A stretch of DNA of 64,000 bases from IMG/VR virus record IMGVR_UViG_3300009164_000056, positions 25,571-89,570 of that record; one strand, 5' to 3'. The stretch's first letter is position 1, and the number at the start of each line of letters is the position of its first letter. Source of the stretch: a virus. The position numbers and the translations under genes were made by a program. Shown here piece by piece: positions 1 to 64,000 of the stretch. The notes under the pieces were generated by a model. The model had not been told where the DNA came from and did not search any database. It saw nothing but the letters and a program-made list of their open reading frames with translations.

Positions 1-1584
1 ATTAAGAAAGCTTTACTTTCCACATTCCCTGGATTTGGTGCTGATGGTACTGTAACAAACGTTACTGGTGTTAACTCTACATTTATTTCAACTGCAGTAG
101 CTACTGGAACAACAACTCCTGCTATTACAGCTAGTTTAAGTGCAACGGGTACACCAAGCGCATCTACTTATTTAAGAGGTGATAATACATGGGCATCTGT
201 TCCTGCTGCTTATTCTTGGTCTATTGGTGCTACTACGGGACTTGCACAAAATGTTGGAAATGGTGCATTGGTAAGAATCCTTGCAGGTTCTGGTATTACA
301 AGTACAGTAGCTGCAGGTGCTGGTGATCCAACTGTAACTATTGTGAATACAGGGGTATTAGCACTTACTGCAGGAACTAACGTTTCTATTACAGGTACAC
401 AAGCAAACTTAACTATTAATGCAACTGACCAATATACAGGTACTGTAACAAATATTGCTACGGGTGCTGGTTTAACTGGTGGTCCTATTACTTCTACTGG
501 TACAATTGCTGTTAAATACACATTTGCAGGTAACATTATAGATGCAGCACCTGCTGGATTACCTGGAGTAGCTCAAGATTATATTTTACTACATAATTTT
601 ATAACAAATAATGCTGAAAAGTCTCAACTTGGTGCAATATCAATAAGTGAATTAGATACACCTTCTGCAGATTTAAATATTAATACATTTAAATTAATTA
701 ATGTTGTTAACCCAACAAATGCTCAAGATGCTGCAACTAAAAACTACGTAGATACTACATTTGCTGGTTCTGGTGCATTAATTTATCAAGGTGGTTATAA
801 TGCATCTACAAATACACCTAATTTAGATGTACCTCCTACAGGTACTATTAATAAAGGATTTACATATACTGTTACAGTAGATGGTGTATTCTTTGGAGAA
901 CAAGTTAGAGTAGGTGATTTGCTTATTGCAAACATTAATACTCCAACTGTATTAGGAGACTGGACAAGAGTACAAAATAACATTGACTTAGCTACTACAA
1001 CTACTGTAGGTATTGCTAGCTTTGCTGCTGCAAGTTTTGCTGTAAGTGCTGCTGGTGAGGTTACCATTAAAAATGGTGGTGTAATTTTAGGTACGCAAAC
1101 TACAGGATCTTATAACCCTACTGTTGGTACAACAGCAAGTGTTAACATTGGAAATAATAGCACATTTGGTACTTTAGTATTTAATGATATTACATTAACA
1201 AATGGTGTAATTACATCATATACTACTGAATACATTCAGTCATCAAGTACAACTAATCCTGGTGTAATTTTAATTGCAACAGATGTTGAAGCAACTGCTG
1301 GTTCAGTTACTACTAAAGCTGTTACTCCGGCACAATTGATTTCTAATGCAACTTCAGTAGCTAATACTGCTATAACAAGTAGAGAATTTAAAACATCTCT
1401 TGCTGCATCGGGTGTTGTATCACATAATATGAACTCATTTGATGTAATGGTACAATTGTATGATTCACTTACTTTTGAAACTGTTTATGCAGATGTAGTT
1501 AGAACAAGTTCAAATGCAGTTACTGTTACTTTTGGTGCTGTTCCTACAAATCCTATCAAAATATTAATTATTAAAATAGGATAA
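1..1584 (+). CDS. Tail fibre-like protein, 5' end cut by window edge
   Basis: The reading frame is open from base 1, so the true start lies upstream; the first internal Met is at 268. The visible part is rich in Thr, Gly, Asn, Ala and Ser and carries beta-rich fibre repeats of the kind GTVTNIATGAGLTGGPITSTG, typical of trimeric phage fibre shafts. The N-terminal part of what is seen has the STYLRGDNTW motif, common in tail fibres of T4-like and Bacteroidetes phages. The C-terminal about 75 residues (from REFKTSLAASG) look like a compact tip domain with a 'MVQLYDSLTFETVYADV' strand pattern. A hairpin terminator follows at 1601-1636. Likely a receptor-binding or structural fibre. The fibre class is seen in the sequence; receptor and position on the virion are unknown. 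Confidence 0.8.
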   Translation: MKKALLSTFPGFGADGTVTNVTGVNSTFISTAVATGTTTPAITASLSATGTPSASTYLRGDNTWASVPAAYSWSIGATTGLAQNVGNGALVRILAGSGITSTVAAGAGDPTVTIVNTGVLALTAGTNVSITGTQANLTINATDQYTGTVTNIATGAGLTGGPITSTGTIAVKYTFAGNIIDAAPAGLPGVAQDYILLHNFITNNAEKSQLGAISISELDTPSADLNINTFKLINVVNPTNAQDAATKNYVDTTFAGSGALIYQGGYNASTNTPNLDVPPTGTINKGFTYTVTVDGVFFGEQVRVGDLLIANINTPTVLGDWTRVQNNIDLATTTTVGIASFAAASFAVSAAGEVTIKNGGVILGTQTTGSYNPTVGTTASVNIGNNSTFGTLVFNDITLTNGVITSYTTEYIQSSSTTNPGVILIATDVEATAGSVTTKAVTPAQLISNATSVANTAITSREFKTSLAASGVVSHNMNSFDVMVQLYDSLTFETVYADVVRTSSNAVTVTFGAVPTNPIKILIIKIG

Positions 1585-1600
1585 ATAACACTTTTATATT

Positions 1601-1640
1601 AAGGGGGGATTTCATAAATTCATGGTTTCCCCCTTTTTTA
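1601..1640 (+). terminator. Rho-independent terminator after first fibre gene
   Basis: AAGGGGGGA (1601-1609) pairs with TCCCCCTTT (1628-1636), one G-T wobble, with the T run continuing to 1639. It sits 16 bases after the stop of the upstream fibre gene and before the next fibre gene, separating two transcription units. Confidence 0.75.
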
Positions 1641-1654
1641 TAAATTAAAAATTG

Positions 1655-1669
1655 TACTTTTGGTACCAA
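1655..1669 (+). promoter_or_regulatory. Bacteroidetes-type -7 element upstream of second fibre
   Basis: TACTTTTG (1655-1662) matches the Bacteroidetes sigma-A -7 consensus TAnnTTTG and overlaps the 10-base palindrome TTGGTACCAA (1660-1669). It lies 26 bases before the ATG at 1688 and just after a terminator. No clear -33 TTTG is seen at the usual distance, so this is moderate evidence only. Confidence 0.45.
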
Positions 1670-1687
1670 TATAAAATAAAATTATAG

Positions 1688-4600
1688 ATGGCAATAAGAT
1701 TTTTAACCAGTCAAAATATACAAGCAGGTACATTAACTGTATCAACTATAGCCAACTTATCTACAGCATCTAATGTATTTTTAGTTTCAGATAGTGGTTT
1801 AGTTAAATATAGAACCGCCACACAAGTGCGTTCTGATATTGGAGCGGGTACTGTAACATCTATTACAATAACTCCAGGTACAGGAATAAGTGGTGGAGGA
1901 ACAATTACTTCATCAGGTACACTTACTATTACAAATACAGACTTGGGTTCTTCTCAAGCTATATTTAAAAATATTGCAGCTGCAGGCGAAAGTACAATAG
2001 TTGCTGATTCTAATAATGATACATTAACTTTTGTCAATGGTTCTAATATTGCCATCACTACTAATGCAACAACTGATACAATAACTATATCTGCATCAGA
2101 TACTAATAATTATCCAACTACTTTAACTTGGGATACTGGAACAGGTATTTTAGGTTTAGGAAGAAGTGGTTTATCTACTTTAACTGTAGATTTAGACGGA
2201 AGATATCCTGAAAATAATGGTACAGGTGCAAGTGGTACTTGGGGAATAAATATTACAGGTAATGCAACATATGCAACAAATGCAGGAAATGCTGATACAA
2301 TTGATAACTGGGCATTTACAAATACAGGTTCTAATTCATCAACAGCACCTGATACTATTAATAGTAATGGTATAAGCTATACTGCTGTTGCATTACTTGG
2401 TCAATCAGATGGTGCGTTATATTCTCAAGCATATAGTGTATCTTGGCAACATCAAATATTTGGTGATTATAGAACAGGACAGATTGCAATAAGAGGTAAA
2501 AATAGTGGGGTTTGGCAGGCTTGGAGAACTGTTTTAGATTCTAGCAACTACACTTCATACGCTCCAACTTTAACGGGTGGTGGAGCTTCAGGAACTTGGA
2601 ATATTAATATAACGGGTGCAGCAGCTAGTGCAGCATTTGCAAATTATGCTGATGATGCGGGTTATGCAACTAATGCCAATTATGCAACTAACTCAGGTAA
2701 TGCAACTATTTCTTTATATGTTTCTTCACCTGATGGTGATAGAGTTGCTAGTAATAAATTACCTAACGGTAATCCACCACGTGCTGTACAATATGATTTT
2801 GCTTCTGCAAGTTCAGTTACAGGAGCTACTGGTAATTATGCTGGTGTAATGACATATAGACCATGGGATGGTACAAGTATAAGTACTGGTGATTCATCTT
2901 ATCAATTAGCTTTTGCTAATCAAAGTGGTGTAAATGCATCAGGTCCTGCACAGTTATTGCTAAGAAATGGTATTAATGCTACATGGAATGCTTGGCAAAC
3001 AATGCTTTCTTCAAGTAATTATAATAATTATTCACCAACTTTAACAGGAGGAGCTGCAAGTGGTACATGGTCAATTAGTATAACGGGTAGTGCAACTAGT
3101 ACTCCATATGCTGACTATGCTGATACAGCAGGATATGCTCTTGATGCAGGTAATGCAACAACAGCAAATACTTTATCTAGTGGTCAAAGTAATTGGCTTG
3201 GTACAGGAGTTATTAATAATGTTGTAGGGATGTTGGCTTGGAAAAATTATGGCAATGGTCACGTAATATTTGATGCTTCTAATTCAACTACCCCAAGTGG
3301 TGGAGCTTGTAATAATACAAATCCACAAAATAACTGGACAGGCACATTCCCAACATTAATGGGGTGGAATGGAGTTAACACTTACGGAGTAAGAGTAGAT
3401 AGTACAAGAGTTGCAGATGGATTAACATCAATGAACATATCTCAGTTTACAAATAACTCAGGATATACAACTGGAACTGGTACAATAAACTATGTATCTA
3501 AATTTACAGGAACTACTACTTTTGGTAATAGTTTAATTTATGATGATGGCATTCTTGTAACTATTAATGGAGCATTAACCGTAACAGGTAGTCCAACAAA
3601 TTTACAATACACTAGAGTAAATAATGATTTAGATATATTTAGTGGTGATATTGATTCAGAAAACTATGGAGCTACTGCTAGACTTAGACTATCAAGAGCA
3701 TCTGGTACTTTAGTTTCACCTACAACCCCAAGTTCTGGGACTGCTATTGGTAGAGTAGAATTTGGTGCTTACAATAGTGGCACTGCATCGTTTATAATGA
3801 CTGCAAAAGTTGAAGCAACTATGGATGCTACAAGTGGAGCTAATGATTTACCAAGTAGATTAGGATTCTTTACTACACCAGATAATACTAGTACTATGGT
3901 TGAGAGAATGCGAATTAACAATGCTGGTCAGATAAGAATTGGTGGTACAACAATGAACTTTTCTGATATTTTAAATATTCAGGCTGGGTCAATAGCTTTT
4001 CAAAATGGATATGGTCTTAGATTTACAAGTACATCAGGAAGTATATATGCTAGTGTATATTCTAGTAGTGACAATACAGTAATTAAATCATTAGGAACTG
4101 GTGTTTTAATTAAAAACTTAAGTGGTAGTGATCTTGTAACAGTATTAAATTCAGGATCAGTTCGTTTCAATAGTTATGGAATTGGAACATATGTAGGAAC
4201 AGCTACACAAAAATTAGCAGTAGATAGTTCTGGAAATATTATAGAGATTCCAATTGGTGCAGGTGCAGTAGATGGTTCTGGTACAGCTAATTATATTACT
4301 AAATGGACTAGTACAACTAGTTTAACTAACTCAGCTATATTTGATAATGGTACAAATGTATTAATTGGTACAACTGATGTAGGTACACCTACTTTTGGTT
4401 CTGCACCACAATTTGTAGTTGCAAATGCTGCAGGTGGTGTTATAGATATAAGAAGTCTTAATACAAATATATTAGCCGGTAGTGTACTAGGTAGATTACA
4501 ATTTACAGGAAAAGATGATGCAACTGTAGGATATACTACTGCAGCTATTGAAGCTGTTGCAGTTGGAACAGCTGGTACAGGTAATGGTGGTGGTGGTAAA

Positions 4601-5311
4601 TTAAAATTTATGACTGCTGCATTTGGTACTGGATCAAGTCCTTTACCAAGAATGTGGGTTAATAGTTCAGGTAATGTTACTATTGGGACAAGTGAATTAA
4701 ATTATTCTAAATTAACTGTAGATGGTGACATATATGCTACAACTTCAGTAAATGGTTATTTACTTTATGCTTATGGTGGTGGTTATGGTTGTGCTATTGG
4801 AAGTCCTGGTATTTTAGGTACTGATATAGGATTATATGGTACAGCTGGTGATGAAGTAATTGCTATGTTAAATTATAGTGATGGTTATTATTATTATGGT
4901 GGTACTTCTATAAGAAGTAATGGTTCATTTGTTGGCATTAGTGCATTACCTGATTATCCATTACATGTAGGATCACAAAATGGAAATATTTCTATATATG
5001 CTGATTATGATATTGTAGCATTTTCTGATGAATCAGTTAAAGAAAATATTAGACCTATTGAAAATGTAATTGAAAGAGTACAAAAATCAAGAGGTGTACT
5101 ATATGACAGAATTGATAGTGGTCATAAAGACAATATTGGTTTTATAGCACAAGAGTTAGAACTTACTTTCCCTGAATTAGTTGTTACTAATGAAGATGGA
5201 ACTAAAGCTGTTAAATATCAGAATGCTGTAGCTGTTATGTTTGAAGCTATTAAAGAACAACAAAAACAAATAGATGAACTAAAAGAATTAGTAAATAAAT
5301 TAATCAAATAA
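1688..5311 (+). CDS. Tail fibre with C-terminal S74 intramolecular chaperone
   Basis: A 1207-residue fibre. The N-terminal 130 residues start MAIRFLTSQNIQ and carry shaft repeats (GTGISGGGTITSSGTLTI). Residues about 175-510 hold repeated receptor-module-like units built on 'GASGTWNINITG', stretches of A-x-Y-A-x-x-A, and 'WQAWRTVLDSSNY'. The C-terminal 95 residues are a Peptidase_S74 / endosialidase chaperone: SDESVKENI with candidate catalytic Ser1113 and Lys1118, then IGFIAQELELTFPELV and a C-terminal coiled coil. In this family the chaperone trimerises the fibre and then cuts itself off at the Ser. The role as a trimeric receptor-binding fibre follows from the family; the receptor is unknown. 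The small fibre-associated gene starts 1 base after its stop. Confidence 0.9.
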   Translation: MAIRFLTSQNIQAGTLTVSTIANLSTASNVFLVSDSGLVKYRTATQVRSDIGAGTVTSITITPGTGISGGGTITSSGTLTITNTDLGSSQAIFKNIAAAGESTIVADSNNDTLTFVNGSNIAITTNATTDTITISASDTNNYPTTLTWDTGTGILGLGRSGLSTLTVDLDGRYPENNGTGASGTWGINITGNATYATNAGNADTIDNWAFTNTGSNSSTAPDTINSNGISYTAVALLGQSDGALYSQAYSVSWQHQIFGDYRTGQIAIRGKNSGVWQAWRTVLDSSNYTSYAPTLTGGGASGTWNINITGAAASAAFANYADDAGYATNANYATNSGNATISLYVSSPDGDRVASNKLPNGNPPRAVQYDFASASSVTGATGNYAGVMTYRPWDGTSISTGDSSYQLAFANQSGVNASGPAQLLLRNGINATWNAWQTMLSSSNYNNYSPTLTGGAASGTWSISITGSATSTPYADYADTAGYALDAGNATTANTLSSGQSNWLGTGVINNVVGMLAWKNYGNGHVIFDASNSTTPSGGACNNTNPQNNWTGTFPTLMGWNGVNTYGVRVDSTRVADGLTSMNISQFTNNSGYTTGTGTINYVSKFTGTTTFGNSLIYDDGILVTINGALTVTGSPTNLQYTRVNNDLDIFSGDIDSENYGATARLRLSRASGTLVSPTTPSSGTAIGRVEFGAYNSGTASFIMTAKVEATMDATSGANDLPSRLGFFTTPDNTSTMVERMRINNAGQIRIGGTTMNFSDILNIQAGSIAFQNGYGLRFTSTSGSIYASVYSSSDNTVIKSLGTGVLIKNLSGSDLVTVLNSGSVRFNSYGIGTYVGTATQKLAVDSSGNIIEIPIGAGAVDGSGTANYITKWTSTTSLTNSAIFDNGTNVLIGTTDVGTPTFGSAPQFVVANAAGGVIDIRSLNTNILAGSVLGRLQFTGKDDATVGYTTAAIEAVAVGTAGTGNGGGGKLKFMTAAFGTGSSPLPRMWVNSSGNVTIGTSELNYSKLTVDGDIYATTSVNGYLLYAYGGGYGCAIGSPGILGTDIGLYGTAGDEVIAMLNYSDGYYYYGGTSIRSNGSFVGISALPDYPLHVGSQNGNISIYADYDIVAFSDESVKENIRPIENVIERVQKSRGVLYDRIDSGHKDNIGFIAQELELTFPELVVTNEDGTKAVKYQNAVAVMFEAIKEQQKQIDELKELVNKLIK
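2500..3175 (+). repeat. Duplicated fibre module inside the S74 fibre gene
   Basis: Two protein-level copies of a unit: WQAWRTVLDSSNYTSYAPTL, then TGG-GASGTWNINITG (about 2516-2620), and WNAWQTMLSSSNYNNYSPTL, then TGG-AASGTWSISITG (about 2984-3090). Each is followed by an Ala/Tyr/Asp-rich strand (NYADDAGYA and DYADTAGYA). A third, shorter GASGTWGINITG lies at about 2224-2262. DNA identity is low, so this is an old duplication. Confidence 0.7.
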
Positions 5312-5312
5312 T

Positions 5313-5633
5313 ATGAACACATATACCTGGTTTATTGCATCATTAGATTGCAAAATAAATGAAGACAACTTACAAGATGTTGTATACAATGTAAATTGGA
5401 GATACAGTGCTATTAATGAAGAGGGCGTAATGGCTTTAACTTATGGTGGTTTATTAGTATCACCACCAAGTGCAGAAGATTTTACACCTTATGATCAATT
5501 AACTAAAGAACAAATAATTGGTTGGTTAGAAGCTGGCTTAAATGTTCCTGCAATAACTGCTGATTTGGATAATCAAATTAATTTGATTGTTAATCCTGTA
5601 GATGTAACACCACCTTTACCATTTGAAAATTAA
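5313..5633 (+). CDS. Small fibre-associated protein, paralogue 1 of 3
   Basis: 106 residues beginning MNTYTWFIASLDC, with a core DVVYNVNWRYSAI, a segment LTKEQIIGWLEAGL and a proline-rich tail ending PPLPFEN. This pattern (aromatic start, DVV strand, LT-x-E-x-I-x-x-W helix) is found in small proteins near tail fibres of many large phages; their role is not established, though a fibre assembly or structural role is often suggested. It starts 1 base after the S74 fibre stop, so it is probably co-translated with the fibre. Two diverged copies follow at 6100 and 6441, which supports a shared fold. Confidence 0.75.
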   Translation: MNTYTWFIASLDCKINEDNLQDVVYNVNWRYSAINEEGVMALTYGGLLVSPPSAEDFTPYDQLTKEQIIGWLEAGLNVPAITADLDNQINLIVNPVDVTPPLPFEN

Positions 5634-5639
5634 TAAGAT

Positions 5640-6077
5640 ATGTCATTACCATTAAGTGGACCTTTAAGCTTTTCAGATATAGCTAGTGTAATAGGTGTTG
5701 ATTCACCTTACTCATTAGGGACTATGTCAGCTAATGCTGGATTTACATCACCAGATTCAGTATCTGAATTTTATGGTTATGGTCCTGGTGGTGGTTTGAC
5801 ATTATTCTTTGTAAGTCAACCTCCAACTAACTTATCGCAAAAGGTTTGTCAGATGAGACCATCTTGTTGTACACCAGTTTGGCATAATGGAATTGGAGCG
5901 TTACCAGAACCTGGAGATTTTGTTTATACAGACTCTGCAGGAACAGTACCTTTAATGGGTTTTAAAGCTCAATTTTTTTATGGAATGGACATAGAAGAAT
6001 GTGTTCCAGCATTTAATTGGCTTTTAATATCTGATTTAGATTCTGGACAAGTTTTAGAAGTAGGTGGATGTTTTTAA
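5640..6077 (+). CDS. Small virion protein of the 'LPLSGPLSFSDI' type
   Basis: 145 residues starting MSLPLSGPLSFSDIASVIG, followed by SEFYGYGPGGG. This N-terminal pattern (LP-x-SG-x-[IL]-S-[FL]-x-D[IV] ... S-x-x-x-[FY]-Y-G) recurs in small structural proteins of many tailed phages, where it looks like a binding segment for a larger partner. The C-terminal 95 residues contain five cysteines (two in VCQMRPSCC, one in CTPVWH-like context, one in EECVPAF, one at GGCF, the C-terminus) and a 'DSAGTVPL' turn, suggesting a small beta domain. It sits within the fibre cluster, 7 bases after the previous gene. Function unknown; virion or fibre accessory is an inference from context. Confidence 0.7.
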   Translation: MSLPLSGPLSFSDIASVIGVDSPYSLGTMSANAGFTSPDSVSEFYGYGPGGGLTLFFVSQPPTNLSQKVCQMRPSCCTPVWHNGIGALPEPGDFVYTDSAGTVPLMGFKAQFFYGMDIEECVPAFNWLLISDLDSGQVLEVGGCF

Positions 6078-6099
6078 TAATTTAAATAAATAAAAAGAT

Positions 6100-6435
6100 A
6101 TGACAAAGTATATTTGGGATTGCAATATGATTGAGGTTTTACCAACCTTAGATACATTTAATAATGTAGTATGTAAAGTACATTATAAAGTAACATGCAT
6201 TGATGATGAAGATTTATCTGAGTCACCAAAATCAGTTGATAAACTAGGTGTGCAAATATTAAATACAGAAAATATAACTAATTTTGTTAATTTTGAAGAA
6301 TTAACAAATGAGACTATTACTGTTTGGGTAAAAGCAGCACTTGGTGAAACACGTGTTTCTGATATAGAATTAAAACTTAAAGTTAGATATGATAGTATGA
6401 TTGACTCATATATCATATCTATTAATAAAGACTAA
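6100..6435 (+). CDS. Small fibre-associated protein, paralogue 2 of 3
   Basis: 111 residues, MTKYIWDCNMIEVL..., with 'FNNVVCKVHYKVTCIDD' aligning to the DVVYNVNWRYSAI strand of the gene at 5313, and LTNETITVWVKAAL aligning to its LTKEQIIGWLEAGL helix. It lacks the proline-rich tail. The leader aataaaaagat is the A-rich type used throughout. Probably the same fold as paralogues 1 and 3; function unknown. Confidence 0.72.
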   Translation: MTKYIWDCNMIEVLPTLDTFNNVVCKVHYKVTCIDDEDLSESPKSVDKLGVQILNTENITNFVNFEELTNETITVWVKAALGETRVSDIELKLKVRYDSMIDSYIISINKD

Positions 6436-6440
6436 TAGTT

Positions 6441-6908
6441 ATGAAAAAACCAATTATTAAAAAAACTCTTGTAAAAAAAGAAGTTGTTAAAGAAGTTGCT
6501 ATTAAAGCAAAACCTATTGCTAAAAAACCTATTAAAGAAGTTAAAGCAATAAGTAAAATTGTAAAACCTGTATTTGTAGAGGAACCAATTATTGAGATCA
6601 AGTATAGTTGGGATATAGAAAACATTGAGATTAACAACCTTACTAATATAATTACTCAAATTACCTATGAGCTTATAGGTACTTTAAATGATGAAAGTTA
6701 CCCGGTTAGTGGTACAATCTTAATACCTAAAGATGGGATCCTTTCTAATAAAGTAGAAACAGGTGATTATAAAACTCTAACAAAACAAGAAATCATAGAC
6801 TATATGGTTAGCAGAATATCTGATAAACATGTGGAATCAATGAAAGCTTTGATTATTCAAAACTTCAATGGAACTAAAATAATTGATAAAACTTTTTGGA
6901 AATCATAA
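6441..6908 (+). CDS. Small fibre-associated protein, paralogue 3 of 3, Lys-rich N-terminus
   Basis: 155 residues. Residues 1-45 form a basic Lys/Ile/Val/Pro-rich arm (MKKPIIKKTLVKKEVVKEV...). From KYSWDIENIEINN on it aligns with the two small neighbours: aromatic start, NIITQITYELIG strand, LTKQEIIDYMVSRI helix. The basic arm is absent from the other two copies and could bind DNA, membrane or an acidic partner, but nothing shows which. It starts 5 bases after the previous stop. Function unknown. Confidence 0.72.
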   Translation: MKKPIIKKTLVKKEVVKEVAIKAKPIAKKPIKEVKAISKIVKPVFVEEPIIEIKYSWDIENIEINNLTNIITQITYELIGTLNDESYPVSGTILIPKDGILSNKVETGDYKTLTKQEIIDYMVSRISDKHVESMKALIIQNFNGTKIIDKTFWKS

Positions 6909-6924
6909 ATAAGTTATATATTTG
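6895..6924 (+). promoter_or_regulatory. Complete Bacteroidetes sigma-A type promoter
   Basis: TTTG at 6895-6898 and TATATTTG at 6917-6924, separated by 18 bases, match the -33 TTTG and -7 TAnnTTTG elements of Bacteroidetes housekeeping promoters. The element overlaps the end of the preceding gene and lies 35 bases before the ATG at 6960. It is the best host-type promoter in the window. Confidence 0.6.
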
Positions 6925-6959
6925 TAACATAATTAAAAAACAATTTAAAACCAATAAAA

Positions 6960-7244
6960 ATGGCAAAGACAAAGTTACCACAAGAAGAAGCTGTTGAAGT
7001 TAAAAAACTTACAGCAGAAGAACTAGAAAATCTAGTTAATGTTCAACAAAAGATTAACAACATTACTTTAAATTTAGGTAATGCTGAATTGGCTAAACAA
7101 GCCATGTTTGTTGAATATTCTAAAATTAAGGCTGAATGGGATGTAGTTGCAAAAACATTAGAAGAGAAGTATGGTCAGGTTAATGTTAACTTATCTGATG
7201 GTACAATTGCACCAATTGACCCTTCTGCCAACCCGCTAGGGTAA
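6960..7244 (+). CDS. Small helical protein, unknown function
   Basis: 94 residues: an acidic, helical N-terminus (MAKTKLPQEEAVEVKKLTAE), a central coiled-coil-like stretch (LVNVQQKINNITLNLGNAEL) and a C-terminal 'EKYGQVNVNLSDGTIAPID' motif. Proteins with the order 'LxxxQxxI...LGxxEL...LExxYGxVNINLxDG' recur in large phages of aquatic bacteria near structural genes. No catalytic residues are seen. It has its own host-type promoter and is followed by a strong terminator, so it is a single-gene transcript. A virion or assembly role is a guess. Confidence 0.7.
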   Translation: MAKTKLPQEEAVEVKKLTAEELENLVNVQQKINNITLNLGNAELAKQAMFVEYSKIKAEWDVVAKTLEEKYGQVNVNLSDGTIAPIDPSANPLG

Positions 7245-7268
7245 TTTCTTTATACGTAAATATTTTAT

Positions 7269-7315
7269 AAAAAATTTTATAACTGAACTTTTCTTGTTTG
7301 GTTATAAAATTTTTT
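7269..7315 (+). terminator. Perfect 15-bp hairpin, terminator feeding into a promoter
   Basis: AAAAAATTTTATAAC (7269-7283) is exactly complementary to GTTATAAAATTTTTT (7301-7315), with a 17-base loop. The right arm is itself a T run, so it can act as an intrinsic terminator for the 94-residue gene. Its last T residues are also the start of the TTTTTGTATATTATAA element that follows. Confidence 0.7.
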
Positions 7316-7334
7316 GTATATTATAATTGTATAG
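7311..7334 (+). promoter_or_regulatory. Recurring TTTTTGTATATTATAA element (copy 1)
   Basis: Starts TTTTTGTATATTATAA and ends TTGTATAG; 23 of 24 bases match the element at 52141-52164. TTTG to ATG is 61 bases here (gene at 7374) and 63 bases there. Probably a promoter of the Bacteroidetes TTTG class or a phage-specific class; the immediately preceding hairpin may be part of it. Confidence 0.6.
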
Positions 7335-7373
7335 AGCACAATAAACTATTACATTATAGTAAATAAAATATTT

Positions 7374-9644
7374 ATGATACCAACAAATTCAAGTAATACA
7401 ACAAACGGATGTGATACCATTTCATCCAATTGTGTCATTTGGCAGGGGCCGGATATTAGTTGTATAAACCTATGTAATGGTGATACAATTAGTGATGTAA
7501 CAGCTAAACTAGCTGAATTAGTATGCTCATTAATTGAAGATGGCGTTGCTGCTAATCCTAACCTAACAGGTTTAGACTTATCATGTCTTAATATTCCTGG
7601 TACAACACCTACTACATTAGTTCCTGTTTTACAACAAATGGTTGATGCTATATGTGAGAAAAATACAGGAACTACAATTAACTCAGAACTAGTTAAAGCA
7701 AATCTTCCTATAATGACATTGCCTGCATGTTTAGTCTATGATGACGCATCAGGTAATCCAGTTACACAATTACGTTTAGATAACTTTACTCTTTTAATAG
7801 CACAGCAAGTTTGTGATATACTTGTTACAATAGTTTATATTGAAACAACTTTAAATAACTACAACACTAGAATAACAACATTAGAAGCATGTGTATTACC
7901 ATGTACAGGAGCTACAGCAGAAACACAGGTTGTTCCTACATGTATAATTAATGTAGGAGTACTAACAGATGTATCTGTTTTACTACTTGCTTTAGAAGTA
8001 AGATTTTGTGCATTAGAAACAGCTGTAGGTTTACCTGCTGCAATTAATGCTGCTATAAGTCAAGGATCATGTATATTATCAACCACTACTACATTAGCTA
8101 ATTCATCAGTATCATATGGTTCAATACCAGGATGGAATAATACTCCAGTAAATTTAGCACAAAGCACACAAAATATATGGGCTGTGTTATGTGATATGTA
8201 TGAAGCTATTTCAAGCATTCAAACTAACTGTTGTCCTTCAGGATGTTCTAGTGTAACTTTTGGTTACAATACAACTAACGTAATAAGCAGTACTGGTACT
8301 ATATCAGGCATTAACTTTAATTTCCAAAATACAACAGGTACTGGATCTGTTATACCAGCAACATTTAATGATTGTGCTGGTAGTACAGTTATTACTGTTA
8401 GAGATAGCAATAATGTTGCAATTACAAGTACAGTAAGTGTTTCAGCTTTACAAAACTCTGCGGGTGGAGTTACTATATCATTACCAGGTTTAAATACTTA
8501 TGGTCCATTAACTACTACTGTAGCATTCTGTGTTACAGATGGTAGAGATACATGTAATGATGTTATAGTTAAATCAGTTGCGGGAGTTGTACCTTGTCCA
8601 ACACCAGTTATGAGTGCAATTACAACAACAGGAGCTACTGTTACATTTACAAATATGTTAGGATCATCAGCAGTTTATGTTATAGATATTCTTAATTCTT
8701 TAACAAATGTTGTTGCAGCCACCTTTACTCAAAACGCTCCTGGTGCTACAGTAGTAAAAGCATTTACAGGTTTAGTTGCTGGTACAGCATATAACACTAG
8801 AGTAACTGTTCAAATTGGTGGTCAAACACAAGTATGTACTACACAAATAGTAACATTTACAACAGAGACTGCAGCTGCTCCATGTAGTAATGGATTAGAT
8901 GTTGTATTCTTATTAGATTATACTGGAAGTATGAGTACTACTATTTCTGCTATTAAAGCAGGTATTCCATCTACAATAAGCACAATACAAGCAGCTTCTG
9001 GAACTAATGATTATAGATTAGCATTAGTATTAGCAGATGAAGGAGATACTTCAACACCAACTTATGCAACTTCAGTAGATTATTTAGCATTACCAGCTAA
9101 TCAAAAAATTACAAATACAGGTTCTTATGCTGGTTCACCAAGATATCAATTTATTACAGCAGTAGAAAAATTTGCTACAAATAATACTACATCATTTACA
9201 ACTCAATTAAATAAAATTGATACAGGAGCTGCACCAACATATTGGCCTATAGGTAATGGATATGGTAGTCCAGAACCTACAGATTTGGCTCTTGGATTTG
9301 TTGTTGAAGGTTTAAATTTTGCAGGTGCATTTAGAACTAATGTTGCTAAATATGTACTTATTTATACAGATGATTATCCAAGTGGTACTGATGATAATTT
9401 TGATGCTACAGATGTTACTAGATTAGCATCATTAGCACAGACTTGTTTAAATCAAGGTATTAAATGCTTTGTATTAGGTGCAGGTGTTGATTTAACATAT
9501 ACACCACCAGGAGGTACAACAACTTATCCTTGGAGAGTATTTGCAACAGCAACAAATGGAGCATGGAATGCGTCTTATTCAACAGCTACAGTAAATTCAT
9601 TAATCACTAACGGTTGTGCAACAACAACACCACCATTAACTTAA
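7374..9644 (+). CDS. Cys-rich FN3/VWA virion surface protein
   Basis: 756 residues. The N-terminal part has the Cys-rich pattern CVIWQGPDISCINLCNGDTI, which recurs in Bacteroidetes phage tail proteins, then helical segments with paired cysteines. Residues about 410-495 form a fibronectin type III-like domain (PTPVMSAITTTGATVTFTNM ... GLVAGTAYNTRVTVQ). Residues about 508-745 form a von Willebrand factor A domain with a MIDAS metal site DYTGSMS (Asp515, Thr517, Ser519) and later YTDDYPSG. VWA domains with a MIDAS bind protein ligands through a divalent metal. No signal peptide is seen, which fits a virion protein. Likely a tail-surface adhesin; the partner is unknown. It leads a two-gene unit with the 186-residue Cys-rich protein. 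Confidence 0.82.
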   Translation: MIPTNSSNTTNGCDTISSNCVIWQGPDISCINLCNGDTISDVTAKLAELVCSLIEDGVAANPNLTGLDLSCLNIPGTTPTTLVPVLQQMVDAICEKNTGTTINSELVKANLPIMTLPACLVYDDASGNPVTQLRLDNFTLLIAQQVCDILVTIVYIETTLNNYNTRITTLEACVLPCTGATAETQVVPTCIINVGVLTDVSVLLLALEVRFCALETAVGLPAAINAAISQGSCILSTTTTLANSSVSYGSIPGWNNTPVNLAQSTQNIWAVLCDMYEAISSIQTNCCPSGCSSVTFGYNTTNVISSTGTISGINFNFQNTTGTGSVIPATFNDCAGSTVITVRDSNNVAITSTVSVSALQNSAGGVTISLPGLNTYGPLTTTVAFCVTDGRDTCNDVIVKSVAGVVPCPTPVMSAITTTGATVTFTNMLGSSAVYVIDILNSLTNVVAATFTQNAPGATVVKAFTGLVAGTAYNTRVTVQIGGQTQVCTTQIVTFTTETAAAPCSNGLDVVFLLDYTGSMSTTISAIKAGIPSTISTIQAASGTNDYRLALVLADEGDTSTPTYATSVDYLALPANQKITNTGSYAGSPRYQFITAVEKFATNNTTSFTTQLNKIDTGAAPTYWPIGNGYGSPEPTDLALGFVVEGLNFAGAFRTNVAKYVLIYTDDYPSGTDDNFDATDVTRLASLAQTCLNQGIKCFVLGAGVDLTYTPPGGTTTYPWRVFATATNGAWNASYSTATVNSLITNGCATTTPPLT

Positions 9645-9662
9645 TTAAAATAAAATATAAAG

Positions 9663-10223
9663 ATGGCATGTAATTGTTCAAAATGTAGTAGTAAATGTGG
9701 TTGTGCTGATACAGCACTAACTAACCCATGTACATATACTGACTGTAGTGTTGGTAGTGAAAGATGTGATGATGTACAATGTGCAGAATGCGTTAGCTAT
9801 TGTGGTACATCTTTTCAAATAGGAAACCCCGGAACTTTATTACAAATAAATAAAGGTGAAAGACTTGATTCTATTATACAAAAGTTTGCTATGATTTTAT
9901 CTAATGGTTTAGGAGCATGTACTTCTAATGATGTACAACATGATCCGTTTAATGTATATGCAGGTGTTATTACTAGTAGTACAGCATCAGTATTGTGGAA
10001 TGGTACTTGGAGTGGAAGCACTGGAGTAAATATTTATTATAATACTCAGATTGCTCCAACCACATGGATTTTAGCTAATCCAGTACCAATTGTTCCAACT
10101 ATATTTAATTATACAATAACAAACCTTTTAGCTAGTTCAGCATATAAAGTAAAAGTAGTAGATGCAGGTAATTCATCAGCATGTAAACCAATTGAAATAC
10201 TATTCTCTACCCTAGCAGTATAA
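9663..10223 (+). CDS. Cys-rich N-terminus plus FN3-like domain, virion protein
   Basis: 186 residues. Residues 1-50 hold 14 cysteines (MACNCSKCSSKCGC at the start, later CAECVSYC), suggesting metal binding or disulfide knots. Residues about 55-85 are helical (LLQINKGERLDSIIQKFAMI). Residues about 95-186 form a beta sandwich like fibronectin type III (VYAGVITSSTASVLWNG ... YTITNLLASSAYKVKVVDAG). It shares Cys-rich and FN3-like parts with the 756-residue VWA protein 18 bases upstream, so the two probably work together on the tail surface. Function unknown. Confidence 0.75.
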   Translation: MACNCSKCSSKCGCADTALTNPCTYTDCSVGSERCDDVQCAECVSYCGTSFQIGNPGTLLQINKGERLDSIIQKFAMILSNGLGACTSNDVQHDPFNVYAGVITSSTASVLWNGTWSGSTGVNIYYNTQIAPTTWILANPVPIVPTIFNYTITNLLASSAYKVKVVDAGNSSACKPIEILFSTLAV

Positions 10224-10279
10224 CATTAAAAAAAACAACAAGAGTGATGGTTTGTTGGTTTTCTATCACAGGAGTTGAA

Positions 10280-10311
10280 AGAGGCTGGGGTAACTCAGTC
10301 TCTTTTTTTTT
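10280..10311 (+). terminator. Rho-independent terminator
   Basis: AGAGGCTG (10280-10287) pairs with CAGTCTCT (10296-10303), one G-T wobble, 8-base loop, followed by a T run to 10311. It ends the VWA/FN3 transcription unit. Confidence 0.85.
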
Positions 10312-10323
10312 AAATAAACCTGC

Positions 10324-10356
10324 AATTTTATAATAAAATTTTTACATTTGTATAAT
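10324..10356 (+). promoter_or_regulatory. Inverted repeat plus TACATTTGTATAATTA (composite element)
   Basis: A perfect inverted repeat AATTTTAT-A-ATAAAATT (10324-10340) is followed by TACATTTG (10343-10350, matches TAnnTTTG) and TATAAT. The ATG of the phosphoesterase gene is 25 bases downstream. Same layout as the elements at 7269-7334, 21584-21609, 52124-52164 and 52912-52934. Confidence 0.55.
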
Positions 10357-10375
10357 TAATTTTAAAAAAGATTCT

Positions 10376-11581
10376 ATGAGTTATTTAAAAAATAAAATAC
10401 TTGAGTCATTAAAATGGAAGAAATCACCGGCTTATTGCGCATCAAGATTAGGAATATCAGAGGAAGAATACATTAAGGTTAAAGAACAAATATCAAATAA
10501 ATTTAAAAAATCTTCTTACAGACAAAACCCAGCAATAGCTGAATCTGTAGACTTAGAAAAGGGTCAATCAACAATATCAGGTTCATTTACATATGAGCCA
10601 AAGACAGCAGAAGAGATAATCAAACTTTTACAAATTGATACAAAAGTCTGGAAGTTATCACAATATTGGAATAAACAAATGGGAGACCATTGGAGAGTTT
10701 CAGCTTTAATAACTAAAATTAAAGAAAATGCTAAAGAAGATTTATTAATAAATCTGTTAAACAATTGGAAACCAAAGGTTTATAAAACAACTAACACAAA
10801 TAAATTCCATGACTCTAATAAAGAAGATGTATGTGGAATAATATCTTTACAAGACATTCATTTTGGAAAACAAGGAAATGAAACTATTGATAAGGATTTT
10901 GAAGATACTATAAAAAATTTATTGAACAAAGGTGTAGCATCACATAACATTAAAGTATTGTACTTTGTGGTAGGCGGTGACTTAATCAATATGGATACTT
11001 TTGCTGGTACAACAACAAGTGGAACACCTCTTGATAATTGTATGTCTGCAACAGATGCTTACATGCAGGCATTTGATGCAATGCATTGGGCAATAAATTA
11101 TATCAAAGAATATTGTGAGGAACTTGTAGTAGTATATGTTCCGGGTAATCATGATAGATTATCTTCTCATCATTTGGTACATGCTCTATCTAAATCTATT
11201 TACAATGATGGGGATATAACATGGGATATAAAATATGAAGAAAGAAAGGTACATGTATGGCATAATAATTTCAATGCATTTGAGCATGGAGATAAGACAA
11301 GTAAAAACAACCCTTTGATATATGCATCAGAATACCCTAAAGAATGGGGTAGCACAATAAACAGGACATTGTATAAGGGTCACATCCATACTGATAGAAA
11401 AGTAGAATACATGACATCTAATGAGACAGCAGGTTTTATAGAAAAGACACTTCCTAGTTTAGGTAAGACAGACTATTATCACTATAGTAATAAATATACA
11501 GGTAATAGAAGATCAGGTAAATTGGAACTACAAGATCCAATTCTAGGAAATATATGTGAATTAACTCACCAATCAATATAA
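10376..11581 (+). CDS. Calcineurin-like metallophosphoesterase
   Basis: 401 residues. The N-terminal about 45 residues contain a helix-turn-helix-like stretch (YCASRLGISEEEYIKVKEQI). The phosphoesterase core spans about 150-375 with all metal-binding motifs: D160-x-H162 (LQDIHFGK), G-G-D202, G-N258-H259-D260, and two His motifs AFEHGD and YKGHIHTD. The complete set indicates a working two-metal enzyme, of the broad class that includes SbcD/Mre11 nucleases and phosphodiesterases; no SbcC-like partner is in the window. It forms its own transcript between a terminator at 10280 and another at about 11583. Substrate unknown: DNA end processing, nucleotide second-messenger removal and virion maturation are all possible. 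Confidence 0.88.
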   Translation: MSYLKNKILESLKWKKSPAYCASRLGISEEEYIKVKEQISNKFKKSSYRQNPAIAESVDLEKGQSTISGSFTYEPKTAEEIIKLLQIDTKVWKLSQYWNKQMGDHWRVSALITKIKENAKEDLLINLLNNWKPKVYKTTNTNKFHDSNKEDVCGIISLQDIHFGKQGNETIDKDFEDTIKNLLNKGVASHNIKVLYFVVGGDLINMDTFAGTTTSGTPLDNCMSATDAYMQAFDAMHWAINYIKEYCEELVVVYVPGNHDRLSSHHLVHALSKSIYNDGDITWDIKYEERKVHVWHNNFNAFEHGDKTSKNNPLIYASEYPKEWGSTINRTLYKGHIHTDRKVEYMTSNETAGFIEKTLPSLGKTDYYHYSNKYTGNRRSGKLELQDPILGNICELTHQSI

Positions 11582-11582
11582 A

Positions 11583-11618
11583 GAAGCAACTTAAATTTCA
11601 TTAAGTGGTCTTTTTTTT
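11583..11618 (+). terminator. Imperfect hairpin with long T run
   Basis: AGA...ACTTAA (11583-11595) pairs with TTAAGT...TCT (11601-11611) across a small internal loop, followed by eight T. It comes directly after the phosphoesterase stop. Its T run merges with TTTTTGTAAATTATAA (11614-11629), another copy of the promoter-like element, 11 bases before the ATG at 11640. Confidence 0.55.
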
Positions 11619-11629
11619 GTAAATTATAA
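11614..11629 (+). promoter_or_regulatory. TTTTTGTAAATTATAA element fused to terminator T run
   Basis: One mismatch to the TTTTTGTATATTATAA core found at 7311 and 52141. It directly precedes the gene at 11640, giving a leader of about 10-20 bases, and starts the transcription unit that runs into the tail-ring genes. Confidence 0.5.
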
Positions 11630-11639
11630 ATATACATGT

Positions 11640-12206
11640 ATGATAAACAATTTTAAAAAACCAGATTTAAAAGCACCAAGATATAGAGAGAAAAGATTAG
11701 GTATATTAAATGAAGAAACAATAAAAGAGTTTAAAGAAAAAAAACCTTTATATTCTAATATTGATAATGATAAATTAAAAAAAATAATAAAACTATATAA
11801 TGTAAATTTATGGGAAGCAGTAATTAAAAATAGAGATGGTGTAGAGTTACCTGATTCATTAGGATATTTGTTTATAGGCACATGTCCTTCTTCTAAAACG
11901 GTAAATACTAATTATGCACTATCTAAAGAATATGGTAAAGTATTACAAAACAAGAATTGGGAAACTGATGGTAACTTGGGTAAAATATTTTATACTAACT
12001 GGTCAACCAAATATAGATTTAAAAATAGAGAGTTATGGAGATTTGTAGCTTGCAGAGAATTTAAAAGAGCGGTAGCTAAAACCTACCCAGAAAGCTGGAC
12101 TAAATACGTTGTGATGAAAAACAAATATAGAGTTGCTCATTTATATGATGTAAATACAGAAGAAACCAAAAAGGAATTAGAGTTATATAATGAATTTGAA
12201 ACATAA
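11640..12206 (+). CDS. Conserved protein next to tail-ring genes, unknown function
   Basis: 188 residues with a basic, Pro/Lys-rich start (MINNFKKPDLKAPRYREKRL), then SLGYLFIGTCPSSKTVN, GKIFYTNWSTKYRFKNRELW and a basic helical end. The N-terminal 'KPDLKAPRYR' looks like a peptide that docks on another protein, as in phage tail or head completion factors. It heads an operon with the two ring-like genes and the muzzle-like gene and ends 5 bases before the next start, so a structural or assembly role is likely. No enzyme motif is seen. From memory, proteins of this pattern occur near the same genes in crAss-like phages; a profile search is needed to confirm this. Confidence 0.7.
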   Translation: MINNFKKPDLKAPRYREKRLGILNEETIKEFKEKKPLYSNIDNDKLKKIIKLYNVNLWEAVIKNRDGVELPDSLGYLFIGTCPSSKTVNTNYALSKEYGKVLQNKNWETDGNLGKIFYTNWSTKYRFKNRELWRFVACREFKRAVAKTYPESWTKYVVMKNKYRVAHLYDVNTEETKKELELYNEFET

Positions 12207-12211
12207 ACAAA

Positions 12212-12889
12212 ATGTCACAGATAATAATAGGAGAAGCAATATCAAGAATAAGAGGACAGGTTAAAGCTGAAGTCCAAGATTCTTTTGTAACAGACAGATA
12301 CATTTACAGTTTAATAGAAAAGTTTTCTCAAGTTTTAATGAGGAGACAAGACTCATTAAACAAATTAATAAAATTCAACTCTGTGTGGAAAGCACTTCCA
12401 TATGTTGAAATGATTGATGTAGATAAAGTAGAAGCAGGCTGTTCTGGAATAACTAGCGGATGTACAATCAAACGTACAAAACTTAAATTGCCTTCTATGA
12501 TTGAAGGTTATTGGGGTCCGCTTATACGTACTATAACTTCAATAGATGGTTCACAAGAACTTCAAGCAACATATCCTGGTACATATGTATCTATGACCAA
12601 AACAACATCTTTTAAATACAACAGAACAAAATATTTTTGGTGGTTAGATGGATATGTTTATTCACCTAATATTGAATGGGATGCTATTAAAGTTGAAGGT
12701 GTATTTAATGATGACATTACAAAATGGAATTGTGATGAAAAAGATGATTGTACTCCTAGATATAAACAACCAATGTATATACCTGAAGCAATGTTTGCAG
12801 AAATTGAATCTCAAATCATAAACATTATGATGAATACAATGAAGGTACCAAGTGAAGATTCTGATAATAAACAAAACATAAATAGATAA
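12212..12889 (+). CDS. crAss-like tail ring protein (candidate)
   Basis: 225 residues. It has the pattern 'FVTDRYIYSLIEKFSQVLMR', 'EMIDVDKVEAGCSGITSGCT', 'IEGYWGPLIRTITSIDGSQE' and 'PNIEWDAIKVEG', which is recalled as a signature of the small ring proteins of crAss-like phages that link portal to tail. It is immediately followed, with a one-base TAATG overlap, by a second ring-like gene and then the muzzle-like gene, matching the ring-ring-muzzle order. Residue pattern and order are seen; the exact ring number (R2, R3 or R4) cannot be assigned from sequence alone. Confidence 0.75.
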   Translation: MSQIIIGEAISRIRGQVKAEVQDSFVTDRYIYSLIEKFSQVLMRRQDSLNKLIKFNSVWKALPYVEMIDVDKVEAGCSGITSGCTIKRTKLKLPSMIEGYWGPLIRTITSIDGSQELQATYPGTYVSMTKTTSFKYNRTKYFWWLDGYVYSPNIEWDAIKVEGVFNDDITKWNCDEKDDCTPRYKQPMYIPEAMFAEIESQIINIMMNTMKVPSEDSDNKQNINR

Positions 12890-13830
12890 TGAGCGTATCA
12901 CATAAATATAGAACATTCAGTCAGTTATATGAAGATGTTGCGGTTGACTTTACAACTTATTCATTGGAAGGAATGATTGAACCACAGCAATTAATTAAAG
13001 TTGCTACTAGAATTAATTATGAACTTGGTCTAAAAATACATAGAACTAAAGAAACCATAATTGATGTAGAACATGGTAGAGCGCAATTACCTAGAGATTT
13101 TGCATATATTAACTATGCATTTCTTTGTGGTGAATATCATATTAATGAAACTATGCCATCAGGTACTCACGTTGAAACTTTTAATGATGTGCCTTATGTA
13201 CCGGCACCTGGAGAAGTTGCTGCTTGTAGTACAGGAACAGGATGTGCTGATGTATGTGTAGTTAAAACATGTGAAGATAAAAACAGTTATCAGTTAGTTC
13301 AAAGAATTTCTCCAAATCAATATAGAACTTATAGTACTTGGACTGAATTGAAAATTCAAGATATAAATCAGAAAAGTTGTTTTTGTCCTGATTTAGCAGC
13401 ACAAGCCCCAGACATTGCACAAATAGTTGATGGATTTTTAATTACTAATTTTACTAGTGGTAGAGTTTATATAAGTTATCAAGGAGCTATGGAATCACCT
13501 GATGGAGATTTATTGGTTCTTGATCAACCTCTTTGTAATGAGTATTATGAATATGCATTAAAACAAAGAATATTAGAAAACATGATTTGGCAAGGTGAGC
13601 AAATGGCTCCTCAATTACAATTGGTTGAATCACGTTTAAGACCTGCAAGAAACAATGCTTTGTCATTTGTAAATACACCGGATTTTGCTGAAATGCAAAA
13701 AGTCTTTGTAATGAATAGAAGAGCTCAATATCATAATTATTATAATATGTTTATGAGTTATGCTCCTTATAATCCAAGACTTCATAAAGGAATTAATACA
13801 TCCAGTAGTATTAACAATCCTACACACTAA
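12889..13830 (+). CDS. crAss-like tail ring protein (candidate, larger)
   Basis: 313 residues. The N-terminal part is helical (TFSQLYEDVAVDFTTYSLEG, then PQQLIKVATRINYELGLKI). The centre holds a Cys-rich insertion with seven cysteines (CSTGTGCADVCVVKTC). The end is helical (EYYEYALKQRILENMIWQG ... NRRAQYHNYYNMFMSYAPYN). This matches in pattern the larger ring protein next to the muzzle gene in crAss-like phages. Start and stop overlap the upstream gene by one base, and the muzzle-like gene begins 17 bases later. Role inferred: part of the tail barrel between portal and muzzle. Confidence 0.75.
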   Translation: MSVSHKYRTFSQLYEDVAVDFTTYSLEGMIEPQQLIKVATRINYELGLKIHRTKETIIDVEHGRAQLPRDFAYINYAFLCGEYHINETMPSGTHVETFNDVPYVPAPGEVAACSTGTGCADVCVVKTCEDKNSYQLVQRISPNQYRTYSTWTELKIQDINQKSCFCPDLAAQAPDIAQIVDGFLITNFTSGRVYISYQGAMESPDGDLLVLDQPLCNEYYEYALKQRILENMIWQGEQMAPQLQLVESRLRPARNNALSFVNTPDFAEMQKVFVMNRRAQYHNYYNMFMSYAPYNPRLHKGINTSSSINNPTH

Positions 13831-13847
13831 TAAAGAATTAAATTATT

Positions 13848-16800
13848 ATGGCACAGCAAAATGAAAATCCAGGGACATCTTCTGTAAATACTAATTCATT
13901 TATTAAAGGAATGAATAAAGATATTACGCAGGCAATGGAACCAAAAGAAAGTTGGTGGCATGCGCGTAATGCAATGAATAATTCTACTGATGGAGATCTT
14001 GGTGTAATAGGTAATGAACCATCAAACTTACAATGTGGTGTTATTCCATATACAATTATTGGTGCTATACATAGATATGGTGATCAATGGGTTGTATATT
14101 CTACTGATGATACCAATTCAGAAATTGGAACATTTGATGATAGTTTATGTGAATATAAAGTTATTGTAAATGATCCTTGTTTAAACTTTAATAGAAAGTA
14201 TTTAATAGTTGGTGCAGCTAAAGAAAATTTTGATTGTACTTGGCAAGTATATTGGGATGATGGAAACAATCCTTCACGTTCATTAAACATTAATAAGGTT
14301 CCTTGGATTCAAACTATATCTTCTGCACCCGGTGATTCATGTATTACATATGATGATACAACACAATTGAATTGTGAAAAAATAAGATTAGCTCCTTTGG
14401 TTGATACACCTTGTGTTAGTTTAAGTAAATCAATAGATGGTGGTATGTTACAGAATGGAGCATATCAAGCATTTGTTGCTTATACAGAGAATGAACAAAA
14501 AGTAACTGATTACATTGGTATTTCTAATGTTCAAACATTATGGTCACATTCTGGTACAGGTGGTTCATTAAACATTAAGGTAAACAATCTAGATAAAGAT
14601 TATGATTACTATGAGTTAGTATTACTTATAAGAAATCAAGGTCAGATATATGCTAAACGTATAGGTCTTTATAGTACACAACAACAAGATATTAATATTG
14701 ATTATATTGATGATACGTTAGTTGCTGTAAGTTTAAAAACAATACCACAGAGAAGTCCTGCTTATGAAAAATCAAATGCAATGTATGTTGTAAATGATTG
14801 GTTAATAAGACAAGGACCTGTAAGTCAGTTTGATTTTAACTATCAGCCAATAGCAAATGACATCAAGGTCAATTGGGTAGCAAATCAAATAGATTCTAGT
14901 TACTATCATTTAGGTGGTAATAAGTTGGGATTCTTAAGAGATGAGCAATATGCATTCTTTATTAGATGGATTTATAATACAGGAGAAAGATCTTCTTCAT
15001 ATCATATTCCAGGAAGAGCACCAAGGCCATATACAACCCCTTCAGGGACATATCTAGAAACAGATATTATATACGGTAATAATGTTTTAGATGTTGCTGG
15101 AGATCCTTTATATAAGGTTTATAATACAGGAACAATTACAGCATCTGGTTTAACAGAAGTTCAGCCTGATGGATCACAGATTATTGCTAGAGGTGAAATG
15201 GGTTATTGGGAATCTACTGAAAGATATCCTGCTAATAGACCAGATATTTGGGGTAACCTTTGTGGTAAACCTATTAGACACCATAAGTTTCCTACTGAAG
15301 AAGTGGGAAGTGCTGGTTCACCATTACATATAAGCACAACTGCCGGAGATTTAATTAATGTTTTGGGTGTAGAGTTTACAAATATAGGCAGACCAAAATA
15401 TAATAATGGAACTTATATACCAAATGTAGTTGGTTATGAAATACTAAGAGGATCTAGAGCGGGTGCTAAATCTATTTTAGCAAAAGGGTTATTTAGAAAT
15501 ATGCGCAAGTATACAATACCTAATGCAGAAAACTTAATAGGTGGATCTGTCCAAGGTTTATATCCTAACTATCCATATAATGATTTAAGACCTGATGTTT
15601 TTTTCCATGATGGAAATGCAAACTCTATTCATAGAACAGAAGGTTGTAATAACTATAGTCGATCAATAGGTAATTTTAACCCATTGGGATCTGCACCAGC
15701 TGTAGCTGGAGATCCTTCAGGGTATTCTAAAAAGGTGTTTACATTTTCTTCACCTGATTTGATGTTTACCAAACCTTTTCTTAATGCATATGAAACTAGA
15801 TTATATGGATATGTAACTGGTAACTCAAGTGGTTATTTTAAAGCTTCTGAGGATCATCCTCAATTTAAACTATTAAGAAATGGTGCCGCAATTATAGCTG
15901 CTGTTATTGGTGTAGGATATGCTATGCATAAAATGTTAGGTACTAGAAGTAAAACTATAGAAGGTGCTAAAGGTAGTTATCAAGCAAATGATTTTTATTT
16001 AGGTTTTGGTACTGGTGGTACAACAGGTGGTGGTGCAAATCTTGCAGTAAATGCAGCTGGAGCTTTAACCGCTGCTGGAGGTTCAACACTTGGACAAATA
16101 GCTCTAAATACATTACTTAATGATGCACTTGGTTTATTAGATCTTTATGCTGGTGGAGTTGCTACATATACATTGGATATGGTTAATGCCGGAATTGTTA
16201 CTGCTGCTGGTGCAGCACCTGGTACAATTGGTGGTTCACTGAATAATACACAAATAAATGATTCATCTGAATCTTCATTACCATATATTGTGAGACTATT
16301 TGTAGCTCAAGCTATGTCTAGAACTAATATAGCAATTGGTGGAAATGAAATATTAGAATTAATTTATAACTTAATTAATAAGTCTGATTTTGTATTCAAA
16401 TATAATTCTTATGGATTTTTTAATTCATTTACTAAAATTAATACAGGATTATTTAGAATTAAAAATACAGATTCAAATTATTTAGGTCAATCATTTCAAT
16501 CATTTGATAATGGTAATTATAAAATTAATAATTTATTTAGACCATCTACCGTAGCTGTTTCATTAAGTAACCCCGTATCAGAACCAAGTGTAATTGATAC
16601 ATCAAGGTTTACAATTGGAGGTTCTGTTAGTACTTCTGGTAGTGTTAATGTTACAGATGGAAATATAACTAATCCATCAGTAAAACATAAAACACCTATA
16701 TCAGCTTATTATGGTGCTCTAAAATTTAATTTTGATAATCAATATGGTCAACTAGATGGTATTAAGCAAGTTCAAATGAGAGGTTGTGTAGAATATTTAG

Positions 16801-19800
16801 ATCCTACTAAACCTGATGCTTTTAAATATTCTAGTTCAGCTATATTTGGTGGTGATATATTTATTACTAGATATACTGAAAAAGTTATAATGCCAATATT
16901 TGCTCAATACTTATTAGGTCAACCTGATGAATTTACATATGATTATTCTCAACATGTTAATATACCATATCCAAGATTTTGGTTAAATTCTCAAAAATTT
17001 GACATGAGTGCTTTGGCTGGTGAGATTGCTTCTTTAGGTCTTATAAGTTCTAGTAATTTAGATACTATTTTTCCTAGTGATTTATTTTATTTAGATAGAG
17101 GTTCAAATAGTTGTGCTAGTGGTTTGGATGCAATTTTTGGTAATAGTGGTGATCCTAATCCTAGATTTGCTATGAGATATGCTTATATGTATACTCACGT
17201 TAATGGTATATTAGATTTCTTTGTAGAGTCTGAAGTTAACTTAGCTAATAGAGATTGGGAAGATAGAGCTGACGCAAGAATATATGATGTATATGGTTAT
17301 AATGATGTAGATGAATTATTTCATGCTCAGATTGAAAAGAAAGATAACTTCTATAAGTATGATGAATCATTAAGCCCATCTAAATTTGTAACCCAGTTGG
17401 GTAGTTTTGGTGAGATTCAACCAAGATACTATGATCCATACACTGCAGAAACTTGTTATGTTAGTTATCCAAAAAGATTAATCTATTCATTACAAGCACA
17501 GAAAGAATCTAAAAAAGATTTTTGGAGAGTATTCTTACCATTTAATTATCAAGACTTTAAAAATAAAGTAAGTGTAATTAAACCTATTAATAAAAATGGT
17601 GCTATTATATTCTTTCCTTTCTTATCTCCTCAAATGTTTCAGGGAGTAGATACTTTAAGAACGCAGTTAGATACTAAACTTACTATTGGTGATGGAGGAT
17701 TATTTAGTCAACCATTTCAAAATATTGTTAATTCAGATTTATCAAATGAGTATGGATCATGTGAGAGTTTAAGAAGTGTTATGAATACACCCGTAGGTTT
17801 GTTTTTTATATCTCAAGCCCAAGGTAAGATATTTCATTTTACTGGTCAAACATTGGATCCAATATCTAATGCGGGAATGAAATGGTGGTTTAATAAATAT
17901 TTACCATCTCAATTAGTTAAACAATATCCACAATTAGAAGCATCTCCATTATCAGATAATCCTGTAGTTGGTGTAGGTTGTCAAACAATTTATGATCCTA
18001 ATGATGATATAGTTTACTTTATGAAGAAAGACTATAGAGTTAAGGCTGAATATATTGCCAATGTTACATATACTGAAAATAGAGGATTTGCTTTATCAGG
18101 AAGTCCTATTACATTAGGTGACCCAATATTTTTTGATGATTGTTCTTGGACTGTAAGTTATGATCCTAAAGCTAAAGCTTGGATATCATTCCATGATTGG
18201 CATCCTGAATTTGCATTGCCTAGTATTAACCATTTCTTTACTACTAAGACAATGGCTACTACTATACCACAATGTCCTCCGGGTTATAATTATAACTCTA
18301 CTAATGGATTATGTGAAAGATCTATTAATATTAATGAACCAGCTATTATTACAGTAGATCAAATAAATTCTGTTGTTAATGGTGGTCCTACAAATTGTTT
18401 AGTAGATATTGTTATTGCAATGGATGTATCTGGTTCTACAAATTCTAATGGAGCAAGACAAGCTCAACCAGCATGGTTAACTGCATTTTTAAATGATCCA
18501 AATATAACTGGACCAATGGCCGCTGGTACAATGCAAATAGGATTTACTGCTTGGGATGGTGCTAATAGAAATTACAATATACCAAATCCAGCAGGTGGTA
18601 CATGGTCAATGAGTAATACAGTTACTGAACCACAAGTAACAGCATGGTATAATGCTAACTGGGCAGGTGGTTCTACAAATGTTTCATTGGGTATGTCTAG
18701 TGCTTTGACAATGTTAAATAATAAAACAGCTAGTCAACTAGGTAATAGAAGTGCACAACCATTTTTTAGACAAATAATTATATTGGTTACTGATACAACA
18801 AGTAATCCCGGTAATATTGGTTGTCCATATCAAGGTACTGGTGTTTCTCCAAGTGCAACTGGTCCTGCAAATCAAAGAGTATATGCATTGTTCTGTGGGC
18901 AAAGTAGTGCCTCACCTAGTAATCCTGCTGTATTAGGTAATATATCTTGTACGCCAGGACCTGTAAATGTTGATGGTTATCAATTTGGAATTAATGCATC
19001 TGTACCTGCAACGTTTACTGCAGTAGCAAGTGCTATTGCAGGTTCTGTTTGTTCAATTCCATTTACTTGTGATTGTGCTCCCGGTTATACAAAAGTATTT
19101 TATAATACAGCAACAAGTGTTTATACTTCACCAACGGGTGTGTGTGATGACATTACACCACCTGTATGTAGAAAAGTTACTTGTGCGTGTCCGGTATCTC
19201 CTGTAGGTACAACAACTACAACAACAGGAAATTGTGATGATGTTTATTTAGTGGGTAATCCTACATATGTAAATCCAAATCCTCAGATTTGTAATTTCTT
19301 TAAATATGAATCTACACCTGCTAATTACAAAGTTGGTTCATTCTGGAGACACAATGTTAGATGTGATAGTTTTGCTAATTTCTATGGTACTGATTATCCA
19401 TGGGAAGTAGAATTGGTTTCTAATACTGGACAAATGGTTAACACTGTTAGAAGTATGGAGTATCAATTAGAATCTTATGTATATAAAGGTGATATGGGAT
19501 TTGCTTGTAATGATGATAGATGGGAAGATTTGAATTTCAATTTTGATCAATCAGTTATTTATAACAATGAACAAGTATCAGGGTTATTACAATTAACTCC
19601 AACACCATATAACAATCCTGTTTTAGAATTGAGTTACCCTATTATTAACTTGAATAGTATGAATATACTATGTTCTAAAGTAGAACAGAAATATAGATTC
19701 AATCAGTTCTATGATATTACTAATGATAGAGGTGAATTTACAAACGTTGAACAAGCAATATGGGATACACAACCTAATGGATATATTAAAGTTTTAAATA

Positions 19801-19949
19801 CTATAAACTTAAATTATAATAAACCTCCATTACAGCATAAGAAGTTTAGACATTATTATAACAATGTTATTTTAAGAAGGGTTAAATCAGAAAATAGAAA
19901 GATGTTATTAAGATTAAATAATACTAAATTACTTTTATCAATGAGATAA
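13848..19949 (+). CDS. Muzzle-like giant tail protein with inserted VWA domain
   Basis: 2033 residues. The N-terminus (NTNSFIKGMNKDITQAMEPK ... WWHARNAMN ... GDLGVIGNEPSN ... AIHRYGDQWVVYST) has the pattern of the crAss-like muzzle or 'stabilisation' protein that closes the tail: a KGMN-D motif, 'ARNAMNN' and a beta-propeller-like repeat. Residues about 685-760 form a small Gly/Ala-rich hydrophobic region. Near residues 1495-1735 a VWA domain is inserted, with MIDAS D1526-V-S1528-G-S1530, GGSTN and LVTDTTS, flanked by EGF-like Cys motifs (CPPGYNYNSTNGLC before, CDCAPGYTKV after). The last 190 residues return to the muzzle-type sequence. It overlaps the transglycosylase gene by one base. The VWA insertion suggests an adhesive or clasping role at the tail tip. 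Confidence 0.8.
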   Translation: MAQQNENPGTSSVNTNSFIKGMNKDITQAMEPKESWWHARNAMNNSTDGDLGVIGNEPSNLQCGVIPYTIIGAIHRYGDQWVVYSTDDTNSEIGTFDDSLCEYKVIVNDPCLNFNRKYLIVGAAKENFDCTWQVYWDDGNNPSRSLNINKVPWIQTISSAPGDSCITYDDTTQLNCEKIRLAPLVDTPCVSLSKSIDGGMLQNGAYQAFVAYTENEQKVTDYIGISNVQTLWSHSGTGGSLNIKVNNLDKDYDYYELVLLIRNQGQIYAKRIGLYSTQQQDINIDYIDDTLVAVSLKTIPQRSPAYEKSNAMYVVNDWLIRQGPVSQFDFNYQPIANDIKVNWVANQIDSSYYHLGGNKLGFLRDEQYAFFIRWIYNTGERSSSYHIPGRAPRPYTTPSGTYLETDIIYGNNVLDVAGDPLYKVYNTGTITASGLTEVQPDGSQIIARGEMGYWESTERYPANRPDIWGNLCGKPIRHHKFPTEEVGSAGSPLHISTTAGDLINVLGVEFTNIGRPKYNNGTYIPNVVGYEILRGSRAGAKSILAKGLFRNMRKYTIPNAENLIGGSVQGLYPNYPYNDLRPDVFFHDGNANSIHRTEGCNNYSRSIGNFNPLGSAPAVAGDPSGYSKKVFTFSSPDLMFTKPFLNAYETRLYGYVTGNSSGYFKASEDHPQFKLLRNGAAIIAAVIGVGYAMHKMLGTRSKTIEGAKGSYQANDFYLGFGTGGTTGGGANLAVNAAGALTAAGGSTLGQIALNTLLNDALGLLDLYAGGVATYTLDMVNAGIVTAAGAAPGTIGGSLNNTQINDSSESSLPYIVRLFVAQAMSRTNIAIGGNEILELIYNLINKSDFVFKYNSYGFFNSFTKINTGLFRIKNTDSNYLGQSFQSFDNGNYKINNLFRPSTVAVSLSNPVSEPSVIDTSRFTIGGSVSTSGSVNVTDGNITNPSVKHKTPISAYYGALKFNFDNQYGQLDGIKQVQMRGCVEYLDPTKPDAFKYSSSAIFGGDIFITRYTEKVIMPIFAQYLLGQPDEFTYDYSQHVNIPYPRFWLNSQKFDMSALAGEIASLGLISSSNLDTIFPSDLFYLDRGSNSCASGLDAIFGNSGDPNPRFAMRYAYMYTHVNGILDFFVESEVNLANRDWEDRADARIYDVYGYNDVDELFHAQIEKKDNFYKYDESLSPSKFVTQLGSFGEIQPRYYDPYTAETCYVSYPKRLIYSLQAQKESKKDFWRVFLPFNYQDFKNKVSVIKPINKNGAIIFFPFLSPQMFQGVDTLRTQLDTKLTIGDGGLFSQPFQNIVNSDLSNEYGSCESLRSVMNTPVGLFFISQAQGKIFHFTGQTLDPISNAGMKWWFNKYLPSQLVKQYPQLEASPLSDNPVVGVGCQTIYDPNDDIVYFMKKDYRVKAEYIANVTYTENRGFALSGSPITLGDPIFFDDCSWTVSYDPKAKAWISFHDWHPEFALPSINHFFTTKTMATTIPQCPPGYNYNSTNGLCERSININEPAIITVDQINSVVNGGPTNCLVDIVIAMDVSGSTNSNGARQAQPAWLTAFLNDPNITGPMAAGTMQIGFTAWDGANRNYNIPNPAGGTWSMSNTVTEPQVTAWYNANWAGGSTNVSLGMSSALTMLNNKTASQLGNRSAQPFFRQIIILVTDTTSNPGNIGCPYQGTGVSPSATGPANQRVYALFCGQSSASPSNPAVLGNISCTPGPVNVDGYQFGINASVPATFTAVASAIAGSVCSIPFTCDCAPGYTKVFYNTATSVYTSPTGVCDDITPPVCRKVTCACPVSPVGTTTTTTGNCDDVYLVGNPTYVNPNPQICNFFKYESTPANYKVGSFWRHNVRCDSFANFYGTDYPWEVELVSNTGQMVNTVRSMEYQLESYVYKGDMGFACNDDRWEDLNFNFDQSVIYNNEQVSGLLQLTPTPYNNPVLELSYPIINLNSMNILCSKVEQKYRFNQFYDITNDRGEFTNVEQAIWDTQPNGYIKVLNTINLNYNKPPLQHKKFRHYYNNVILRRVKSENRKMLLRLNNTKLLLSMR

Positions 19950-21568
19950 TGGAGAAAAAGATACAACATAAAGAACTTAGAGGATTACCTGGAGGCCCAA
20001 ATGAAATGCCTGTTGATGTTACAAGGGTATTTTCTACTGAAGGATATAGAATAGATAGTCCTGATGTAGATAATGATAAAAACATTATACCATCTGGATC
20101 TATTACTATGAAAGAAAAAGATGGAAGTCCTTTAAGAAAGGGTCCAATTCATGGTGTTGATAATTTAGGTAATGAACAAGTTATGTATCCTGGTTATGAC
20201 TATGAGTTTCCTGGCACTGAAGTAACAGAAACATTAATAGCCAAGATGGGTGGTGGCCTATTAGATAAAACTATCAAGTGTAGTAATTGTGGTTGGGAAT
20301 GGAAAGCTGCTGATGGTGGATCTGATATTTATGATTGTCATAAGTGTCCTGGTAAAGGTGTAGTAAAAGCACAAGCAGGAAAAGAAGTGAAAGAAAATAC
20401 TTCTTGGACAGCATATCTTAATCCAGCAAACTGGGGTACATCTAGGTATGATGATGCTGGTACATTTAAAGAAGCTTTTAGAGCAGCACGTAATGAAGGT
20501 GATTCTGATTTCTTATGGAAAGGTGATAGATATTCTACTGAATTAAAAGCTGAATCAAAAGAACCGGCTAAAGCAAAAGGAATAACACCGGAACTTTTAA
20601 TAAGACAAGCATATAGAGAATCTGCATTTAATCCTAATACTGTTTCACCTAAAGGTTATAAGGGTTTAGGTCAAATTGGAGATGGTGTAATTAAAGATTA
20701 TAAAAAGGCAAATAATATTACAGGTAATATTGATCCTTTTAATATGAAACAAAACTCCGATGTCCAAAAATATTCAATGAATGAATTATATAATTCAAGT
20801 TTTATTAATAAACCAGGTCAATCAGAAAATGTAAGATTAGCTAAAACATTAGCTTCTTATAACTGGGGCCGTGGTAATGTTATGAACTTACTAAATGATT
20901 TAAAAGAAGAAGGTGTTGACATTTATAATAGTTTAGATTGGGTTAGTAAATTACCTGAAGAACCAAGAAATTATATTAATGATATACTATTACAAAAAAA
21001 CACTACCTTTAACACTGATTTTTCTAAAGCACTGGGTAACCAAAAGAATAAACCTATAAAAAGTTTATATGGTTTTAAAGATGGTGGTGAATCAAAACCA
21101 GGACCATTAATGCAAGCATACAATAGACTACTAGCAGAAAAGAAAATGGGTGGTGCTATAGATTACAAACAAGGTGGTGGTGAAAAGAAATATTCAGAAC
21201 AAGATGGTAGATTAGTTGTAACTACAAAAAAAGTTGATACAGCAGATGGACCAAGATTTTATCAAGCCAAATCACCTGATTATAATTTTTCAATAGAATT
21301 GACAGATGCTAAAAAAGTTGGTGATTCAATACCAAGAGCTAATTTAAATCCGCGTATAATTGAAGTTTTAAATAAAAAAGAATTTGGTGGTCAATTAAAT
21401 TCTGGTAATATTACTATGTATAAAGATTATATAAAAGGTAATGTTGGGAATGAAATAGAAGCAGTAAAAAACTATGATAAACTAAATAGAATTTATTATA
21501 GTAAAGCAAAAGAGTTAGGAATGACTGTTGCAAATTACATAATGACGCATGTTGTAGGCAATTCTTAA
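19949..21568 (+). CDS. Virion lytic transglycosylase with zinc ribbon
   Basis: 539 residues. A zinc ribbon is at 111-133 (Cys111, 114, 130, 133: CSNCGWEWKA...CHKC). A small domain at 150-205 follows (EAFRAARNEGDSDFLWKG). A lytic transglycosylase (SLT-like) domain spans about 212-350 with ITPELLIRQAYRESAFNPN, catalytic Glu224, and GYKGLGQIGDGV; 'ASYNWGRGNV' closes the fold. This would cleave peptidoglycan glycan strands as DNA enters the cell. The C-terminal 150 residues have glycine-pair motifs FKDGGES, KKMGGAID, KQGGGEKK and KEFGGQL. The gene follows the muzzle gene and opens the cargo block, as expected for an ejected virion enzyme rather than the lysis endolysin. Confidence 0.85.
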   Translation: MEKKIQHKELRGLPGGPNEMPVDVTRVFSTEGYRIDSPDVDNDKNIIPSGSITMKEKDGSPLRKGPIHGVDNLGNEQVMYPGYDYEFPGTEVTETLIAKMGGGLLDKTIKCSNCGWEWKAADGGSDIYDCHKCPGKGVVKAQAGKEVKENTSWTAYLNPANWGTSRYDDAGTFKEAFRAARNEGDSDFLWKGDRYSTELKAESKEPAKAKGITPELLIRQAYRESAFNPNTVSPKGYKGLGQIGDGVIKDYKKANNITGNIDPFNMKQNSDVQKYSMNELYNSSFINKPGQSENVRLAKTLASYNWGRGNVMNLLNDLKEEGVDIYNSLDWVSKLPEEPRNYINDILLQKNTTFNTDFSKALGNQKNKPIKSLYGFKDGGESKPGPLMQAYNRLLAEKKMGGAIDYKQGGGEKKYSEQDGRLVVTTKKVDTADGPRFYQAKSPDYNFSIELTDAKKVGDSIPRANLNPRIIEVLNKKEFGGQLNSGNITMYKDYIKGNVGNEIEAVKNYDKLNRIYYSKAKELGMTVANYIMTHVVGNS

Positions 21569-21583
21569 ACCTTAAAAATTAGT

Positions 21584-21609
21584 AAATCTATAGATTTATT
21601 TGTATATTA
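21584..21609 (+). promoter_or_regulatory. Palindrome plus TTTGTATATTA (composite element)
   Basis: A perfect 14-base palindrome AAATCTATAGATTT (21584-21597) runs into ATTTGTATATTA (21598-21609). The GTG start is at 21629, and an in-frame ATG at 21653 gives a spacing (54 bases) closer to that of copies at 7311 and 52141. Same layout as the other composite elements. Confidence 0.55.
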
Positions 21610-21628
21610 ATAATATAATGTAAGCACC

Positions 21629-23845
21629 GTGAAAGTAAACAAAATAAGTTTAATGCAAGAAGGAGGACAGAATACTGAACAAGTTGCAGCCCAGCCACAA
21701 CAACAATCAGTAGATCCTGCTATACAACAAATTTCAGATTATATTTCTCAAGCAATAGGTCAAGGACAGAATGCTGCGGAAGTTGTTATGGCTTTAGTTC
21801 AACAGCAAGTTGATCAACAAACTATTGGTCAAGCTTTAATGATGAATGGTTTTGAAGAAAATGATATTGCTTCTTTGTTTGAACAAATGAGTCAAGGTCA
21901 ACAACCAGAAGAACAAGTTGGTGGTGAACCAATGCCTGTTGATCAATTAGATCAAACTTCACAACAATTAACTGAAAATGAAGACATGCATGCTGATGAT
22001 ATGTCAAAAGAAGAAACACAAGAACCCGGAATGTCTATGGGTAAATCAGGAATAGAAATTAAACCTGAAAATGAAGGTAAGTTTACTAGATGGGCTCAAG
22101 CACGCGGAATGTCTGTGCAAGATGCTGCAAGTAAAGTTATGGCAAATAAAGATGAATATCCTCCAGCTGTAGTTAAGATGGCAAACTTTGCTAAGAACGC
22201 TGCTGGTTGGAAAAAAGAAGATGGTGGTGAACAGTATGATATGGGTGGTACTCCTCAAGGTAAAGTAGGAGCAGTTAACAATGTATCTGTTAATAAAGAT
22301 ATGAATTGGCAACAAGCTCCTGTGTATATTAATCCAATGGCGTTTGAATATACTAATGATAACTTTAGTTTAGGTAAAGCAGCTGCTGTTGCTTATGGTG
22401 GTTATAAAGAATTTTTAAGTGGTGCAGATGAAAATAAAGATGGTGTCAAAGACGGATTCTTTAGAGATGGTTCAAAAAAAGCAGGGATAAGAGATGCCAC
22501 TAAAGGTAATTATTATAATTATAAAATTACCCAAGATGCTAATGATACAAATAAATACGTAGCAGACAATACAGATTTATTTAATGCATCAAAAGATAAA
22601 GGAAATTTAAGAACAATTGATCAATATGGTAAAGATGTAGCAAGTAATTCTAGATTTAATTATGATACTAAAACACATGATTATAATTCTATTATTAGCA
22701 GTAGACCTATAGATGAAAGAATTTATGACTCAGCTGCTCAAAAAAATGCAATAGCAGGTAAAGATTATAACTACTTAGCTAGCATGGATAAAGATACCAA
22801 AGCTATGATTATGAGTGGTAAAGATGATCCTACTGGAACTAGAATAGGTATTGATGAAAAAGGTAATGGTATGTCATATATGCCCGGTGCAGATAATCCA
22901 TATGAGTATAATACATATATGGGTATTAATAAAGTTGGTCAAAATACAATGATACCTACTGGAAACAATGGTCAACCCATAGCTGGTATGACTAATACTC
23001 AACCATCAGTATTGGCTGTTGCACCTTCTACTACTCCACCTAATGTACCACAAAAATCATTTAAAGATTGGTATGTTACAGGAGATGCTGTAAGAAATCA
23101 AGGTAAAAATCAAGAACAACTTCAATCTGAGTATGACGCTTACCTTAAACAAGGATTTAAATATGGTGGTGACTTAGACAAAGCTCAAATGGGTCCTCCT
23201 GAATGGTTAGCTGGTTTAGCAAATCAAAATTCATTTTATGATCCAATGCAACAACAAGGAATAAATAGTTTCTTTAGTAATATGGGTCAAACAGATTATA
23301 TGTCAGATACACAAGCTGTAGCTGATGCTCAATTACAAAAACAAAATCCAGCATTAGGAGCAACTCCGCAACAACAACAAATGCAAAATATGTTTACTCC
23401 CCAACAAGGCAGTCCAACATTTAATGCACCAACAAAACCAGCTGCACCAACATTTGAACCACCAAAAGTAGAAAGAACAAATAAGTTTGAAGGTGGGATG
23501 AATAGACTAGCCGATAGTCCTGTAGTACAAGGTTATGGAAAATTGTCTAACTTTGCCGTTAAAGGTGCTGATGTTATTAATGATTGGTTTAGAGATAAAA
23601 ATGTTAATCAAGCAAGAGAAGATAATTTTAATAAATTAGGTGCTGATTATCAATATGCTACAGCAGAAGATCCTTTTAATAAAAGAGGAATGTGGGATGT
23701 TAATACTGGAACTGCAGGTAGTGAAGGAGATAGAACAGTTGGTTTATACATGAGCAAATACGGTGGTGAAAACAATACTGTAAATGTTGATTCAAATATA
23801 TTAGCAAAATTAATTGCAGCGGGAGCTGACATTGAAATATTATAA
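21629..23845 (+). CDS. Large internal virion (cargo) protein with K-x-G-G motifs
   Basis: 738 residues from GTG 21629; ATG 21653 (MQEGGQNTE) is an equally good start. Residues 15-100 are Gln-rich with helical pairs ('AAEVVMALVQQQVDQQTIGQ'). Residues about 150-195 (KFTRWAQARGMSVQDAASKV ... PAVVKMANFAKNAAGWKKED) form a basic motif seen in capsid-associated proteins of large DNA phages and viruses. Glycine-pair motifs recur: MQEGGQ, EDGGEQYDMGG, FKYGGDL, SKYGGEN. Middle and end are low-complexity Asn/Lys/Tyr/Gln. No enzyme motif. It stands among ejected-protein candidates, 2 bases before the 851-residue gene. Inference: virion cargo protein. Confidence 0.75.
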   Translation: MKVNKISLMQEGGQNTEQVAAQPQQQSVDPAIQQISDYISQAIGQGQNAAEVVMALVQQQVDQQTIGQALMMNGFEENDIASLFEQMSQGQQPEEQVGGEPMPVDQLDQTSQQLTENEDMHADDMSKEETQEPGMSMGKSGIEIKPENEGKFTRWAQARGMSVQDAASKVMANKDEYPPAVVKMANFAKNAAGWKKEDGGEQYDMGGTPQGKVGAVNNVSVNKDMNWQQAPVYINPMAFEYTNDNFSLGKAAAVAYGGYKEFLSGADENKDGVKDGFFRDGSKKAGIRDATKGNYYNYKITQDANDTNKYVADNTDLFNASKDKGNLRTIDQYGKDVASNSRFNYDTKTHDYNSIISSRPIDERIYDSAAQKNAIAGKDYNYLASMDKDTKAMIMSGKDDPTGTRIGIDEKGNGMSYMPGADNPYEYNTYMGINKVGQNTMIPTGNNGQPIAGMTNTQPSVLAVAPSTTPPNVPQKSFKDWYVTGDAVRNQGKNQEQLQSEYDAYLKQGFKYGGDLDKAQMGPPEWLAGLANQNSFYDPMQQQGINSFFSNMGQTDYMSDTQAVADAQLQKQNPALGATPQQQQMQNMFTPQQGSPTFNAPTKPAAPTFEPPKVERTNKFEGGMNRLADSPVVQGYGKLSNFAVKGADVINDWFRDKNVNQAREDNFNKLGADYQYATAEDPFNKRGMWDVNTGTAGSEGDRTVGLYMSKYGGENNTVNVDSNILAKLIAAGADIEIL

Positions 23846-23847
23846 CT

Positions 23848-26403
23848 ATGGCAAAAATTAAAATAAATAGTTTACCTGCAGGCTTTAAATTAGTTAATGG
23901 TAAAATAGAAGAAGATCAAATAATGAAAGAAGGTGGCTATGTAACTGGTGACCAAGCTGGTTATGGATTAGTTACTCTACCACAGGAGTATTATAATAAT
24001 GCTAATATAAATACTACAAGAGATGAATCTGTAAGATATAGTTTATCTGGCGTACCTAGGGACAAAGCAAACATTGAAGCTGAAGGTGGTGAAACTGTGT
24101 TAACTGATTTAAACAATGACAATCAATTTGGTCTATATAATATAACTGGACCAAGACACTCTAAAGGTGGTGTGCCAATGTTTTTACCAGAACAATCTTT
24201 TATTTATTCTGATACAGATAAAATGAGATTTAATCAAGAAGAATTAGCTGAGTATGGTATTGAAACCAAATTAAAAATGACTCCTGCTCAAGTATCTAAA
24301 AAATATGATCTTAATAAATACTATGGTGCTATGAAAGATCAATTTGCAGATGATATAACTTCACGTAGTTCTGAAATAATGTTAAAGAAAAATATGATGG
24401 GATTATCTAAATTAGCATTTGGTCAAGAACTTAAAAAGAAATTTGAAGATGGTGTGCCTTTAGCGGCTCATCCATACTTAGTTTCTATTGGAGAAGATCC
24501 AATTGAGTTTACTGCAAAAGTAGAAAACATTACTAAGAAGCAAGCTCAGATGAAAGCATTTGCTGCTTTGTCTCCTGAACAACAACAACAATTATTACAG
24601 TTGCAAGAAATGATGGCTCAAGTTGATGGTCAACAACCTCAACAACAAGAACAATCTTTTGAAGATCCTTCAATGCAAGATCCTGGTATGCAAGAACAAC
24701 AATTAGCTATGGCTGATCAAGATGTTATGGCTATGGGTGAAGAAGGAATGGCAAGATATGGTAGAGAAATTGGAATGTACCAAGATGGTAAAGAAAAACC
24801 TGTTAATCCTTTTCCTAAAGATGATCCTAATTATGCTAAGGTTCAAGAAATGATTGACTCTGGTAAATATGAAATGACTAAAGGAGCTGTTGTAAATGGT
24901 AAACAGATGTATAAATTTAAAGAAATTTCAACTGAAGATCCTAAATTTAAAGCAGATAAAGAAGCTCAACTAAAAAAAGAAAAAATTTCAGGCAAAGATC
25001 AAAAAGGACAAGGATCAACATCAATTTATGAAGAAGGTATTTCTGGTCAAGAACGAGCAATAAATGAAAGTCCTATTGGTTATTATATACCTGGTAGATT
25101 ATCACAAGGTACTAGACCTTCATTTCAAAATAAAGCAAGTGATAAAGCATATGGTTCAGCTGATATTGCAACTCCAGAATCACAAGCAGATTTTGAAGCT
25201 AGATGGAGTGATGTTATAGCACAAATACCTGGATTTGATTATAATAAACCTTTACCTAAAAATGCTAAAGGTGAAACATTAGCAGATCCTCAATGGACTC
25301 AGTTTCAAAAATTAGCAGAAGAAACAAGAAGAAAAGAACATATTGCTGCATTTGGAAATGATAAAGATTATGTACCATACTTTAAAGATAAAATAATAAA
25401 AGATGAAGACAAAGGAAAAGGTTTTGATGGTAAGATAGGATTGCATACTTATAATGCTCCACGTTTTAAACTAAATCCAGTAAAACCCGGTGATGTTGAA
25501 TTTGGTCTTGATATACCAGAACCAAAAAGACCAGATCTAGAAATTACTCCAATTAAAGAGTATATACAACCTGAAGGACAATGGTGGGCACAAGATGTTA
25601 ATAACTTAAATGCTTTAAGTTTAGTTGATGATAATTTGTATTTACCATGGGCACCAGATGCTGCACCTGCTAAAATAGATTATGTATTAGATGATTGGAG
25701 AAGTAATGCTAATGCAAATTTAGCAGCTGCAAATACTATGGCCGGAGCATTAGGTGCTGCCGGTGGACCACAAGCTGTAGCTACTTCAAACATTCAGGGT
25801 ACTGCACTTGAAGGTATTGCTCAAGGTATTAATAGAGTCAATACTAATAATGTTGGCATAATGAATCAAGTAGCTCCAATGCAAGCACAATTAGATATGC
25901 AAGTTAATGGTATTAACCAAGCTAGGAATACTAAAGTTTATGATGATACTCAAAAAACATTGCAGAATCATGACAACTTTAAAAATTGGAAGATTGGTAA
26001 AGAAGCAGAACTCTTTAATACAGCACTTACTAATAGAGCTAATACATATAATTTAAATTCAACTTATGATAATTATTCAATTGATCCTACAACAGGTGGT
26101 CCTATTTATTATAAAAATAGTAAAGCCTTGCAGAAAGTTGGAAAAGAACCTGATAGACAAAAAATACTATTAGATTCATATGCTGAACTAAAGAAAAATT
26201 TAGGACCAGATCAAAAGGTTGATTTAGATTTCTTAAAAATGTATATGGGCATGAGTCCATCTGCTAACACTGATATAACTAATGCTCAATTAGAAATGCA
26301 AAAAAGAGGTACGCCAATGGGATATCCACAAGCTCAACTTAAATCAGGAAAAGAAATAAAAAGGATGGTAGTACCATTCTACACAGGAAAGATGGGAGCA
26401 TAA
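23848..26403 (+). CDS. Large internal virion (cargo) protein
   Basis: 851 residues. The N-terminal third has the pattern 'ANIEAEGGETVLTDLNNDNQ', 'GPRHSKGGVPMFLPEQSFIY', 'LKMTPAQVSKKYDLNKYYGA', recalled from giant structural proteins of Bacteroidetes and crAss-like phages. A Gln/Met-rich low-complexity linker follows at about 240-310. The C-terminal 250 residues are a long amphipathic helical region (NANANLAAANTMAGALGAAG, MQAQLDMQVNGINQARNTKV), like pore- or channel-forming ejection proteins. Pfam assignment unknown to me. With its neighbours it forms one transcription unit; inferred role: capsid or tail cargo ejected with the genome. Confidence 0.78.
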   Translation: MAKIKINSLPAGFKLVNGKIEEDQIMKEGGYVTGDQAGYGLVTLPQEYYNNANINTTRDESVRYSLSGVPRDKANIEAEGGETVLTDLNNDNQFGLYNITGPRHSKGGVPMFLPEQSFIYSDTDKMRFNQEELAEYGIETKLKMTPAQVSKKYDLNKYYGAMKDQFADDITSRSSEIMLKKNMMGLSKLAFGQELKKKFEDGVPLAAHPYLVSIGEDPIEFTAKVENITKKQAQMKAFAALSPEQQQQLLQLQEMMAQVDGQQPQQQEQSFEDPSMQDPGMQEQQLAMADQDVMAMGEEGMARYGREIGMYQDGKEKPVNPFPKDDPNYAKVQEMIDSGKYEMTKGAVVNGKQMYKFKEISTEDPKFKADKEAQLKKEKISGKDQKGQGSTSIYEEGISGQERAINESPIGYYIPGRLSQGTRPSFQNKASDKAYGSADIATPESQADFEARWSDVIAQIPGFDYNKPLPKNAKGETLADPQWTQFQKLAEETRRKEHIAAFGNDKDYVPYFKDKIIKDEDKGKGFDGKIGLHTYNAPRFKLNPVKPGDVEFGLDIPEPKRPDLEITPIKEYIQPEGQWWAQDVNNLNALSLVDDNLYLPWAPDAAPAKIDYVLDDWRSNANANLAAANTMAGALGAAGGPQAVATSNIQGTALEGIAQGINRVNTNNVGIMNQVAPMQAQLDMQVNGINQARNTKVYDDTQKTLQNHDNFKNWKIGKEAELFNTALTNRANTYNLNSTYDNYSIDPTTGGPIYYKNSKALQKVGKEPDRQKILLDSYAELKKNLGPDQKVDLDFLKMYMGMSPSANTDITNAQLEMQKRGTPMGYPQAQLKSGKEIKRMVVPFYTGKMGA

Positions 26404-26462
26404 ACTTAAAAAGTTTTATGATTTATCTTGTTAAACTTAATAAATTTTAGTAATTTACAATT

Positions 26463-29400
26463 ATGGCAACATACGTACCAGGAGTAGAAACATATTTACC
26501 AGACATTAAACCGTTTACACCAGACTATAAATTTTTGTCTGCTGTACTTGATATAAGACAGGATAAATATAACACTAATTGGAAGGCAACTAATGACCTT
26601 TACAATAAAATAGTCTATGCAGATTTGTCTAGAACAGATACCAAAGAACAAAGAGATCAATATATAAATCAATTAGCTCCATCTTTAGAGAAGATCTCAG
26701 GGATGGATTTATCATTGGCACAAAATGTAGATGCTGCTAAATCAGTATTTGCACCATTCTTTGAAGATGATTTAATAGTAAGTGATATTATGCATACCAC
26801 TAACTATAGAAAAGAAATGGATTATGCAAATAGACTTATTGATTCTCCTGATCAAAAGCAAAGAGAAAAGTATTCTCAAGATGGGGTAAAAGGTTTACAA
26901 TACCACATGGAGGACTTTATAAATGCTGCTCCTGATAAAGCAATGAAAATGGGGTTACCTAAATTTACTGAAGATGCTGATTTAATAGAATTATCACAAG
27001 AGGTTTTAGGTGCAATGAAACCACCTTTGAAAATGAAGGTAGATCATTATGGTGTAAATCCTGATGGTTCAGTAAATACTGATTGGATTATTACAGAACA
27101 AAATGGTAATTTAGTTACTGGTCCTGCATTACAATATATTCAGAAAGCTTTATTAGATGATCCAAGAGTTGTAAGACATTATCAAAATCAAGCGTTTGTA
27201 AGAGGTAGAGATTTTGCTGCAGAAGGTATGGCCAGCGGAATGTTTACTAGTAAAGAAGAAGGTCAAGCTGCTTGGGCATCTGAAACTATCAATAGAATAA
27301 ATAAACAAAATGAGTACTATGTAAAGAAAGACATTAAAGCTTTAGCGTTAGCTCAAGATGTGAATGTTAGATGGGATAACTATCAAGCTTCTAATGGTAT
27401 TGTTCCAGGTTCTGATGATGAAAAAGCAATGCTTGGACAACGTTCATCTTATGAAGCTACTAAAGCAGCTTTAGATGCAAAGTTAAATATTCAGAAAACA
27501 GCTAATGCACCCGTTAAAGATTTTGAAGGTACATTGAATAAAGCTTATAATCTTTTAATGCAGAATAACATATCTAAAGATATGCAAGCTGCTGCTCAAG
27601 CATATGGTGCTAGAGATATGGAGTATACAATGAAGGTTAATGACTATGCTAAACAAAGAAAAGATTTTGAATATGACTTAGCTAAAATTGAAAGACAACA
27701 TCAAAATGCAATTGAGTTAGCTAATGTTAAAGGTCAAATTGATTTTGATTTAGCTAAAGCAAAAGGAGAAATTCCAACTGAAAACCCTTTACTAAAGGCA
27801 TTATTAAATGGTGCACCTACTGTTGGTGGTGCTCAAAATTCAAATTATCCAGTTGGTCCTGATGGATTAGCAGATAAAAATACAAATATGTATTTAATGG
27901 CAAGCAAAGAGTATGGTGAATTAAGAACTCCAGTTAGAGAGAAACAACTTGATGCTGCTACTAGTGTATTAACATTTTTAAATCCTGCGGGAGAAATAGA
28001 TAATGCTGGTAAACCTACACAAAAATATACAGTAAAAGTAGAGGGTCAAAATTTTACAGGAACAATTGATCAAATAAAAAATAAGCTTGGTACTAAAAAT
28101 ACAGATGGTACTTTTAAGTATAGAACAGATATAGATGATTTATATCAACAACAATCTGCAATATTGAATGATCCAAAACAAATGGCTAAGTATCCTGGTA
28201 AAGCTAAGACAGATACTTATAAAAATTTGTATGCACAAATATATTCTGATCAAGGAATTAATAATCAAGTTCAAGTACTTGATCAAACAATTAATACTTT
28301 AACAACTAAGTATAAAAAAACACATGATGGAGTTGTAGAGTTAGTTAAAGGTGAAGATAGTAAGGTTAAAGAGTTAATGGAAAAAGGAGGGATGCCCGGT
28401 ATATTTGAAACAACAGCATCTGGTTTTAATCAAGAACTTTCTAAATCAGAATATATTGCTAAAGTAGCAAAATTAGCATCACAAGGAAAAGTAAAAAATA
28501 TAGATCTTCCAGGATGGGATACTGGTACAAGTAATAGTAATTATATGCATACTGTTACAAAAGGTACCGGTGAATATTATTCAACTAGAGATGGTGAAGG
28601 TGGTAGTATACAAAAAGAAAGACAGACAACTGTTACTGAATTAGATATGAGTGCTATTGAAGCTGAAGCAGGCAGGGTATATGATGCAATTAAAACAAAA
28701 AGTAATAGTGCTTTAACGGGGCATCTTGGTAATAAGTTTGAAACTGCAACTTATAAAGGTCTTTTATTTGGAAAAACAGGTGCTTCTGAAATAACTACAG
28801 CACCAGTTTATAGATCTGTTGTTGATCCTTTAGTTGCTTCCTCAGAAGGTCAAACTACCTTAGCTCAAATGGTAACGCAAAAGAATATGTTAGATTCACA
28901 AGGTGGTGGTTATTCAATAGTCCTTGGTAATTTATCAGATAAAAAAGATGCTAAATCTATAGGTAATGATGCATTGGCTGCTAAAGCTTACAATGCTTAT
29001 ATAGCTGATATGACAACATGGTTAGGTAATCCTAAACGTAGTAATGATGCAGGTAATTCTCCAAGAGCAACTATTACATATTCTGGTACATTGGGTGCTA
29101 CAGGAGACGGAAATAAAACCACAGCCGGATATACTATTGATGGATTTAATGAATGGCTATCTAGTAAAGTTAAAGGTTCAGTAACAGAATCAAGTGGTGC
29201 TGCAGGTGAATATGGTTTATTTAGCAAATCAGAAGTAGAACAATTACGTAATGGAATTAGTATGGTGTTTGATAAAGGACAAGATATTAATCCTAGATCT
29301 AGTAATAGACAATACTATTCTAAAACATTAGCGGCTGTTGAAGCTAGTCCTGACAAATATGTAGAATATAATTATGGTGGAGTAGATGGTATGACACCAA

Positions 29401-29654
29401 CTGGAACATATAGAATTGTTAAAACAGGAACAGATCAGTTTTATGCTACATATAAATATAATACTTATCAACCTAATGGAACATATACCACAAGTGATTG
29501 GCAACAAATTCCTATAGAAATGGGTTCTTTTAATGCAGCTCAATCAATTGATGCGCAAGTACAAAAAATGAAAGAAACATTTGAAATTAAAAGACAAATG
29601 AACTTAGATGATTATAATAAAAACTCTGCTGTTAACGGAAGAAAAAATAAATAA
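26463..29654 (+). CDS. Large internal virion (cargo) protein, helical
   Basis: 1063 residues. The N-terminus MATYVPGVETYLPDIKPFTP and the following 'DYKFLSAVLDIRQDKYNTNW', 'LSLAQNVDAAKSVFAPFFED' match a pattern recalled from crAss-like and other Bacteroidetes phage giant proteins. The middle is largely helical and Lys/Ala/Gln-rich (residues about 240-420), with a loosely structured C-terminal half rich in Gly, Thr and Tyr. One 'EKGGMPG' glycine pair is present. No catalytic motif is seen. It precedes the giant RNAP-like gene by 37 bases. Inferred role: cargo protein co-packaged with the polymerase. Confidence 0.75.
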   Translation: MATYVPGVETYLPDIKPFTPDYKFLSAVLDIRQDKYNTNWKATNDLYNKIVYADLSRTDTKEQRDQYINQLAPSLEKISGMDLSLAQNVDAAKSVFAPFFEDDLIVSDIMHTTNYRKEMDYANRLIDSPDQKQREKYSQDGVKGLQYHMEDFINAAPDKAMKMGLPKFTEDADLIELSQEVLGAMKPPLKMKVDHYGVNPDGSVNTDWIITEQNGNLVTGPALQYIQKALLDDPRVVRHYQNQAFVRGRDFAAEGMASGMFTSKEEGQAAWASETINRINKQNEYYVKKDIKALALAQDVNVRWDNYQASNGIVPGSDDEKAMLGQRSSYEATKAALDAKLNIQKTANAPVKDFEGTLNKAYNLLMQNNISKDMQAAAQAYGARDMEYTMKVNDYAKQRKDFEYDLAKIERQHQNAIELANVKGQIDFDLAKAKGEIPTENPLLKALLNGAPTVGGAQNSNYPVGPDGLADKNTNMYLMASKEYGELRTPVREKQLDAATSVLTFLNPAGEIDNAGKPTQKYTVKVEGQNFTGTIDQIKNKLGTKNTDGTFKYRTDIDDLYQQQSAILNDPKQMAKYPGKAKTDTYKNLYAQIYSDQGINNQVQVLDQTINTLTTKYKKTHDGVVELVKGEDSKVKELMEKGGMPGIFETTASGFNQELSKSEYIAKVAKLASQGKVKNIDLPGWDTGTSNSNYMHTVTKGTGEYYSTRDGEGGSIQKERQTTVTELDMSAIEAEAGRVYDAIKTKSNSALTGHLGNKFETATYKGLLFGKTGASEITTAPVYRSVVDPLVASSEGQTTLAQMVTQKNMLDSQGGGYSIVLGNLSDKKDAKSIGNDALAAKAYNAYIADMTTWLGNPKRSNDAGNSPRATITYSGTLGATGDGNKTTAGYTIDGFNEWLSSKVKGSVTESSGAAGEYGLFSKSEVEQLRNGISMVFDKGQDINPRSSNRQYYSKTLAAVEASPDKYVEYNYGGVDGMTPTGTYRIVKTGTDQFYATYKYNTYQPNGTYTTSDWQQIPIEMGSFNAAQSIDAQVQKMKETFEIKRQMNLDDYNKNSAVNGRKNK

Positions 29655-29691
29655 TCACTACATTTACAAAAAATAATTCAGGTACTAATAC

Positions 29692-32600
29692 ATGGAAAAT
29701 CAAGTTGAAAATAACAGTTTAGATCAAACAATTTTGAATAATCAGGTTACAGAAAATGTTATCCCAAAAGATAATTCATTTCAACCTGTAATGGATATGT
29801 TTGATAGTGAAGAAAATAATGCTCTTATGAGCAGAATGGATTTAGCCCAATTACAACAACTTGATGCATTAAAACCATTAATTGATAGTACCGGAATTAG
29901 AGCTAATGGAAATGCTGCTGCAAGAAGACCTACATTATCTTCTAATACCTTTGATCCTGTTCTTCAACAAAATCCTCCTAACTTAAATGAGCCAGGTGGA
30001 TTTGAAAGAATGATGGAACAAAATGTAAAAACTGGTTTTCAACAACAACAAAAAAGTATTAAACCAGGAACTGGTGTAGCTGCACCTGCTTTTACAGGAA
30101 TGGTTCAAAGTAATTTCATGCGTTATTATGAGCATCCTGAATTTCAAAAATTAGGATGGAAACCATTTGCAGATAATGAAGCATACTATAATGCTAACTC
30201 AACCATCTATGATGATATGAGTAGAATGTGGGGTCAGTTTGGTAGTTTAGCAGGAACAGGATTTATGGGTGGTTATAGATCTATAGGATCTATGTTTACT
30301 GGTGAGTCAATGGTAACAGATTTAAAATCTGCAAATGAGTTTGAGGATGCAATGGCAATTGGTAACTCAAGTAGAGGTGGTGCATTAGCTTGGACTAATA
30401 ACTTATTATTAAATTCAGCATATACTGTTGGTATTATAGGTTCTATTGCTGCAGAAGAGTTAGCATTAGCTGCTTTAGAAGTAGGAACATTTGGTGGTGC
30501 AACTCCCCTAGTAGCTGCAAGAACTACAGCCAATGCAGCAAGATTAGCAAGAGCTGTTGGTCAAGCTACTACTGTTGGTAGATTATATAGTGCTGGTAGA
30601 GGAATGATGACTACATTAAAAGGTCTTGATGCAGCAAAAGATTTTTGGTCTGTTGCTAGAGCTGGTGGTAAAATGACAGCCGGATTATTTGCACCTGAAA
30701 CATTAGCTGCTGTCAAAAGATTAAAGACTACAGAAGTAGTTGCACAAAACTTAACTAATATGGCTAAAGCATCTGAGTATGCTGGTTCATTTTATAGAGA
30801 TGTAAGAGCTTTAAATTTAGCATTATCAGAAAGTAAACTTGAAGGAGGTATGGTCTATAATCAATTGATTAAAGACGGTATGGATATTAAGTTTGCTGAA
30901 AATAATGGAGGTCCTGTTACTACAGAACAAGTTGCAGACATTCAGAATAATGCACACAAAGCTGCATTTGCAACTACAATGACAAACATGCCTGTGATAT
31001 ACTTGACTAATAAATTAGTTTTGGGTAATTCATTAGGCGGTTTTAATAAATCATTAGGTAGAGTATTTAATGAACAAGCAAAAGGTATTGGTAGCAGAAT
31101 TATTAAAACTGCACAGACTGTTGGTAAAGATGGTGTAAAATCACTATCTCCATTTAAAGATGCTGGTACAGGACTTAAAGGATTAATTACAACAATTGGT
31201 AATGCAGGAGTTAAAGGTAACCTGACAAAATTAGGTCAAGGATCATTAAGATATTTTGCTGCAAATTTAGGAGAAGGTGTACAAGAACTTTCCCAAGAAG
31301 CTATTTCTGCTGGTACTAAAAATTATTATACTTCTTTATTAAAGGATCCAATGAATGGAGGACCTGAATTGTTTAATGCTTCAGTCAAAGCTGGAATAGG
31401 AGAACAATTTTCAGCTCAAGGTTTTGATGTGTTTATGTCAGGATTTTTAATGGGTGGTGTAGTTTCTGGACCACAAAAATTATTTTTTCAAGGTGTACCT
31501 GCTTTATATCAAAGAGTTGCAAATCCAGAAAAGTATGCTGAGTATAAACAAAACAAAGAAGACTATATTAAATCTGTAGTTGATACTTATAATGCTGTTT
31601 GGAATACACAAGCAGAAGATCCAAATGCAATGTTTGATCCTAAGAAATATAATTTCTTACAACAAAAAGCAGCAGCAACTGGTAAAACACTAGCATCTAT
31701 TGCTAATGATCAATTTGATTTTATTGATGAAACAGATTTTGCTAAGTTTCAACAGATTCATACTGTATTAAGTACAGGTGGTGCTGCTTTATTTCAAGAT
31801 CAATTAGTTGATTATATGAAAATGTCTGATGAAGATTTAGCTACAGCTTTTCCTTCAAGCAAAAAAGATATTAAAAATGGAAAGATTAGAGAACGTCTTC
31901 AAAGTATGGTTAATCAAATTGACAAAACTGAAGATGTATATCAACAATCTAAAGATAGAAATCCAAATCCATTTATGCCTGAAGCTTATGAAAGAGGTTC
32001 AAGACAATGGACAGAAGAAACAATAAAGAAAGTTGCATTTGAACATGCAAGATATCTTTATATGTTTACTCAAGATGGATTTACTAGAGCATTGGAAAGA
32101 TCAAATAGTATATATCAAAGTTTAACATCTGATCCATTGTTTGATAAAATGGCAGCAAGTGATTTAACTGTATTGTTAGATCAAGATTCTATTGATAAAG
32201 AAATACAAATGTTAACTGAAGAAGCTATTGTTTTATCAGGAGACAAAATTAATGAAAGCAAAGTAAAACAAAAGACAGAAAGAATAGAAAGACTATCTGC
32301 ATTTAAAAATGTATTACTAGAAAATCAAACTAAAGATGGTTCTTTTGATAAAAGAAAAATGGGCCTACTTAGAAATGAATTTGAAAAGTATGTTAAACAC
32401 ATGGCTAATCAATCTGGTACATTTGTAAATAAAGAAAATATTGATGCTGCATTAAAACAAATTATAGATTATACTGCATTAAAAGGTAGAGCCAAGGTAT
32501 ATGATAAAACAATTGAGTATTTGAATGATCCTCAAAAGTTTGATCTAGTATTTGAAAGAACTGCTGAAGTATTGAAAGAACAATATAAAAACAGAAAATC

Positions 32601-35600
32601 AATATTTGAACAACAAGTACGTGATTACGTTGGTGTAATTGAAAGAAATGAATTAGCTAATCAAATTGCTAAATTAGGATTTATTCCTAATAATACAGAA
32701 ATGAAAATGTTTTTAGAAACTGGAGACAGTAGATACTTAAAAACATTTTACAATCAAAAAGGAGAACAACTATCTGCTTATGATAAACAAGATCTAGAAG
32801 ATATACAAGCATTGTTAAATGACTATGAAGAAACTAGACCTGATAAAAAAGTAGAAGAAGTTAAAGATGAAGAAGAAGTAGCAGAAGAAGCAAGAACTGA
32901 AGTAGATGATATATTAGATGGTATAAACATTGAAGTTTCAGTTAAAGATTCAGTTGTATTAGATAATACAATGAAAAAAGCTTATGCTAAATATGCAGCT
33001 AAACAAACGGCAGCTGGTAAAAAACCAATCACTTTAGATAAATGGATCAACAGTGAAGATGGTAAAAATCATAGAGCGGCATTTATTGCTGTTAAGAAAA
33101 TTTGGATTGATAATGACACATTGATAAATCCAAATAATCCACTCACTGAAGCAGAAATCCAAAGTGAATCTAAGTTAATACCATGGTTACAAAGTCAAGA
33201 AGGTAAAACAAATGACTTAGTACAGAATGTTGTTAATGCATTAGGGTTAACTATTGATGATGTTACTGGTCAAACAGAGTTGTTACCTGCAGAAGGTGAA
33301 GCTGTTGAAGGTAATAAAAATATAACAATAGTTAAGAAAGGTAATACTGTTTCATTAATTGAATTAAAGACTGTTGACTCACAAGGTAACATAAGTACTT
33401 CATATCAATTAGTAGATCAATTTAAACAACCATTAGAGGAAGAACTATTAAATAGATTTAATGTTCCTTCATTTGGTATTTTTGTTGAGGGAGATAAAGT
33501 TAAAGCATTGTCTATGCAAAAAGCTATTGATGATGCAGCACCAGATACTACGTCATTTATTTTTGATGATGTAGAATTAAACTATGGTCAACTTGTTTAT
33601 GATCAAACAGGTAAAGAATTTATTGTAGTAAGTCAACCAAAACAAGTTGGTACTGAACGTAAATTATTAGTTGTACCCTCTGATGAAATTAGTCCTTCAA
33701 TAGAAGAGACTAAGAAAGCTACCTTTAGTGTTAAGCCGGGTGAGTTTAAAGCATCATTTAATGTGCAAGCTTTAGATCTTAAAGTACTACCACAAAGCGT
33801 TAGTAGGTTAAATATTAATGAACCTATTCAACCTTATGCATATAGAAATAAAGATGCTGCTACTAATCAATGGTTAGAAACTCCTGAACAAGCAACAGCA
33901 AGATATAACTTAGTTATGTCTATGTTGTCTTCTGAAGAATTAAATGAATTAGAATTAATTGTTACATTAGATCCTGAAGGAGGATTAAATAATGGTAATT
34001 TAATTATCCCTGGTTTTAAAGAAGCAAACCCCTATATCCAAACAATAAGAGCAAACTATTCTGTTGGAATTAGAACTTCTAATCCTAATGTGCAGGCTAA
34101 GATTGATGCTGCTATTGAAAAGAACGGTTTAAATAAAAGCAATTCACCAAATGGTGTTTTTGGTTTTATGCAAAATGCAAATTTTGTAATAACTAATTCT
34201 CAAGGTACTGTAATTAATCCTGCTACTATGACAGCGGATGAATACAAAAATATAGTATACACACCAGAAGGAATGGATGTAAATCTTGAAGAAGATTTAA
34301 AACGTGCTCAAAATAATTTTGCATTAAATAATTTATTAAGTTCTATGTTACCTGAGTTAGTAGCAAATAATCCTGATGGAGTTATTGCACTTTCTAAATT
34401 ACCAAACGGTTTATCATTCATCTCTAAACCAGGAGTAACAATGTATGATAAGTCTCCAAAACCATTAGGAGATTTACAATATAGTACTGCTGATGAAGAA
34501 GGTAATTATTTGATTTATCAATTAGAAAATAATAAAGGAGGAGCAAGAACTAAAGTTGCTATATCTAATCTTGAAGGAGAAGAAAGAAGACAACTAATAG
34601 ATAGAGTTGAAGAAAGCTTAACTAAACAAGGATTGTTAGATAGCATTACAAGTTTAACTGATGCTTATGTTGCTGCAGTATTATTACCTGATGGATCATA
34701 TGCTTTAGTAAATCTAAAAGCTAAGTCTATTGATTTGAATGCTAAATTTCTTGAATTAATAAATAGATCTGAAACAACTCTATCTGATAATCCTGAAGCT
34801 AATGCTGAAAAATTTGATAAAAGATTTAACGTTGACTATAACAAAGCATTAAGAAGTGAATTATTTATTAGTGCTAAACCTGGCTATAGACTTTCATTAC
34901 AAGTAAGTCCTTGGGGTAAGATTGAATTAGAAATTTCAGATTCTAATAATAAACAAATAGGTATAGTTAGATTAAATAAATCTGAGATTTCAAATAAAGA
35001 TCTATCAGTTGATGATAAACTTAACTTACTATTAGATAAATTTAATGCGTTACCAGCTGTTGTTGCTGCTGATGTAAATCTTACAGCTGCAAACTTTAGA
35101 GCTTCATACTCTAGAGAAGCGGGTGTTCAAGAAATACTTGATAAGACAACAACACAAGTTGCACCACAAGTAGTATCTAATAATGCAATTCAATTATCTG
35201 CAGATTCTTCAGCTATTCAAGCTGCTAAAAATATTCCTATAGTTCAACGAACTGCTTTTGTTTCAACAGAAGAAATTCCTGTAGGAATTGATGAAATAGT
35301 TTTAGATTTAGATACAGCTGGTAAAAGACTTGATATAGAAAAAAGAAGAAAAGCAGAACTGGATGAATTAAAAAGAAAAAGACAGTTTGATAAAAAGAAT
35401 ACAGATCCTATTAATGCTAGGTATGATGCTGAGTTAGCTGCTTTAGATAGTAGTAAGGAAGTAGTAATAACTTCAGAAGAAAAAGCAGACGCAGTTAATA
35501 CAGATAATATTAATCCTGAAGATATTAATGTAGATGATATTAATGCATTAAGAAATGGTGTTAGATTAAACAAATTAGAAGGTGTTAAGCAACAATTAGA

Positions 35601-38600
35601 AACTCTTAAAGCAAAACTTACCGAAGGGTTAGTTGGAGCAGCTAAAATTAAGGCTGTTAAAGAAAGCAAAGAGTATCAAGATCTTTTAGCTGAAAGAAAA
35701 AAATTAGAAAGTGAAGCTAATAAAATAGTTTCTATTGAAGATGCTGTTGCAGATGCTGAAGACATTAATGTATTTACAGAATGGGCTTCACAAAATCTTC
35801 CAAGTTTTATAACAATAGAAGATATTAAAACATTAGGTGATAACCTTAAAGCTGGAGGTGTACGTGTTGGTGCATTTGTTTTAGGTCTTAATGATATTGG
35901 TGGAGGATTAACTGTTAATGGAACTTTATTTACTGGAGCTAAATCTCCATTTAAATATCATGAAGCATTTCACGGTGTATTCAGAATGTTATTAACTGAT
36001 GCAGAAATTAAAAAATATTTAGCAATTGCTAGAAAAGAAGTAAGAGCAAAACTAAGAGCAGAAGGTAAAAACTTTGAGGCTGAATTAGAAAGATTCAGAA
36101 ATTCAGCTAATACTTATTCTGATATGAGCCGTGAAAGATTAGAACAAGAATACTATGAAGAATACTTAGCTGATGAATTTGAAAAATTTAAAGCAAATGC
36201 AAAATCAACTCAAACAGATTCTTCTGTTAAGTCTTTATTCACTAGAATTATGGAGTGGATTAAATCTGTATTCAGCTCCTTTACTAAGAATCAATTACTT
36301 ACTTTATATGAAAACATTGATGCGGGTAAGTTTAAAAATGCGGGAGTAAGTCAAAATCAATTTGTTACCAGCATGATGACTGGTATAGCATTAGAAGCTA
36401 ATGCATTATTACCATATGATACAGAACAGAATGCCAACAATAAAGTTGGATACTACTTCTTAGATAGTGCTATTGCTGAACCTTTGGTTTCAAGTATAGC
36501 TGCTATGTACATACAAGAAGTTCAAAAAGTAAGAGACCCAAATGTTAAACGCGGGGACATACTTGAGAATGTTATGAATGATTTTGCTGCTTTATATGAT
36601 GAAGAAACTGAAGCAAATCAAAAACTTTCTGATGAACAAAAGAAATTTTTACCTCAGATTAGTGAAGTGTTTTATAATTTTTCTGATGAGTTAAAATCTG
36701 AAGTATACAAAGTATTAAACATTATAACTAAACAAACTCAAGAAGAAGAATATAATAATGAGTATTTTGAAGAAGAGGTTGGTTTAAGAAATGTAGAACA
36801 GTACAGTATGGATGCTTCTATGATTGGTGGTTTTGGTTCTTTATCTGAAGGATTGAGAAGTTACTTAGCTACAACAACTATAGAAGAAACAGATTACTTT
36901 GGTAACAAAGAATTAAAGCCAGGAGTAAAACTAATTGTTCCTATCAACTTTACATCTGCTTATAATGGATTATTAAAAGCTGTTAAAAATATTGATGATT
37001 CTAAGAAGATGTTACAAAACATGTACTTCTTTGGGTTAGATAATCCTCAGACTGGTGCCGTTGTAACAAGATTATTACAAGACTTTGGTATATCTGTAGA
37101 AACATTGTTAGAGGCAGGTCCATTACCTACTGAGATTAAAAATGCTGCTTTATTTACATCTGTTGTAAAAGGATTTACAACATTTAGAGTAGATTACTTA
37201 TTTGTACAAAGAGATAATGCCGGTGCAGTATTAATTTATTCTGCAGCACAAAGAGATGATATTAATTCACAATTAGAATCATGGTCTCAAGCTTGGGGTC
37301 AAGCTGAAAAGAAAATTAAATCTGATGTAAAAGTTAAAAATGAAACTGTTAGAACATTAGAAGATTTTGCAAGTTATTTAAAACCTAGTGATACAAAACT
37401 TACTGGTCCAAAATTATCTGAGTTATCTTCTAAGTATTCACAAGATATCTTTAGACTTACAGGTATTAAACTAAGCAAGCAGTTTATTGCATTTAGTATT
37501 GCATCATCAAGAAACAATCCTACAGTTGCACAGGCAGCATTAGTAAATGCTAATTCTGAGCAAACACCAATAAGCTATAGTGATATTCTTGAAATGAATA
37601 AATTAATTCAACAGGGTAATGACATCTTTAGTGAAGGAGAAACAGGAGCTAGTTCTAGACTTAGAACATTAGCAATTCAAAATGCACCATTTGATGAAAC
37701 AATTGGAGCATCTGTATTTAAAAATCCTGAAGGCAACTTAGTATATGCACATCAATTGCCTACATTCCATTTAAAAAGAATACAAGAGTTAAATGATGTT
37801 GCAGAATTAGAACGTCTTAAAGGATCTGATCCTTACTTGACTAATAACTTCTTATTGAATAGTGATGCCTTTATACAAATGTCTGCAGAAAATAGACAAA
37901 GAGTTTTAAGAATTGCTGGAAGTAGTGTTGGTAAAATTAACAGTACTGAAGAAGAGCTTAATGATAAAATCTCAGGTGTATCTAATAAATCATCTTATGG
38001 TAATTATACACCACAAGAATTTGCATTAAGTATACTTAATACATACACTGCATTATTAAATACTAAAAGTAATAAAGTAGATACAGTTGAATACTTTGAT
38101 GATGTATTAAATAAAAATGTAAAAGCTGCATTAGCTCCAATTCTTATTAGAGTTTTAGAAGCATCTAATACTGGGGATTTAATGTATCTACCTGTAGTTA
38201 AAGCTGTTAGGTTTGAAAAAGCAGGTGCTGGTAAAGTTGTATTAACAGATGAAATAATAAATGCATTTGTAAATAGAATTGAAAGTGAATATGATAGAAT
38301 TAGACGAGAGTCAAATCCAGAAACTAAAACTGAAGAAACTCAACTTGGTTACAATACTGAAGATGGTAGAGCATTTCAATTAATAAATTCAGGTCTATTA
38401 CTTACTCCAGAATTAAAAGTTTCTTTGGAAGAAATTGCAAAACGTGAAGATGCACCTTCATTGAAAGAAGCTTTAAAAGAATTAAATGTAACTGATAAGA
38501 CTTTTAGGTCTGTTGTTAATACACAATTGGAAAGTCAATACACCAAATTCTCTGAAGGTTTAGCTGAATTACAAATTGAAGATCAATTAGGTAAAAGTAT

Positions 38601-41600
38601 AACAGAAGGTTTAGCAGCAACAACAAAAGCTAATCAAAATTTAATTGAGTCAGCTGAATTACTTAATCTTACTTATGATAAAGAATATAACTTAAAACAA
38701 ATATTCTTTAATGACTGGATCAATACAACGTCTATAAATGATGTTCTTTTAGGTGACCAAGCTGTTACATTAAAAGATGGAGTTGATGCTGTTAAAAGAG
38801 CCAAGATGCAGAATGCAGCATACTATAGTGCTTATACTTCTATATCTGCAAAAGATTTAGGTGTAATGCATACAGTTGATGATATTAGTTTAGTTTCTTT
38901 AGAAGAACCAGTGGGTGTTTCTACTTTAACAGGAAAAAATATTGATAGATCAGATGCTCAAATGTGGATGACCACAAAAGCATTTAGATATATGTGGTTT
39001 GGGTTTGGTAAACTTACTCCTGCTCAGGCAAAACTTATTGATAAAATTGAAGCTGGTGAAGATATATCTTCTGAAGAGTTGTTTGGTCAAGATGGTTATG
39101 TTGATATGGGAAGTATGCTTAACTCTAAAAAGTTAGTATATGGTGATGGTAAAACATTCATCAAGATGTCTGCTTTTGTATTGACACCACAACTTACATC
39201 TAATAAAGTAGTAGATGAAAATGGAAATGTAACTTTTGTACCTAAAGAAACTAAAGTTGACTTACACAATTTAAGAGTTAAGCTTGAAGCTATTGAGAAA
39301 ACTAAAGATACAATCAGTATAGCTGCACCATTAAGTGCACTTAAAATGTTAAAGCAACGTGTAAATCCACTAAGTGATTTGGGTAATACTAATTCATTTA
39401 CAAATGGACACACTACATTGAGTGCAAAATACATGGGTCTTCAAGTATTAACACCATCAAATAAGACAGAAGTTATTGATCCAACACAAGTAAAGAACAT
39501 TGTTACTTCTGAACAAAAAGATAGCGTATATGTAGAAGCTTTAGGAATGACAGTTGGTCAAATTAGAACTGCATACAATCTTGCTACCTCAGCTAAAGTT
39601 GAGTTGAAGTTTAAAAACAAAAGGAATTTAATTTTTAGTTTTGAAAAAGGAATGCAAGAACTTGCAATCTCAAAACAAAACAATAAAATAACTCCTAACT
39701 TAACAGCATTCTTAAGATATGCTACTGAGGGTCTTAAAGCATCTCAAGCAAGTAGTAACTTACTAGAGTTCTTCTCAACTCAAGATGGTGAGCAAAAATA
39801 TGATTTAAATAATCCTATTACTTTAAATAAATTTGAGCAATTGTTCTTAAGTTATTTAAGTAAAGGAGCACTTGCAGAAAAGGCACCCGGTCATGCTGTA
39901 GCTTTAGTATCTGACTTTGGTACCAAAGTTTATAGAAGAGTATTTAGTGTAGATGAGAATGGTGTACCAGATAGATCTGAAATAATTAGAGAGAACGTTT
40001 GGAATAGTTTAGCTAATAAACCTCAGCTAGGTGAATATGATACATTATCTATTACACTTAAAGATAACAAAAACGGTGTTGTTATACTTGACCGTTTAAG
40101 ATCTGGTGTTAAAGAATATGATAAAGATGGTAAGTTTACAGGTGAAAGATATACTGAGATGCTTATGCCGGCTCACTTTAAATCTGTAATGGACTTAGTT
40201 GAGAATACTAATTCAGCATTCCCGGATGTATTATCAAAAATGTTTGCTGTACGTATTCCATCTCAGGATAATCACTCAACAATAAATGTTAAACATGTTG
40301 ACTTCTTACCTGGATTTTATGGTTCTTCTGCAATGTTTGCTCAAGAACTTATTGAGATATCAGGAGCGGATTTTGATATTGATAAAGTTTATATGCAGAT
40401 TAAAGAGTTCTATGAAGACAAAGGACAGTTTTATGAGTATGGTAAACAAACTACAGACAATGGTAAATACACAGATTACTTAAGATATGTATCTGAAAAA
40501 GTAAATCAACCAGGAACAACATATGCTGAAGCATTAGATCTATATAGAAATAATCTTCAAGCATCAAGTATTGCAAATTCTGTAACAGATATTGAACAAG
40601 AAATAGCTTCAGATGCAGGACTATCAGAAAATGGTATAAAAGCTTTACAAATTTTAGGACTACCTATTACAAAAGATCAGTACTTAGAATACAAAAAGAA
40701 TTTCCGTGAGCCATATGAAGCTCCAATGAACAATGCTATTTTAGATTACAAGTATGCATTAATGGGTAATACTGGTGTAACAGAAACAACTAATGAAAAT
40801 GAGACACCTATTTCATATACATCTGCTAGTTTACAGATATTAACTGATTCATTAAAGGAATTAGAAGAAGTATTACCAGGGTTACTTGAACGTTCAAGAG
40901 AAGATAACATTGATATTAATAATATCATTGGTAAGATCAAAGCATTTACAAATAACAAAGGTGCTGCTATTGGTGCAATTGTATTACCTAACGTATACTT
41001 AAGTTTATTGACTGAGTATGGTATTACAATAAATGATAAAGGGCCCAAGATTAGTGTTAATGGAATTACTTATGATGACTTTGGGGTAACTAGAGAACAA
41101 CTAGCAAATGGTTTAGAAGGATTACGTAAACAAGATATTATCTCAGCATTGATTACAATGGCTACTGATAATGCTAAAGAACGTCTTGTAGCTAAACTTG
41201 GTTTAAATAAACATGCTCTTGGAGTTGTTGCCAACTTAACTGCTTTAGGTGTTCCTATTAAAACATCTTTATTGTTGATTAACAATCCAATGATACAAGA
41301 TATTTATTCTCAAGCATTAAACAAAAAAGATAAATTAGATCCTGGAGTTAATAGTATTCTGAATAGTATATTGGCAGATTTAACTGAAAAAAGAAAGGCA
41401 GTTAAATTGGGGGATGCTAAATCTATAGAAGCTATTAAAGTTAATGACAATCTTTTAATAGATGCATTTAATAATCCTGAAGAAGTAACTAATAATGAAA
41501 AGATTGCAATATTAAATTTATTTTCAAACGCTGTACAAGTTAAAGACTTTACAAGTAATATGTCTGCTGTAGCCGGTTTAACAAATGGTTTAGGTAAAGA

Positions 41601-43242
41601 TATTGCATCTGTAAATGAGAAAGCTGAACAAATAGATAAGTTGTTTGACAAAGATGCTATGATGGATTTAAATCCAATATACAAAAGCAAAACTTGGCAG
41701 TCAAAATACCTTGAAATATTTAATCAAATTAGAAATGATTTATTGCCTGCTACATTTTTATCAGCTAGTGAGAATTTCCAATCAATACTTACTAAAGTTT
41801 TGGACAATGTTAACTCTGATTCAATTGAATTTACTGAGGAAACTAAAGCAAAAATCTCAAGAGACTTGTTATCATATTTAACTATAAAAGCATATGAGCA
41901 AAATAAATTAAATAATGATCCTCAATCTGTAGCAACATTAAATAATAATTTAGTTTACCCTGGTGGCGGATATGAATCAATTAATGATGTAGTTGATAGA
42001 ATGCGTACAACAGAAGCAGGTCAAAACAATTTTTTCTTGGATAACTTTGCAATAAGCATTAAAGCAACAGATGCTAAAAATCAATCTGGTTTGAACTTGC
42101 TTAATGCAAATACATTTAGAAGTTTAAATGCTGGGCAAAAAGTTGACTTACAAAATTCATTTGCTAAACTATATGGATCATTAGAAACAAAAGATGATGC
42201 TTTATCTATAATCAATTACATAATGGTTAAAGATGGTTTACAAGTTGGCTATGCATCTTTACTAGAAGCTATTAGCCCATTTACCATGGATTCTTATTTA
42301 AGTCAAATTGAAACTGCTAATAAAGCATTAAGAACTAATGATGACGCAAATATCAAAAAGGTATTTGGTTTAAATAGAGCTCAATTAGAATCTGACTTTG
42401 TTAATAATTATTTACAATCAAATATTAATGGGCCTTTGTTATACACTATTAATAGAAGTGAAATAGGAGCATTGCCTAAAGGTATAAGCATTAAAGAAAA
42501 TAAGATTACAATTAAGTGGGAAGATATGTATGGCACATCTCCTAAAGATTTTGTAAGATTAAAACTTGAAGATATTGCTACAGGATTTGTTACTTACAAA
42601 ACATATATGTCTACAACTCAAGATGAGTCAACAACAAAAGTATATGAAGAAATAGAAACAAAAGGATCTAATCAACAAACCGCAATTGGATTTATGTTTG
42701 GAGAAAGACCTACGTATAAAGCTGTAAGACAATCAATTAAGATTAAAAACTTAGGAGCTGAACAAGATTCATTTACTGATAGCATTCAATTTGATGAGAT
42801 GTCTTTTGCACAAGGTGTTCAAACTGCAGCATTACAAGATGAAGATGCAGTTATTGATGCAACTGAATTTGGTGTTAATGTTAATGGTAATAACATTGCT
42901 AACATTAGTGCATTAGAAGCAATGCTTACTGCTGAATCAAAAGAAAAGGTAGAAGAAACTAAATCAGATATTATTGAAACTGGTGTGGCAACAACTTTAG
43001 TTGATTCAATGAGTGATCTTGAAAGAGAGTTATATGAAGAGTTTGCAGCTGAAGTAGAAAATAATTATTCTGCAATTGAGAATTTCTGGGATGCTAATAT
43101 TCAAAAGAACTCAGATGCTAAAGAAAATCTGAGACTAAATAATAATGTGTTATCTTTGGAAGATCTTATAGATATGTACAATAAAGGTATATACACAAGT
43201 CAAGAAGAATTTATTGAACAAATAAAACAATGTAATTTATAA
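29692..43242 (+). CDS. Giant virion protein: metallopeptidase plus RNA-polymerase-like DFDID domain
   Basis: 4516 residues, 13.5 kb in one frame. Residues about 180-300 form an Ala/Gly-rich amphipathic or membrane-active stretch. Residues 2060-2165 hold a gluzincin-type zinc peptidase site: H2090-E-A-F-H2094 and a downstream EEYLADEF (Glu about 2156-2160). Around 3521-3565 lies an RNA-polymerase-like signature: VRIPSQ (Arg3521, Pro3523, Ser3524), then 37 residues on S-G-ADFDID-K (Asp3560, 3562, 3564). Compare bacterial beta-prime 'NRAPT' followed by 'NADFDGDQM', where the three Asp bind catalytic Mg. crAss-like phages carry a virion RNA polymerase with a D-x-D-x-D motif in this position. Inference: ejected polyprotein that transcribes early genes, with a protease that may process it. 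The second Lys-bearing barrel motif was not located. Confidence 0.8.
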   Translation: MENQVENNSLDQTILNNQVTENVIPKDNSFQPVMDMFDSEENNALMSRMDLAQLQQLDALKPLIDSTGIRANGNAAARRPTLSSNTFDPVLQQNPPNLNEPGGFERMMEQNVKTGFQQQQKSIKPGTGVAAPAFTGMVQSNFMRYYEHPEFQKLGWKPFADNEAYYNANSTIYDDMSRMWGQFGSLAGTGFMGGYRSIGSMFTGESMVTDLKSANEFEDAMAIGNSSRGGALAWTNNLLLNSAYTVGIIGSIAAEELALAALEVGTFGGATPLVAARTTANAARLARAVGQATTVGRLYSAGRGMMTTLKGLDAAKDFWSVARAGGKMTAGLFAPETLAAVKRLKTTEVVAQNLTNMAKASEYAGSFYRDVRALNLALSESKLEGGMVYNQLIKDGMDIKFAENNGGPVTTEQVADIQNNAHKAAFATTMTNMPVIYLTNKLVLGNSLGGFNKSLGRVFNEQAKGIGSRIIKTAQTVGKDGVKSLSPFKDAGTGLKGLITTIGNAGVKGNLTKLGQGSLRYFAANLGEGVQELSQEAISAGTKNYYTSLLKDPMNGGPELFNASVKAGIGEQFSAQGFDVFMSGFLMGGVVSGPQKLFFQGVPALYQRVANPEKYAEYKQNKEDYIKSVVDTYNAVWNTQAEDPNAMFDPKKYNFLQQKAAATGKTLASIANDQFDFIDETDFAKFQQIHTVLSTGGAALFQDQLVDYMKMSDEDLATAFPSSKKDIKNGKIRERLQSMVNQIDKTEDVYQQSKDRNPNPFMPEAYERGSRQWTEETIKKVAFEHARYLYMFTQDGFTRALERSNSIYQSLTSDPLFDKMAASDLTVLLDQDSIDKEIQMLTEEAIVLSGDKINESKVKQKTERIERLSAFKNVLLENQTKDGSFDKRKMGLLRNEFEKYVKHMANQSGTFVNKENIDAALKQIIDYTALKGRAKVYDKTIEYLNDPQKFDLVFERTAEVLKEQYKNRKSIFEQQVRDYVGVIERNELANQIAKLGFIPNNTEMKMFLETGDSRYLKTFYNQKGEQLSAYDKQDLEDIQALLNDYEETRPDKKVEEVKDEEEVAEEARTEVDDILDGINIEVSVKDSVVLDNTMKKAYAKYAAKQTAAGKKPITLDKWINSEDGKNHRAAFIAVKKIWIDNDTLINPNNPLTEAEIQSESKLIPWLQSQEGKTNDLVQNVVNALGLTIDDVTGQTELLPAEGEAVEGNKNITIVKKGNTVSLIELKTVDSQGNISTSYQLVDQFKQPLEEELLNRFNVPSFGIFVEGDKVKALSMQKAIDDAAPDTTSFIFDDVELNYGQLVYDQTGKEFIVVSQPKQVGTERKLLVVPSDEISPSIEETKKATFSVKPGEFKASFNVQALDLKVLPQSVSRLNINEPIQPYAYRNKDAATNQWLETPEQATARYNLVMSMLSSEELNELELIVTLDPEGGLNNGNLIIPGFKEANPYIQTIRANYSVGIRTSNPNVQAKIDAAIEKNGLNKSNSPNGVFGFMQNANFVITNSQGTVINPATMTADEYKNIVYTPEGMDVNLEEDLKRAQNNFALNNLLSSMLPELVANNPDGVIALSKLPNGLSFISKPGVTMYDKSPKPLGDLQYSTADEEGNYLIYQLENNKGGARTKVAISNLEGEERRQLIDRVEESLTKQGLLDSITSLTDAYVAAVLLPDGSYALVNLKAKSIDLNAKFLELINRSETTLSDNPEANAEKFDKRFNVDYNKALRSELFISAKPGYRLSLQVSPWGKIELEISDSNNKQIGIVRLNKSEISNKDLSVDDKLNLLLDKFNALPAVVAADVNLTAANFRASYSREAGVQEILDKTTTQVAPQVVSNNAIQLSADSSAIQAAKNIPIVQRTAFVSTEEIPVGIDEIVLDLDTAGKRLDIEKRRKAELDELKRKRQFDKKNTDPINARYDAELAALDSSKEVVITSEEKADAVNTDNINPEDINVDDINALRNGVRLNKLEGVKQQLETLKAKLTEGLVGAAKIKAVKESKEYQDLLAERKKLESEANKIVSIEDAVADAEDINVFTEWASQNLPSFITIEDIKTLGDNLKAGGVRVGAFVLGLNDIGGGLTVNGTLFTGAKSPFKYHEAFHGVFRMLLTDAEIKKYLAIARKEVRAKLRAEGKNFEAELERFRNSANTYSDMSRERLEQEYYEEYLADEFEKFKANAKSTQTDSSVKSLFTRIMEWIKSVFSSFTKNQLLTLYENIDAGKFKNAGVSQNQFVTSMMTGIALEANALLPYDTEQNANNKVGYYFLDSAIAEPLVSSIAAMYIQEVQKVRDPNVKRGDILENVMNDFAALYDEETEANQKLSDEQKKFLPQISEVFYNFSDELKSEVYKVLNIITKQTQEEEYNNEYFEEEVGLRNVEQYSMDASMIGGFGSLSEGLRSYLATTTIEETDYFGNKELKPGVKLIVPINFTSAYNGLLKAVKNIDDSKKMLQNMYFFGLDNPQTGAVVTRLLQDFGISVETLLEAGPLPTEIKNAALFTSVVKGFTTFRVDYLFVQRDNAGAVLIYSAAQRDDINSQLESWSQAWGQAEKKIKSDVKVKNETVRTLEDFASYLKPSDTKLTGPKLSELSSKYSQDIFRLTGIKLSKQFIAFSIASSRNNPTVAQAALVNANSEQTPISYSDILEMNKLIQQGNDIFSEGETGASSRLRTLAIQNAPFDETIGASVFKNPEGNLVYAHQLPTFHLKRIQELNDVAELERLKGSDPYLTNNFLLNSDAFIQMSAENRQRVLRIAGSSVGKINSTEEELNDKISGVSNKSSYGNYTPQEFALSILNTYTALLNTKSNKVDTVEYFDDVLNKNVKAALAPILIRVLEASNTGDLMYLPVVKAVRFEKAGAGKVVLTDEIINAFVNRIESEYDRIRRESNPETKTEETQLGYNTEDGRAFQLINSGLLLTPELKVSLEEIAKREDAPSLKEALKELNVTDKTFRSVVNTQLESQYTKFSEGLAELQIEDQLGKSITEGLAATTKANQNLIESAELLNLTYDKEYNLKQIFFNDWINTTSINDVLLGDQAVTLKDGVDAVKRAKMQNAAYYSAYTSISAKDLGVMHTVDDISLVSLEEPVGVSTLTGKNIDRSDAQMWMTTKAFRYMWFGFGKLTPAQAKLIDKIEAGEDISSEELFGQDGYVDMGSMLNSKKLVYGDGKTFIKMSAFVLTPQLTSNKVVDENGNVTFVPKETKVDLHNLRVKLEAIEKTKDTISIAAPLSALKMLKQRVNPLSDLGNTNSFTNGHTTLSAKYMGLQVLTPSNKTEVIDPTQVKNIVTSEQKDSVYVEALGMTVGQIRTAYNLATSAKVELKFKNKRNLIFSFEKGMQELAISKQNNKITPNLTAFLRYATEGLKASQASSNLLEFFSTQDGEQKYDLNNPITLNKFEQLFLSYLSKGALAEKAPGHAVALVSDFGTKVYRRVFSVDENGVPDRSEIIRENVWNSLANKPQLGEYDTLSITLKDNKNGVVILDRLRSGVKEYDKDGKFTGERYTEMLMPAHFKSVMDLVENTNSAFPDVLSKMFAVRIPSQDNHSTINVKHVDFLPGFYGSSAMFAQELIEISGADFDIDKVYMQIKEFYEDKGQFYEYGKQTTDNGKYTDYLRYVSEKVNQPGTTYAEALDLYRNNLQASSIANSVTDIEQEIASDAGLSENGIKALQILGLPITKDQYLEYKKNFREPYEAPMNNAILDYKYALMGNTGVTETTNENETPISYTSASLQILTDSLKELEEVLPGLLERSREDNIDINNIIGKIKAFTNNKGAAIGAIVLPNVYLSLLTEYGITINDKGPKISVNGITYDDFGVTREQLANGLEGLRKQDIISALITMATDNAKERLVAKLGLNKHALGVVANLTALGVPIKTSLLLINNPMIQDIYSQALNKKDKLDPGVNSILNSILADLTEKRKAVKLGDAKSIEAIKVNDNLLIDAFNNPEEVTNNEKIAILNLFSNAVQVKDFTSNMSAVAGLTNGLGKDIASVNEKAEQIDKLFDKDAMMDLNPIYKSKTWQSKYLEIFNQIRNDLLPATFLSASENFQSILTKVLDNVNSDSIEFTEETKAKISRDLLSYLTIKAYEQNKLNNDPQSVATLNNNLVYPGGGYESINDVVDRMRTTEAGQNNFFLDNFAISIKATDAKNQSGLNLLNANTFRSLNAGQKVDLQNSFAKLYGSLETKDDALSIINYIMVKDGLQVGYASLLEAISPFTMDSYLSQIETANKALRTNDDANIKKVFGLNRAQLESDFVNNYLQSNINGPLLYTINRSEIGALPKGISIKENKITIKWEDMYGTSPKDFVRLKLEDIATGFVTYKTYMSTTQDESTTKVYEEIETKGSNQQTAIGFMFGERPTYKAVRQSIKIKNLGAEQDSFTDSIQFDEMSFAQGVQTAALQDEDAVIDATEFGVNVNGNNIANISALEAMLTAESKEKVEETKSDIIETGVATTLVDSMSDLERELYEEFAAEVENNYSAIENFWDANIQKNSDAKENLRLNNNVLSLEDLIDMYNKGIYTSQEEFIEQIKQCNL

Positions 43243-43248
43243 TAAGCT

Positions 43249-46200
43249 ATGGCAAGATGTCCTAACAAAAACACACCGGAATATAAAGCTTTACAAGAAG
43301 TTTATAAAAGTGAAATTGCAACAAACAATATCATTAATAGTTGGCAAGATGCAAACAACACAGAAGTATTTCCTACTGTAGTTGAGGCACAACAATTTGC
43401 TAAATATAATAAAGTTGCTTTTGCATTAAAACAAAAAAGTTTTGCTGAGAGTTTATTAAACAATTTAAGAGATAAAAAATTAATTCATAATAAATATGGA
43501 TTGAATTTAATCAATGTAACTAATCCGGATCTTTTCTATACTGATAGAGTTTATGATAGAACAGTTGTTGAAAGTAACCGCAATAAAATTATTGAATATT
43601 TAAAGGCAAACAATATTCCTTTAGATGCTGTTTCAATTACAGCAACTGATAAAACATATAAGATAGAAGTAAATGAAAATATGTTTACTCCAAAAGATAT
43701 GTTGGAATCTTCAAGATCTTGGGATACACCAAGAGCTAGAGCTGTTGTTATGCATTTGATGAGAATGTTTCCACAAATACAAGTTAAAATGCTTAGTGTT
43801 GGTGAAGCAGAAATTCTTTTTGATTCAATTCCTGAATGGCAAAAAGGTAATGTTAAATTTAAAGAAGTAAATTCATTTTATGTTGGTGGTGTTGCATACT
43901 TAGTTAAAGGAAGAGTAACAGATGAGACTGCTATTGAAGAAATGTTACATCCATTTATTGATGCAATTAAAATAGATAACCCAGAATTGTTTAGCACTTT
44001 ATTAGCAGAAGCTAAGTTAAACTTTCCTGAAATGGTTCAATCTATTACAGAAGCATATAATAAGGATAGAAGTTTTAGTTCATTAGAAAGAGATCTTGAA
44101 ATTGTAACTCAAGCATTGTCTAGACACTTCAATAAAGAATATGAAACAACTCCAACCAAAAGATTCTTAGATAAGATTAAAGAAGCACTGGACTGGTTTT
44201 TAAATGTTATTAATAATTTAAATGAATATATGACAGGTAAACCATTATCTGTAAAAGACATTAATAACAAAACTAACTTTAGTGATATTGCTAAACTTTT
44301 AAATACAGAGGGTATACGTTTTAAACTTGAGAGTAAAGCAAATGGTAAAGTAAGATATTCATTGTCTCCTGAGAAACAAAAAATAGTAGACAAAGCTTTG
44401 GATAAATCTAATAGTATACAACAAGAGATAATTAAAAAACTATTTCATGTTGCTGTTAGTTCAAAAGAAGAGATAGATTCATTGTCTGCAAACTTAAGTG
44501 ACACTGCTTCTGCTAATACAATTGTGGTCCTTAATAAAGAAGATCACACATATGTGGATATTACCAACCGTGAAATCTATAAGTCAGTTACTACAGCAAT
44601 TAAAGGACAATTAGCAAATGAAGAAGATGTACAACTTAATTTAGCAATTGGTAATGATGTAGATGCTTTATTAGATGCAATTATATCAGAGCAATCATTT
44701 GATGAAGCATTCCCTAAAATGAAAGTTTTAGATAAAGAATTAGCCGGAAGAATGTTTGATATGTTAGAAGAACAGATTACTCAGTTAATTCCTCAAGGTG
44801 CCGTTGGTATTTCACAAGTAGTTGTATTTGATGAAGCAACAAAGCTTGCTGGTACAGCTGACTTAGTTGTTATTGATAAGAATGGTAAGATTAGAATTGT
44901 TGATTTAAAGACAAGTAAAAATTCTATTTATGATAGAACTTTTGTTGATGCTGTTAAAAATAAAATACCAGGTAGAACTCAAGGTACAAAATATGAGTTA
45001 AAAGAATATGAATTAAAAGAAGACATGCCTGCTTTAGATGCAAAAGGAAATCCTATTTTAAATGCTGATGGCTCACCAAAAATATATCTTGGTAGTGATC
45101 TTAAAAAATTATATGGAGTTGACAAACTATCAACTATAGCTCAACACAATCTTCAAGTAAACCTTTACAGACGTATGTTTGAGAATATGGGTTACACTGT
45201 GTATGAAGGTGACGGTGGTGCAATTACATTTCATATACAAGCAGATATAACTGGTGTAGGAAAAGATCAAGTATTTAATAATAACTTTAGATTAGATGGT
45301 AGAGTAGAACACCCTATATCTGAAAACTTATTGTATGTTAATATGCTTGTCCCTTCTGTAATGAATAATACAGAAAAAGAAAGTCTTGATAAAGCAATTG
45401 ATGCAGCTGAAGATGCTATCTACCGTGGTGATAAAGATGTTGATGCATCAGAAAAAATTGCTGATACAATTGAAGCTCAAGAATATCCTGAGTACAATAC
45501 TATTTTTGATGCATTACAAAACTATAGTGTTGCTTTAATGGAGCAAGATAAGGCGTTAGATAGACTTAAGACTAATGTTTATAGAGACAAAACCAAAGAA
45601 CAAACACGTGATGATATTGCGAGTACACTAGCATACATTGCTAGTAACATTAATACTGGTCCAATAGCAAGATCTCAAACTTATACTAATCTATTAAGAG
45701 CTTCTTTAAATCAAATGCAGAAATTTACTGCTTATGTTGAAGATCCAGCTAATGTAAACAAACCTGAGTATATTACATATGCATTAAACTTTAATAGATT
45801 CTTAAGTACATTTGAAGCTTTGTATTCAATTAAAGATTCTAAAGAACTTAATGCTACACAAAGAACATTGGTTCTTCAAATGCAACTTGAACAAAATAAA
45901 CTTTTAGGTACTAATGGTAATGAAGGTTTGATCAATGATGCTATTATAAATTATGTAAAAGAAACTATTAGAACTAGATCAACAAATGATTGGGGTGGTA
46001 AGGGTAGTGGTTTTACAGAAGATATGTTAGATGATCTTTTAGTTATGGCTCCAGATATTGCAATGGATGCATTAAATGTTCAAGATATGGCTACTCAAAA
46101 AGATACCATACTTGCAGTAATGGATAAAATATATAAGAGTCAAAAACAAAAACTTTTAGATAGAATAGAAGAAAGAGAATTTGCAATTAGAAATGCTGGT

Positions 46201-49026
46201 AATCAATTACTAAAACTTTCAGGAAATAAAGATATGCAAAGTCTTTATGATTTTATGTTGGAGTATGATAAGGACGGTCAATTTACAGGGTTTTATACTC
46301 AAAAAATTGGTCAAGAATATTATAATATGCAACAGTCATTAAGAAGTGAACTATATGATGACAATGGTAATCCATATGAATACAGAGATGTAAGTAATCT
46401 AGATAAAGCAAAACCAGAAGACATTAAATATAATATTGAATTAGCTAAAAAGAAATCTGCATTTAGCAAATTCTTTCAAGCTGAAAGTTCAAATGCTGAT
46501 GGTGAATTAATTGATGGTGAATTTCATAAATACTCTAATGAATTTAAAGATGCCAGAAGCAGATATGAATTTTGGGTACCATCTAAAAATAAAGAATATG
46601 GAACTTGGTATAGAAAACCAAGAATATCAGATAGAGACTATGCTGTATATGAAGCTAAGTATTATAACTTTGGTACATATACTAAAGCATTAAGAGCTAA
46701 TGGTGAACCAACAGGAGCAATAGCAAAAGAACAAGTATTACGTTCTCCAAAGGTTCAGTTTAGAGTGGCAAGAGAAATATCAGAATCTGGTAAAGACATG
46801 CGTAGTGAAAAGTATAGAGCATTAATGGATCCTAATAAAACAGATGCATTAAGTGTGGCTCAAAGAAATTTCTACAACATGTTTATAAAGTATTATGAAA
46901 CTGAATTATTGAATAAATTACCACAAGGTATTAAAGATCAGATGGCAGGACGTGTTCCTATTGTTAAAAATAATGTTTTAGATACATTAAAGAATCAACC
47001 AAATGTTGTTACTAAAATGTACGCTAATATGGTTAGAGGTATTAAAAACTTTACTCAAGAAACAGCAACACAAAAGAATGTTTTACTTGATGAGCAAGGT
47101 AACTTTGTTAATTCACTTCCTATATTTTATACAGGTAAAGTAAGAGTTGATGAAGATCTTAAAAATGTTGAGACAGAAATAACAGCATTACAAGATAAAA
47201 AGAAAAAAGGAACAATTGGCCCAGAACAATATAAAACAGAGTTAGCATTACTTAATGGTAAAGCAGCACAACTTAGAAGTCAACCTTCATTGGGTGAACT
47301 TAATAAAGATATGACTACTGCTTTAATCAAGTTTAGTGCAATGGCTGAACATTATGAGGTAATGGGTGAAATTGAAGATACTCTTACTGCAATGGTAAAA
47401 GTTATTGAAAATAGAACTTATACTCCAGCAGATCCTGCAATTATTACAGGAACTAGGATTGATAGTAAATTTAAAAAAGTAGGAACAATTAAAGGTTCTG
47501 ATTCTAATGCTTTGAGAAGAGCTAAGAAATACATGTCAATGATTTACTATGACAATGAACTTGCAACAAAAGGTATGATTGATAAGATTGCTGATGAACT
47601 TATTGGTATATCTTCATTATCTTATGTAGCATTTAACCCATTTGGTAACCTTAATAACTATGTTATGGGTAGGATCAACAATGGTATTGAAATGTTAGGA
47701 AGTAGATACTTTAGCAAACAAAACTATGCTAGAGCTTCTAAAGAATATAATGTACACGGTGTTTCTGGATTGCTAACAAGAACAAGTACGGCTTTAACTG
47801 ATATTGCTGATATTGCTACATTAGGAAAAACAGGATTAAAAAAATCTGATTATGATGCAGATAAACCTAACAGTAAATATGAAGCATTTGTAGACATGTT
47901 TAGAATGATGGACAAGGCTACAGATATCCGTGAAAATACTTCTGAGTTTGATAGCAAATCTATTTGGTCAAGATTTAAAGAATGGGGTTATGTAATACAG
48001 GATGCTGCGGAATATAATGTACAAACTAAAGTTGGTATGGCCATACTTATGGATGTTACAATTAAAAACAGTAAGACCGGTGAAACACTATCTCTTTACG
48101 ATGCATTTCAATATAACTCAGAAACTCATAAGAATGAATTAATGCCTGGTTATGATACTATAGTTTCTAAAAATGGAACTGAGCAACCATACACTGATCA
48201 ATTCAGATATGATTTAAGAAATGAGATTAGAGAGGTCAATAAACAAATCCATGGTAACTATGCTAAAGAAGATAGAATGGTTATTCAGGGTCATACTCTT
48301 GGTAACTTAGCAACACAATTTCACAAGTGGGTTGCACCTGCAATTAGAGCTAGATTTAGAAGAGAATACTTTGATCAAAATTTAGGATGGATTGAAGGTA
48401 GATACAGATCTTTCTTTAAGTTTTTAAATCATGCTAAAAATGAAATGGTACGTGGTAATTTTAATATAAATCCTGCCAAGTATAATGAAAGTTTTAAAGA
48501 AGCATACGGCTTTACAGGTGATGGTGGTAATATAGATCAAAGAGCTGAAGACAAACTTAGAGGTTTTTATAGAACCACGGGTGAACTTGCTATTATGATG
48601 AGTGTTGTAGTACTAAATTCATTATTAGCAGGACTACTTGCAGGTGATGATGATGATGAAGAATTAACAAAAAGATTAAAAAATCTTGTAAGACTACAAG
48701 GAGATAGAACATATAAAGAGATGGTATTATTTACACCATTACCTGAAGGTTTAAAACAACAATATGCATTAATGAAATCACCAATTGCAACTACAAGAAC
48801 ATTAGGTGAATTGGGTGAAGCAGTATCATTAAGTTATATGACACCATTAGCTTATATATATGAAGGTAAGGATGAATTTTATGCTGATAAAGATTATGTA
48901 TATCAAAACAAACCTAATAAAGGTCAATTAAAAGTATACAAAAACTGGGCGGATGTTGTTCCTATTTTATACTCAATACAGAAGTGGGATAATATGATTA
49001 AAGCACAAGACTTCTATATCAAGTAA
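43249..49026 (+). CDS. Giant virion protein with PD-(D/E)XK nuclease domain and degenerate peptidase
   Basis: 1925 residues, starting 6 bases after the giant RNAP-like gene. Residues about 205-300 resemble a zinc peptidase but the motif reads E230-E-M-L-H234 instead of HExxH, so it is probably inactive. Residues about 520-660 form a RecB/Cas4-like PD-(D/E)XK nuclease: GTAD538LVV, IVD552-L-K554-TSK and Q636-V-N-L-Y640. The remainder is mostly helical; near 1775-1805 there is a hydrophobic segment (LAIMMSVVVLNSLLAGLLAG) that could be a membrane span. It is the last gene of the cargo block, and a bidirectional terminator follows. crAss-like phages encode companion subunits next to the virion polymerase; this gene holds that place. 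Function beyond the nuclease fold is inferred. Confidence 0.78.
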   Translation: MARCPNKNTPEYKALQEVYKSEIATNNIINSWQDANNTEVFPTVVEAQQFAKYNKVAFALKQKSFAESLLNNLRDKKLIHNKYGLNLINVTNPDLFYTDRVYDRTVVESNRNKIIEYLKANNIPLDAVSITATDKTYKIEVNENMFTPKDMLESSRSWDTPRARAVVMHLMRMFPQIQVKMLSVGEAEILFDSIPEWQKGNVKFKEVNSFYVGGVAYLVKGRVTDETAIEEMLHPFIDAIKIDNPELFSTLLAEAKLNFPEMVQSITEAYNKDRSFSSLERDLEIVTQALSRHFNKEYETTPTKRFLDKIKEALDWFLNVINNLNEYMTGKPLSVKDINNKTNFSDIAKLLNTEGIRFKLESKANGKVRYSLSPEKQKIVDKALDKSNSIQQEIIKKLFHVAVSSKEEIDSLSANLSDTASANTIVVLNKEDHTYVDITNREIYKSVTTAIKGQLANEEDVQLNLAIGNDVDALLDAIISEQSFDEAFPKMKVLDKELAGRMFDMLEEQITQLIPQGAVGISQVVVFDEATKLAGTADLVVIDKNGKIRIVDLKTSKNSIYDRTFVDAVKNKIPGRTQGTKYELKEYELKEDMPALDAKGNPILNADGSPKIYLGSDLKKLYGVDKLSTIAQHNLQVNLYRRMFENMGYTVYEGDGGAITFHIQADITGVGKDQVFNNNFRLDGRVEHPISENLLYVNMLVPSVMNNTEKESLDKAIDAAEDAIYRGDKDVDASEKIADTIEAQEYPEYNTIFDALQNYSVALMEQDKALDRLKTNVYRDKTKEQTRDDIASTLAYIASNINTGPIARSQTYTNLLRASLNQMQKFTAYVEDPANVNKPEYITYALNFNRFLSTFEALYSIKDSKELNATQRTLVLQMQLEQNKLLGTNGNEGLINDAIINYVKETIRTRSTNDWGGKGSGFTEDMLDDLLVMAPDIAMDALNVQDMATQKDTILAVMDKIYKSQKQKLLDRIEEREFAIRNAGNQLLKLSGNKDMQSLYDFMLEYDKDGQFTGFYTQKIGQEYYNMQQSLRSELYDDNGNPYEYRDVSNLDKAKPEDIKYNIELAKKKSAFSKFFQAESSNADGELIDGEFHKYSNEFKDARSRYEFWVPSKNKEYGTWYRKPRISDRDYAVYEAKYYNFGTYTKALRANGEPTGAIAKEQVLRSPKVQFRVAREISESGKDMRSEKYRALMDPNKTDALSVAQRNFYNMFIKYYETELLNKLPQGIKDQMAGRVPIVKNNVLDTLKNQPNVVTKMYANMVRGIKNFTQETATQKNVLLDEQGNFVNSLPIFYTGKVRVDEDLKNVETEITALQDKKKKGTIGPEQYKTELALLNGKAAQLRSQPSLGELNKDMTTALIKFSAMAEHYEVMGEIEDTLTAMVKVIENRTYTPADPAIITGTRIDSKFKKVGTIKGSDSNALRRAKKYMSMIYYDNELATKGMIDKIADELIGISSLSYVAFNPFGNLNNYVMGRINNGIEMLGSRYFSKQNYARASKEYNVHGVSGLLTRTSTALTDIADIATLGKTGLKKSDYDADKPNSKYEAFVDMFRMMDKATDIRENTSEFDSKSIWSRFKEWGYVIQDAAEYNVQTKVGMAILMDVTIKNSKTGETLSLYDAFQYNSETHKNELMPGYDTIVSKNGTEQPYTDQFRYDLRNEIREVNKQIHGNYAKEDRMVIQGHTLGNLATQFHKWVAPAIRARFRREYFDQNLGWIEGRYRSFFKFLNHAKNEMVRGNFNINPAKYNESFKEAYGFTGDGGNIDQRAEDKLRGFYRTTGELAIMMSVVVLNSLLAGLLAGDDDDEELTKRLKNLVRLQGDRTYKEMVLFTPLPEGLKQQYALMKSPIATTRTLGELGEAVSLSYMTPLAYIYEGKDEFYADKDYVYQNKPNKGQLKVYKNWADVVPILYSIQKWDNMIKAQDFYIK

Positions 49027-49029
49027 TTA

Positions 49030-49043
49030 TATGCAATTGCATA
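49030..49043. repeat. Palindrome TATGCAATTGCATA
   Basis: Perfect 14-base palindrome just after the stop of the 1925-residue gene. A related inverted repeat TTATGCA-TATT-TGCATAA lies at 51917-51934, so the two flank the ribonucleotide reductase genes. Confidence 0.5.
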
Positions 49044-49095
49044 TTGCAATACCCAATATGACCAATACTATATGTAGAAACATATAATGAATGAA

Positions 49096-49138
49096 AAAGC
49101 CATCATTAAACCCTAAAAAAGGACTTAGTGATGGCTTT
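49096..49138. terminator. Bidirectional terminator between convergent giant gene and nrdA
   Basis: AAAGCCATCATTAA (49096-49109) pairs with TTAGTGATGGCTTT (49125-49138), one G-T wobble, 15-base loop. A-rich on the left and T-rich on the right, so it can work on both strands, between two converging transcription units. Confidence 0.8.
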
Positions 49139-49212
49139 AACATACATTATTAGGTTTGTTTTTTATACTGTGAGTATAAATATCTTCTATAAACTAAACC
49201 TATAGGTTGATT

Positions 49213-50838
49213 TTATCCTTCACAACTTGCACAATCCAAAATATTTCTAGCAAATTCTTGAGCTGAACTTTGGCTAAATTGATAGTACAATGTTTTAACT
49301 CCTTCTTCATGCGCGTATAAATACAGTTGATTGATATCTTTAGCTGGAACAGATGGGTGAATCATTAAGTTAAGTGACTGAGACTGATCAATAAACTTTT
49401 GTCTTTGAGCTGCCTGCAAGATTAACTCTTTGGGTGTGATCTCAATGAATGACTTGAATACTGTTTTTGTAGGGAAATCTAAATGTTGAACTGAGCCGTC
49501 CTTTTTCAAGATGCTTTTCCACACTTCCGGGTTATTCATACCATACTTATCTAACTCACACTCTAGGAAAGGATTCTTATAGATAGTCTTAGACTTGGCT
49601 AGATCTTTAATAAAGTAATTAGATTTGATTGGTTCAATTCCCATACTCACTTGTCCCAAGATGAATGAGCTTGATTTAGTAGGAGCAATTGCAATCAATG
49701 TTGAATTGGCATAACCTTTTCTAATTGACTCAACACCTTTAGAATCATGTAACCATTTAGAGGCTGCCTCACTTTTCTCTTTAAGTGCTATAAAGATCTG
49801 AGAGTTTAACATCTTAGCTTCCAAGGAATCAAAGTCAATTAACTTAGATTGGAACAGTGAATGGTATCCTAAGACACCTAAACCAATTGCTCTATGTTGA
49901 CTTGCAAATCTATATGCTCTTTTCATACCGGGCATTACTGCAGACTTTTTAATGAACTCATCCATTACAGCATTTAAGAATAATGTGTAAGTTTCAATAG
50001 CGTCTGTGTTTTTCATCTCTTCCCAGTGCAGCAGGTTGATAGATCCTAAGCAACAAACAAATGAGTTGAATGAATCTGTTGGTAACTGAATCTCAGAACA
50101 TAAATTGCTAGCAGTAATTTCAAGACCCAATTCTTTATAAGGAGTATTGTTATTTGAATTGTCCTTGAACATAATGTATGGAAAACCAAACTCATTACGT
50201 CTTTGAATTACCTTGGCCCATATTTTACGTTTGTCCCCATCACCAGCTTTCATTTCTTCTAGCCACTTGTCAGTTACTGTAACACCATATTGTAGATTTT
50301 GTATTGGGTTTCCCTCAGTACCAATATCTAGGAACTCTAAAGCATCTGCATGCTCTAATGGTAACCATACCGCGCATGCTCCTCTTCTTGCTTCAGATTG
50401 CTTACATACGTCTACTGTGGTGTCATAAAGTTTAGCATAGTGTATTGGTCCATCTGCATGGCCCCCTGTTGATATGGTAGCACCTCTTGGTCTAATATTA
50501 CCCAAGTAAACACTTGTCCCTCCACCATACTTTGACATTAAACCAATCTCACGACCACCATTCAGAATACTATCTAATGAATCATCTACATTAGAACCAT
50601 AACAACTAATGGGTAAACCTTTTTGTTTTCCAAAGTTAATCCATACCGGGGTAGACAAACTATAAAACCCTCTGGCCATATAGTCTTCAAACTTTTGAGC
50701 AAAGCCTTCAATCTTTAAATACTTTTCAGCAATTGTTGCAATGTCTTTAATTCTTTGTTCTGGTGATTCTGTTATATAACCTCTTGATAAAAAGGTGCGG
50801 CTATCTTCATTGAGCCAATAATATTTTTTATACTCCAT
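49213..50838 (-). CDS. nrdA: Ribonucleotide reductase large subunit, short form without ATP cone
   Basis: Aerobic (class I) ribonucleoside-diphosphate reductase alpha subunit, about 541-549 residues against roughly 750 in E. coli. Numbered from the longer start at 50862, the catalytic residues are Cys87 (PISCYGS), Asn253-x-Cys255-x-Glu257 (NLCSEI), Cys270/271, the tyrosine pair Tyr526-Tyr527 and the C-terminal redox pair Cys544-Cys547 (DCASCEG). The N-terminal ATP cone is missing, so overall-activity control by dATP should be absent; the start is just before the core. The start at 50838 leaves 10 bases after the nrdB stop; the longer start would overlap nrdB. It makes dNDPs for phage DNA synthesis with NrdB encoded upstream. 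Confidence 0.95.
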   Translation of the reverse strand: MEYKKYYWLNEDSRTFLSRGYITESPEQRIKDIATIAEKYLKIEGFAQKFEDYMARGFYSLSTPVWINFGKQKGLPISCYGSNVDDSLDSILNGGREIGLMSKYGGGTSVYLGNIRPRGATISTGGHADGPIHYAKLYDTTVDVCKQSEARRGACAVWLPLEHADALEFLDIGTEGNPIQNLQYGVTVTDKWLEEMKAGDGDKRKIWAKVIQRRNEFGFPYIMFKDNSNNNTPYKELGLEITASNLCSEIQLPTDSFNSFVCCLGSINLLHWEEMKNTDAIETYTLFLNAVMDEFIKKSAVMPGMKRAYRFASQHRAIGLGVLGYHSLFQSKLIDFDSLEAKMLNSQIFIALKEKSEAASKWLHDSKGVESIRKGYANSTLIAIAPTKSSSFILGQVSMGIEPIKSNYFIKDLAKSKTIYKNPFLECELDKYGMNNPEVWKSILKKDGSVQHLDFPTKTVFKSFIEITPKELILQAAQRQKFIDQSQSLNLMIHPSVPAKDINQLYLYAHEEGVKTLYYQFSQSSAQEFARNILDCASCEG

Positions 50839-50848
50839 GTTTTTGTTA

Positions 50849-51829
50849 TTAAAATAAATCATCTTCTGTTATACTTTTTCCTTTTTTGTTGTAATCAATT
50901 GATTTTTTATAGAAGAAATCACCCTCTTTAGTTGAAAGAATCTCAATGTTAAACCACTGAGTTTTTTCAAGTAGTTCATTATCAACCTCAAACAAGGCTT
51001 TCATACCTATGTTTTGCAGTGAATTATTGAATCTGTCTTTGATAAAATGCTGTATTGTTTCTTTAGAAAGAAAAGATAACTCCCCTTTTTCAAAGATCCA
51101 GTCTAGTATTTTGCACTCAGCTTCATAGGCTTTCTGACATGCAGAATCTATAAGTTGCTCAAACTCAGCATCAAACCATTCAGGATTTTCTTTTTTGATG
51201 ATGTTAATCAGTTCAGCTCCAAAGTTTCCATGGATTTCTTCTTCTTTACTTGTTGCCTCAACCACATTTGAGATACCTTTAAATAGGTTCTTTTCTTTGT
51301 TGAAAGACATCATGATTAAGAATTGACTAAATAAACTAACATGCTCAATGAATAGAGAAAATAAAAGTACTGATTTGGTGTACATCTTATTGTCTTTACT
51401 TCTGGTGCCATCTAAGTATTTACTAAGATATGCTATTCTGTCTTTAATGGCCGGGATTTCTACTACATGTTGGAACTCTTTTTCAAGACCCAAGATTCTA
51501 AGTAGTTGTGCATATGCATCCTTGTGTCTTACTTCTGATTCAGCAAAAGTCATACCTACATCTCCAATCTCAGTGATTGGCATTCTTTTGTAAAGATCTG
51601 CCCAGAATGTTTTAACATTAACTTCAATTTGAGCAATTGCTAGCATAGCTCTTTTGATTACTTCTCTTTCTTTAGAGTCAATTGTAATCTTAAAATCTTG
51701 GATATCTTCAGTAAAATTAAACTCAGTATGTATCCAATACGAGTGTCTGATAGCATCTTTATATGCTAGTAATTGAGGGTATTCATACGGCAATATGTTT
51801 ACCCGTGGTAAGAAAATGTTTTTGTTCAT
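50849..51829 (-). CDS. nrdB: Ribonucleotide reductase small subunit
   Basis: 326 residues, class I beta subunit carrying the di-metal and tyrosyl radical site. Candidate ligands: Glu69, Glu99, His102, Glu162, Glu197, His200; radical Tyr106 (E-V-R-H-K-D-A-Y). The first ligand is Glu where E. coli has Asp84, as in some variant classes, but the radical Tyr is kept. The C-terminal peptide ITEDDLF is the docking tail for NrdA. No N-terminal ATP cone. It is cotranscribed with nrdA on the minus strand, opposite to the structural genes around it. A small hairpin (51852-51870) lies in its leader. Confidence 0.95.
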   Translation of the reverse strand: MNKNIFLPRVNILPYEYPQLLAYKDAIRHSYWIHTEFNFTEDIQDFKITIDSKEREVIKRAMLAIAQIEVNVKTFWADLYKRMPITEIGDVGMTFAESEVRHKDAYAQLLRILGLEKEFQHVVEIPAIKDRIAYLSKYLDGTRSKDNKMYTKSVLLFSLFIEHVSLFSQFLIMMSFNKEKNLFKGISNVVEATSKEEEIHGNFGAELINIIKKENPEWFDAEFEQLIDSACQKAYEAECKILDWIFEKGELSFLSKETIQHFIKDRFNNSLQNIGMKALFEVDNELLEKTQWFNIEILSTKEGDFFYKKSIDYNKKGKSITEDDLF

Positions 51830-51851
51830 AAAATTGTATTTTTGAATTTTA

Positions 51852-51870
51852 AAGTTCTATAGAAGAACTT
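51852..51870 (-). promoter_or_regulatory. Hairpin in the leader upstream of nrdB
   Basis: AAGTTCT (51852-51858) pairs with AGAACTT (51864-51870), 5-base loop, 23 bases before the nrdB start. Could be a regulatory or stabilising hairpin of the RNR transcript; nothing else supports a function. Confidence 0.35.
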
Positions 51871-51906
51871 GATGGTATATATAATTTACTAAAAAATAAG
51901 GAGTTT

Positions 51907-52101
51907 TTAGCTATTATTATGCATATTTGCATAACTAATGGTAAAGAAAATAAAACCTATTTCTATACCTGAAACAAGACGGTAAACATCATCTTCACAT
52001 AATACTTGACAGTTTATAAGTTTAAGCCCAAGTATGGGTTCTGTTGGTAGAAACTCTATGTTAAATCTGTTTCTAAAAATTAAAGGGTTAACTTTGTTCA
52101 T
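51907..52101 (-). CDS. Small ORF upstream of nrdB, unknown function
   Basis: 64 residues, MNKVNPLIFRNRFNIEFLPT..., with a short hydrophobic part (GFIFFTISYA) near the C-terminus. It is on the same strand as nrdB and 77 bases upstream, so it could be the first gene of the RNR operon. A minus-strand TATATTTG (52190-52183) lies about 80 bases upstream of its start. No family is recognised. The inverted repeat TTATGCA-TATT-TGCATAA lies inside its 3' end. It may be a genuine small gene or a chance ORF. Confidence 0.45.
   Translation of the reverse strand: MNKVNPLIFRNRFNIEFLPTEPILGLKLINCQVLCEDDVYRLVSGIEIGFIFFTISYANMHNNS
51917..51934. repeat. Inverted repeat TTATGCA-TATT-TGCATAA
   Basis: Perfect 7-base arms with a 4-base loop. 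It resembles the palindrome at 49030-49043 (shared TATGCA...TGCATA) and lies at the other end of the RNR genes. Confidence 0.45.
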
Positions 52102-52123
52102 AATGAATTTTTGGTTTAAAAAA

Positions 52124-52164
52124 GTTAATTTATAAAATTATTTTTGTATATTATAAGTGTATAG
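52124..52164 (+). promoter_or_regulatory. Hairpin plus TTTTTGTATATTATAA element (copy 2)
   Basis: The small inverted repeat TAATTT-ATA-AAATTA (within 52126-52140) is directly followed by TTTTTGTATATTATAA (52141-52156) and TGTATAG. The 24 bases 52141-52164 match 7311-7334 at all but one base. TATTTTTG (52139-52146) fits TAnnTTTG. Because the upstream gene runs the other way, the hairpin is not needed as a terminator, which suggests it belongs to the promoter. ATG follows at 52206. Confidence 0.6.
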
Positions 52165-52182
52165 CTAGGGAAATACCTCTGG

Positions 52183-52190
52183 CAAATATA
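52183..52190 (-). promoter_or_regulatory. Candidate minus-strand -7 element for the RNR operon
   Basis: Read on the minus strand the site is TATATTTG, a match to TAnnTTTG. It sits between the divergent RNR and lysis-region operons, about 80 bases upstream of the 64-residue ORF. No -33 TTTG is seen at the usual distance. Confidence 0.35.
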
Positions 52191-52205
52191 AGATATATAT
52201 TTATA

Positions 52206-52592
52206 ATGAAGAGTAGAATACTTAATATTTTCAGTTATTATGATACTGAACCAATGGAAATTCTCATTGGTATAATTTGGCTTATCATACTACCAGTTAT
52301 ATGGTGCTTTGAGTTCTCTTGTAACTTATTTATCATAATCCCAAGTATCCTATTGGGTCTAGCTATGATTAAAGCAACTTGTTCTCATCCAATCAAAGTA
52401 AGAAAAACTTTATCTTACGGATCATTTATCTTTTCCATTTTTGTAATTTTAGCATTTGTATTTAGAGGTGCAATGCTTAATCCTACACATTGGTTATGGT
52501 TTTTACCAGCAATTATATCTTTTTTAAATCTGGCAGCAATGACATCAAAATATTATAGAACACAAAAACAAGGTAGCAATGACATCATATGA
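52206..52592 (+). CDS. Four-helix membrane protein, lysis-region candidate
   Basis: 128 residues with four hydrophobic segments: 'EILIGIIWLIILPVIWCF', 'LFIIIPSILLGLAMI', 'SFIFSIFVILAFVF' and 'LWFLPAIISFLNLAA'. A short polar C-terminus ends SNDII. It heads the operon after the composite promoter and overlaps the next gene by 14 bases. Small multi-span proteins next to spanin-like genes are often holins or antiholins, but four spans is more than usual and no family is recognised. Function unknown. Confidence 0.65.
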   Translation: MKSRILNIFSYYDTEPMEILIGIIWLIILPVIWCFEFSCNLFIIIPSILLGLAMIKATCSHPIKVRKTLSYGSFIFSIFVILAFVFRGAMLNPTHWLWFLPAIISFLNLAAMTSKYYRTQKQGSNDII

Positions 52593-52893
52593 TAATGTAA
52601 CAACCGTATTAGTCACAATGATGACTGTTCTGTTCTCCGCAGGAGCATGGAAATTTTATGAAAGAAGAATAAAGTTAAAAACTGAGTTAGAACGGGAAGA
52701 TAGAACTGATCAGAATATGTATAGAGATGATTTAAGAGATAGAGTCAAAAGACTTGAGCAATTGTTAACGGATAGTGCGGTTGAAAAAGATTTAATGAGA
52801 GATCAGATCCTTTCACTTACAAAAGAAGTAAGTACGCTACACGTTAAAGTTGAGTATTTAGAGAAAGAAAATCAAAGACTTAAGAATATATAG
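52579..52893 (+). CDS. Membrane-anchored coiled-coil protein
   Basis: 104 residues: one N-terminal membrane segment (about 6-26, VTTVLVTMMTVLFSAGAWKF) then a long charged coiled coil (RLEQLLTDSAVEKDLMRDQI ... VEYLEKENQRLKNI). This shape fits phage lysis-cassette accessories or i-spanin-like proteins and small tail-membrane anchors. It overlaps the preceding membrane gene by 14 bases and is one of the few genes here ending in TAG. Role inferred only from shape and place. Confidence 0.65.
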   Translation: MTSYDNVTTVLVTMMTVLFSAGAWKFYERRIKLKTELEREDRTDQNMYRDDLRDRVKRLEQLLTDSAVEKDLMRDQILSLTKEVSTLHVKVEYLEKENQRLKNI

Positions 52894-52911
52894 GCTAATA
52901 TCATTTATTTG

Positions 52912-52940
52912 CTTATATAAATAAGAATTTGTATATTATG
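52912..52940 (+). promoter_or_regulatory. Hairpin plus TTTGTATATTATG element
   Basis: CTTAT-ATAA-ATAAG (52912-52925) is followed by AATTTGTATATTATG (52926-52940). The TTTG at 52928-52931 lies 43 bases before the ATG at 52971. A fifth case of the inverted-repeat plus TTTGTATATTA layout. Confidence 0.5.
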
Positions 52941-52970
52941 TATAAGTAATGTTAACCAAAATTAAAAATT

Positions 52971-53207
52971 ATGTTTAAAGAAATATTATATGCAATATGG
53001 ACTTTTTCACTAGAAAAGGGCTATAATTGGGTTTTATCTAAAACAACAGTTGATGAAAAAGCAATTGAGGTAGTTGATGAAATTAAAGTAAGAAGTGTAC
53101 TAATTAAAAAAGAACTTAAAGACGTTGTAGACGCAGTTAAGGGTGTACCAACTAAACCAAAAAAAAAATATTACAGGCCAAAAACCAAACCAGATATCAA
53201 AAAATAA
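52971..53207 (+). CDS. Small amphipathic protein with basic tail
   Basis: 78 residues: N-terminal amphipathic helix (FKEILYAIWTFSLEKGYNWV), an acidic helix (DEKAIEVVDEIKVRSVLIKK) and a Lys/Pro-rich tail (KPKKKYYRPKTKPDIKK). The order amphipathic helix, coiled-coil helix, basic tail recurs in small phage proteins near lysis genes, function unknown. It ends 2 bases before the spanin-like gene, so they are likely cotranslated. Confidence 0.65.
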   Translation: MFKEILYAIWTFSLEKGYNWVLSKTTVDEKAIEVVDEIKVRSVLIKKELKDVVDAVKGVPTKPKKKYYRPKTKPDIKK

Positions 53208-53209
53208 TT

Positions 53210-53539
53210 ATGGTTGATTTATATAAACTATATAAGTTTTTTAAAGAACAATGGCTAGGCAGTATATTAATTATAGTTTGGTTAATATCTGTATTTATAT
53301 ACCAGCATAAGAAAGCTGAACTACTTAATAAAGCTTACATCTTAGAAGCTAGAATTAAAGAGTTAGAAAAGAAAGCAAATGTTGAATTAAAAAGTGTGGA
53401 TAGTTTAAAAACCATTGACACAATTATAGTAACTAGAATTAAAATAATCAAACAAAAAGAATATGAAAAAATACGCATTATTGATTCCCTTCCTGTTAGT
53501 GGGCTTCAAAGCTATTTCACAGAACGTTACCCAAAGTAA
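53210..53539 (+). CDS. i-spanin-like (Rz-type) protein
   Basis: 109 residues: inner-membrane segment at about 17-32 (GSILIIVWLISVFIYQ), then a periplasmic coiled coil (ELLNKAYILEARIKELEKKA) and a C-terminal part ending 'LQSYFTERYPK'. This is the inner-membrane spanin (Rz) architecture: one anchor and a periplasmic helix that works with an outer-membrane partner to fuse the membranes at lysis. The next gene starts inside it in another frame (77-base overlap), as in Rz/Rz1 pairs. The C-terminal 'FTERYP' pattern is recalled from Bacteroidetes phage lysis genes. Confidence 0.68.
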   Translation: MVDLYKLYKFFKEQWLGSILIIVWLISVFIYQHKKAELLNKAYILEARIKELEKKANVELKSVDSLKTIDTIIVTRIKIIKQKEYEKIRIIDSLPVSGLQSYFTERYPK

Positions 53540-53939
53540 AGACTCTGTTGTTATTCTTTCTGAAAGACAAGCTAGAGCAGTTGCTACTGATTTAGTTAGA
53601 TATGATTTTTTGAAAAACATTTCAAAGGAACAAGAAAAAAGAATTGTAAACTTTGAAAGAACTATTATAAAGTTAGAAAATACAATAAGCATAAAAGATA
53701 GCATTATATTTTACCAAAAGGATTATATCAGTGCGCAGAATGCAGTTTTAAATATAAAACCTAAACCACAATTCCATGGTTATCTTGGGATTCAAAGTTC
53801 AGGGTTTACAATTAACACACCTTTATTTTCTGGAAGAATACTTTTAGAATGTAGAAAAGTGAATTTTGGTATTCAATATATAGGAATGCCAACCATTAAT
53901 AATCAATATGGATTACTTGTAGAATATAAATTATTTTAA
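53463..53939 (+). CDS. Secreted coiled-coil / outer-membrane protein, o-spanin-like
   Basis: 158 residues. A signal peptide (MKKYALLIPFLLVGFKAIS, cleavage before QN) targets it to the periplasm or outer membrane; there is no lipobox Cys, unlike classic Rz1. Residues 35-90 form a coiled coil (NISKEQEKRIVNFERTIIKL). The C-terminal 55 residues look like a few beta strands ending in Phe (...EYKLF), a hallmark of outer-membrane beta barrels. It begins 77 bases before the end of the i-spanin-like gene, in another frame. Proposed partner of the i-spanin at lysis, inserted through a barrel instead of a lipid anchor. Confidence 0.65.
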   Translation: MKKYALLIPFLLVGFKAISQNVTQSKDSVVILSERQARAVATDLVRYDFLKNISKEQEKRIVNFERTIIKLENTISIKDSIIFYQKDYISAQNAVLNIKPKPQFHGYLGIQSSGFTINTPLFSGRILLECRKVNFGIQYIGMPTINNQYGLLVEYKLF

Positions 53940-53943
53940 ACTA

Positions 53944-54087
53944 ATGGCAGCTAAAGCAAAAACACAAACATCAACGTTTAAACCTACTACAAAAGTGAGT
54001 AGACCAAATGTACATGCTAAGACTAAAACGTCTAAGATTAAAACATCAAAATTGTATAAAAAAAAATATAAAGGACAAGGTAAATAA
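53944..54087 (+). CDS. 47-residue very basic protein
   Basis: MAAKAKTQTSTFKPTTKVSR... ending KYKGQGK, about one third Lys/Arg and no acidic residues. It starts 4 bases after the previous stop and ends 1 base before the next ATG. Such short Lys/Thr/Ser-rich proteins recur in Bacteroidetes phages; nucleic-acid binding or capsid packing are reasonable guesses, not shown. Confidence 0.6.
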   Translation: MAAKAKTQTSTFKPTTKVSRPNVHAKTKTSKIKTSKLYKKKYKGQGK

Positions 54088-54088
54088 T

Positions 54089-54235
54089 ATGGAAGACTGG
54101 GCATTAAAAATAGAGTTTCACTGGCCTCATCATAGGCTTGCATTAGGTTGGGATTATATAGCACCTGACGAAGAATATGATTATAGTACATCAAGACTAT
54201 ATCTTTTTTTCATTACATTTACATTAGATTATTAA
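54089..54235 (+). CDS. 48-residue conserved small protein
   Basis: MEDWALKIEFHWPHHRLALG... with LGWDYIAPDEEYDYSTSRLY and FFITFTLDY. The Trp/His/Tyr pattern with 'LGW...DEEYDY' is one recalled from small conserved proteins of Bacteroidetes phages. The ATG at 54089 is chosen over longer in-frame starts because it follows the preceding stop by one base. The C-terminal strand-like FFITFTLDY suggests a small beta protein. Function unknown. Confidence 0.6.
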   Translation: MEDWALKIEFHWPHHRLALGWDYIAPDEEYDYSTSRLYLFFITFTLDY

Positions 54236-54249
54236 AAAAATTAAAAATT

Positions 54250-54534
54250 ATGAAAGCTCAAGGTTTACAACAAGGTAAAATATCTAAACAAAGCGTGAAG
54301 CTATTGTGTAGAACGGGGGGAGAATTAGATGATGCTATGCAAGGATCTATGGTTGAAAAAATGAGAAAAGGTGGTGATGCAATGAGATATGCAAAAAGTG
54401 CTGACGGTTCAACTAAGAAACAAGCATATAAAATGGGTGGTTATGTTCAATCAGAAACAAAACCAGCTATGAAAAAATATAGAGGTGGTGGTGTACCAAC
54501 AGCGTTTATTTACTCTGGTCCATCTAAAAAATAA
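54250..54534 (+). CDS. Small basic protein with four K-x-G-G type motifs
   Basis: 94 residues carrying glycine pairs at CRTGGELDD, MRKGGDAM, YKMGGYVQ and KYRGGGVP. Lys-rich with no hydrophobic core. The same [KR]-x-G-G pattern occurs in the transglycosylase, the 738- and 851-residue cargo proteins and the small proteins at 55404 and 59250. Likely a virion or capsid-associated peptide; function unknown. Confidence 0.65.
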   Translation: MKAQGLQQGKISKQSVKLLCRTGGELDDAMQGSMVEKMRKGGDAMRYAKSADGSTKKQAYKMGGYVQSETKPAMKKYRGGGVPTAFIYSGPSKK

Positions 54535-54539
54535 TAATT

Positions 54540-55139
54540 ATGAATATTTTAACTGACATATTAAGTTTAATTAGAAGGGGTGTATTTGTTAAGACTGCAT
54601 CACCTGATGATGTTATTGTACTTGGTGTAAATGAACAACCAGATATGACTGGTGTTGCTTCACCAATACCATATAAATCTGTTAAGCTTATTAAGGTTAA
54701 AGATCTTAAGATTGCTCCAGCATTTTGTGATAATGAAAATTCTCCAACTACACCGGCAGCAGGAACAGGTCAAGTATTTAAAGAGCAAATTATTGATCCA
54801 ATAACTAATGTTTGTACAAATTATTTCAGATCTTTGAAGTCATTAAGCACAAACTTAACTATTAATGAATCAATTGATAATAATTATATTGAAATTACCA
54901 CTACAGGAGAACCAAATATAGGAAGTAATCTTGGTACAGGTACAGGTTTGTATGCTAGTAAAACTGGTGAGACACTTAATTTTAAATCATTAAAAGGTAC
55001 AGGTGTATCAATAAGTCAATCAGCAACAGAAGTTACGTTAAATCACGCATCAAAAGTTGTATTAACTGCACCTAATGGTGGTTTATGGGAAGTTACTGTA
55101 AGTAATAGTGGTGGCATTCAAACAACATTAGTAGGATAA
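54540..55139 (+). CDS. Fibre-like structural protein
   Basis: 199 residues. N-terminal domain (MNILTDILSLIRRGVFVKTA) then a beta-rich region with TGEPNIGSNLGTGTGLYASK and LKGTGVSISQSATEVTLNHA, the same kind of shaft repeat as in the fibre at 1-1584. Possibly a small fibre or a fibre connector. It lies between the glycine-pair gene (5 bases) and the holin candidate (2 bases). Confidence 0.68.
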   Translation: MNILTDILSLIRRGVFVKTASPDDVIVLGVNEQPDMTGVASPIPYKSVKLIKVKDLKIAPAFCDNENSPTTPAAGTGQVFKEQIIDPITNVCTNYFRSLKSLSTNLTINESIDNNYIEITTTGEPNIGSNLGTGTGLYASKTGETLNFKSLKGTGVSISQSATEVTLNHASKVVLTAPNGGLWEVTVSNSGGIQTTLVG

Positions 55140-55141
55140 TT

Positions 55142-55393
55142 ATGGAAAATATAAAAAAAACAAGCTGGATTAAAGGTTTACTACAAGATGAAAGAGGTGC
55201 TCCATCATCAAAAAGATTTGTTGGTATTATAGCAGGTCTTGTTTTGTCTTTTACTCTTATTGTAAATCAATTCACAGAAAAATTAGCTGATCCATCCCCT
55301 GTATTAGTTAATGCGGTTGCAATGTTAGCATTTGGATGCTTAGGATTAGCGTCTGTAGATAAAATTTGGGGTAAAAAAAACATAGAAAGTTAA
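55142..55393 (+). CDS. Two-span membrane protein, holin candidate
   Basis: 83 residues: a polar N-terminus (WIKGLLQDERGAPSSKRFVG), a first span (IIAGLVLSFTLIVNQF), a short polar loop, a second span (PVLVNAVAMLAFGCLGLASV) and a basic end (DKIWGKKNIES). Size, two spans and charged ends fit class II holins, and the 'DERG...SSKR' start is recalled from holin-like proteins of Bacteroidetes phages. No endolysin gene lies beside it. Other possibility: a virion membrane protein. Confidence 0.62.
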   Translation: MENIKKTSWIKGLLQDERGAPSSKRFVGIIAGLVLSFTLIVNQFTEKLADPSPVLVNAVAMLAFGCLGLASVDKIWGKKNIES

Positions 55394-55403
55394 ACCAATA
55401 AAA

Positions 55404-55640
55404 ATGAAAGTTATGATTAGTAAAGAAGGTAAAGCAGAAGAACGCAAATGGCAAATTCAATCTGCATTAAGCACTCTGCAAAGAGCAGAAGAAATTAAAA
55501 ATGATACATCTTTAATGAGAGATGTTAAAAGAGCTGCTGGTCTTGAGGCTAAAAGATTACAAACCTTAGCTAATGGTGGTGGTGTAATGTCAGCACCAAA
55601 AAAGATAGCAGTTAAAAAAGTAATTACTAAAAGAAAATAA
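55404..55640 (+). CDS. Small basic helical protein with a glycine-pair motif
   Basis: 78 residues: helical N-terminal two thirds (EERKWQIQSALSTLQRAEEI) with a LANGGGVMSA motif and a Lys/Arg-rich tail (KKIAVKKVITKRK). Belongs with the other small basic, GG-bearing proteins of this region. The next gene starts 1 base after its stop. Function unknown. Confidence 0.6.
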   Translation: MKVMISKEGKAEERKWQIQSALSTLQRAEEIKNDTSLMRDVKRAAGLEAKRLQTLANGGGVMSAPKKIAVKKVITKRK

Positions 55641-55641
55641 A

Positions 55642-55890
55642 ATGAAAAGTCCAAAAACAGGTATTTCTTTTCCTATGCAAGGATTAGAATATCAAAGAGA
55701 AACAACAAATGGATATTATGATCCAACGTCTATACCTGCAGCTATTCAAAGAAAAAAGAATCAGACGCAAGTATTAAGCCGTATTAAAAAAGCTAAGGAT
55801 GGAATTAATATTCCAAGATCAAGTACAAGAGCAAATGAACCAGTTCAATCAGCTGCTTTTAAAAGTGGTTATAGAACTAATAAAAAATAA
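55642..55890 (+). CDS. Small basic protein, unknown function
   Basis: 82 residues, polar and basic, no membrane segment, no recognisable domain: MKSPKTGISFPMQGLEYQRE... ends SGYRTNKK. It follows the GG-bearing small gene by one base and precedes the decoration-like gene by 5 bases, so a virion role is likely by context. Nothing more can be said. Confidence 0.58.
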   Translation: MKSPKTGISFPMQGLEYQRETTNGYYDPTSIPAAIQRKKNQTQVLSRIKKAKDGINIPRSSTRANEPVQSAAFKSGYRTNKK

Positions 55891-55895
55891 ATAAC

Positions 55896-56240
55896 ATGGC
55901 AACTATAGTAGCACAAAGAATTTTACAGTCAGGGTTACTCCCTACTTACTCTGCAGCATCAGCTGGTGGAGATAAACTTGTTAATACAGGTATACAATAT
56001 TTTCATGTAAGAAATACTAGTGGTGTTACTGTAACTGCAAATGTGATTCCTGTAGTAACTGTGTATATAGATCCTGTATTAGGAAAACTAGTTAAGCAAA
56101 CTGCAAGTTTAGTATTACCTGCAGGACAATCAGGATTTTTAGGTCCATTTGAAACGGGTGCCTTTAATGATACACAAGGGTACATTACAATAACTTGTAC
56201 AGCAACTGCTTCAGTAAGTTTAGCTGCACTTTATATTTAA
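55896..56240 (+). CDS. Small capsid-decoration-like beta protein
   Basis: 114 residues of beta sandwich type: 'GIQYFHVRNTSGVTVTANVI', 'VLPAGQSGFLGPFETGAFND', 'YITITCTATASVSLAALYI'. The combination of an 'F-x-V-R/K-N' strand, 'P-A-G-x-x-x-x-L-G-P-F' and 'F-N-D' is typical of small head or decoration proteins of tailed phages. No signal peptide. Located within the small virion gene cluster. Inferred role: capsid surface decoration; not proven. Confidence 0.68.
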   Translation: MATIVAQRILQSGLLPTYSAASAGGDKLVNTGIQYFHVRNTSGVTVTANVIPVVTVYIDPVLGKLVKQTASLVLPAGQSGFLGPFETGAFNDTQGYITITCTATASVSLAALYI

Positions 56241-56245
56241 ATATT

Positions 56246-59233
56246 ATGAGCATTTTTATACAAGAAGTATTAGGATTACTAAATAGGAACCAAAAAAAGA
56301 TAACTTTAGATAAAACTAAAGATTGGTTTGAATTTGGTAAACTATATCAAAGTAGTAGTTTAAATAATAAATCAGGATATACTCCTAAAATGGACCCATT
56401 TGTAATTAAATGGGGTGATTTAGTTTGTCAAGCTACAGAAGATTTGACAAGAACTTTACCTGGAGAAGGTAAACTTGGTTTTATTCCTGTATACACTGAT
56501 CCATCAGGTAGTTGTAGTTGGGATACATTAAAAGATTCTATCATTACACAAAATGCACTTAACACTATTATTAATATTGCTGGTTCATTACAAGTACTTG
56601 GAGATGTTCAAATCTCAGGAGGAGATTTAACTGCAACTACTTCAACATTTAATCTTTTAAATACTGCTCCGGTATCTATTATTAACTTTGGAAGCACTAC
56701 TACTAATATAGAAGTGGGTGGTGCAGCTACTGTTGTTAATATTAATGGAACTACACAAAGTACAAGCTGTACTACAGGCGCATTAGTAGTTGACGGTGGT
56801 GTTGGTGTAGCAAAAGATTTATTTGTATGCGGTAATGCTACTATTTCAGGAGATGTTGCAATTAATGGTGGTGACTTAACTTCAACTGCTAGTAATTTTA
56901 ATCTTTTACAACAATCTACAAGTATTGGTTTTGGGTATAATTCTCAAGTTATATATATAGGTGGTATAAGTGCTACAAGTACTGTAGTAATACATGGTTC
57001 ACAAGATAGTATTTCATGTACAACCGGAGCATTAAGAATTGTAGGTGGTGTTGGAATTGCTAAAAGTTTATTTGTTTGTGGTAATTTAAATATAAATGGA
57101 ACTAGTAATTTAAATGGAGATGTAAATTTAGGTAATTCTCTTGCAGATCAAATTGCTTTAAATGGAACATTATTAGATAATAATGGTAATGCACCATTAC
57201 TTAATCAAGTATTAGTCGGTCAAGGTGGTGGGCAAGTTGCGTGGCAAAATGATGATGTTGTTGAAGCATTAACATATGGTAGTTTATGGCAAGGTAATGC
57301 TTCTAATGTAAAACAAGAATTAGCTATTGGTACCGCAAATCAAATTCTTATATCTAATGGAACTACATTTGCTTGGCAAAATAATCCAGCTGCAATAGTT
57401 GGTGAAGTATGTGCTATAAATAGTATTCCATTATGGACTCCAAATTCAAATACATTAGGTTGTTCTCTTATTTATCAAGATGGAAATAGTTCAACACCAG
57501 CTACTAAAATATTCTTTAAAGGTGGTTTAGCTAGTGAAGGTTCTCAAGTTAGAACAATTTATGATGTTGCAATAGGATATGGTAATTATGCAGGAGGAGA
57601 AAGTTCTGCGGCATTTGGTTTTAGAACTTTAGCTTTAGGAGGTGATTCATTTGCTTGTGGTCATAAAGGATTTGCTGGAGGACATGGTTCATTAGCTGCT
57701 GGTTATAATACTGGAGCTGGAAATTATGGTTTTGGATTATTTACTGCTACTATTACTTCTGCAACTTTAACTATTAATATTCTTAGTGGAACAATTGCTG
57801 TTGGAAACTTTATAGTACCCAATGTTGATACAGATCCATCAACTAGATATGAAATTTTAACTCTTGTTGGAACAGGAACTATAGGAGTAAATACAATTAC
57901 TATAGCTACACCTATTTCAGTTGATTCAAATGAAGCTGTTGCAATAGAAGAAGCTATTCCAAGTAGAGGGGATAGTCAAGGTTCAATTTCACTTGGTTAT
58001 AATGCAGTTTCTAAAGGGATTGGTGCAATTGCTATTGGTTCATTAGCTACTACAGATATACCAAATCAAATTGCTATTGGTAGTGGTTATAGTACAGTAA
58101 AATTAGGTGGTACTGTTCAAGATAATACTCAAAATAAAGTTCTTGTTTTAGATACAAATGAAGTTGTTAGATGGAGAGATGCTAGTACAATTGGCGGTGG
58201 CGGTGGTACAATAACAGCAAATAATGGTCTTACAATGAGTACTGCAAGTAACGTTCAGTTAGGTGGTACTTTATTGCAATCAACTACAATTCAAACTTCA
58301 ACTTTTGATCTTAAATTAGAAGGTACAAGTTCAGCTCCAATATTAACTGTTAATCAATTAGGTACAGGATCAAGTTCTGTTGCAATCAAAGGAATATCAA
58401 CTGGTGGTTTTGCTGGATATTTCCAAGCAAATACAAGTGCTCTTGGTGCAATATATGCTAATAATACGGGTTCTACACCAACTACAACGTTTCAACAATC
58501 AAATGGGCAAGCTGTTTCTGTATTTACACGTTCAGGACCTAACAATACAGGTATTGATACAATATTAGATTTATATAATGTATGTAATGCTGGTCCAGCT
58601 GTTGTTGGTTTAGGTGCTGCTATAAGCTTTAGTATAGAAGACAGTACATCTGTACCTGCTTATGCTGGTGGTATATCTTTTGATTGGACTTCATTTTCAG
58701 TAGGTAATTCATCAAGATTTGTTGTAGAAACTGTAGGTTTTGGTGTTAGTTCAAATAAACTTGAAGTATCTAATGAGGGTCTATTAACATTAAATGTATA
58801 TGGTTCAGGTGCATTTTATGATCCAGGAAATGTAGTTAACTATACATTAGGAGCTAAAGCAAGTGGTGAAATTGTTGAAATACCATATCAAGCTTCACCT
58901 AAAGTATTTGCAGCATTAATTAGTCAATCAGGAATAGGGCCATCAGATATTCCAACTATGATTGTATTATCTGATTTTTCAGCTGGTGCTGTAACATTTA
59001 CATGGAGCCGTGTTGGTGCAGGTTTATATGAGTTAACAGCTGATCAACCTGTATTTTTAGGCCCTAAAACAGCATTTTATATTATACCCGATGTAAATCC
59101 AGGAAAACCTTATTGTGCAGCTATTGAAAGACAATCTGATACAGTAATACTAGTTAATAGTTTTGATACAACAGGAGTAAGTGATGATAATTTTTTTGAT
59201 AGAGCTACATTAAAATTTGAAATATATCCATAA
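56246..59233 (+). CDS. Large phage fibre with YadA-like head repeats
   Basis: About 995 residues from ATG 56246, chosen because it follows the previous stop by 5 bases; a longer in-frame start at 56195 would overlap that gene. Residues about 110-320 carry twice the unit 'SCTTGALVVDGGVGVAKDLF' / 'SCTTGALRIVGGVGIAKSLF', with a Cys in VCGN. Residues about 420-480 (YGNYAGGESSAAFGFRTLAL) and about 570-610 (GSISLGYNAVSKGIGAIAIG) are YadA-like repeats, which form trimeric beta rolls in autotransporter adhesins. The C-terminal 230 residues are a tip domain. Trimeric adhesin-like fibre, possibly a second receptor-binding protein. Confidence 0.82.
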   Translation: MSIFIQEVLGLLNRNQKKITLDKTKDWFEFGKLYQSSSLNNKSGYTPKMDPFVIKWGDLVCQATEDLTRTLPGEGKLGFIPVYTDPSGSCSWDTLKDSIITQNALNTIINIAGSLQVLGDVQISGGDLTATTSTFNLLNTAPVSIINFGSTTTNIEVGGAATVVNINGTTQSTSCTTGALVVDGGVGVAKDLFVCGNATISGDVAINGGDLTSTASNFNLLQQSTSIGFGYNSQVIYIGGISATSTVVIHGSQDSISCTTGALRIVGGVGIAKSLFVCGNLNINGTSNLNGDVNLGNSLADQIALNGTLLDNNGNAPLLNQVLVGQGGGQVAWQNDDVVEALTYGSLWQGNASNVKQELAIGTANQILISNGTTFAWQNNPAAIVGEVCAINSIPLWTPNSNTLGCSLIYQDGNSSTPATKIFFKGGLASEGSQVRTIYDVAIGYGNYAGGESSAAFGFRTLALGGDSFACGHKGFAGGHGSLAAGYNTGAGNYGFGLFTATITSATLTINILSGTIAVGNFIVPNVDTDPSTRYEILTLVGTGTIGVNTITIATPISVDSNEAVAIEEAIPSRGDSQGSISLGYNAVSKGIGAIAIGSLATTDIPNQIAIGSGYSTVKLGGTVQDNTQNKVLVLDTNEVVRWRDASTIGGGGGTITANNGLTMSTASNVQLGGTLLQSTTIQTSTFDLKLEGTSSAPILTVNQLGTGSSSVAIKGISTGGFAGYFQANTSALGAIYANNTGSTPTTTFQQSNGQAVSVFTRSGPNNTGIDTILDLYNVCNAGPAVVGLGAAISFSIEDSTSVPAYAGGISFDWTSFSVGNSSRFVVETVGFGVSSNKLEVSNEGLLTLNVYGSGAFYDPGNVVNYTLGAKASGEIVEIPYQASPKVFAALISQSGIGPSDIPTMIVLSDFSAGAVTFTWSRVGAGLYELTADQPVFLGPKTAFYIIPDVNPGKPYCAAIERQSDTVILVNSFDTTGVSDDNFFDRATLKFEIYP

Positions 59234-59249
59234 CTAAAAAATAAATAAT

Positions 59250-59426
59250 ATGAAAAAATATCAAATAGGCGGAAGTATGCAATCACGTACAAATAGTGAA
59301 TCAAGTGATGAATTAAACCCTTTCAAAATTAAAAAACCGGTTGCACCTAACCCAAGTTTTGTACCATCTGGTTCAATGAGTCAGATGAAAAAAGGTGGTC
59401 AAATGAAAAAATCTAAAAATTGTTAA
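59250..59426 (+). CDS. 58-residue protein with two K-x-G-G motifs
   Basis: MKKYQIGGSMQSRTNSESSD..., with a second motif at MKKGGQMKKSKNC, the last residues. Basic and disordered, no membrane segment. The pattern is the same as in the other glycine-pair proteins. It lies 16 bases after the YadA-like fibre and 19 bases before the LCIB-like gene, so it is likely expressed with them. Confidence 0.6.
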   Translation: MKKYQIGGSMQSRTNSESSDELNPFKIKKPVAPNPSFVPSGSMSQMKKGGQMKKSKNC

Positions 59427-59445
59427 CTTAAAAATTTAAATTAAA

Positions 59446-60435
59446 ATGACAACGTTAAAATCATATGCTCTTTTTGACAATTCAGGTCTAATTGTACCTG
59501 GAAGCTTAGTTGTACAAAAAATTAAGCCTTCAAATAAAAACTTTAAAGAAGTTACTGCTATAGAATATTATAATAAAACCACACCGGCTTATTCTAATAT
59601 TGTAACAGCTGCTTATCCAAGTGCTATATTAGCTAATACATTTAGTGTAAAATTAGAAAACTTTCTTTTAACTAAAGGTGTTAAAGCTAATAAAACTGTT
59701 TTAAACTATACTGCGTGTTCAGATGATGTTAATGCACCTGAGTTTGCTAACATAGTAAATATAGGACAATCACCGGCAAGTTTAAATGAGTTTCTTGGAC
59801 CTTTTATGGGTGGTGGTTTAGCTGGTTATCCACATACAGGAGCATTAGGATTACAAGCTTGGCAAAGTCATGCTACAACAGATACACCAATTGATGGTCC
59901 ATTATTATTAATGAATATGCCACACATTGGTATTACTCAACAATCTGATCTTGTTGCTAGCAATAATAACGTAGGTAGAATGTTAAGAAAAGGAAAAAGT
60001 TCTGCTTCAGCTGATAATACATGTGGTGCTGTTGTTACAGCTGCACAATGGGTAATGGCTAATACTGCATCTGGTTCTGCTCCAGTTAGAGGAGCGGGTG
60101 TATTTGCTAATAATGACCAATATTTCACTCTTGCTACAATTCTTTATACTGATAGAGTAACTTTATGTTCAGCTCCTTATAACTTTGTTTTAGATTCTAC
60201 TAAATACAGTGCCGGTGTTAAACTAGCTACAGAGTATATTAGAGCAAAAAGCTTTACTGATTTAAAAAATACTTTAATTCCTGTTTTATCAGGACAAAAA
60301 AGTTTATATTTCTTAACCGGTACATTTGTTAATGTTGATGATGGCTATTCAGCATTCATTGATTTTAATGAATTATGGTTATGGGATTCAGGATCTTGGA
60401 CAGATCTTACAACAGCATTTAAACTAACCTTATAA
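59446..60435 (+). CDS. LCIB-type beta-carbonic anhydrase-like protein
   Basis: 329 residues. It matches the pattern of the limiting-CO2-inducible protein B/C family: C91-S-D93 (the CxD of beta-carbonic anhydrases; Arg of CxDxR is absent), GGGLAGYPHTGALGL (122-136), MPH160IGI, a long loop, N-V-G-R-x-L-R-K-G (about 175-183) and N-T-C193-G-A. Cys91, His160 and Cys193 are the candidate zinc ligands. Near the C-terminus LSGQKSLYFLTGTFVNVDDG fits the family's final strand. In algae, LCIB proteins act in carbon concentration; some members are active carbonic anhydrases. There is no signal peptide. It is 13 bases upstream of a surface lipoprotein gene. Family match is by recalled motif; activity is unknown. 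Confidence 0.68.
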   Translation: MTTLKSYALFDNSGLIVPGSLVVQKIKPSNKNFKEVTAIEYYNKTTPAYSNIVTAAYPSAILANTFSVKLENFLLTKGVKANKTVLNYTACSDDVNAPEFANIVNIGQSPASLNEFLGPFMGGGLAGYPHTGALGLQAWQSHATTDTPIDGPLLLMNMPHIGITQQSDLVASNNNVGRMLRKGKSSASADNTCGAVVTAAQWVMANTASGSAPVRGAGVFANNDQYFTLATILYTDRVTLCSAPYNFVLDSTKYSAGVKLATEYIRAKSFTDLKNTLIPVLSGQKSLYFLTGTFVNVDDGYSAFIDFNELWLWDSGSWTDLTTAFKLTL

Positions 60436-60448
60436 CTAAAAATCAATT

Positions 60449-61102
60449 ATGAAAAAACTATTATTATTGGCAGTAACAATTACAATATTGATTGGCTGTG
60501 CAAAACAACAAGATGATCTTGACGAAAGAGATGCGGGTGTACTAAGAATCCACAAAGGTAAGTTTGCTTTTTGTGGTGCTTCTGGTGCAGTGCCAACAGG
60601 TAAAAAGATTGTGATTCAAGGCGTAACCTATGATGAAGGTTGTGCAATTTGTCCTGTATTAGATGGCCCTTCAATTTCTAACTTAGCTATGTATGGTAGC
60701 GGTGGAACTTGGGGTGACTTTAATGTAAGAAACAATTTCAAAACTCCTGATGGAACAGATAGTACTGTTTGGTCTTTGTTTTGGTATTACGATTCAAATG
60801 ATAGCATTCCTCAATTCAATCCAGAAAGTAAAGAATGGGAATTGTTACCTCCAACTAATAGAGCATTTATAGTAAACACTGATTCACCATCTACAAGTGA
60901 AAGTAATATGTTTTGTATGCCGGCAGTAGTGTTTGATACAACCTCAACAGGTATTGTATTAGCTAGATGCTATGGGCCCTTAAATGAAGCAGCTGTACCA
61001 TTACGTAAAGCAGTTGCTGTTAAGTCAGGAATGAAATCAATTACAGCAGCTAAAGTTGGTGCTCCTTATCCTGTAGGTACTCCTATTCCAGTAAAAGAAT
61101 AA
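60449..61102 (+). CDS. Surface-exposed lipoprotein (predicted), unknown function
   Basis: 217 residues. Signal peptide with lipobox L-I-G-C17 (MKKLLLLAVTITILIGC), so the mature protein is lipidated. The next residues are AKQQDDLDERD, an acidic stretch near the acyl Cys like the export signal that sends Flavobacteria lipoproteins to the cell surface (consensus like QKDDE). The mature part has Cys residues in FCGASG and GCAICP, and a beta-rich body (FWYYDSNDSIPQFNPES). Phage-encoded surface lipoproteins such as T5 Llp block the receptor against further infection, so superinfection exclusion is the main idea; alternatively it binds the LCIB-like protein encoded 13 bases upstream. No family is recognised. 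Confidence 0.75.
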   Translation: MKKLLLLAVTITILIGCAKQQDDLDERDAGVLRIHKGKFAFCGASGAVPTGKKIVIQGVTYDEGCAICPVLDGPSISNLAMYGSGGTWGDFNVRNNFKTPDGTDSTVWSLFWYYDSNDSIPQFNPESKEWELLPPTNRAFIVNTDSPSTSESNMFCMPAVVFDTTSTGIVLARCYGPLNEAAVPLRKAVAVKSGMKSITAAKVGAPYPVGTPIPVKE

Positions 61103-61112
61103 TAATGTCCGT

Positions 61113-61147
61113 TATAATGCACAAATAACTCAATTTTGTGCATTATA
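61113..61147. terminator. Perfect 13-bp hairpin, first of three
   Basis: TATAATGCACAAA (61113-61125) pairs perfectly with TTTGTGCATTATA (61135-61147), 9-base loop. It starts 10 bases after the lipoprotein stop. It lacks a long T run, so a terminator or mRNA-end stabiliser are both possible. Confidence 0.55.
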
Positions 61148-61160
61148 TCACACATTATGT

Positions 61161-61179
61161 ATTATACAAATTGTATAAT
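61161..61179. repeat. Inverted repeat ATTATACAA-A-TTGTATAAT, second of three
   Basis: Perfect 9-base arms with one central base. With a 1-base loop it is poor as an RNA hairpin and could rather be a protein-binding site. It stands between convergent operons. Confidence 0.5.
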
Positions 61180-61185
61180 TATTTT

Positions 61186-61227
61186 GGGTATAATGACTAA
61201 TATAATAGTTATTATACCCATTTTTTA
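61186..61227. terminator. 13-bp hairpin with T run, third of three
   Basis: GGGTATAATGACT (61186-61198) pairs with AGTTATTATACCC (61207-61219), one G-T wobble, followed on the plus strand by ATTTTTT. On the minus strand it is preceded by the end of the 75-residue gene and followed by AAAATAAT. Best candidate for the terminator at this convergent junction. Confidence 0.65.
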
Positions 61228-61452
61228 TATGTTTTGACTAATATATTGGTCTTTTTTACTTTGATAAACTACAAAGCAATCACTCTTTCTATAATCTCTA
61301 ACAGCTACTGTTACACCATCATGAAAGGTTGTTAACCAACAATATTTGGTATCATCTTTAGAAATTCTTCCTTGATGAATAACATTTCCTACATACATTA
61401 GTGCTGCTGCAGGATCTATGTCATCTCTGACATCTATAATAATTCTACTCAT
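61225..61452 (-). CDS. Small conserved phage protein, unknown function
   Basis: 75 residues: MSRIIIDVRDDIDPAAALMY, then 'NVIHQGRISKDDTKYCWLTT' and 'VAVRDYRKSDCFVVYQSKKD'. Recalled as a pattern of short proteins in early regions of Bacteroidetes phages ('R-I-I-I-D-x-x-D-D-...-A-x-x-x-V-x-x-V-x-x-Q-G-x-I-S-K'). It is the last gene of the minus-strand operon, overlapping the upstream gene by 8 bases. Small alpha/beta fold likely; function unknown. Confidence 0.68.
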   Translation of the reverse strand: MSRIIIDVRDDIDPAAALMYVGNVIHQGRISKDDTKYCWLTTFHDGVTVAVRDYRKSDCFVVYQSKKDQYISQNI

Positions 61453-61639
61453 TTTTCTTATTTTGTTTCCAGTCTAACCAAAATCCAAGGGCTACTAGAA
61501 AGTTCATTCCTAAAGAAGCAATTATCTCTGTAATATCCTCATAGATTGAAGTCATTAGGTGAATATGACCAATAGTCCAAAAAGGTATAGCCAAGTTTTG
61601 ACTAATCCATATAATAGTAAACTTAATGAACCGTGTCAT
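61445..61639 (-). CDS. 64-residue membrane protein
   Basis: MTRFIKFTIIWISQNLAIPF..., with two hydrophobic segments: 'IKFTIIWISQNLAIPFW' and 'IIASLGMNFLVALGFWLD', and a basic end KQNKKNE. Its ATG overlaps the upstream 30-residue ORF's TGA (ATGA), so translation is probably coupled. Inferred inner-membrane protein of unknown function. Confidence 0.6.
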   Translation of the reverse strand: MTRFIKFTIIWISQNLAIPFWTIGHIHLMTSIYEDITEIIASLGMNFLVALGFWLDWKQNKKNE

Positions 61640-61728
61640 TTTGATCCTTTACTAACAAGGTAATCAAATAACCAAATTACTTTGGGTCTTATAAACTCAT
61701 AAGCTACCCATATTAAAAAGTACTTCAT
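61636..61728 (-). CDS. 30-residue membrane peptide
   Basis: MKYFLIWVAYEFIRPKVIWL..., stop TGA overlapping the next ATG and start ATG overlapping the previous TGA. Both junctions are ATGA, which is why it is considered real despite its length. Hydrophobic/aromatic with a Lys end; likely membrane-associated. No family known. Confidence 0.5.
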   Translation of the reverse strand: MKYFLIWVAYEFIRPKVIWLFDYLVSKGSK

Positions 61729-62000
61729 TTCAAAAATATTTTAAGTGTATAACCATCATCCTGGTATTGTAGTTCAACATCCTTAGCATTGTACTTTGTA
61801 TATGCTCTACCATTATGTGGTGGTGAATGTTGTATTACTTCCACTCTTCTTACATTAGGAAGAGAAATGGTTGATTCTAAACCTTCTGGTTTACATGTAT
61901 CACAATATAAGTCTTCTGTCAACCCTGTACTTATAATAACCGTACATTTATGACAAAGTGTGGCACCAAGGCCTCCGTTAAGTTTATGTATTGGCTTCAT
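61725..62000 (-). CDS. Zinc-finger-like small protein
   Basis: 91 residues: MKPIHKLNGGLGATLCHKCT, then IISTGLTEDLYCDTCKPEG: four Cys as CHKC and CDTC, a zinc ribbon. 'NGGLGATLCHKC' is recalled from small conserved proteins of Bacteroidetes phages. The C-terminal half is a small beta/alpha region (DVELQYQDDGYTLKIFLK). The stop overlaps the next ATG and its start overlaps the previous gene by 4 bases. Possibly a regulator or nucleic-acid binder; not shown. Confidence 0.68.
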   Translation of the reverse strand: MKPIHKLNGGLGATLCHKCTVIISTGLTEDLYCDTCKPEGLESTISLPNVRRVEVIQHSPPHNGRAYTKYNAKDVELQYQDDGYTLKIFLK

Positions 62001-62473
62001 AATCTTTTTTTTATTACATAACTAGAGTTCCATGTTGATTTTTTAGTTTCACTATCTCTCCATGGCCATGATAGTCTTGCTTTATGTATGTTTTTATCAG
62101 CATAATTTTTCCACCATAATATCATTTCCCAATATCTATCATCATTAAGATCTGGTGAATGCCAATGTATTGTAAACTGCCAATTAAAAAAGAATATCAT
62201 AAATGCTGGAGCCCATTCAAATCTAGGTGAATCATATTTATCTTTCCATCCTAAATCATTACGGTGAAAAGCAATAGGCCAACCATATGATATTGTATAA
62301 CCAAACAATTTAAAGAACTTACATCTTAAGAATCTGGGTCTTTCTTTTCTTATTGTCAAAATAGTAGAATTAAAATTCCACGGTGTAAAATATGGTGTAC
62401 CATAAACTATTCTTCCAAAATAATACTTCTTTACTGGAGGTACAAACACCCCTTTAAAATCATTTATCTTCAT
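61997..62473 (-). CDS. Conserved aromatic-rich phage protein, unknown function
   Basis: 158 residues, very rich in Trp, Tyr and Phe. Motifs: 'FVPPVKKYYFGRIVYGTPYF', 'YTISYGWPIAFHRNDLGWKD', 'APAFMIFFFNWQFTIHWHSP', 'DRYWEMILWWKNYADKNIHK'. The pattern is recalled from hypothetical proteins of Flavobacterium and crAss-like phages. No signal peptide or membrane span clear of the aromatic strands. The end is overlapped by the next ATG by 4 bases; its start overlaps the upstream gene by 14. Function not known. Confidence 0.68.
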   Translation of the reverse strand: MKINDFKGVFVPPVKKYYFGRIVYGTPYFTPWNFNSTILTIRKERPRFLRCKFFKLFGYTISYGWPIAFHRNDLGWKDKYDSPRFEWAPAFMIFFFNWQFTIHWHSPDLNDDRYWEMILWWKNYADKNIHKARLSWPWRDSETKKSTWNSSYVIKKRL

Positions 62474-62648
62474 CTTTAGTTTGTTTTTTAGTTAATATAT
62501 AAAAAGCAGTTAAAATACTATTCCAGTGTTCAGCCAGTTTAAAATCTAAATCTACCAAGTATAAACATTGTAATATATGTTTTTCTCCGTCAGCCTCTCC
62601 CAGTTTAATAAAAATTTGTTTTGCTTTCTCTTCTATTGTTATACTCAT
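62460..62648 (-). CDS. Small helical protein, first of the overlapping minus-strand operon
   Basis: 62 residues, MSITIEEKAKQIFIKLGEAD..., acidic at the N-terminus and mainly helical (ILQCLYLVDLDFKLAEHWNS), ending KKQTKDEDK. Nothing specific is recognised. The stop overlaps the 158-residue gene by 14 bases. It follows the terminator at 62666-62687 on this strand, so it may start a new transcript. Confidence 0.58.
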   Translation of the reverse strand: MSITIEEKAKQIFIKLGEADGEKHILQCLYLVDLDFKLAEHWNSILTAFYILTKKQTKDEDK

Positions 62649-62665
62649 TTTTTTTAAAAGGTAAA

Positions 62666-62687
62666 GGGGATGGTTTTATCCACCCCC
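62666..62687 (-). terminator. Hairpin terminator for the DUF932-like gene
   Basis: On the minus strand GGGGGTGG...CCATCCCC (62687-62666) forms a hairpin, with one bulge, followed by TTTACCTTTT. It comes after the DUF932-like gene and a 23-residue ORF. Confidence 0.55.
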
Positions 62688-62706
62688 TGTTGGTTTACCT
62701 ACATAA

Positions 62707-62778
62707 TTATTTTGGATCATTTGTTAAACACAAATAAAAGCATATAAAAGCAAATATAGCTGCTAACAAAATCCACAT
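62707..62778 (-). CDS. 23-residue hydrophobic peptide
   Basis: MWILLAAIFAFICFYLCLTN... ending DPK, one membrane span. It starts 2 bases after the DUF932-like stop and ends before a terminator. Short enough to be chance, but placement and pure hydrophobic character are suggestive. Function unknown. Confidence 0.35.
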   Translation of the reverse strand: MWILLAAIFAFICFYLCLTNDPK

Positions 62779-62780
62779 AA

Positions 62781-63689
62781 TTAATCTTTCATCAAATAGA
62801 CATCTTGTACTAATCTAGAGCGTGTTACATCTTCATCTATCTCAATGGCATTTTCATTCCATTCTTGCATAGTAATGTTTAAATCTGGATCTTGAGTTGT
62901 ATCAAATTCAGATAAATCCAATTCATCATTCATTGTGATGTTCATTTTAGATAGTACTCTTGCTGTCATGAAATCATGAAAGTTTTGACTATCAGACAAC
63001 CAATCTCTTGGGTGTGCTTTCTTTAATGCATGTGTAACGTGATTATAGAACGTCCAAGCATTTTCCTGATCACATTGGTAATCATATGATGGCTTTTCTA
63101 ACTCAGCTTTAACACAAGACATTTGTGCAGCATCAAGGATATCTTCATTGATATAAAGCCTTCCGGCAATCTCAGCCTGCTCTTGTAATGATAAATTAGT
63201 ATTTCTCATTGCATCTCTATCAGTAAGGATACGTTTGTAATACTTCTCACCATTCTTGATCTGATTAGAAATTTGCATTCTAATATCATGATCAGCAGAA
63301 CCAGTATGCTTTCTTCTAAAGTTCATCATGTCACCGGCAACCATACCATTATGGCAAACCATAACATATGCACCTATTGCGCATTGAAAACGTGTGCTTT
63401 TATCATAAGAATTTGTCCAGGCAAACATCATCCCTAACTCTTTCTCCTCCATAATAGTAGGATCAACAGTGTTGATTGGTAAGATATGATATATGCCTTG
63501 TGCTACATTGGCATTCATATTTGCTCTATATAATTCTTTTTGAATAACAAAACCACTATCTGCTAGTAGCTGTATTGTGTTATCTATCACTTGTTTATGT
63601 GATATAACTGTATAACTTTTACCATGATTTGGTAAGGGTGCGTTTTCTAGGTAATTCCTAGTTGTTTCTTTTGGTTTATTATAACCCAT
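62781..63689 (-). CDS. DUF932-like phage protein
   Basis: 302 residues. Motifs of the DUF932 family: N-terminal 'SYTVISHKQVIDNTIQLLAD', the central AIGAYVMVCHNGMVAGD and a helical C-terminal half with 'NEDILDAAQMSCVKAELE' and 'ENAWTFYNHVTHALKKAHPR'. DUF932 proteins are common in phages and plasmids; a role in replication or recombination has been suggested but is not established. It is on the minus strand with a candidate promoter just upstream and a hairpin terminator downstream. Confidence 0.78.
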   Translation of the reverse strand: MGYNKPKETTRNYLENAPLPNHGKSYTVISHKQVIDNTIQLLADSGFVIQKELYRANMNANVAQGIYHILPINTVDPTIMEEKELGMMFAWTNSYDKSTRFQCAIGAYVMVCHNGMVAGDMMNFRRKHTGSADHDIRMQISNQIKNGEKYYKRILTDRDAMRNTNLSLQEQAEIAGRLYINEDILDAAQMSCVKAELEKPSYDYQCDQENAWTFYNHVTHALKKAHPRDWLSDSQNFHDFMTARVLSKMNITMNDELDLSEFDTTQDPDLNITMQEWNENAIEIDEDVTRSRLVQDVYLMKD

Positions 63690-63714
63690 AGTATTAAACT
63701 TTTAAAGTGTAAAT

Positions 63715-63726
63715 GTACAAAAAATG
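63715..63726 (-). promoter_or_regulatory. Candidate minus-strand promoter of DUF932-like gene
   Basis: Read on the minus strand the site is CATTTTTTGTAC, followed by ATTTAC, close in form to the TTTTTGTATATT core elsewhere. It lies about 25 bases upstream of the start at 63689. Confidence 0.4.
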
Positions 63727-63749
63727 TTTAGATAAACAATAAATAAATC

Positions 63750-63911
63750 TTAATTGTTTATATTTAATGCATTTGTGAGTGAATACGCATTAGAAGTACC
63801 ACTTGTTAATATAGAATTATTTGTGTTAGGGGTATTAAATAAACCATTTCCAAAAGTAACTCCAGTGGTGCCAGTAGTAATACTAGCATTGGAAAACACA
63901 GGAGTACTTAA
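63750..63911 (-). other. -1 frame extension downstream of slippery heptamer
   Basis: Open frame of 53 codons in the -1 frame relative to the gene ending at 63908. No ATG begins it; it is only reachable by frameshift or from an unusual start (GTG inside). Composition resembles that of structural beta-rich proteins. Confidence 0.4.
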
Positions 63912-64000
63912 AAATTTCTGATTACAATTTGTACATTGTCAGGATTTGTAGCATATTCTTCAGGAATTTCTCTTGTGATTTTAAATACAAGATCTTTTTC
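63908..64000 (-). CDS. 3' end of a gene cut by the window edge; possible -1 frameshift extension
   Basis: Only the last 30 residues of the zero-frame are seen: EKDLVFKITREIPEEYATNP... ending VIRNF, stop at 63908. The heptamer A-AAT-TTT (63917-63911) sits directly before this stop. A -1 shift there reads on for 53 residues (LSTPVFSNASITTGTTGVTF...) to a stop at 63750-63752. That tail is Thr/Asn/Ser/Gly-rich, like the virion proteins of this genome. It could be a programmed frameshift, a natural mutation or a sequencing error. Function of the main gene is unknown. Confidence 0.55.
   Translation of the reverse strand, partial: EKDLVFKITREIPEEYATNPDNVQIVIRNF

Follow-up and report, generated by a model that had tools for sequence, protein, structure and literature searches.

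Paired terminal cysteines at the gene breaks of a crAss-like phage locus encoding a giant fusion of zincin-like and predicted RNA polymerase domains

The crAss-like phages are the most abundant viruses of the human gut, and how enzymes of several hundred kilodaltons traverse a channel too narrow for their folded form, in correct order and number, is an open question for these as well as for the N4-like phages. The gene examined here belongs to the window, a 64,000-nucleotide stretch of viral DNA (positions 25,571 to 89,570 of the IMG/VR record IMGVR_UViG_3300009164_000056, a contig of 89,570 bases). The frame of the gene (29692..43242, plus strand) starts with ATG, contains no internal stops and codes for 4516 amino acids. 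From the letters alone, an original prediction had placed a zinc peptidase and an RNA polymerase-like domain in this one chain. The motifs are located as given, HEAFH being at residue 2090, EEYLADEF at 2156, VRIPSQ at 3520 and DFDID at 3560–3564; the distance between HEAFH and EEYLADEF, estimated at about 65 residues, was measured as 66, and the span of 3521–3564 from VRIPSQ to DID was accurate within one residue. The chain length, considered exceptional at the time, is not: larger proteins are known from the Suoliviridae cr118_1 (4946 aa) and cr55_1 (4551 aa), gp44 of p-crAssphage (Carjivirus communis) comprises 4070 aa, and crAss-like proteins of this kind reach approximately 6000 aa (PMC10136315).

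RNA polymerase and zincin-like domains of the giant protein

Searches of the giant protein against Pfam, PHROG and PDB sequences gave nothing useful, and tblastn with its C-terminal third retrieved annotated crAss-like RNA polymerase (RNAP) catalytic subunits and nothing else notable. The proposed comparison with gp66 of Cellulophaga phage phi14:2, the virion RNAP of PDB entry 6VR4, was carried out with HHalign and aligned residues 3512–4041 to 1313–1836 of gp66 (E = 2e-12) and residues 3010–3171 to 869–1040, in collinear order; matches to gp50 of Bacteroides phage crAss001 (E = 4e-14) and p-crAssphage gp44 (E = 6e-14) were obtained by the same method. Together with the fold match described below, the gp66 alignment defines an RNAP core of residues 3010–4041 (38719..41814), in which approximately 1000 residues are collinear with gp66 and share its DFDID, paired lysines and bridge-helix motif. 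In an alignment of 41 diverse crAss-type polymerases, including those of phi14:2, crAss001 and p-crAssphage, the pattern R-I-P ... G-x-D-F-D-x-D was essentially invariant, and the three aspartates of the catalytic DFDID (residues 3560–3564, 40369..40383; D1361–D1365 of gp66) were present in 41/41. The paired lysines that had been proposed as a check were found at K3147 and K3158 (39130..39165); they align to gp66 K1012 and K1027, are each kept in 40 of the 41 polymerases, and are the putative catalytic lysines of a second barrel located upstream in the same chain. The conserved set further comprises R3521-I-P, S3529, G3558, D3560, D3562, D3564 and D3826-x-x-K3829, the last belonging to a bridge-helix region motif that starts at S3818 (41143..41178; S1604...K1615 of gp66) and is kept in 37–40 of the 41. 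As gp66 itself reads DFDID at 1361, the DFDID of the giant protein is typical, and its reading of DID rather than DGD is not the difference it had been taken for.

An AlphaFold2 model of residues 2960–4060 was of modest quality (pLDDT 62), with values of 22–50 across much of the stretch near DFDID, where a double-psi barrel would be expected. In a Foldseek search this model gave 6VR4 as the only significant PDB fold match (E = 6e-13, probability 1.00, 1130 columns, with a TM-score of only 0.39), the next hit having an E value of 0.17. Shuffles of the giant protein gave an expectation of 0.002 occurrences for HExxH and of about 1.1 for DxDxD; as the DxDxD string alone is at chance level, the reality of the motif rests on its conservation. 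That DxDxD is a chance motif in a protein other than a polymerase, as its occurrence about once per shuffle and the weak model around DFDID might suggest, is extremely improbable in view of the homology, the fold and the complete catalytic set. With every catalytic position conserved, the polymerase reading stands, and the giant protein is predicted, with support from sequence and model, to be a single-chain two-barrel virion RNAP of the crAss type.

The N-terminal module Z (residues 1–2280, 29692..36531) is recognised through its C-terminal domain as the counterpart of crAss001 gp47, residues 2087–2220 aligning to 2154–2296 of gp47 (HHalign, E = 2e-10); tblastn with residues 1–3000 gave no match in named phages. 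The zincin-like domain (residues 2041–2260, 35812..36471) forms a peak of conservation. It contains HEAFH (residues 2090–2094, 35959..35973) and EEYLADEF (residues 2156–2163, 36157..36180), the latter with the likely third zinc ligand, and HEA[FG]H followed by EE after 61–67 residues was invariant in 16 divergent relatives (16/16) down to about 31% identity. The p-crAssphage equivalent is annotated as a zincin, and the homologous upstream protein in Rudgehvirus is noted as 'ZnMc_tr'. A model of the domain was of low confidence (pLDDT 64) and gave no PDB match, and no Pfam match was obtained; a hit to the Pro-Pro endopeptidase 6fpc was weak (E = 0.085), left the HExxH uncovered and was not used. 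The zinc peptidase of the original prediction is thus supported in its ligands, while the fold was not confirmed by so weak a model, and residues 2041–2260 are described here as a zincin-like putative peptidase. Since gp67 of phi14:2 differs from the giant protein in lacking HExxH, the protease is not universal. The seam between Z and the polymerase (residues 2281–2340, 36532..36711) is the least conserved stretch separating the two domains (conservation 0.27) and coincides with the position of the gene break in split relatives.

Occurrence of the fusion among Crassvirales

The joining of putative peptidase and polymerase in one polypeptide is real and is kept in a large environmental clade, with relatives of the giant protein at 23 loci of 28–90% identity and at >412 loci in IMG/VR. 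The same fusion of Z and polymerase, with HEAFH and DFD[IV]D, was found in the deposited Suoliviridae genomes cr118_1 (YP_010110531.1), cr55_1 (YP_010110313.1) and cr4_1, where it had been unrecognised until now and carries no annotation beyond hypothetical protein or 'exonuclease V'. These proteins carry a cysteine fourth from the end, and the next protein has a cysteine near its start; they differ in forming a separate, distant lineage of the polymerase tree, which was built by a quick method and has long branches. In the giant genes of the Suoliviridae cr4_1, cr131_1 and cr52_1 (loci L119, L121 and L130), 37–53 in-frame standard stops were counted, consistent with stop-codon recoding. Of the two close contigs L055 and L056, the former has an intact giant protein (4452 aa) and the latter frames of 2788 and 1683 aa, likely the result of a frameshift or an assembly error.

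In the Steigviridae examined, the three parts (Z, polymerase and the polymerase-associated subunit A) are mostly separate genes, and in Intestiviridae the polymerase is joined to its other neighbour instead. Phage phi14:2 differs from the window in having three separate genes. Gene product 47 of crAss001 ends in the same HEAFH domain as Z, with gp50 as the polymerase and gp49 as its associated subunit; however, these genes are split, gp47 lies on the opposite strand, and cysteines at the seam take the place of the fusion. In p-crAssphage, unlike in the window, the polymerase and A are fused and the split is between Z and the polymerase; the two products are annotated as 'RNAP associated protein fused to zincin protease' (gp45) and 'RNAP catalytic subunit fused to unknown RNAP subunit' (gp44).

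The portal (E = 1e-30) and the large terminase subunit TerL (E = 7e-17) of the phage both match crAss001 and, together with the transcription block, assign it by sequence to the Crassvirales. In the polymerase tree, whose quick method and long branches apply here too, the window falls into a clade of 26 environmental sequences outside the Steigviridae, Intestiviridae and Suoliviridae, giving no placement in a named Crassvirales family, and fusion or splitting has switched at least twice. The portal protein of locus L036 (13594–16341) has as its closest named relative that of the cyanophage Leptolyngbya phage Lbo-JY46 (32.6% identity, E = 6e-103); being far nearer to this phage than to the crAss-like phages of Bacteroides or Cellulophaga, it suggests that the host may not belong to the Bacteroidetes.

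Terminal cysteines at gene breaks

The giant gene is followed by that of the polymerase-associated protein A (1925 aa, 43249..49026, plus strand), a homolog of crAss001 gp49 (phmmer, E = 5e-24) that is linked through gp49 to the same family as gp65 of phi14:2. It carries an added PD-(D/E)XK nuclease-like domain (residues 426–650, 44524..45198; PHROG 298, E = 9e-10; Pfam PF12705, E = 3e-5, passing the curated cut-off), a kind of domain already known in crAss transcription proteins (PMC7886860). Upstream of the giant gene, three proteins of 738, 851 and 1063 aa (21629..29654, plus strand) occupy the position of cargo or ejection proteins and, judged by gene order, probably are such.

The five proteins encoded between 21629 and 49026 contain two cysteines in 9093 residues. 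These are Cys4514 (43231..43233), the third residue from the end and the sole cysteine of the giant protein, and Cys4 (43258..43260), the sole cysteine of protein A. The three upstream cargo proteins have none in 2652 residues, and many other proteins of the same phage have about 10–35 per 1000 residues; the muzzle position is occupied by a virion structural protein of 2033 aa (13848–19949, plus strand) with 33 cysteines, in sharp contrast to the adjacent cargo, which is free of them. Nearly every relative keeps both terminal cysteines by position while the flanking sequence varies.

The cysteines at gene breaks were surveyed in 364 IMG/VR loci, reduced to 226 nonredundant ones; the first ATG was taken as start, and loci with recoded stops were left out. 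Cysteines on both sides were found in 159/162 nonredundant loci at the break between polymerase and A, and in 74/80 at the break between Z and polymerase, compared with 1/42 and 3/30 at control junctions nearby. To assess the role of chance, enrichment was computed for each residue and clustering was applied at identities from 90% down to 40%. Clustered at 40%, 29/29 (polymerase/A) and 11/13 (Z/polymerase) retained the pair. A cysteine was present among the last five residues in 91% of cases against 0.5% expected, which is 170 times the expectation, and no other residue was enriched more than 1.8-fold there, lysine coming next at this value.

Presence of the cysteines followed the gene structure. 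In clusters of 50% identity, the polymerase had an N-terminal cysteine in 44/51 lineages with Z split off and in 0/27 with Z fused and HExxH in place, and it had a C-terminal cysteine in 82/91 lineages with A split off, 9/91 being without, and in 0/25 with A fused and no further large ORF. If 'fused' was defined more loosely, by any HExxH 1150–2100 residues before DxDxD, an N-terminal cysteine was seen in 19/61, some of them possibly true exceptions; in some Intestiviridae polymerases the first cysteine is at position 17 or 35. Among the polymerase lineages with a long C-terminus, 6/31 (50% clusters) end in cysteine and have a further large ORF downstream, which has a cysteine near its Met in L242, L248, L155, L288, L374 and L252. 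As they precede a cysteine-starting ORF, these exceptions obey the rule rather than break it, and the six loci perhaps hold a fourth module with its own joint.

The same arrangement was found in the characterised phages. As in the window, the termini at the breaks of the phi14:2 locus carry cysteine pairs (gp67 C1797 and gp66 C3; gp66 C2179 and gp65 C3), and corresponding pairs are present in crAss001 (gp47 C2339 and gp50 C5; gp50 C2404 and gp49 C5) and in p-crAssphage (gp45 C1956 and gp44 C3). The virion polymerase of coliphage N4 belongs to a different polymerase class from the crAss type. Gene product 50 of N4 resembles the giant protein in being huge and an ejected virion RNAP; gp50, gp51 and gp52 have 0 Cys and, unlike the giant protein with its C4514, no terminal cysteine. 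An HExxH motif in N4 gp50 has been noted (PMC12633501). Thermus phage P23-45 has in gp96 a two-barrel polymerase that shares its chain with a very large virion protein (PMC10770324), but here the fusion partner is a tail tape measure and the phage is long-tailed. In the literature searched on cysteines or disulfides in crAss or virion RNAP cargo, we found only the disulfides of the crAss001 tail and vertex; an earlier mention of the terminal cysteines is possible.

Two distant cases were observed in addition. In Lbo-JY46 (L131, 7355–20261), a 1552-aa protein ends in VNC and a 2748-aa homolog of protein A starts with MSNC; in neither was a catalytic DFDxD or a recognisable polymerase found. In the distant relatives L027–L029, the polymerase ORF stops approximately 160 residues past DFDID and has a cysteine at about position 4, and the upstream ORF ends in ..LKDC; an intron or a frameshift is possible for the break after the active site.

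Proposed covalent coupling and alternative explanations

Cysteine pairs are present where the chain is interrupted and absent where it is continuous, so that the simplest reading is a covalent joint that is needed either way. Modules that are either fused or paired by cysteines suggest delivery as one covalently linked protein train. Z, RNAP and A thus probably form one covalent head-to-tail chain, held by peptide bonds or inter-protein disulfides and threaded through the tail. That disulfide couplings are interchangeable with gene fusion, so that subunits too large for the tail channel arrive in the cell in sequence and come apart in its reducing cytoplasm, we consider a shade more probable than the contrary. 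In such a mechanism, the giant protein would be crAss-like virion cargo, composed of Z, ending in the zincin-like domain, and the polymerase, with the separate subunit A coming next. Within the virion the three would form a continuous thread, each joint being either a peptide bond or a disulfide from the last-residue cysteine to the first-residue cysteine; in this phage, a peptide bond would connect Z to the RNAP, and C4514 would be bonded to Cys4 of protein A. The thread would traverse the narrow tail with order and stoichiometry fixed, whereupon the reducing cytoplasm would open the disulfides, the parts would refold and the polymerase would transcribe the early genes.

The crAss001 tail contains disulfides, and gp47, gp49 and gp50 were detected in the crAss001 virion by mass spectrometry (PMC10172136); the polymerase proteins are believed to occupy the cargo zone of the capsid and to exit via the tail partly unfolded. 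As disulfides occur in crAss001 virions and the chain is otherwise nearly free of cysteine, like the unrelated ejected proteins of N4, a disulfide joint would fit. Virions are assembled in a reducing cytoplasm, so the disulfides would have to form late, which counts against the model, as do the minority of loci that depart from the cysteine pattern, the 19/61 obtained with the looser definition and the lack of HExxH in phi14:2 gp67. To our knowledge, no described delivery system works by a disulfide-coupled protein train. If true, the cysteine rule would represent a way of delivering proteins that nature has devised, with cysteine-free cargo strung together by couplings that reduction can open, and would offer a concrete answer to how order and number of giant enzymes are kept through the tail channel. 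The rule also locates the borders between modules in giant proteins that have diverged strongly, and it allows correct start codons to be predicted.

The zincin-like domain could sever the peptide joint of the fusion once delivery is complete, or could target a host or virion protein. Compatible with the covalent chain, and hence its rival or its complement, is a self-processing polyprotein as already envisaged in the original prediction, in which the zincin would cleave near residues 2220–2340, at assembly or after ejection, and free the polymerase. The domain adjoins the seam of Z and polymerase, and in split relatives Z terminates 183–334 aa past HExxH, soon after the zincin. HExxH was also commoner in fused (87/109) than in split (20/70) partners, which would suit a protease acting where there is no reducible joint; however, this difference is confounded by ancestry, which explains it equally well. 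As the zincin is also found in lineages with separate genes (crAss001, Intestiviridae), the peptidase fold is unconfirmed, and the seam shows no conserved cleavage-like motif in the alignment of relatives, we regard self-processing as rather unlikely.

A similarly low probability was assigned to the terminal cysteines serving another partner, for example through a metal, through a bond to the portal or to a DNA-bound or membrane protein, or as a docking handle. A lone reactive cysteine could fulfil any of these roles, and the disulfide itself is deduced from the pairing. Yet both cysteines come and go together with the gene break, the upstream cargo proteins offer no cysteine for pairing, and one cysteine per side would not by itself supply enough ligands to bind a metal. 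Very improbable is a constraint at the level of DNA or translation, such as overlapping signals at the junction that incidentally encode cysteine. Most breaks lie within about 30 bases and TGT accounts for ~90% of the cysteine codons, as such a constraint would have it, but TGC is used too, the cysteines are located 1 to 5 residues from the end and 3 to 7 from the start with variable flanks, and adjacent gene junctions are mostly without cysteine, as in the controls above. Both cysteines are kept where the Z and polymerase genes are on opposite strands; with crAss001 gp47 and gp50 so arranged, gene adjacency is not the cause of the pairs. A DNA-level cause was rejected on these tests of strand, codon and neighbouring junctions.

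Two further features of the window lie outside the cargo genes. The large and small subunits of a ribonucleotide reductase are encoded just past the transcription block on the opposite strand (49213–51829, minus strand). An LCIB-type beta carbonic anhydrase (59446–60435, plus strand; Pfam PF18599, E = 7.5e-18), unusual in a phage, is possibly a metabolic gene tied to a CO2-fixing host.
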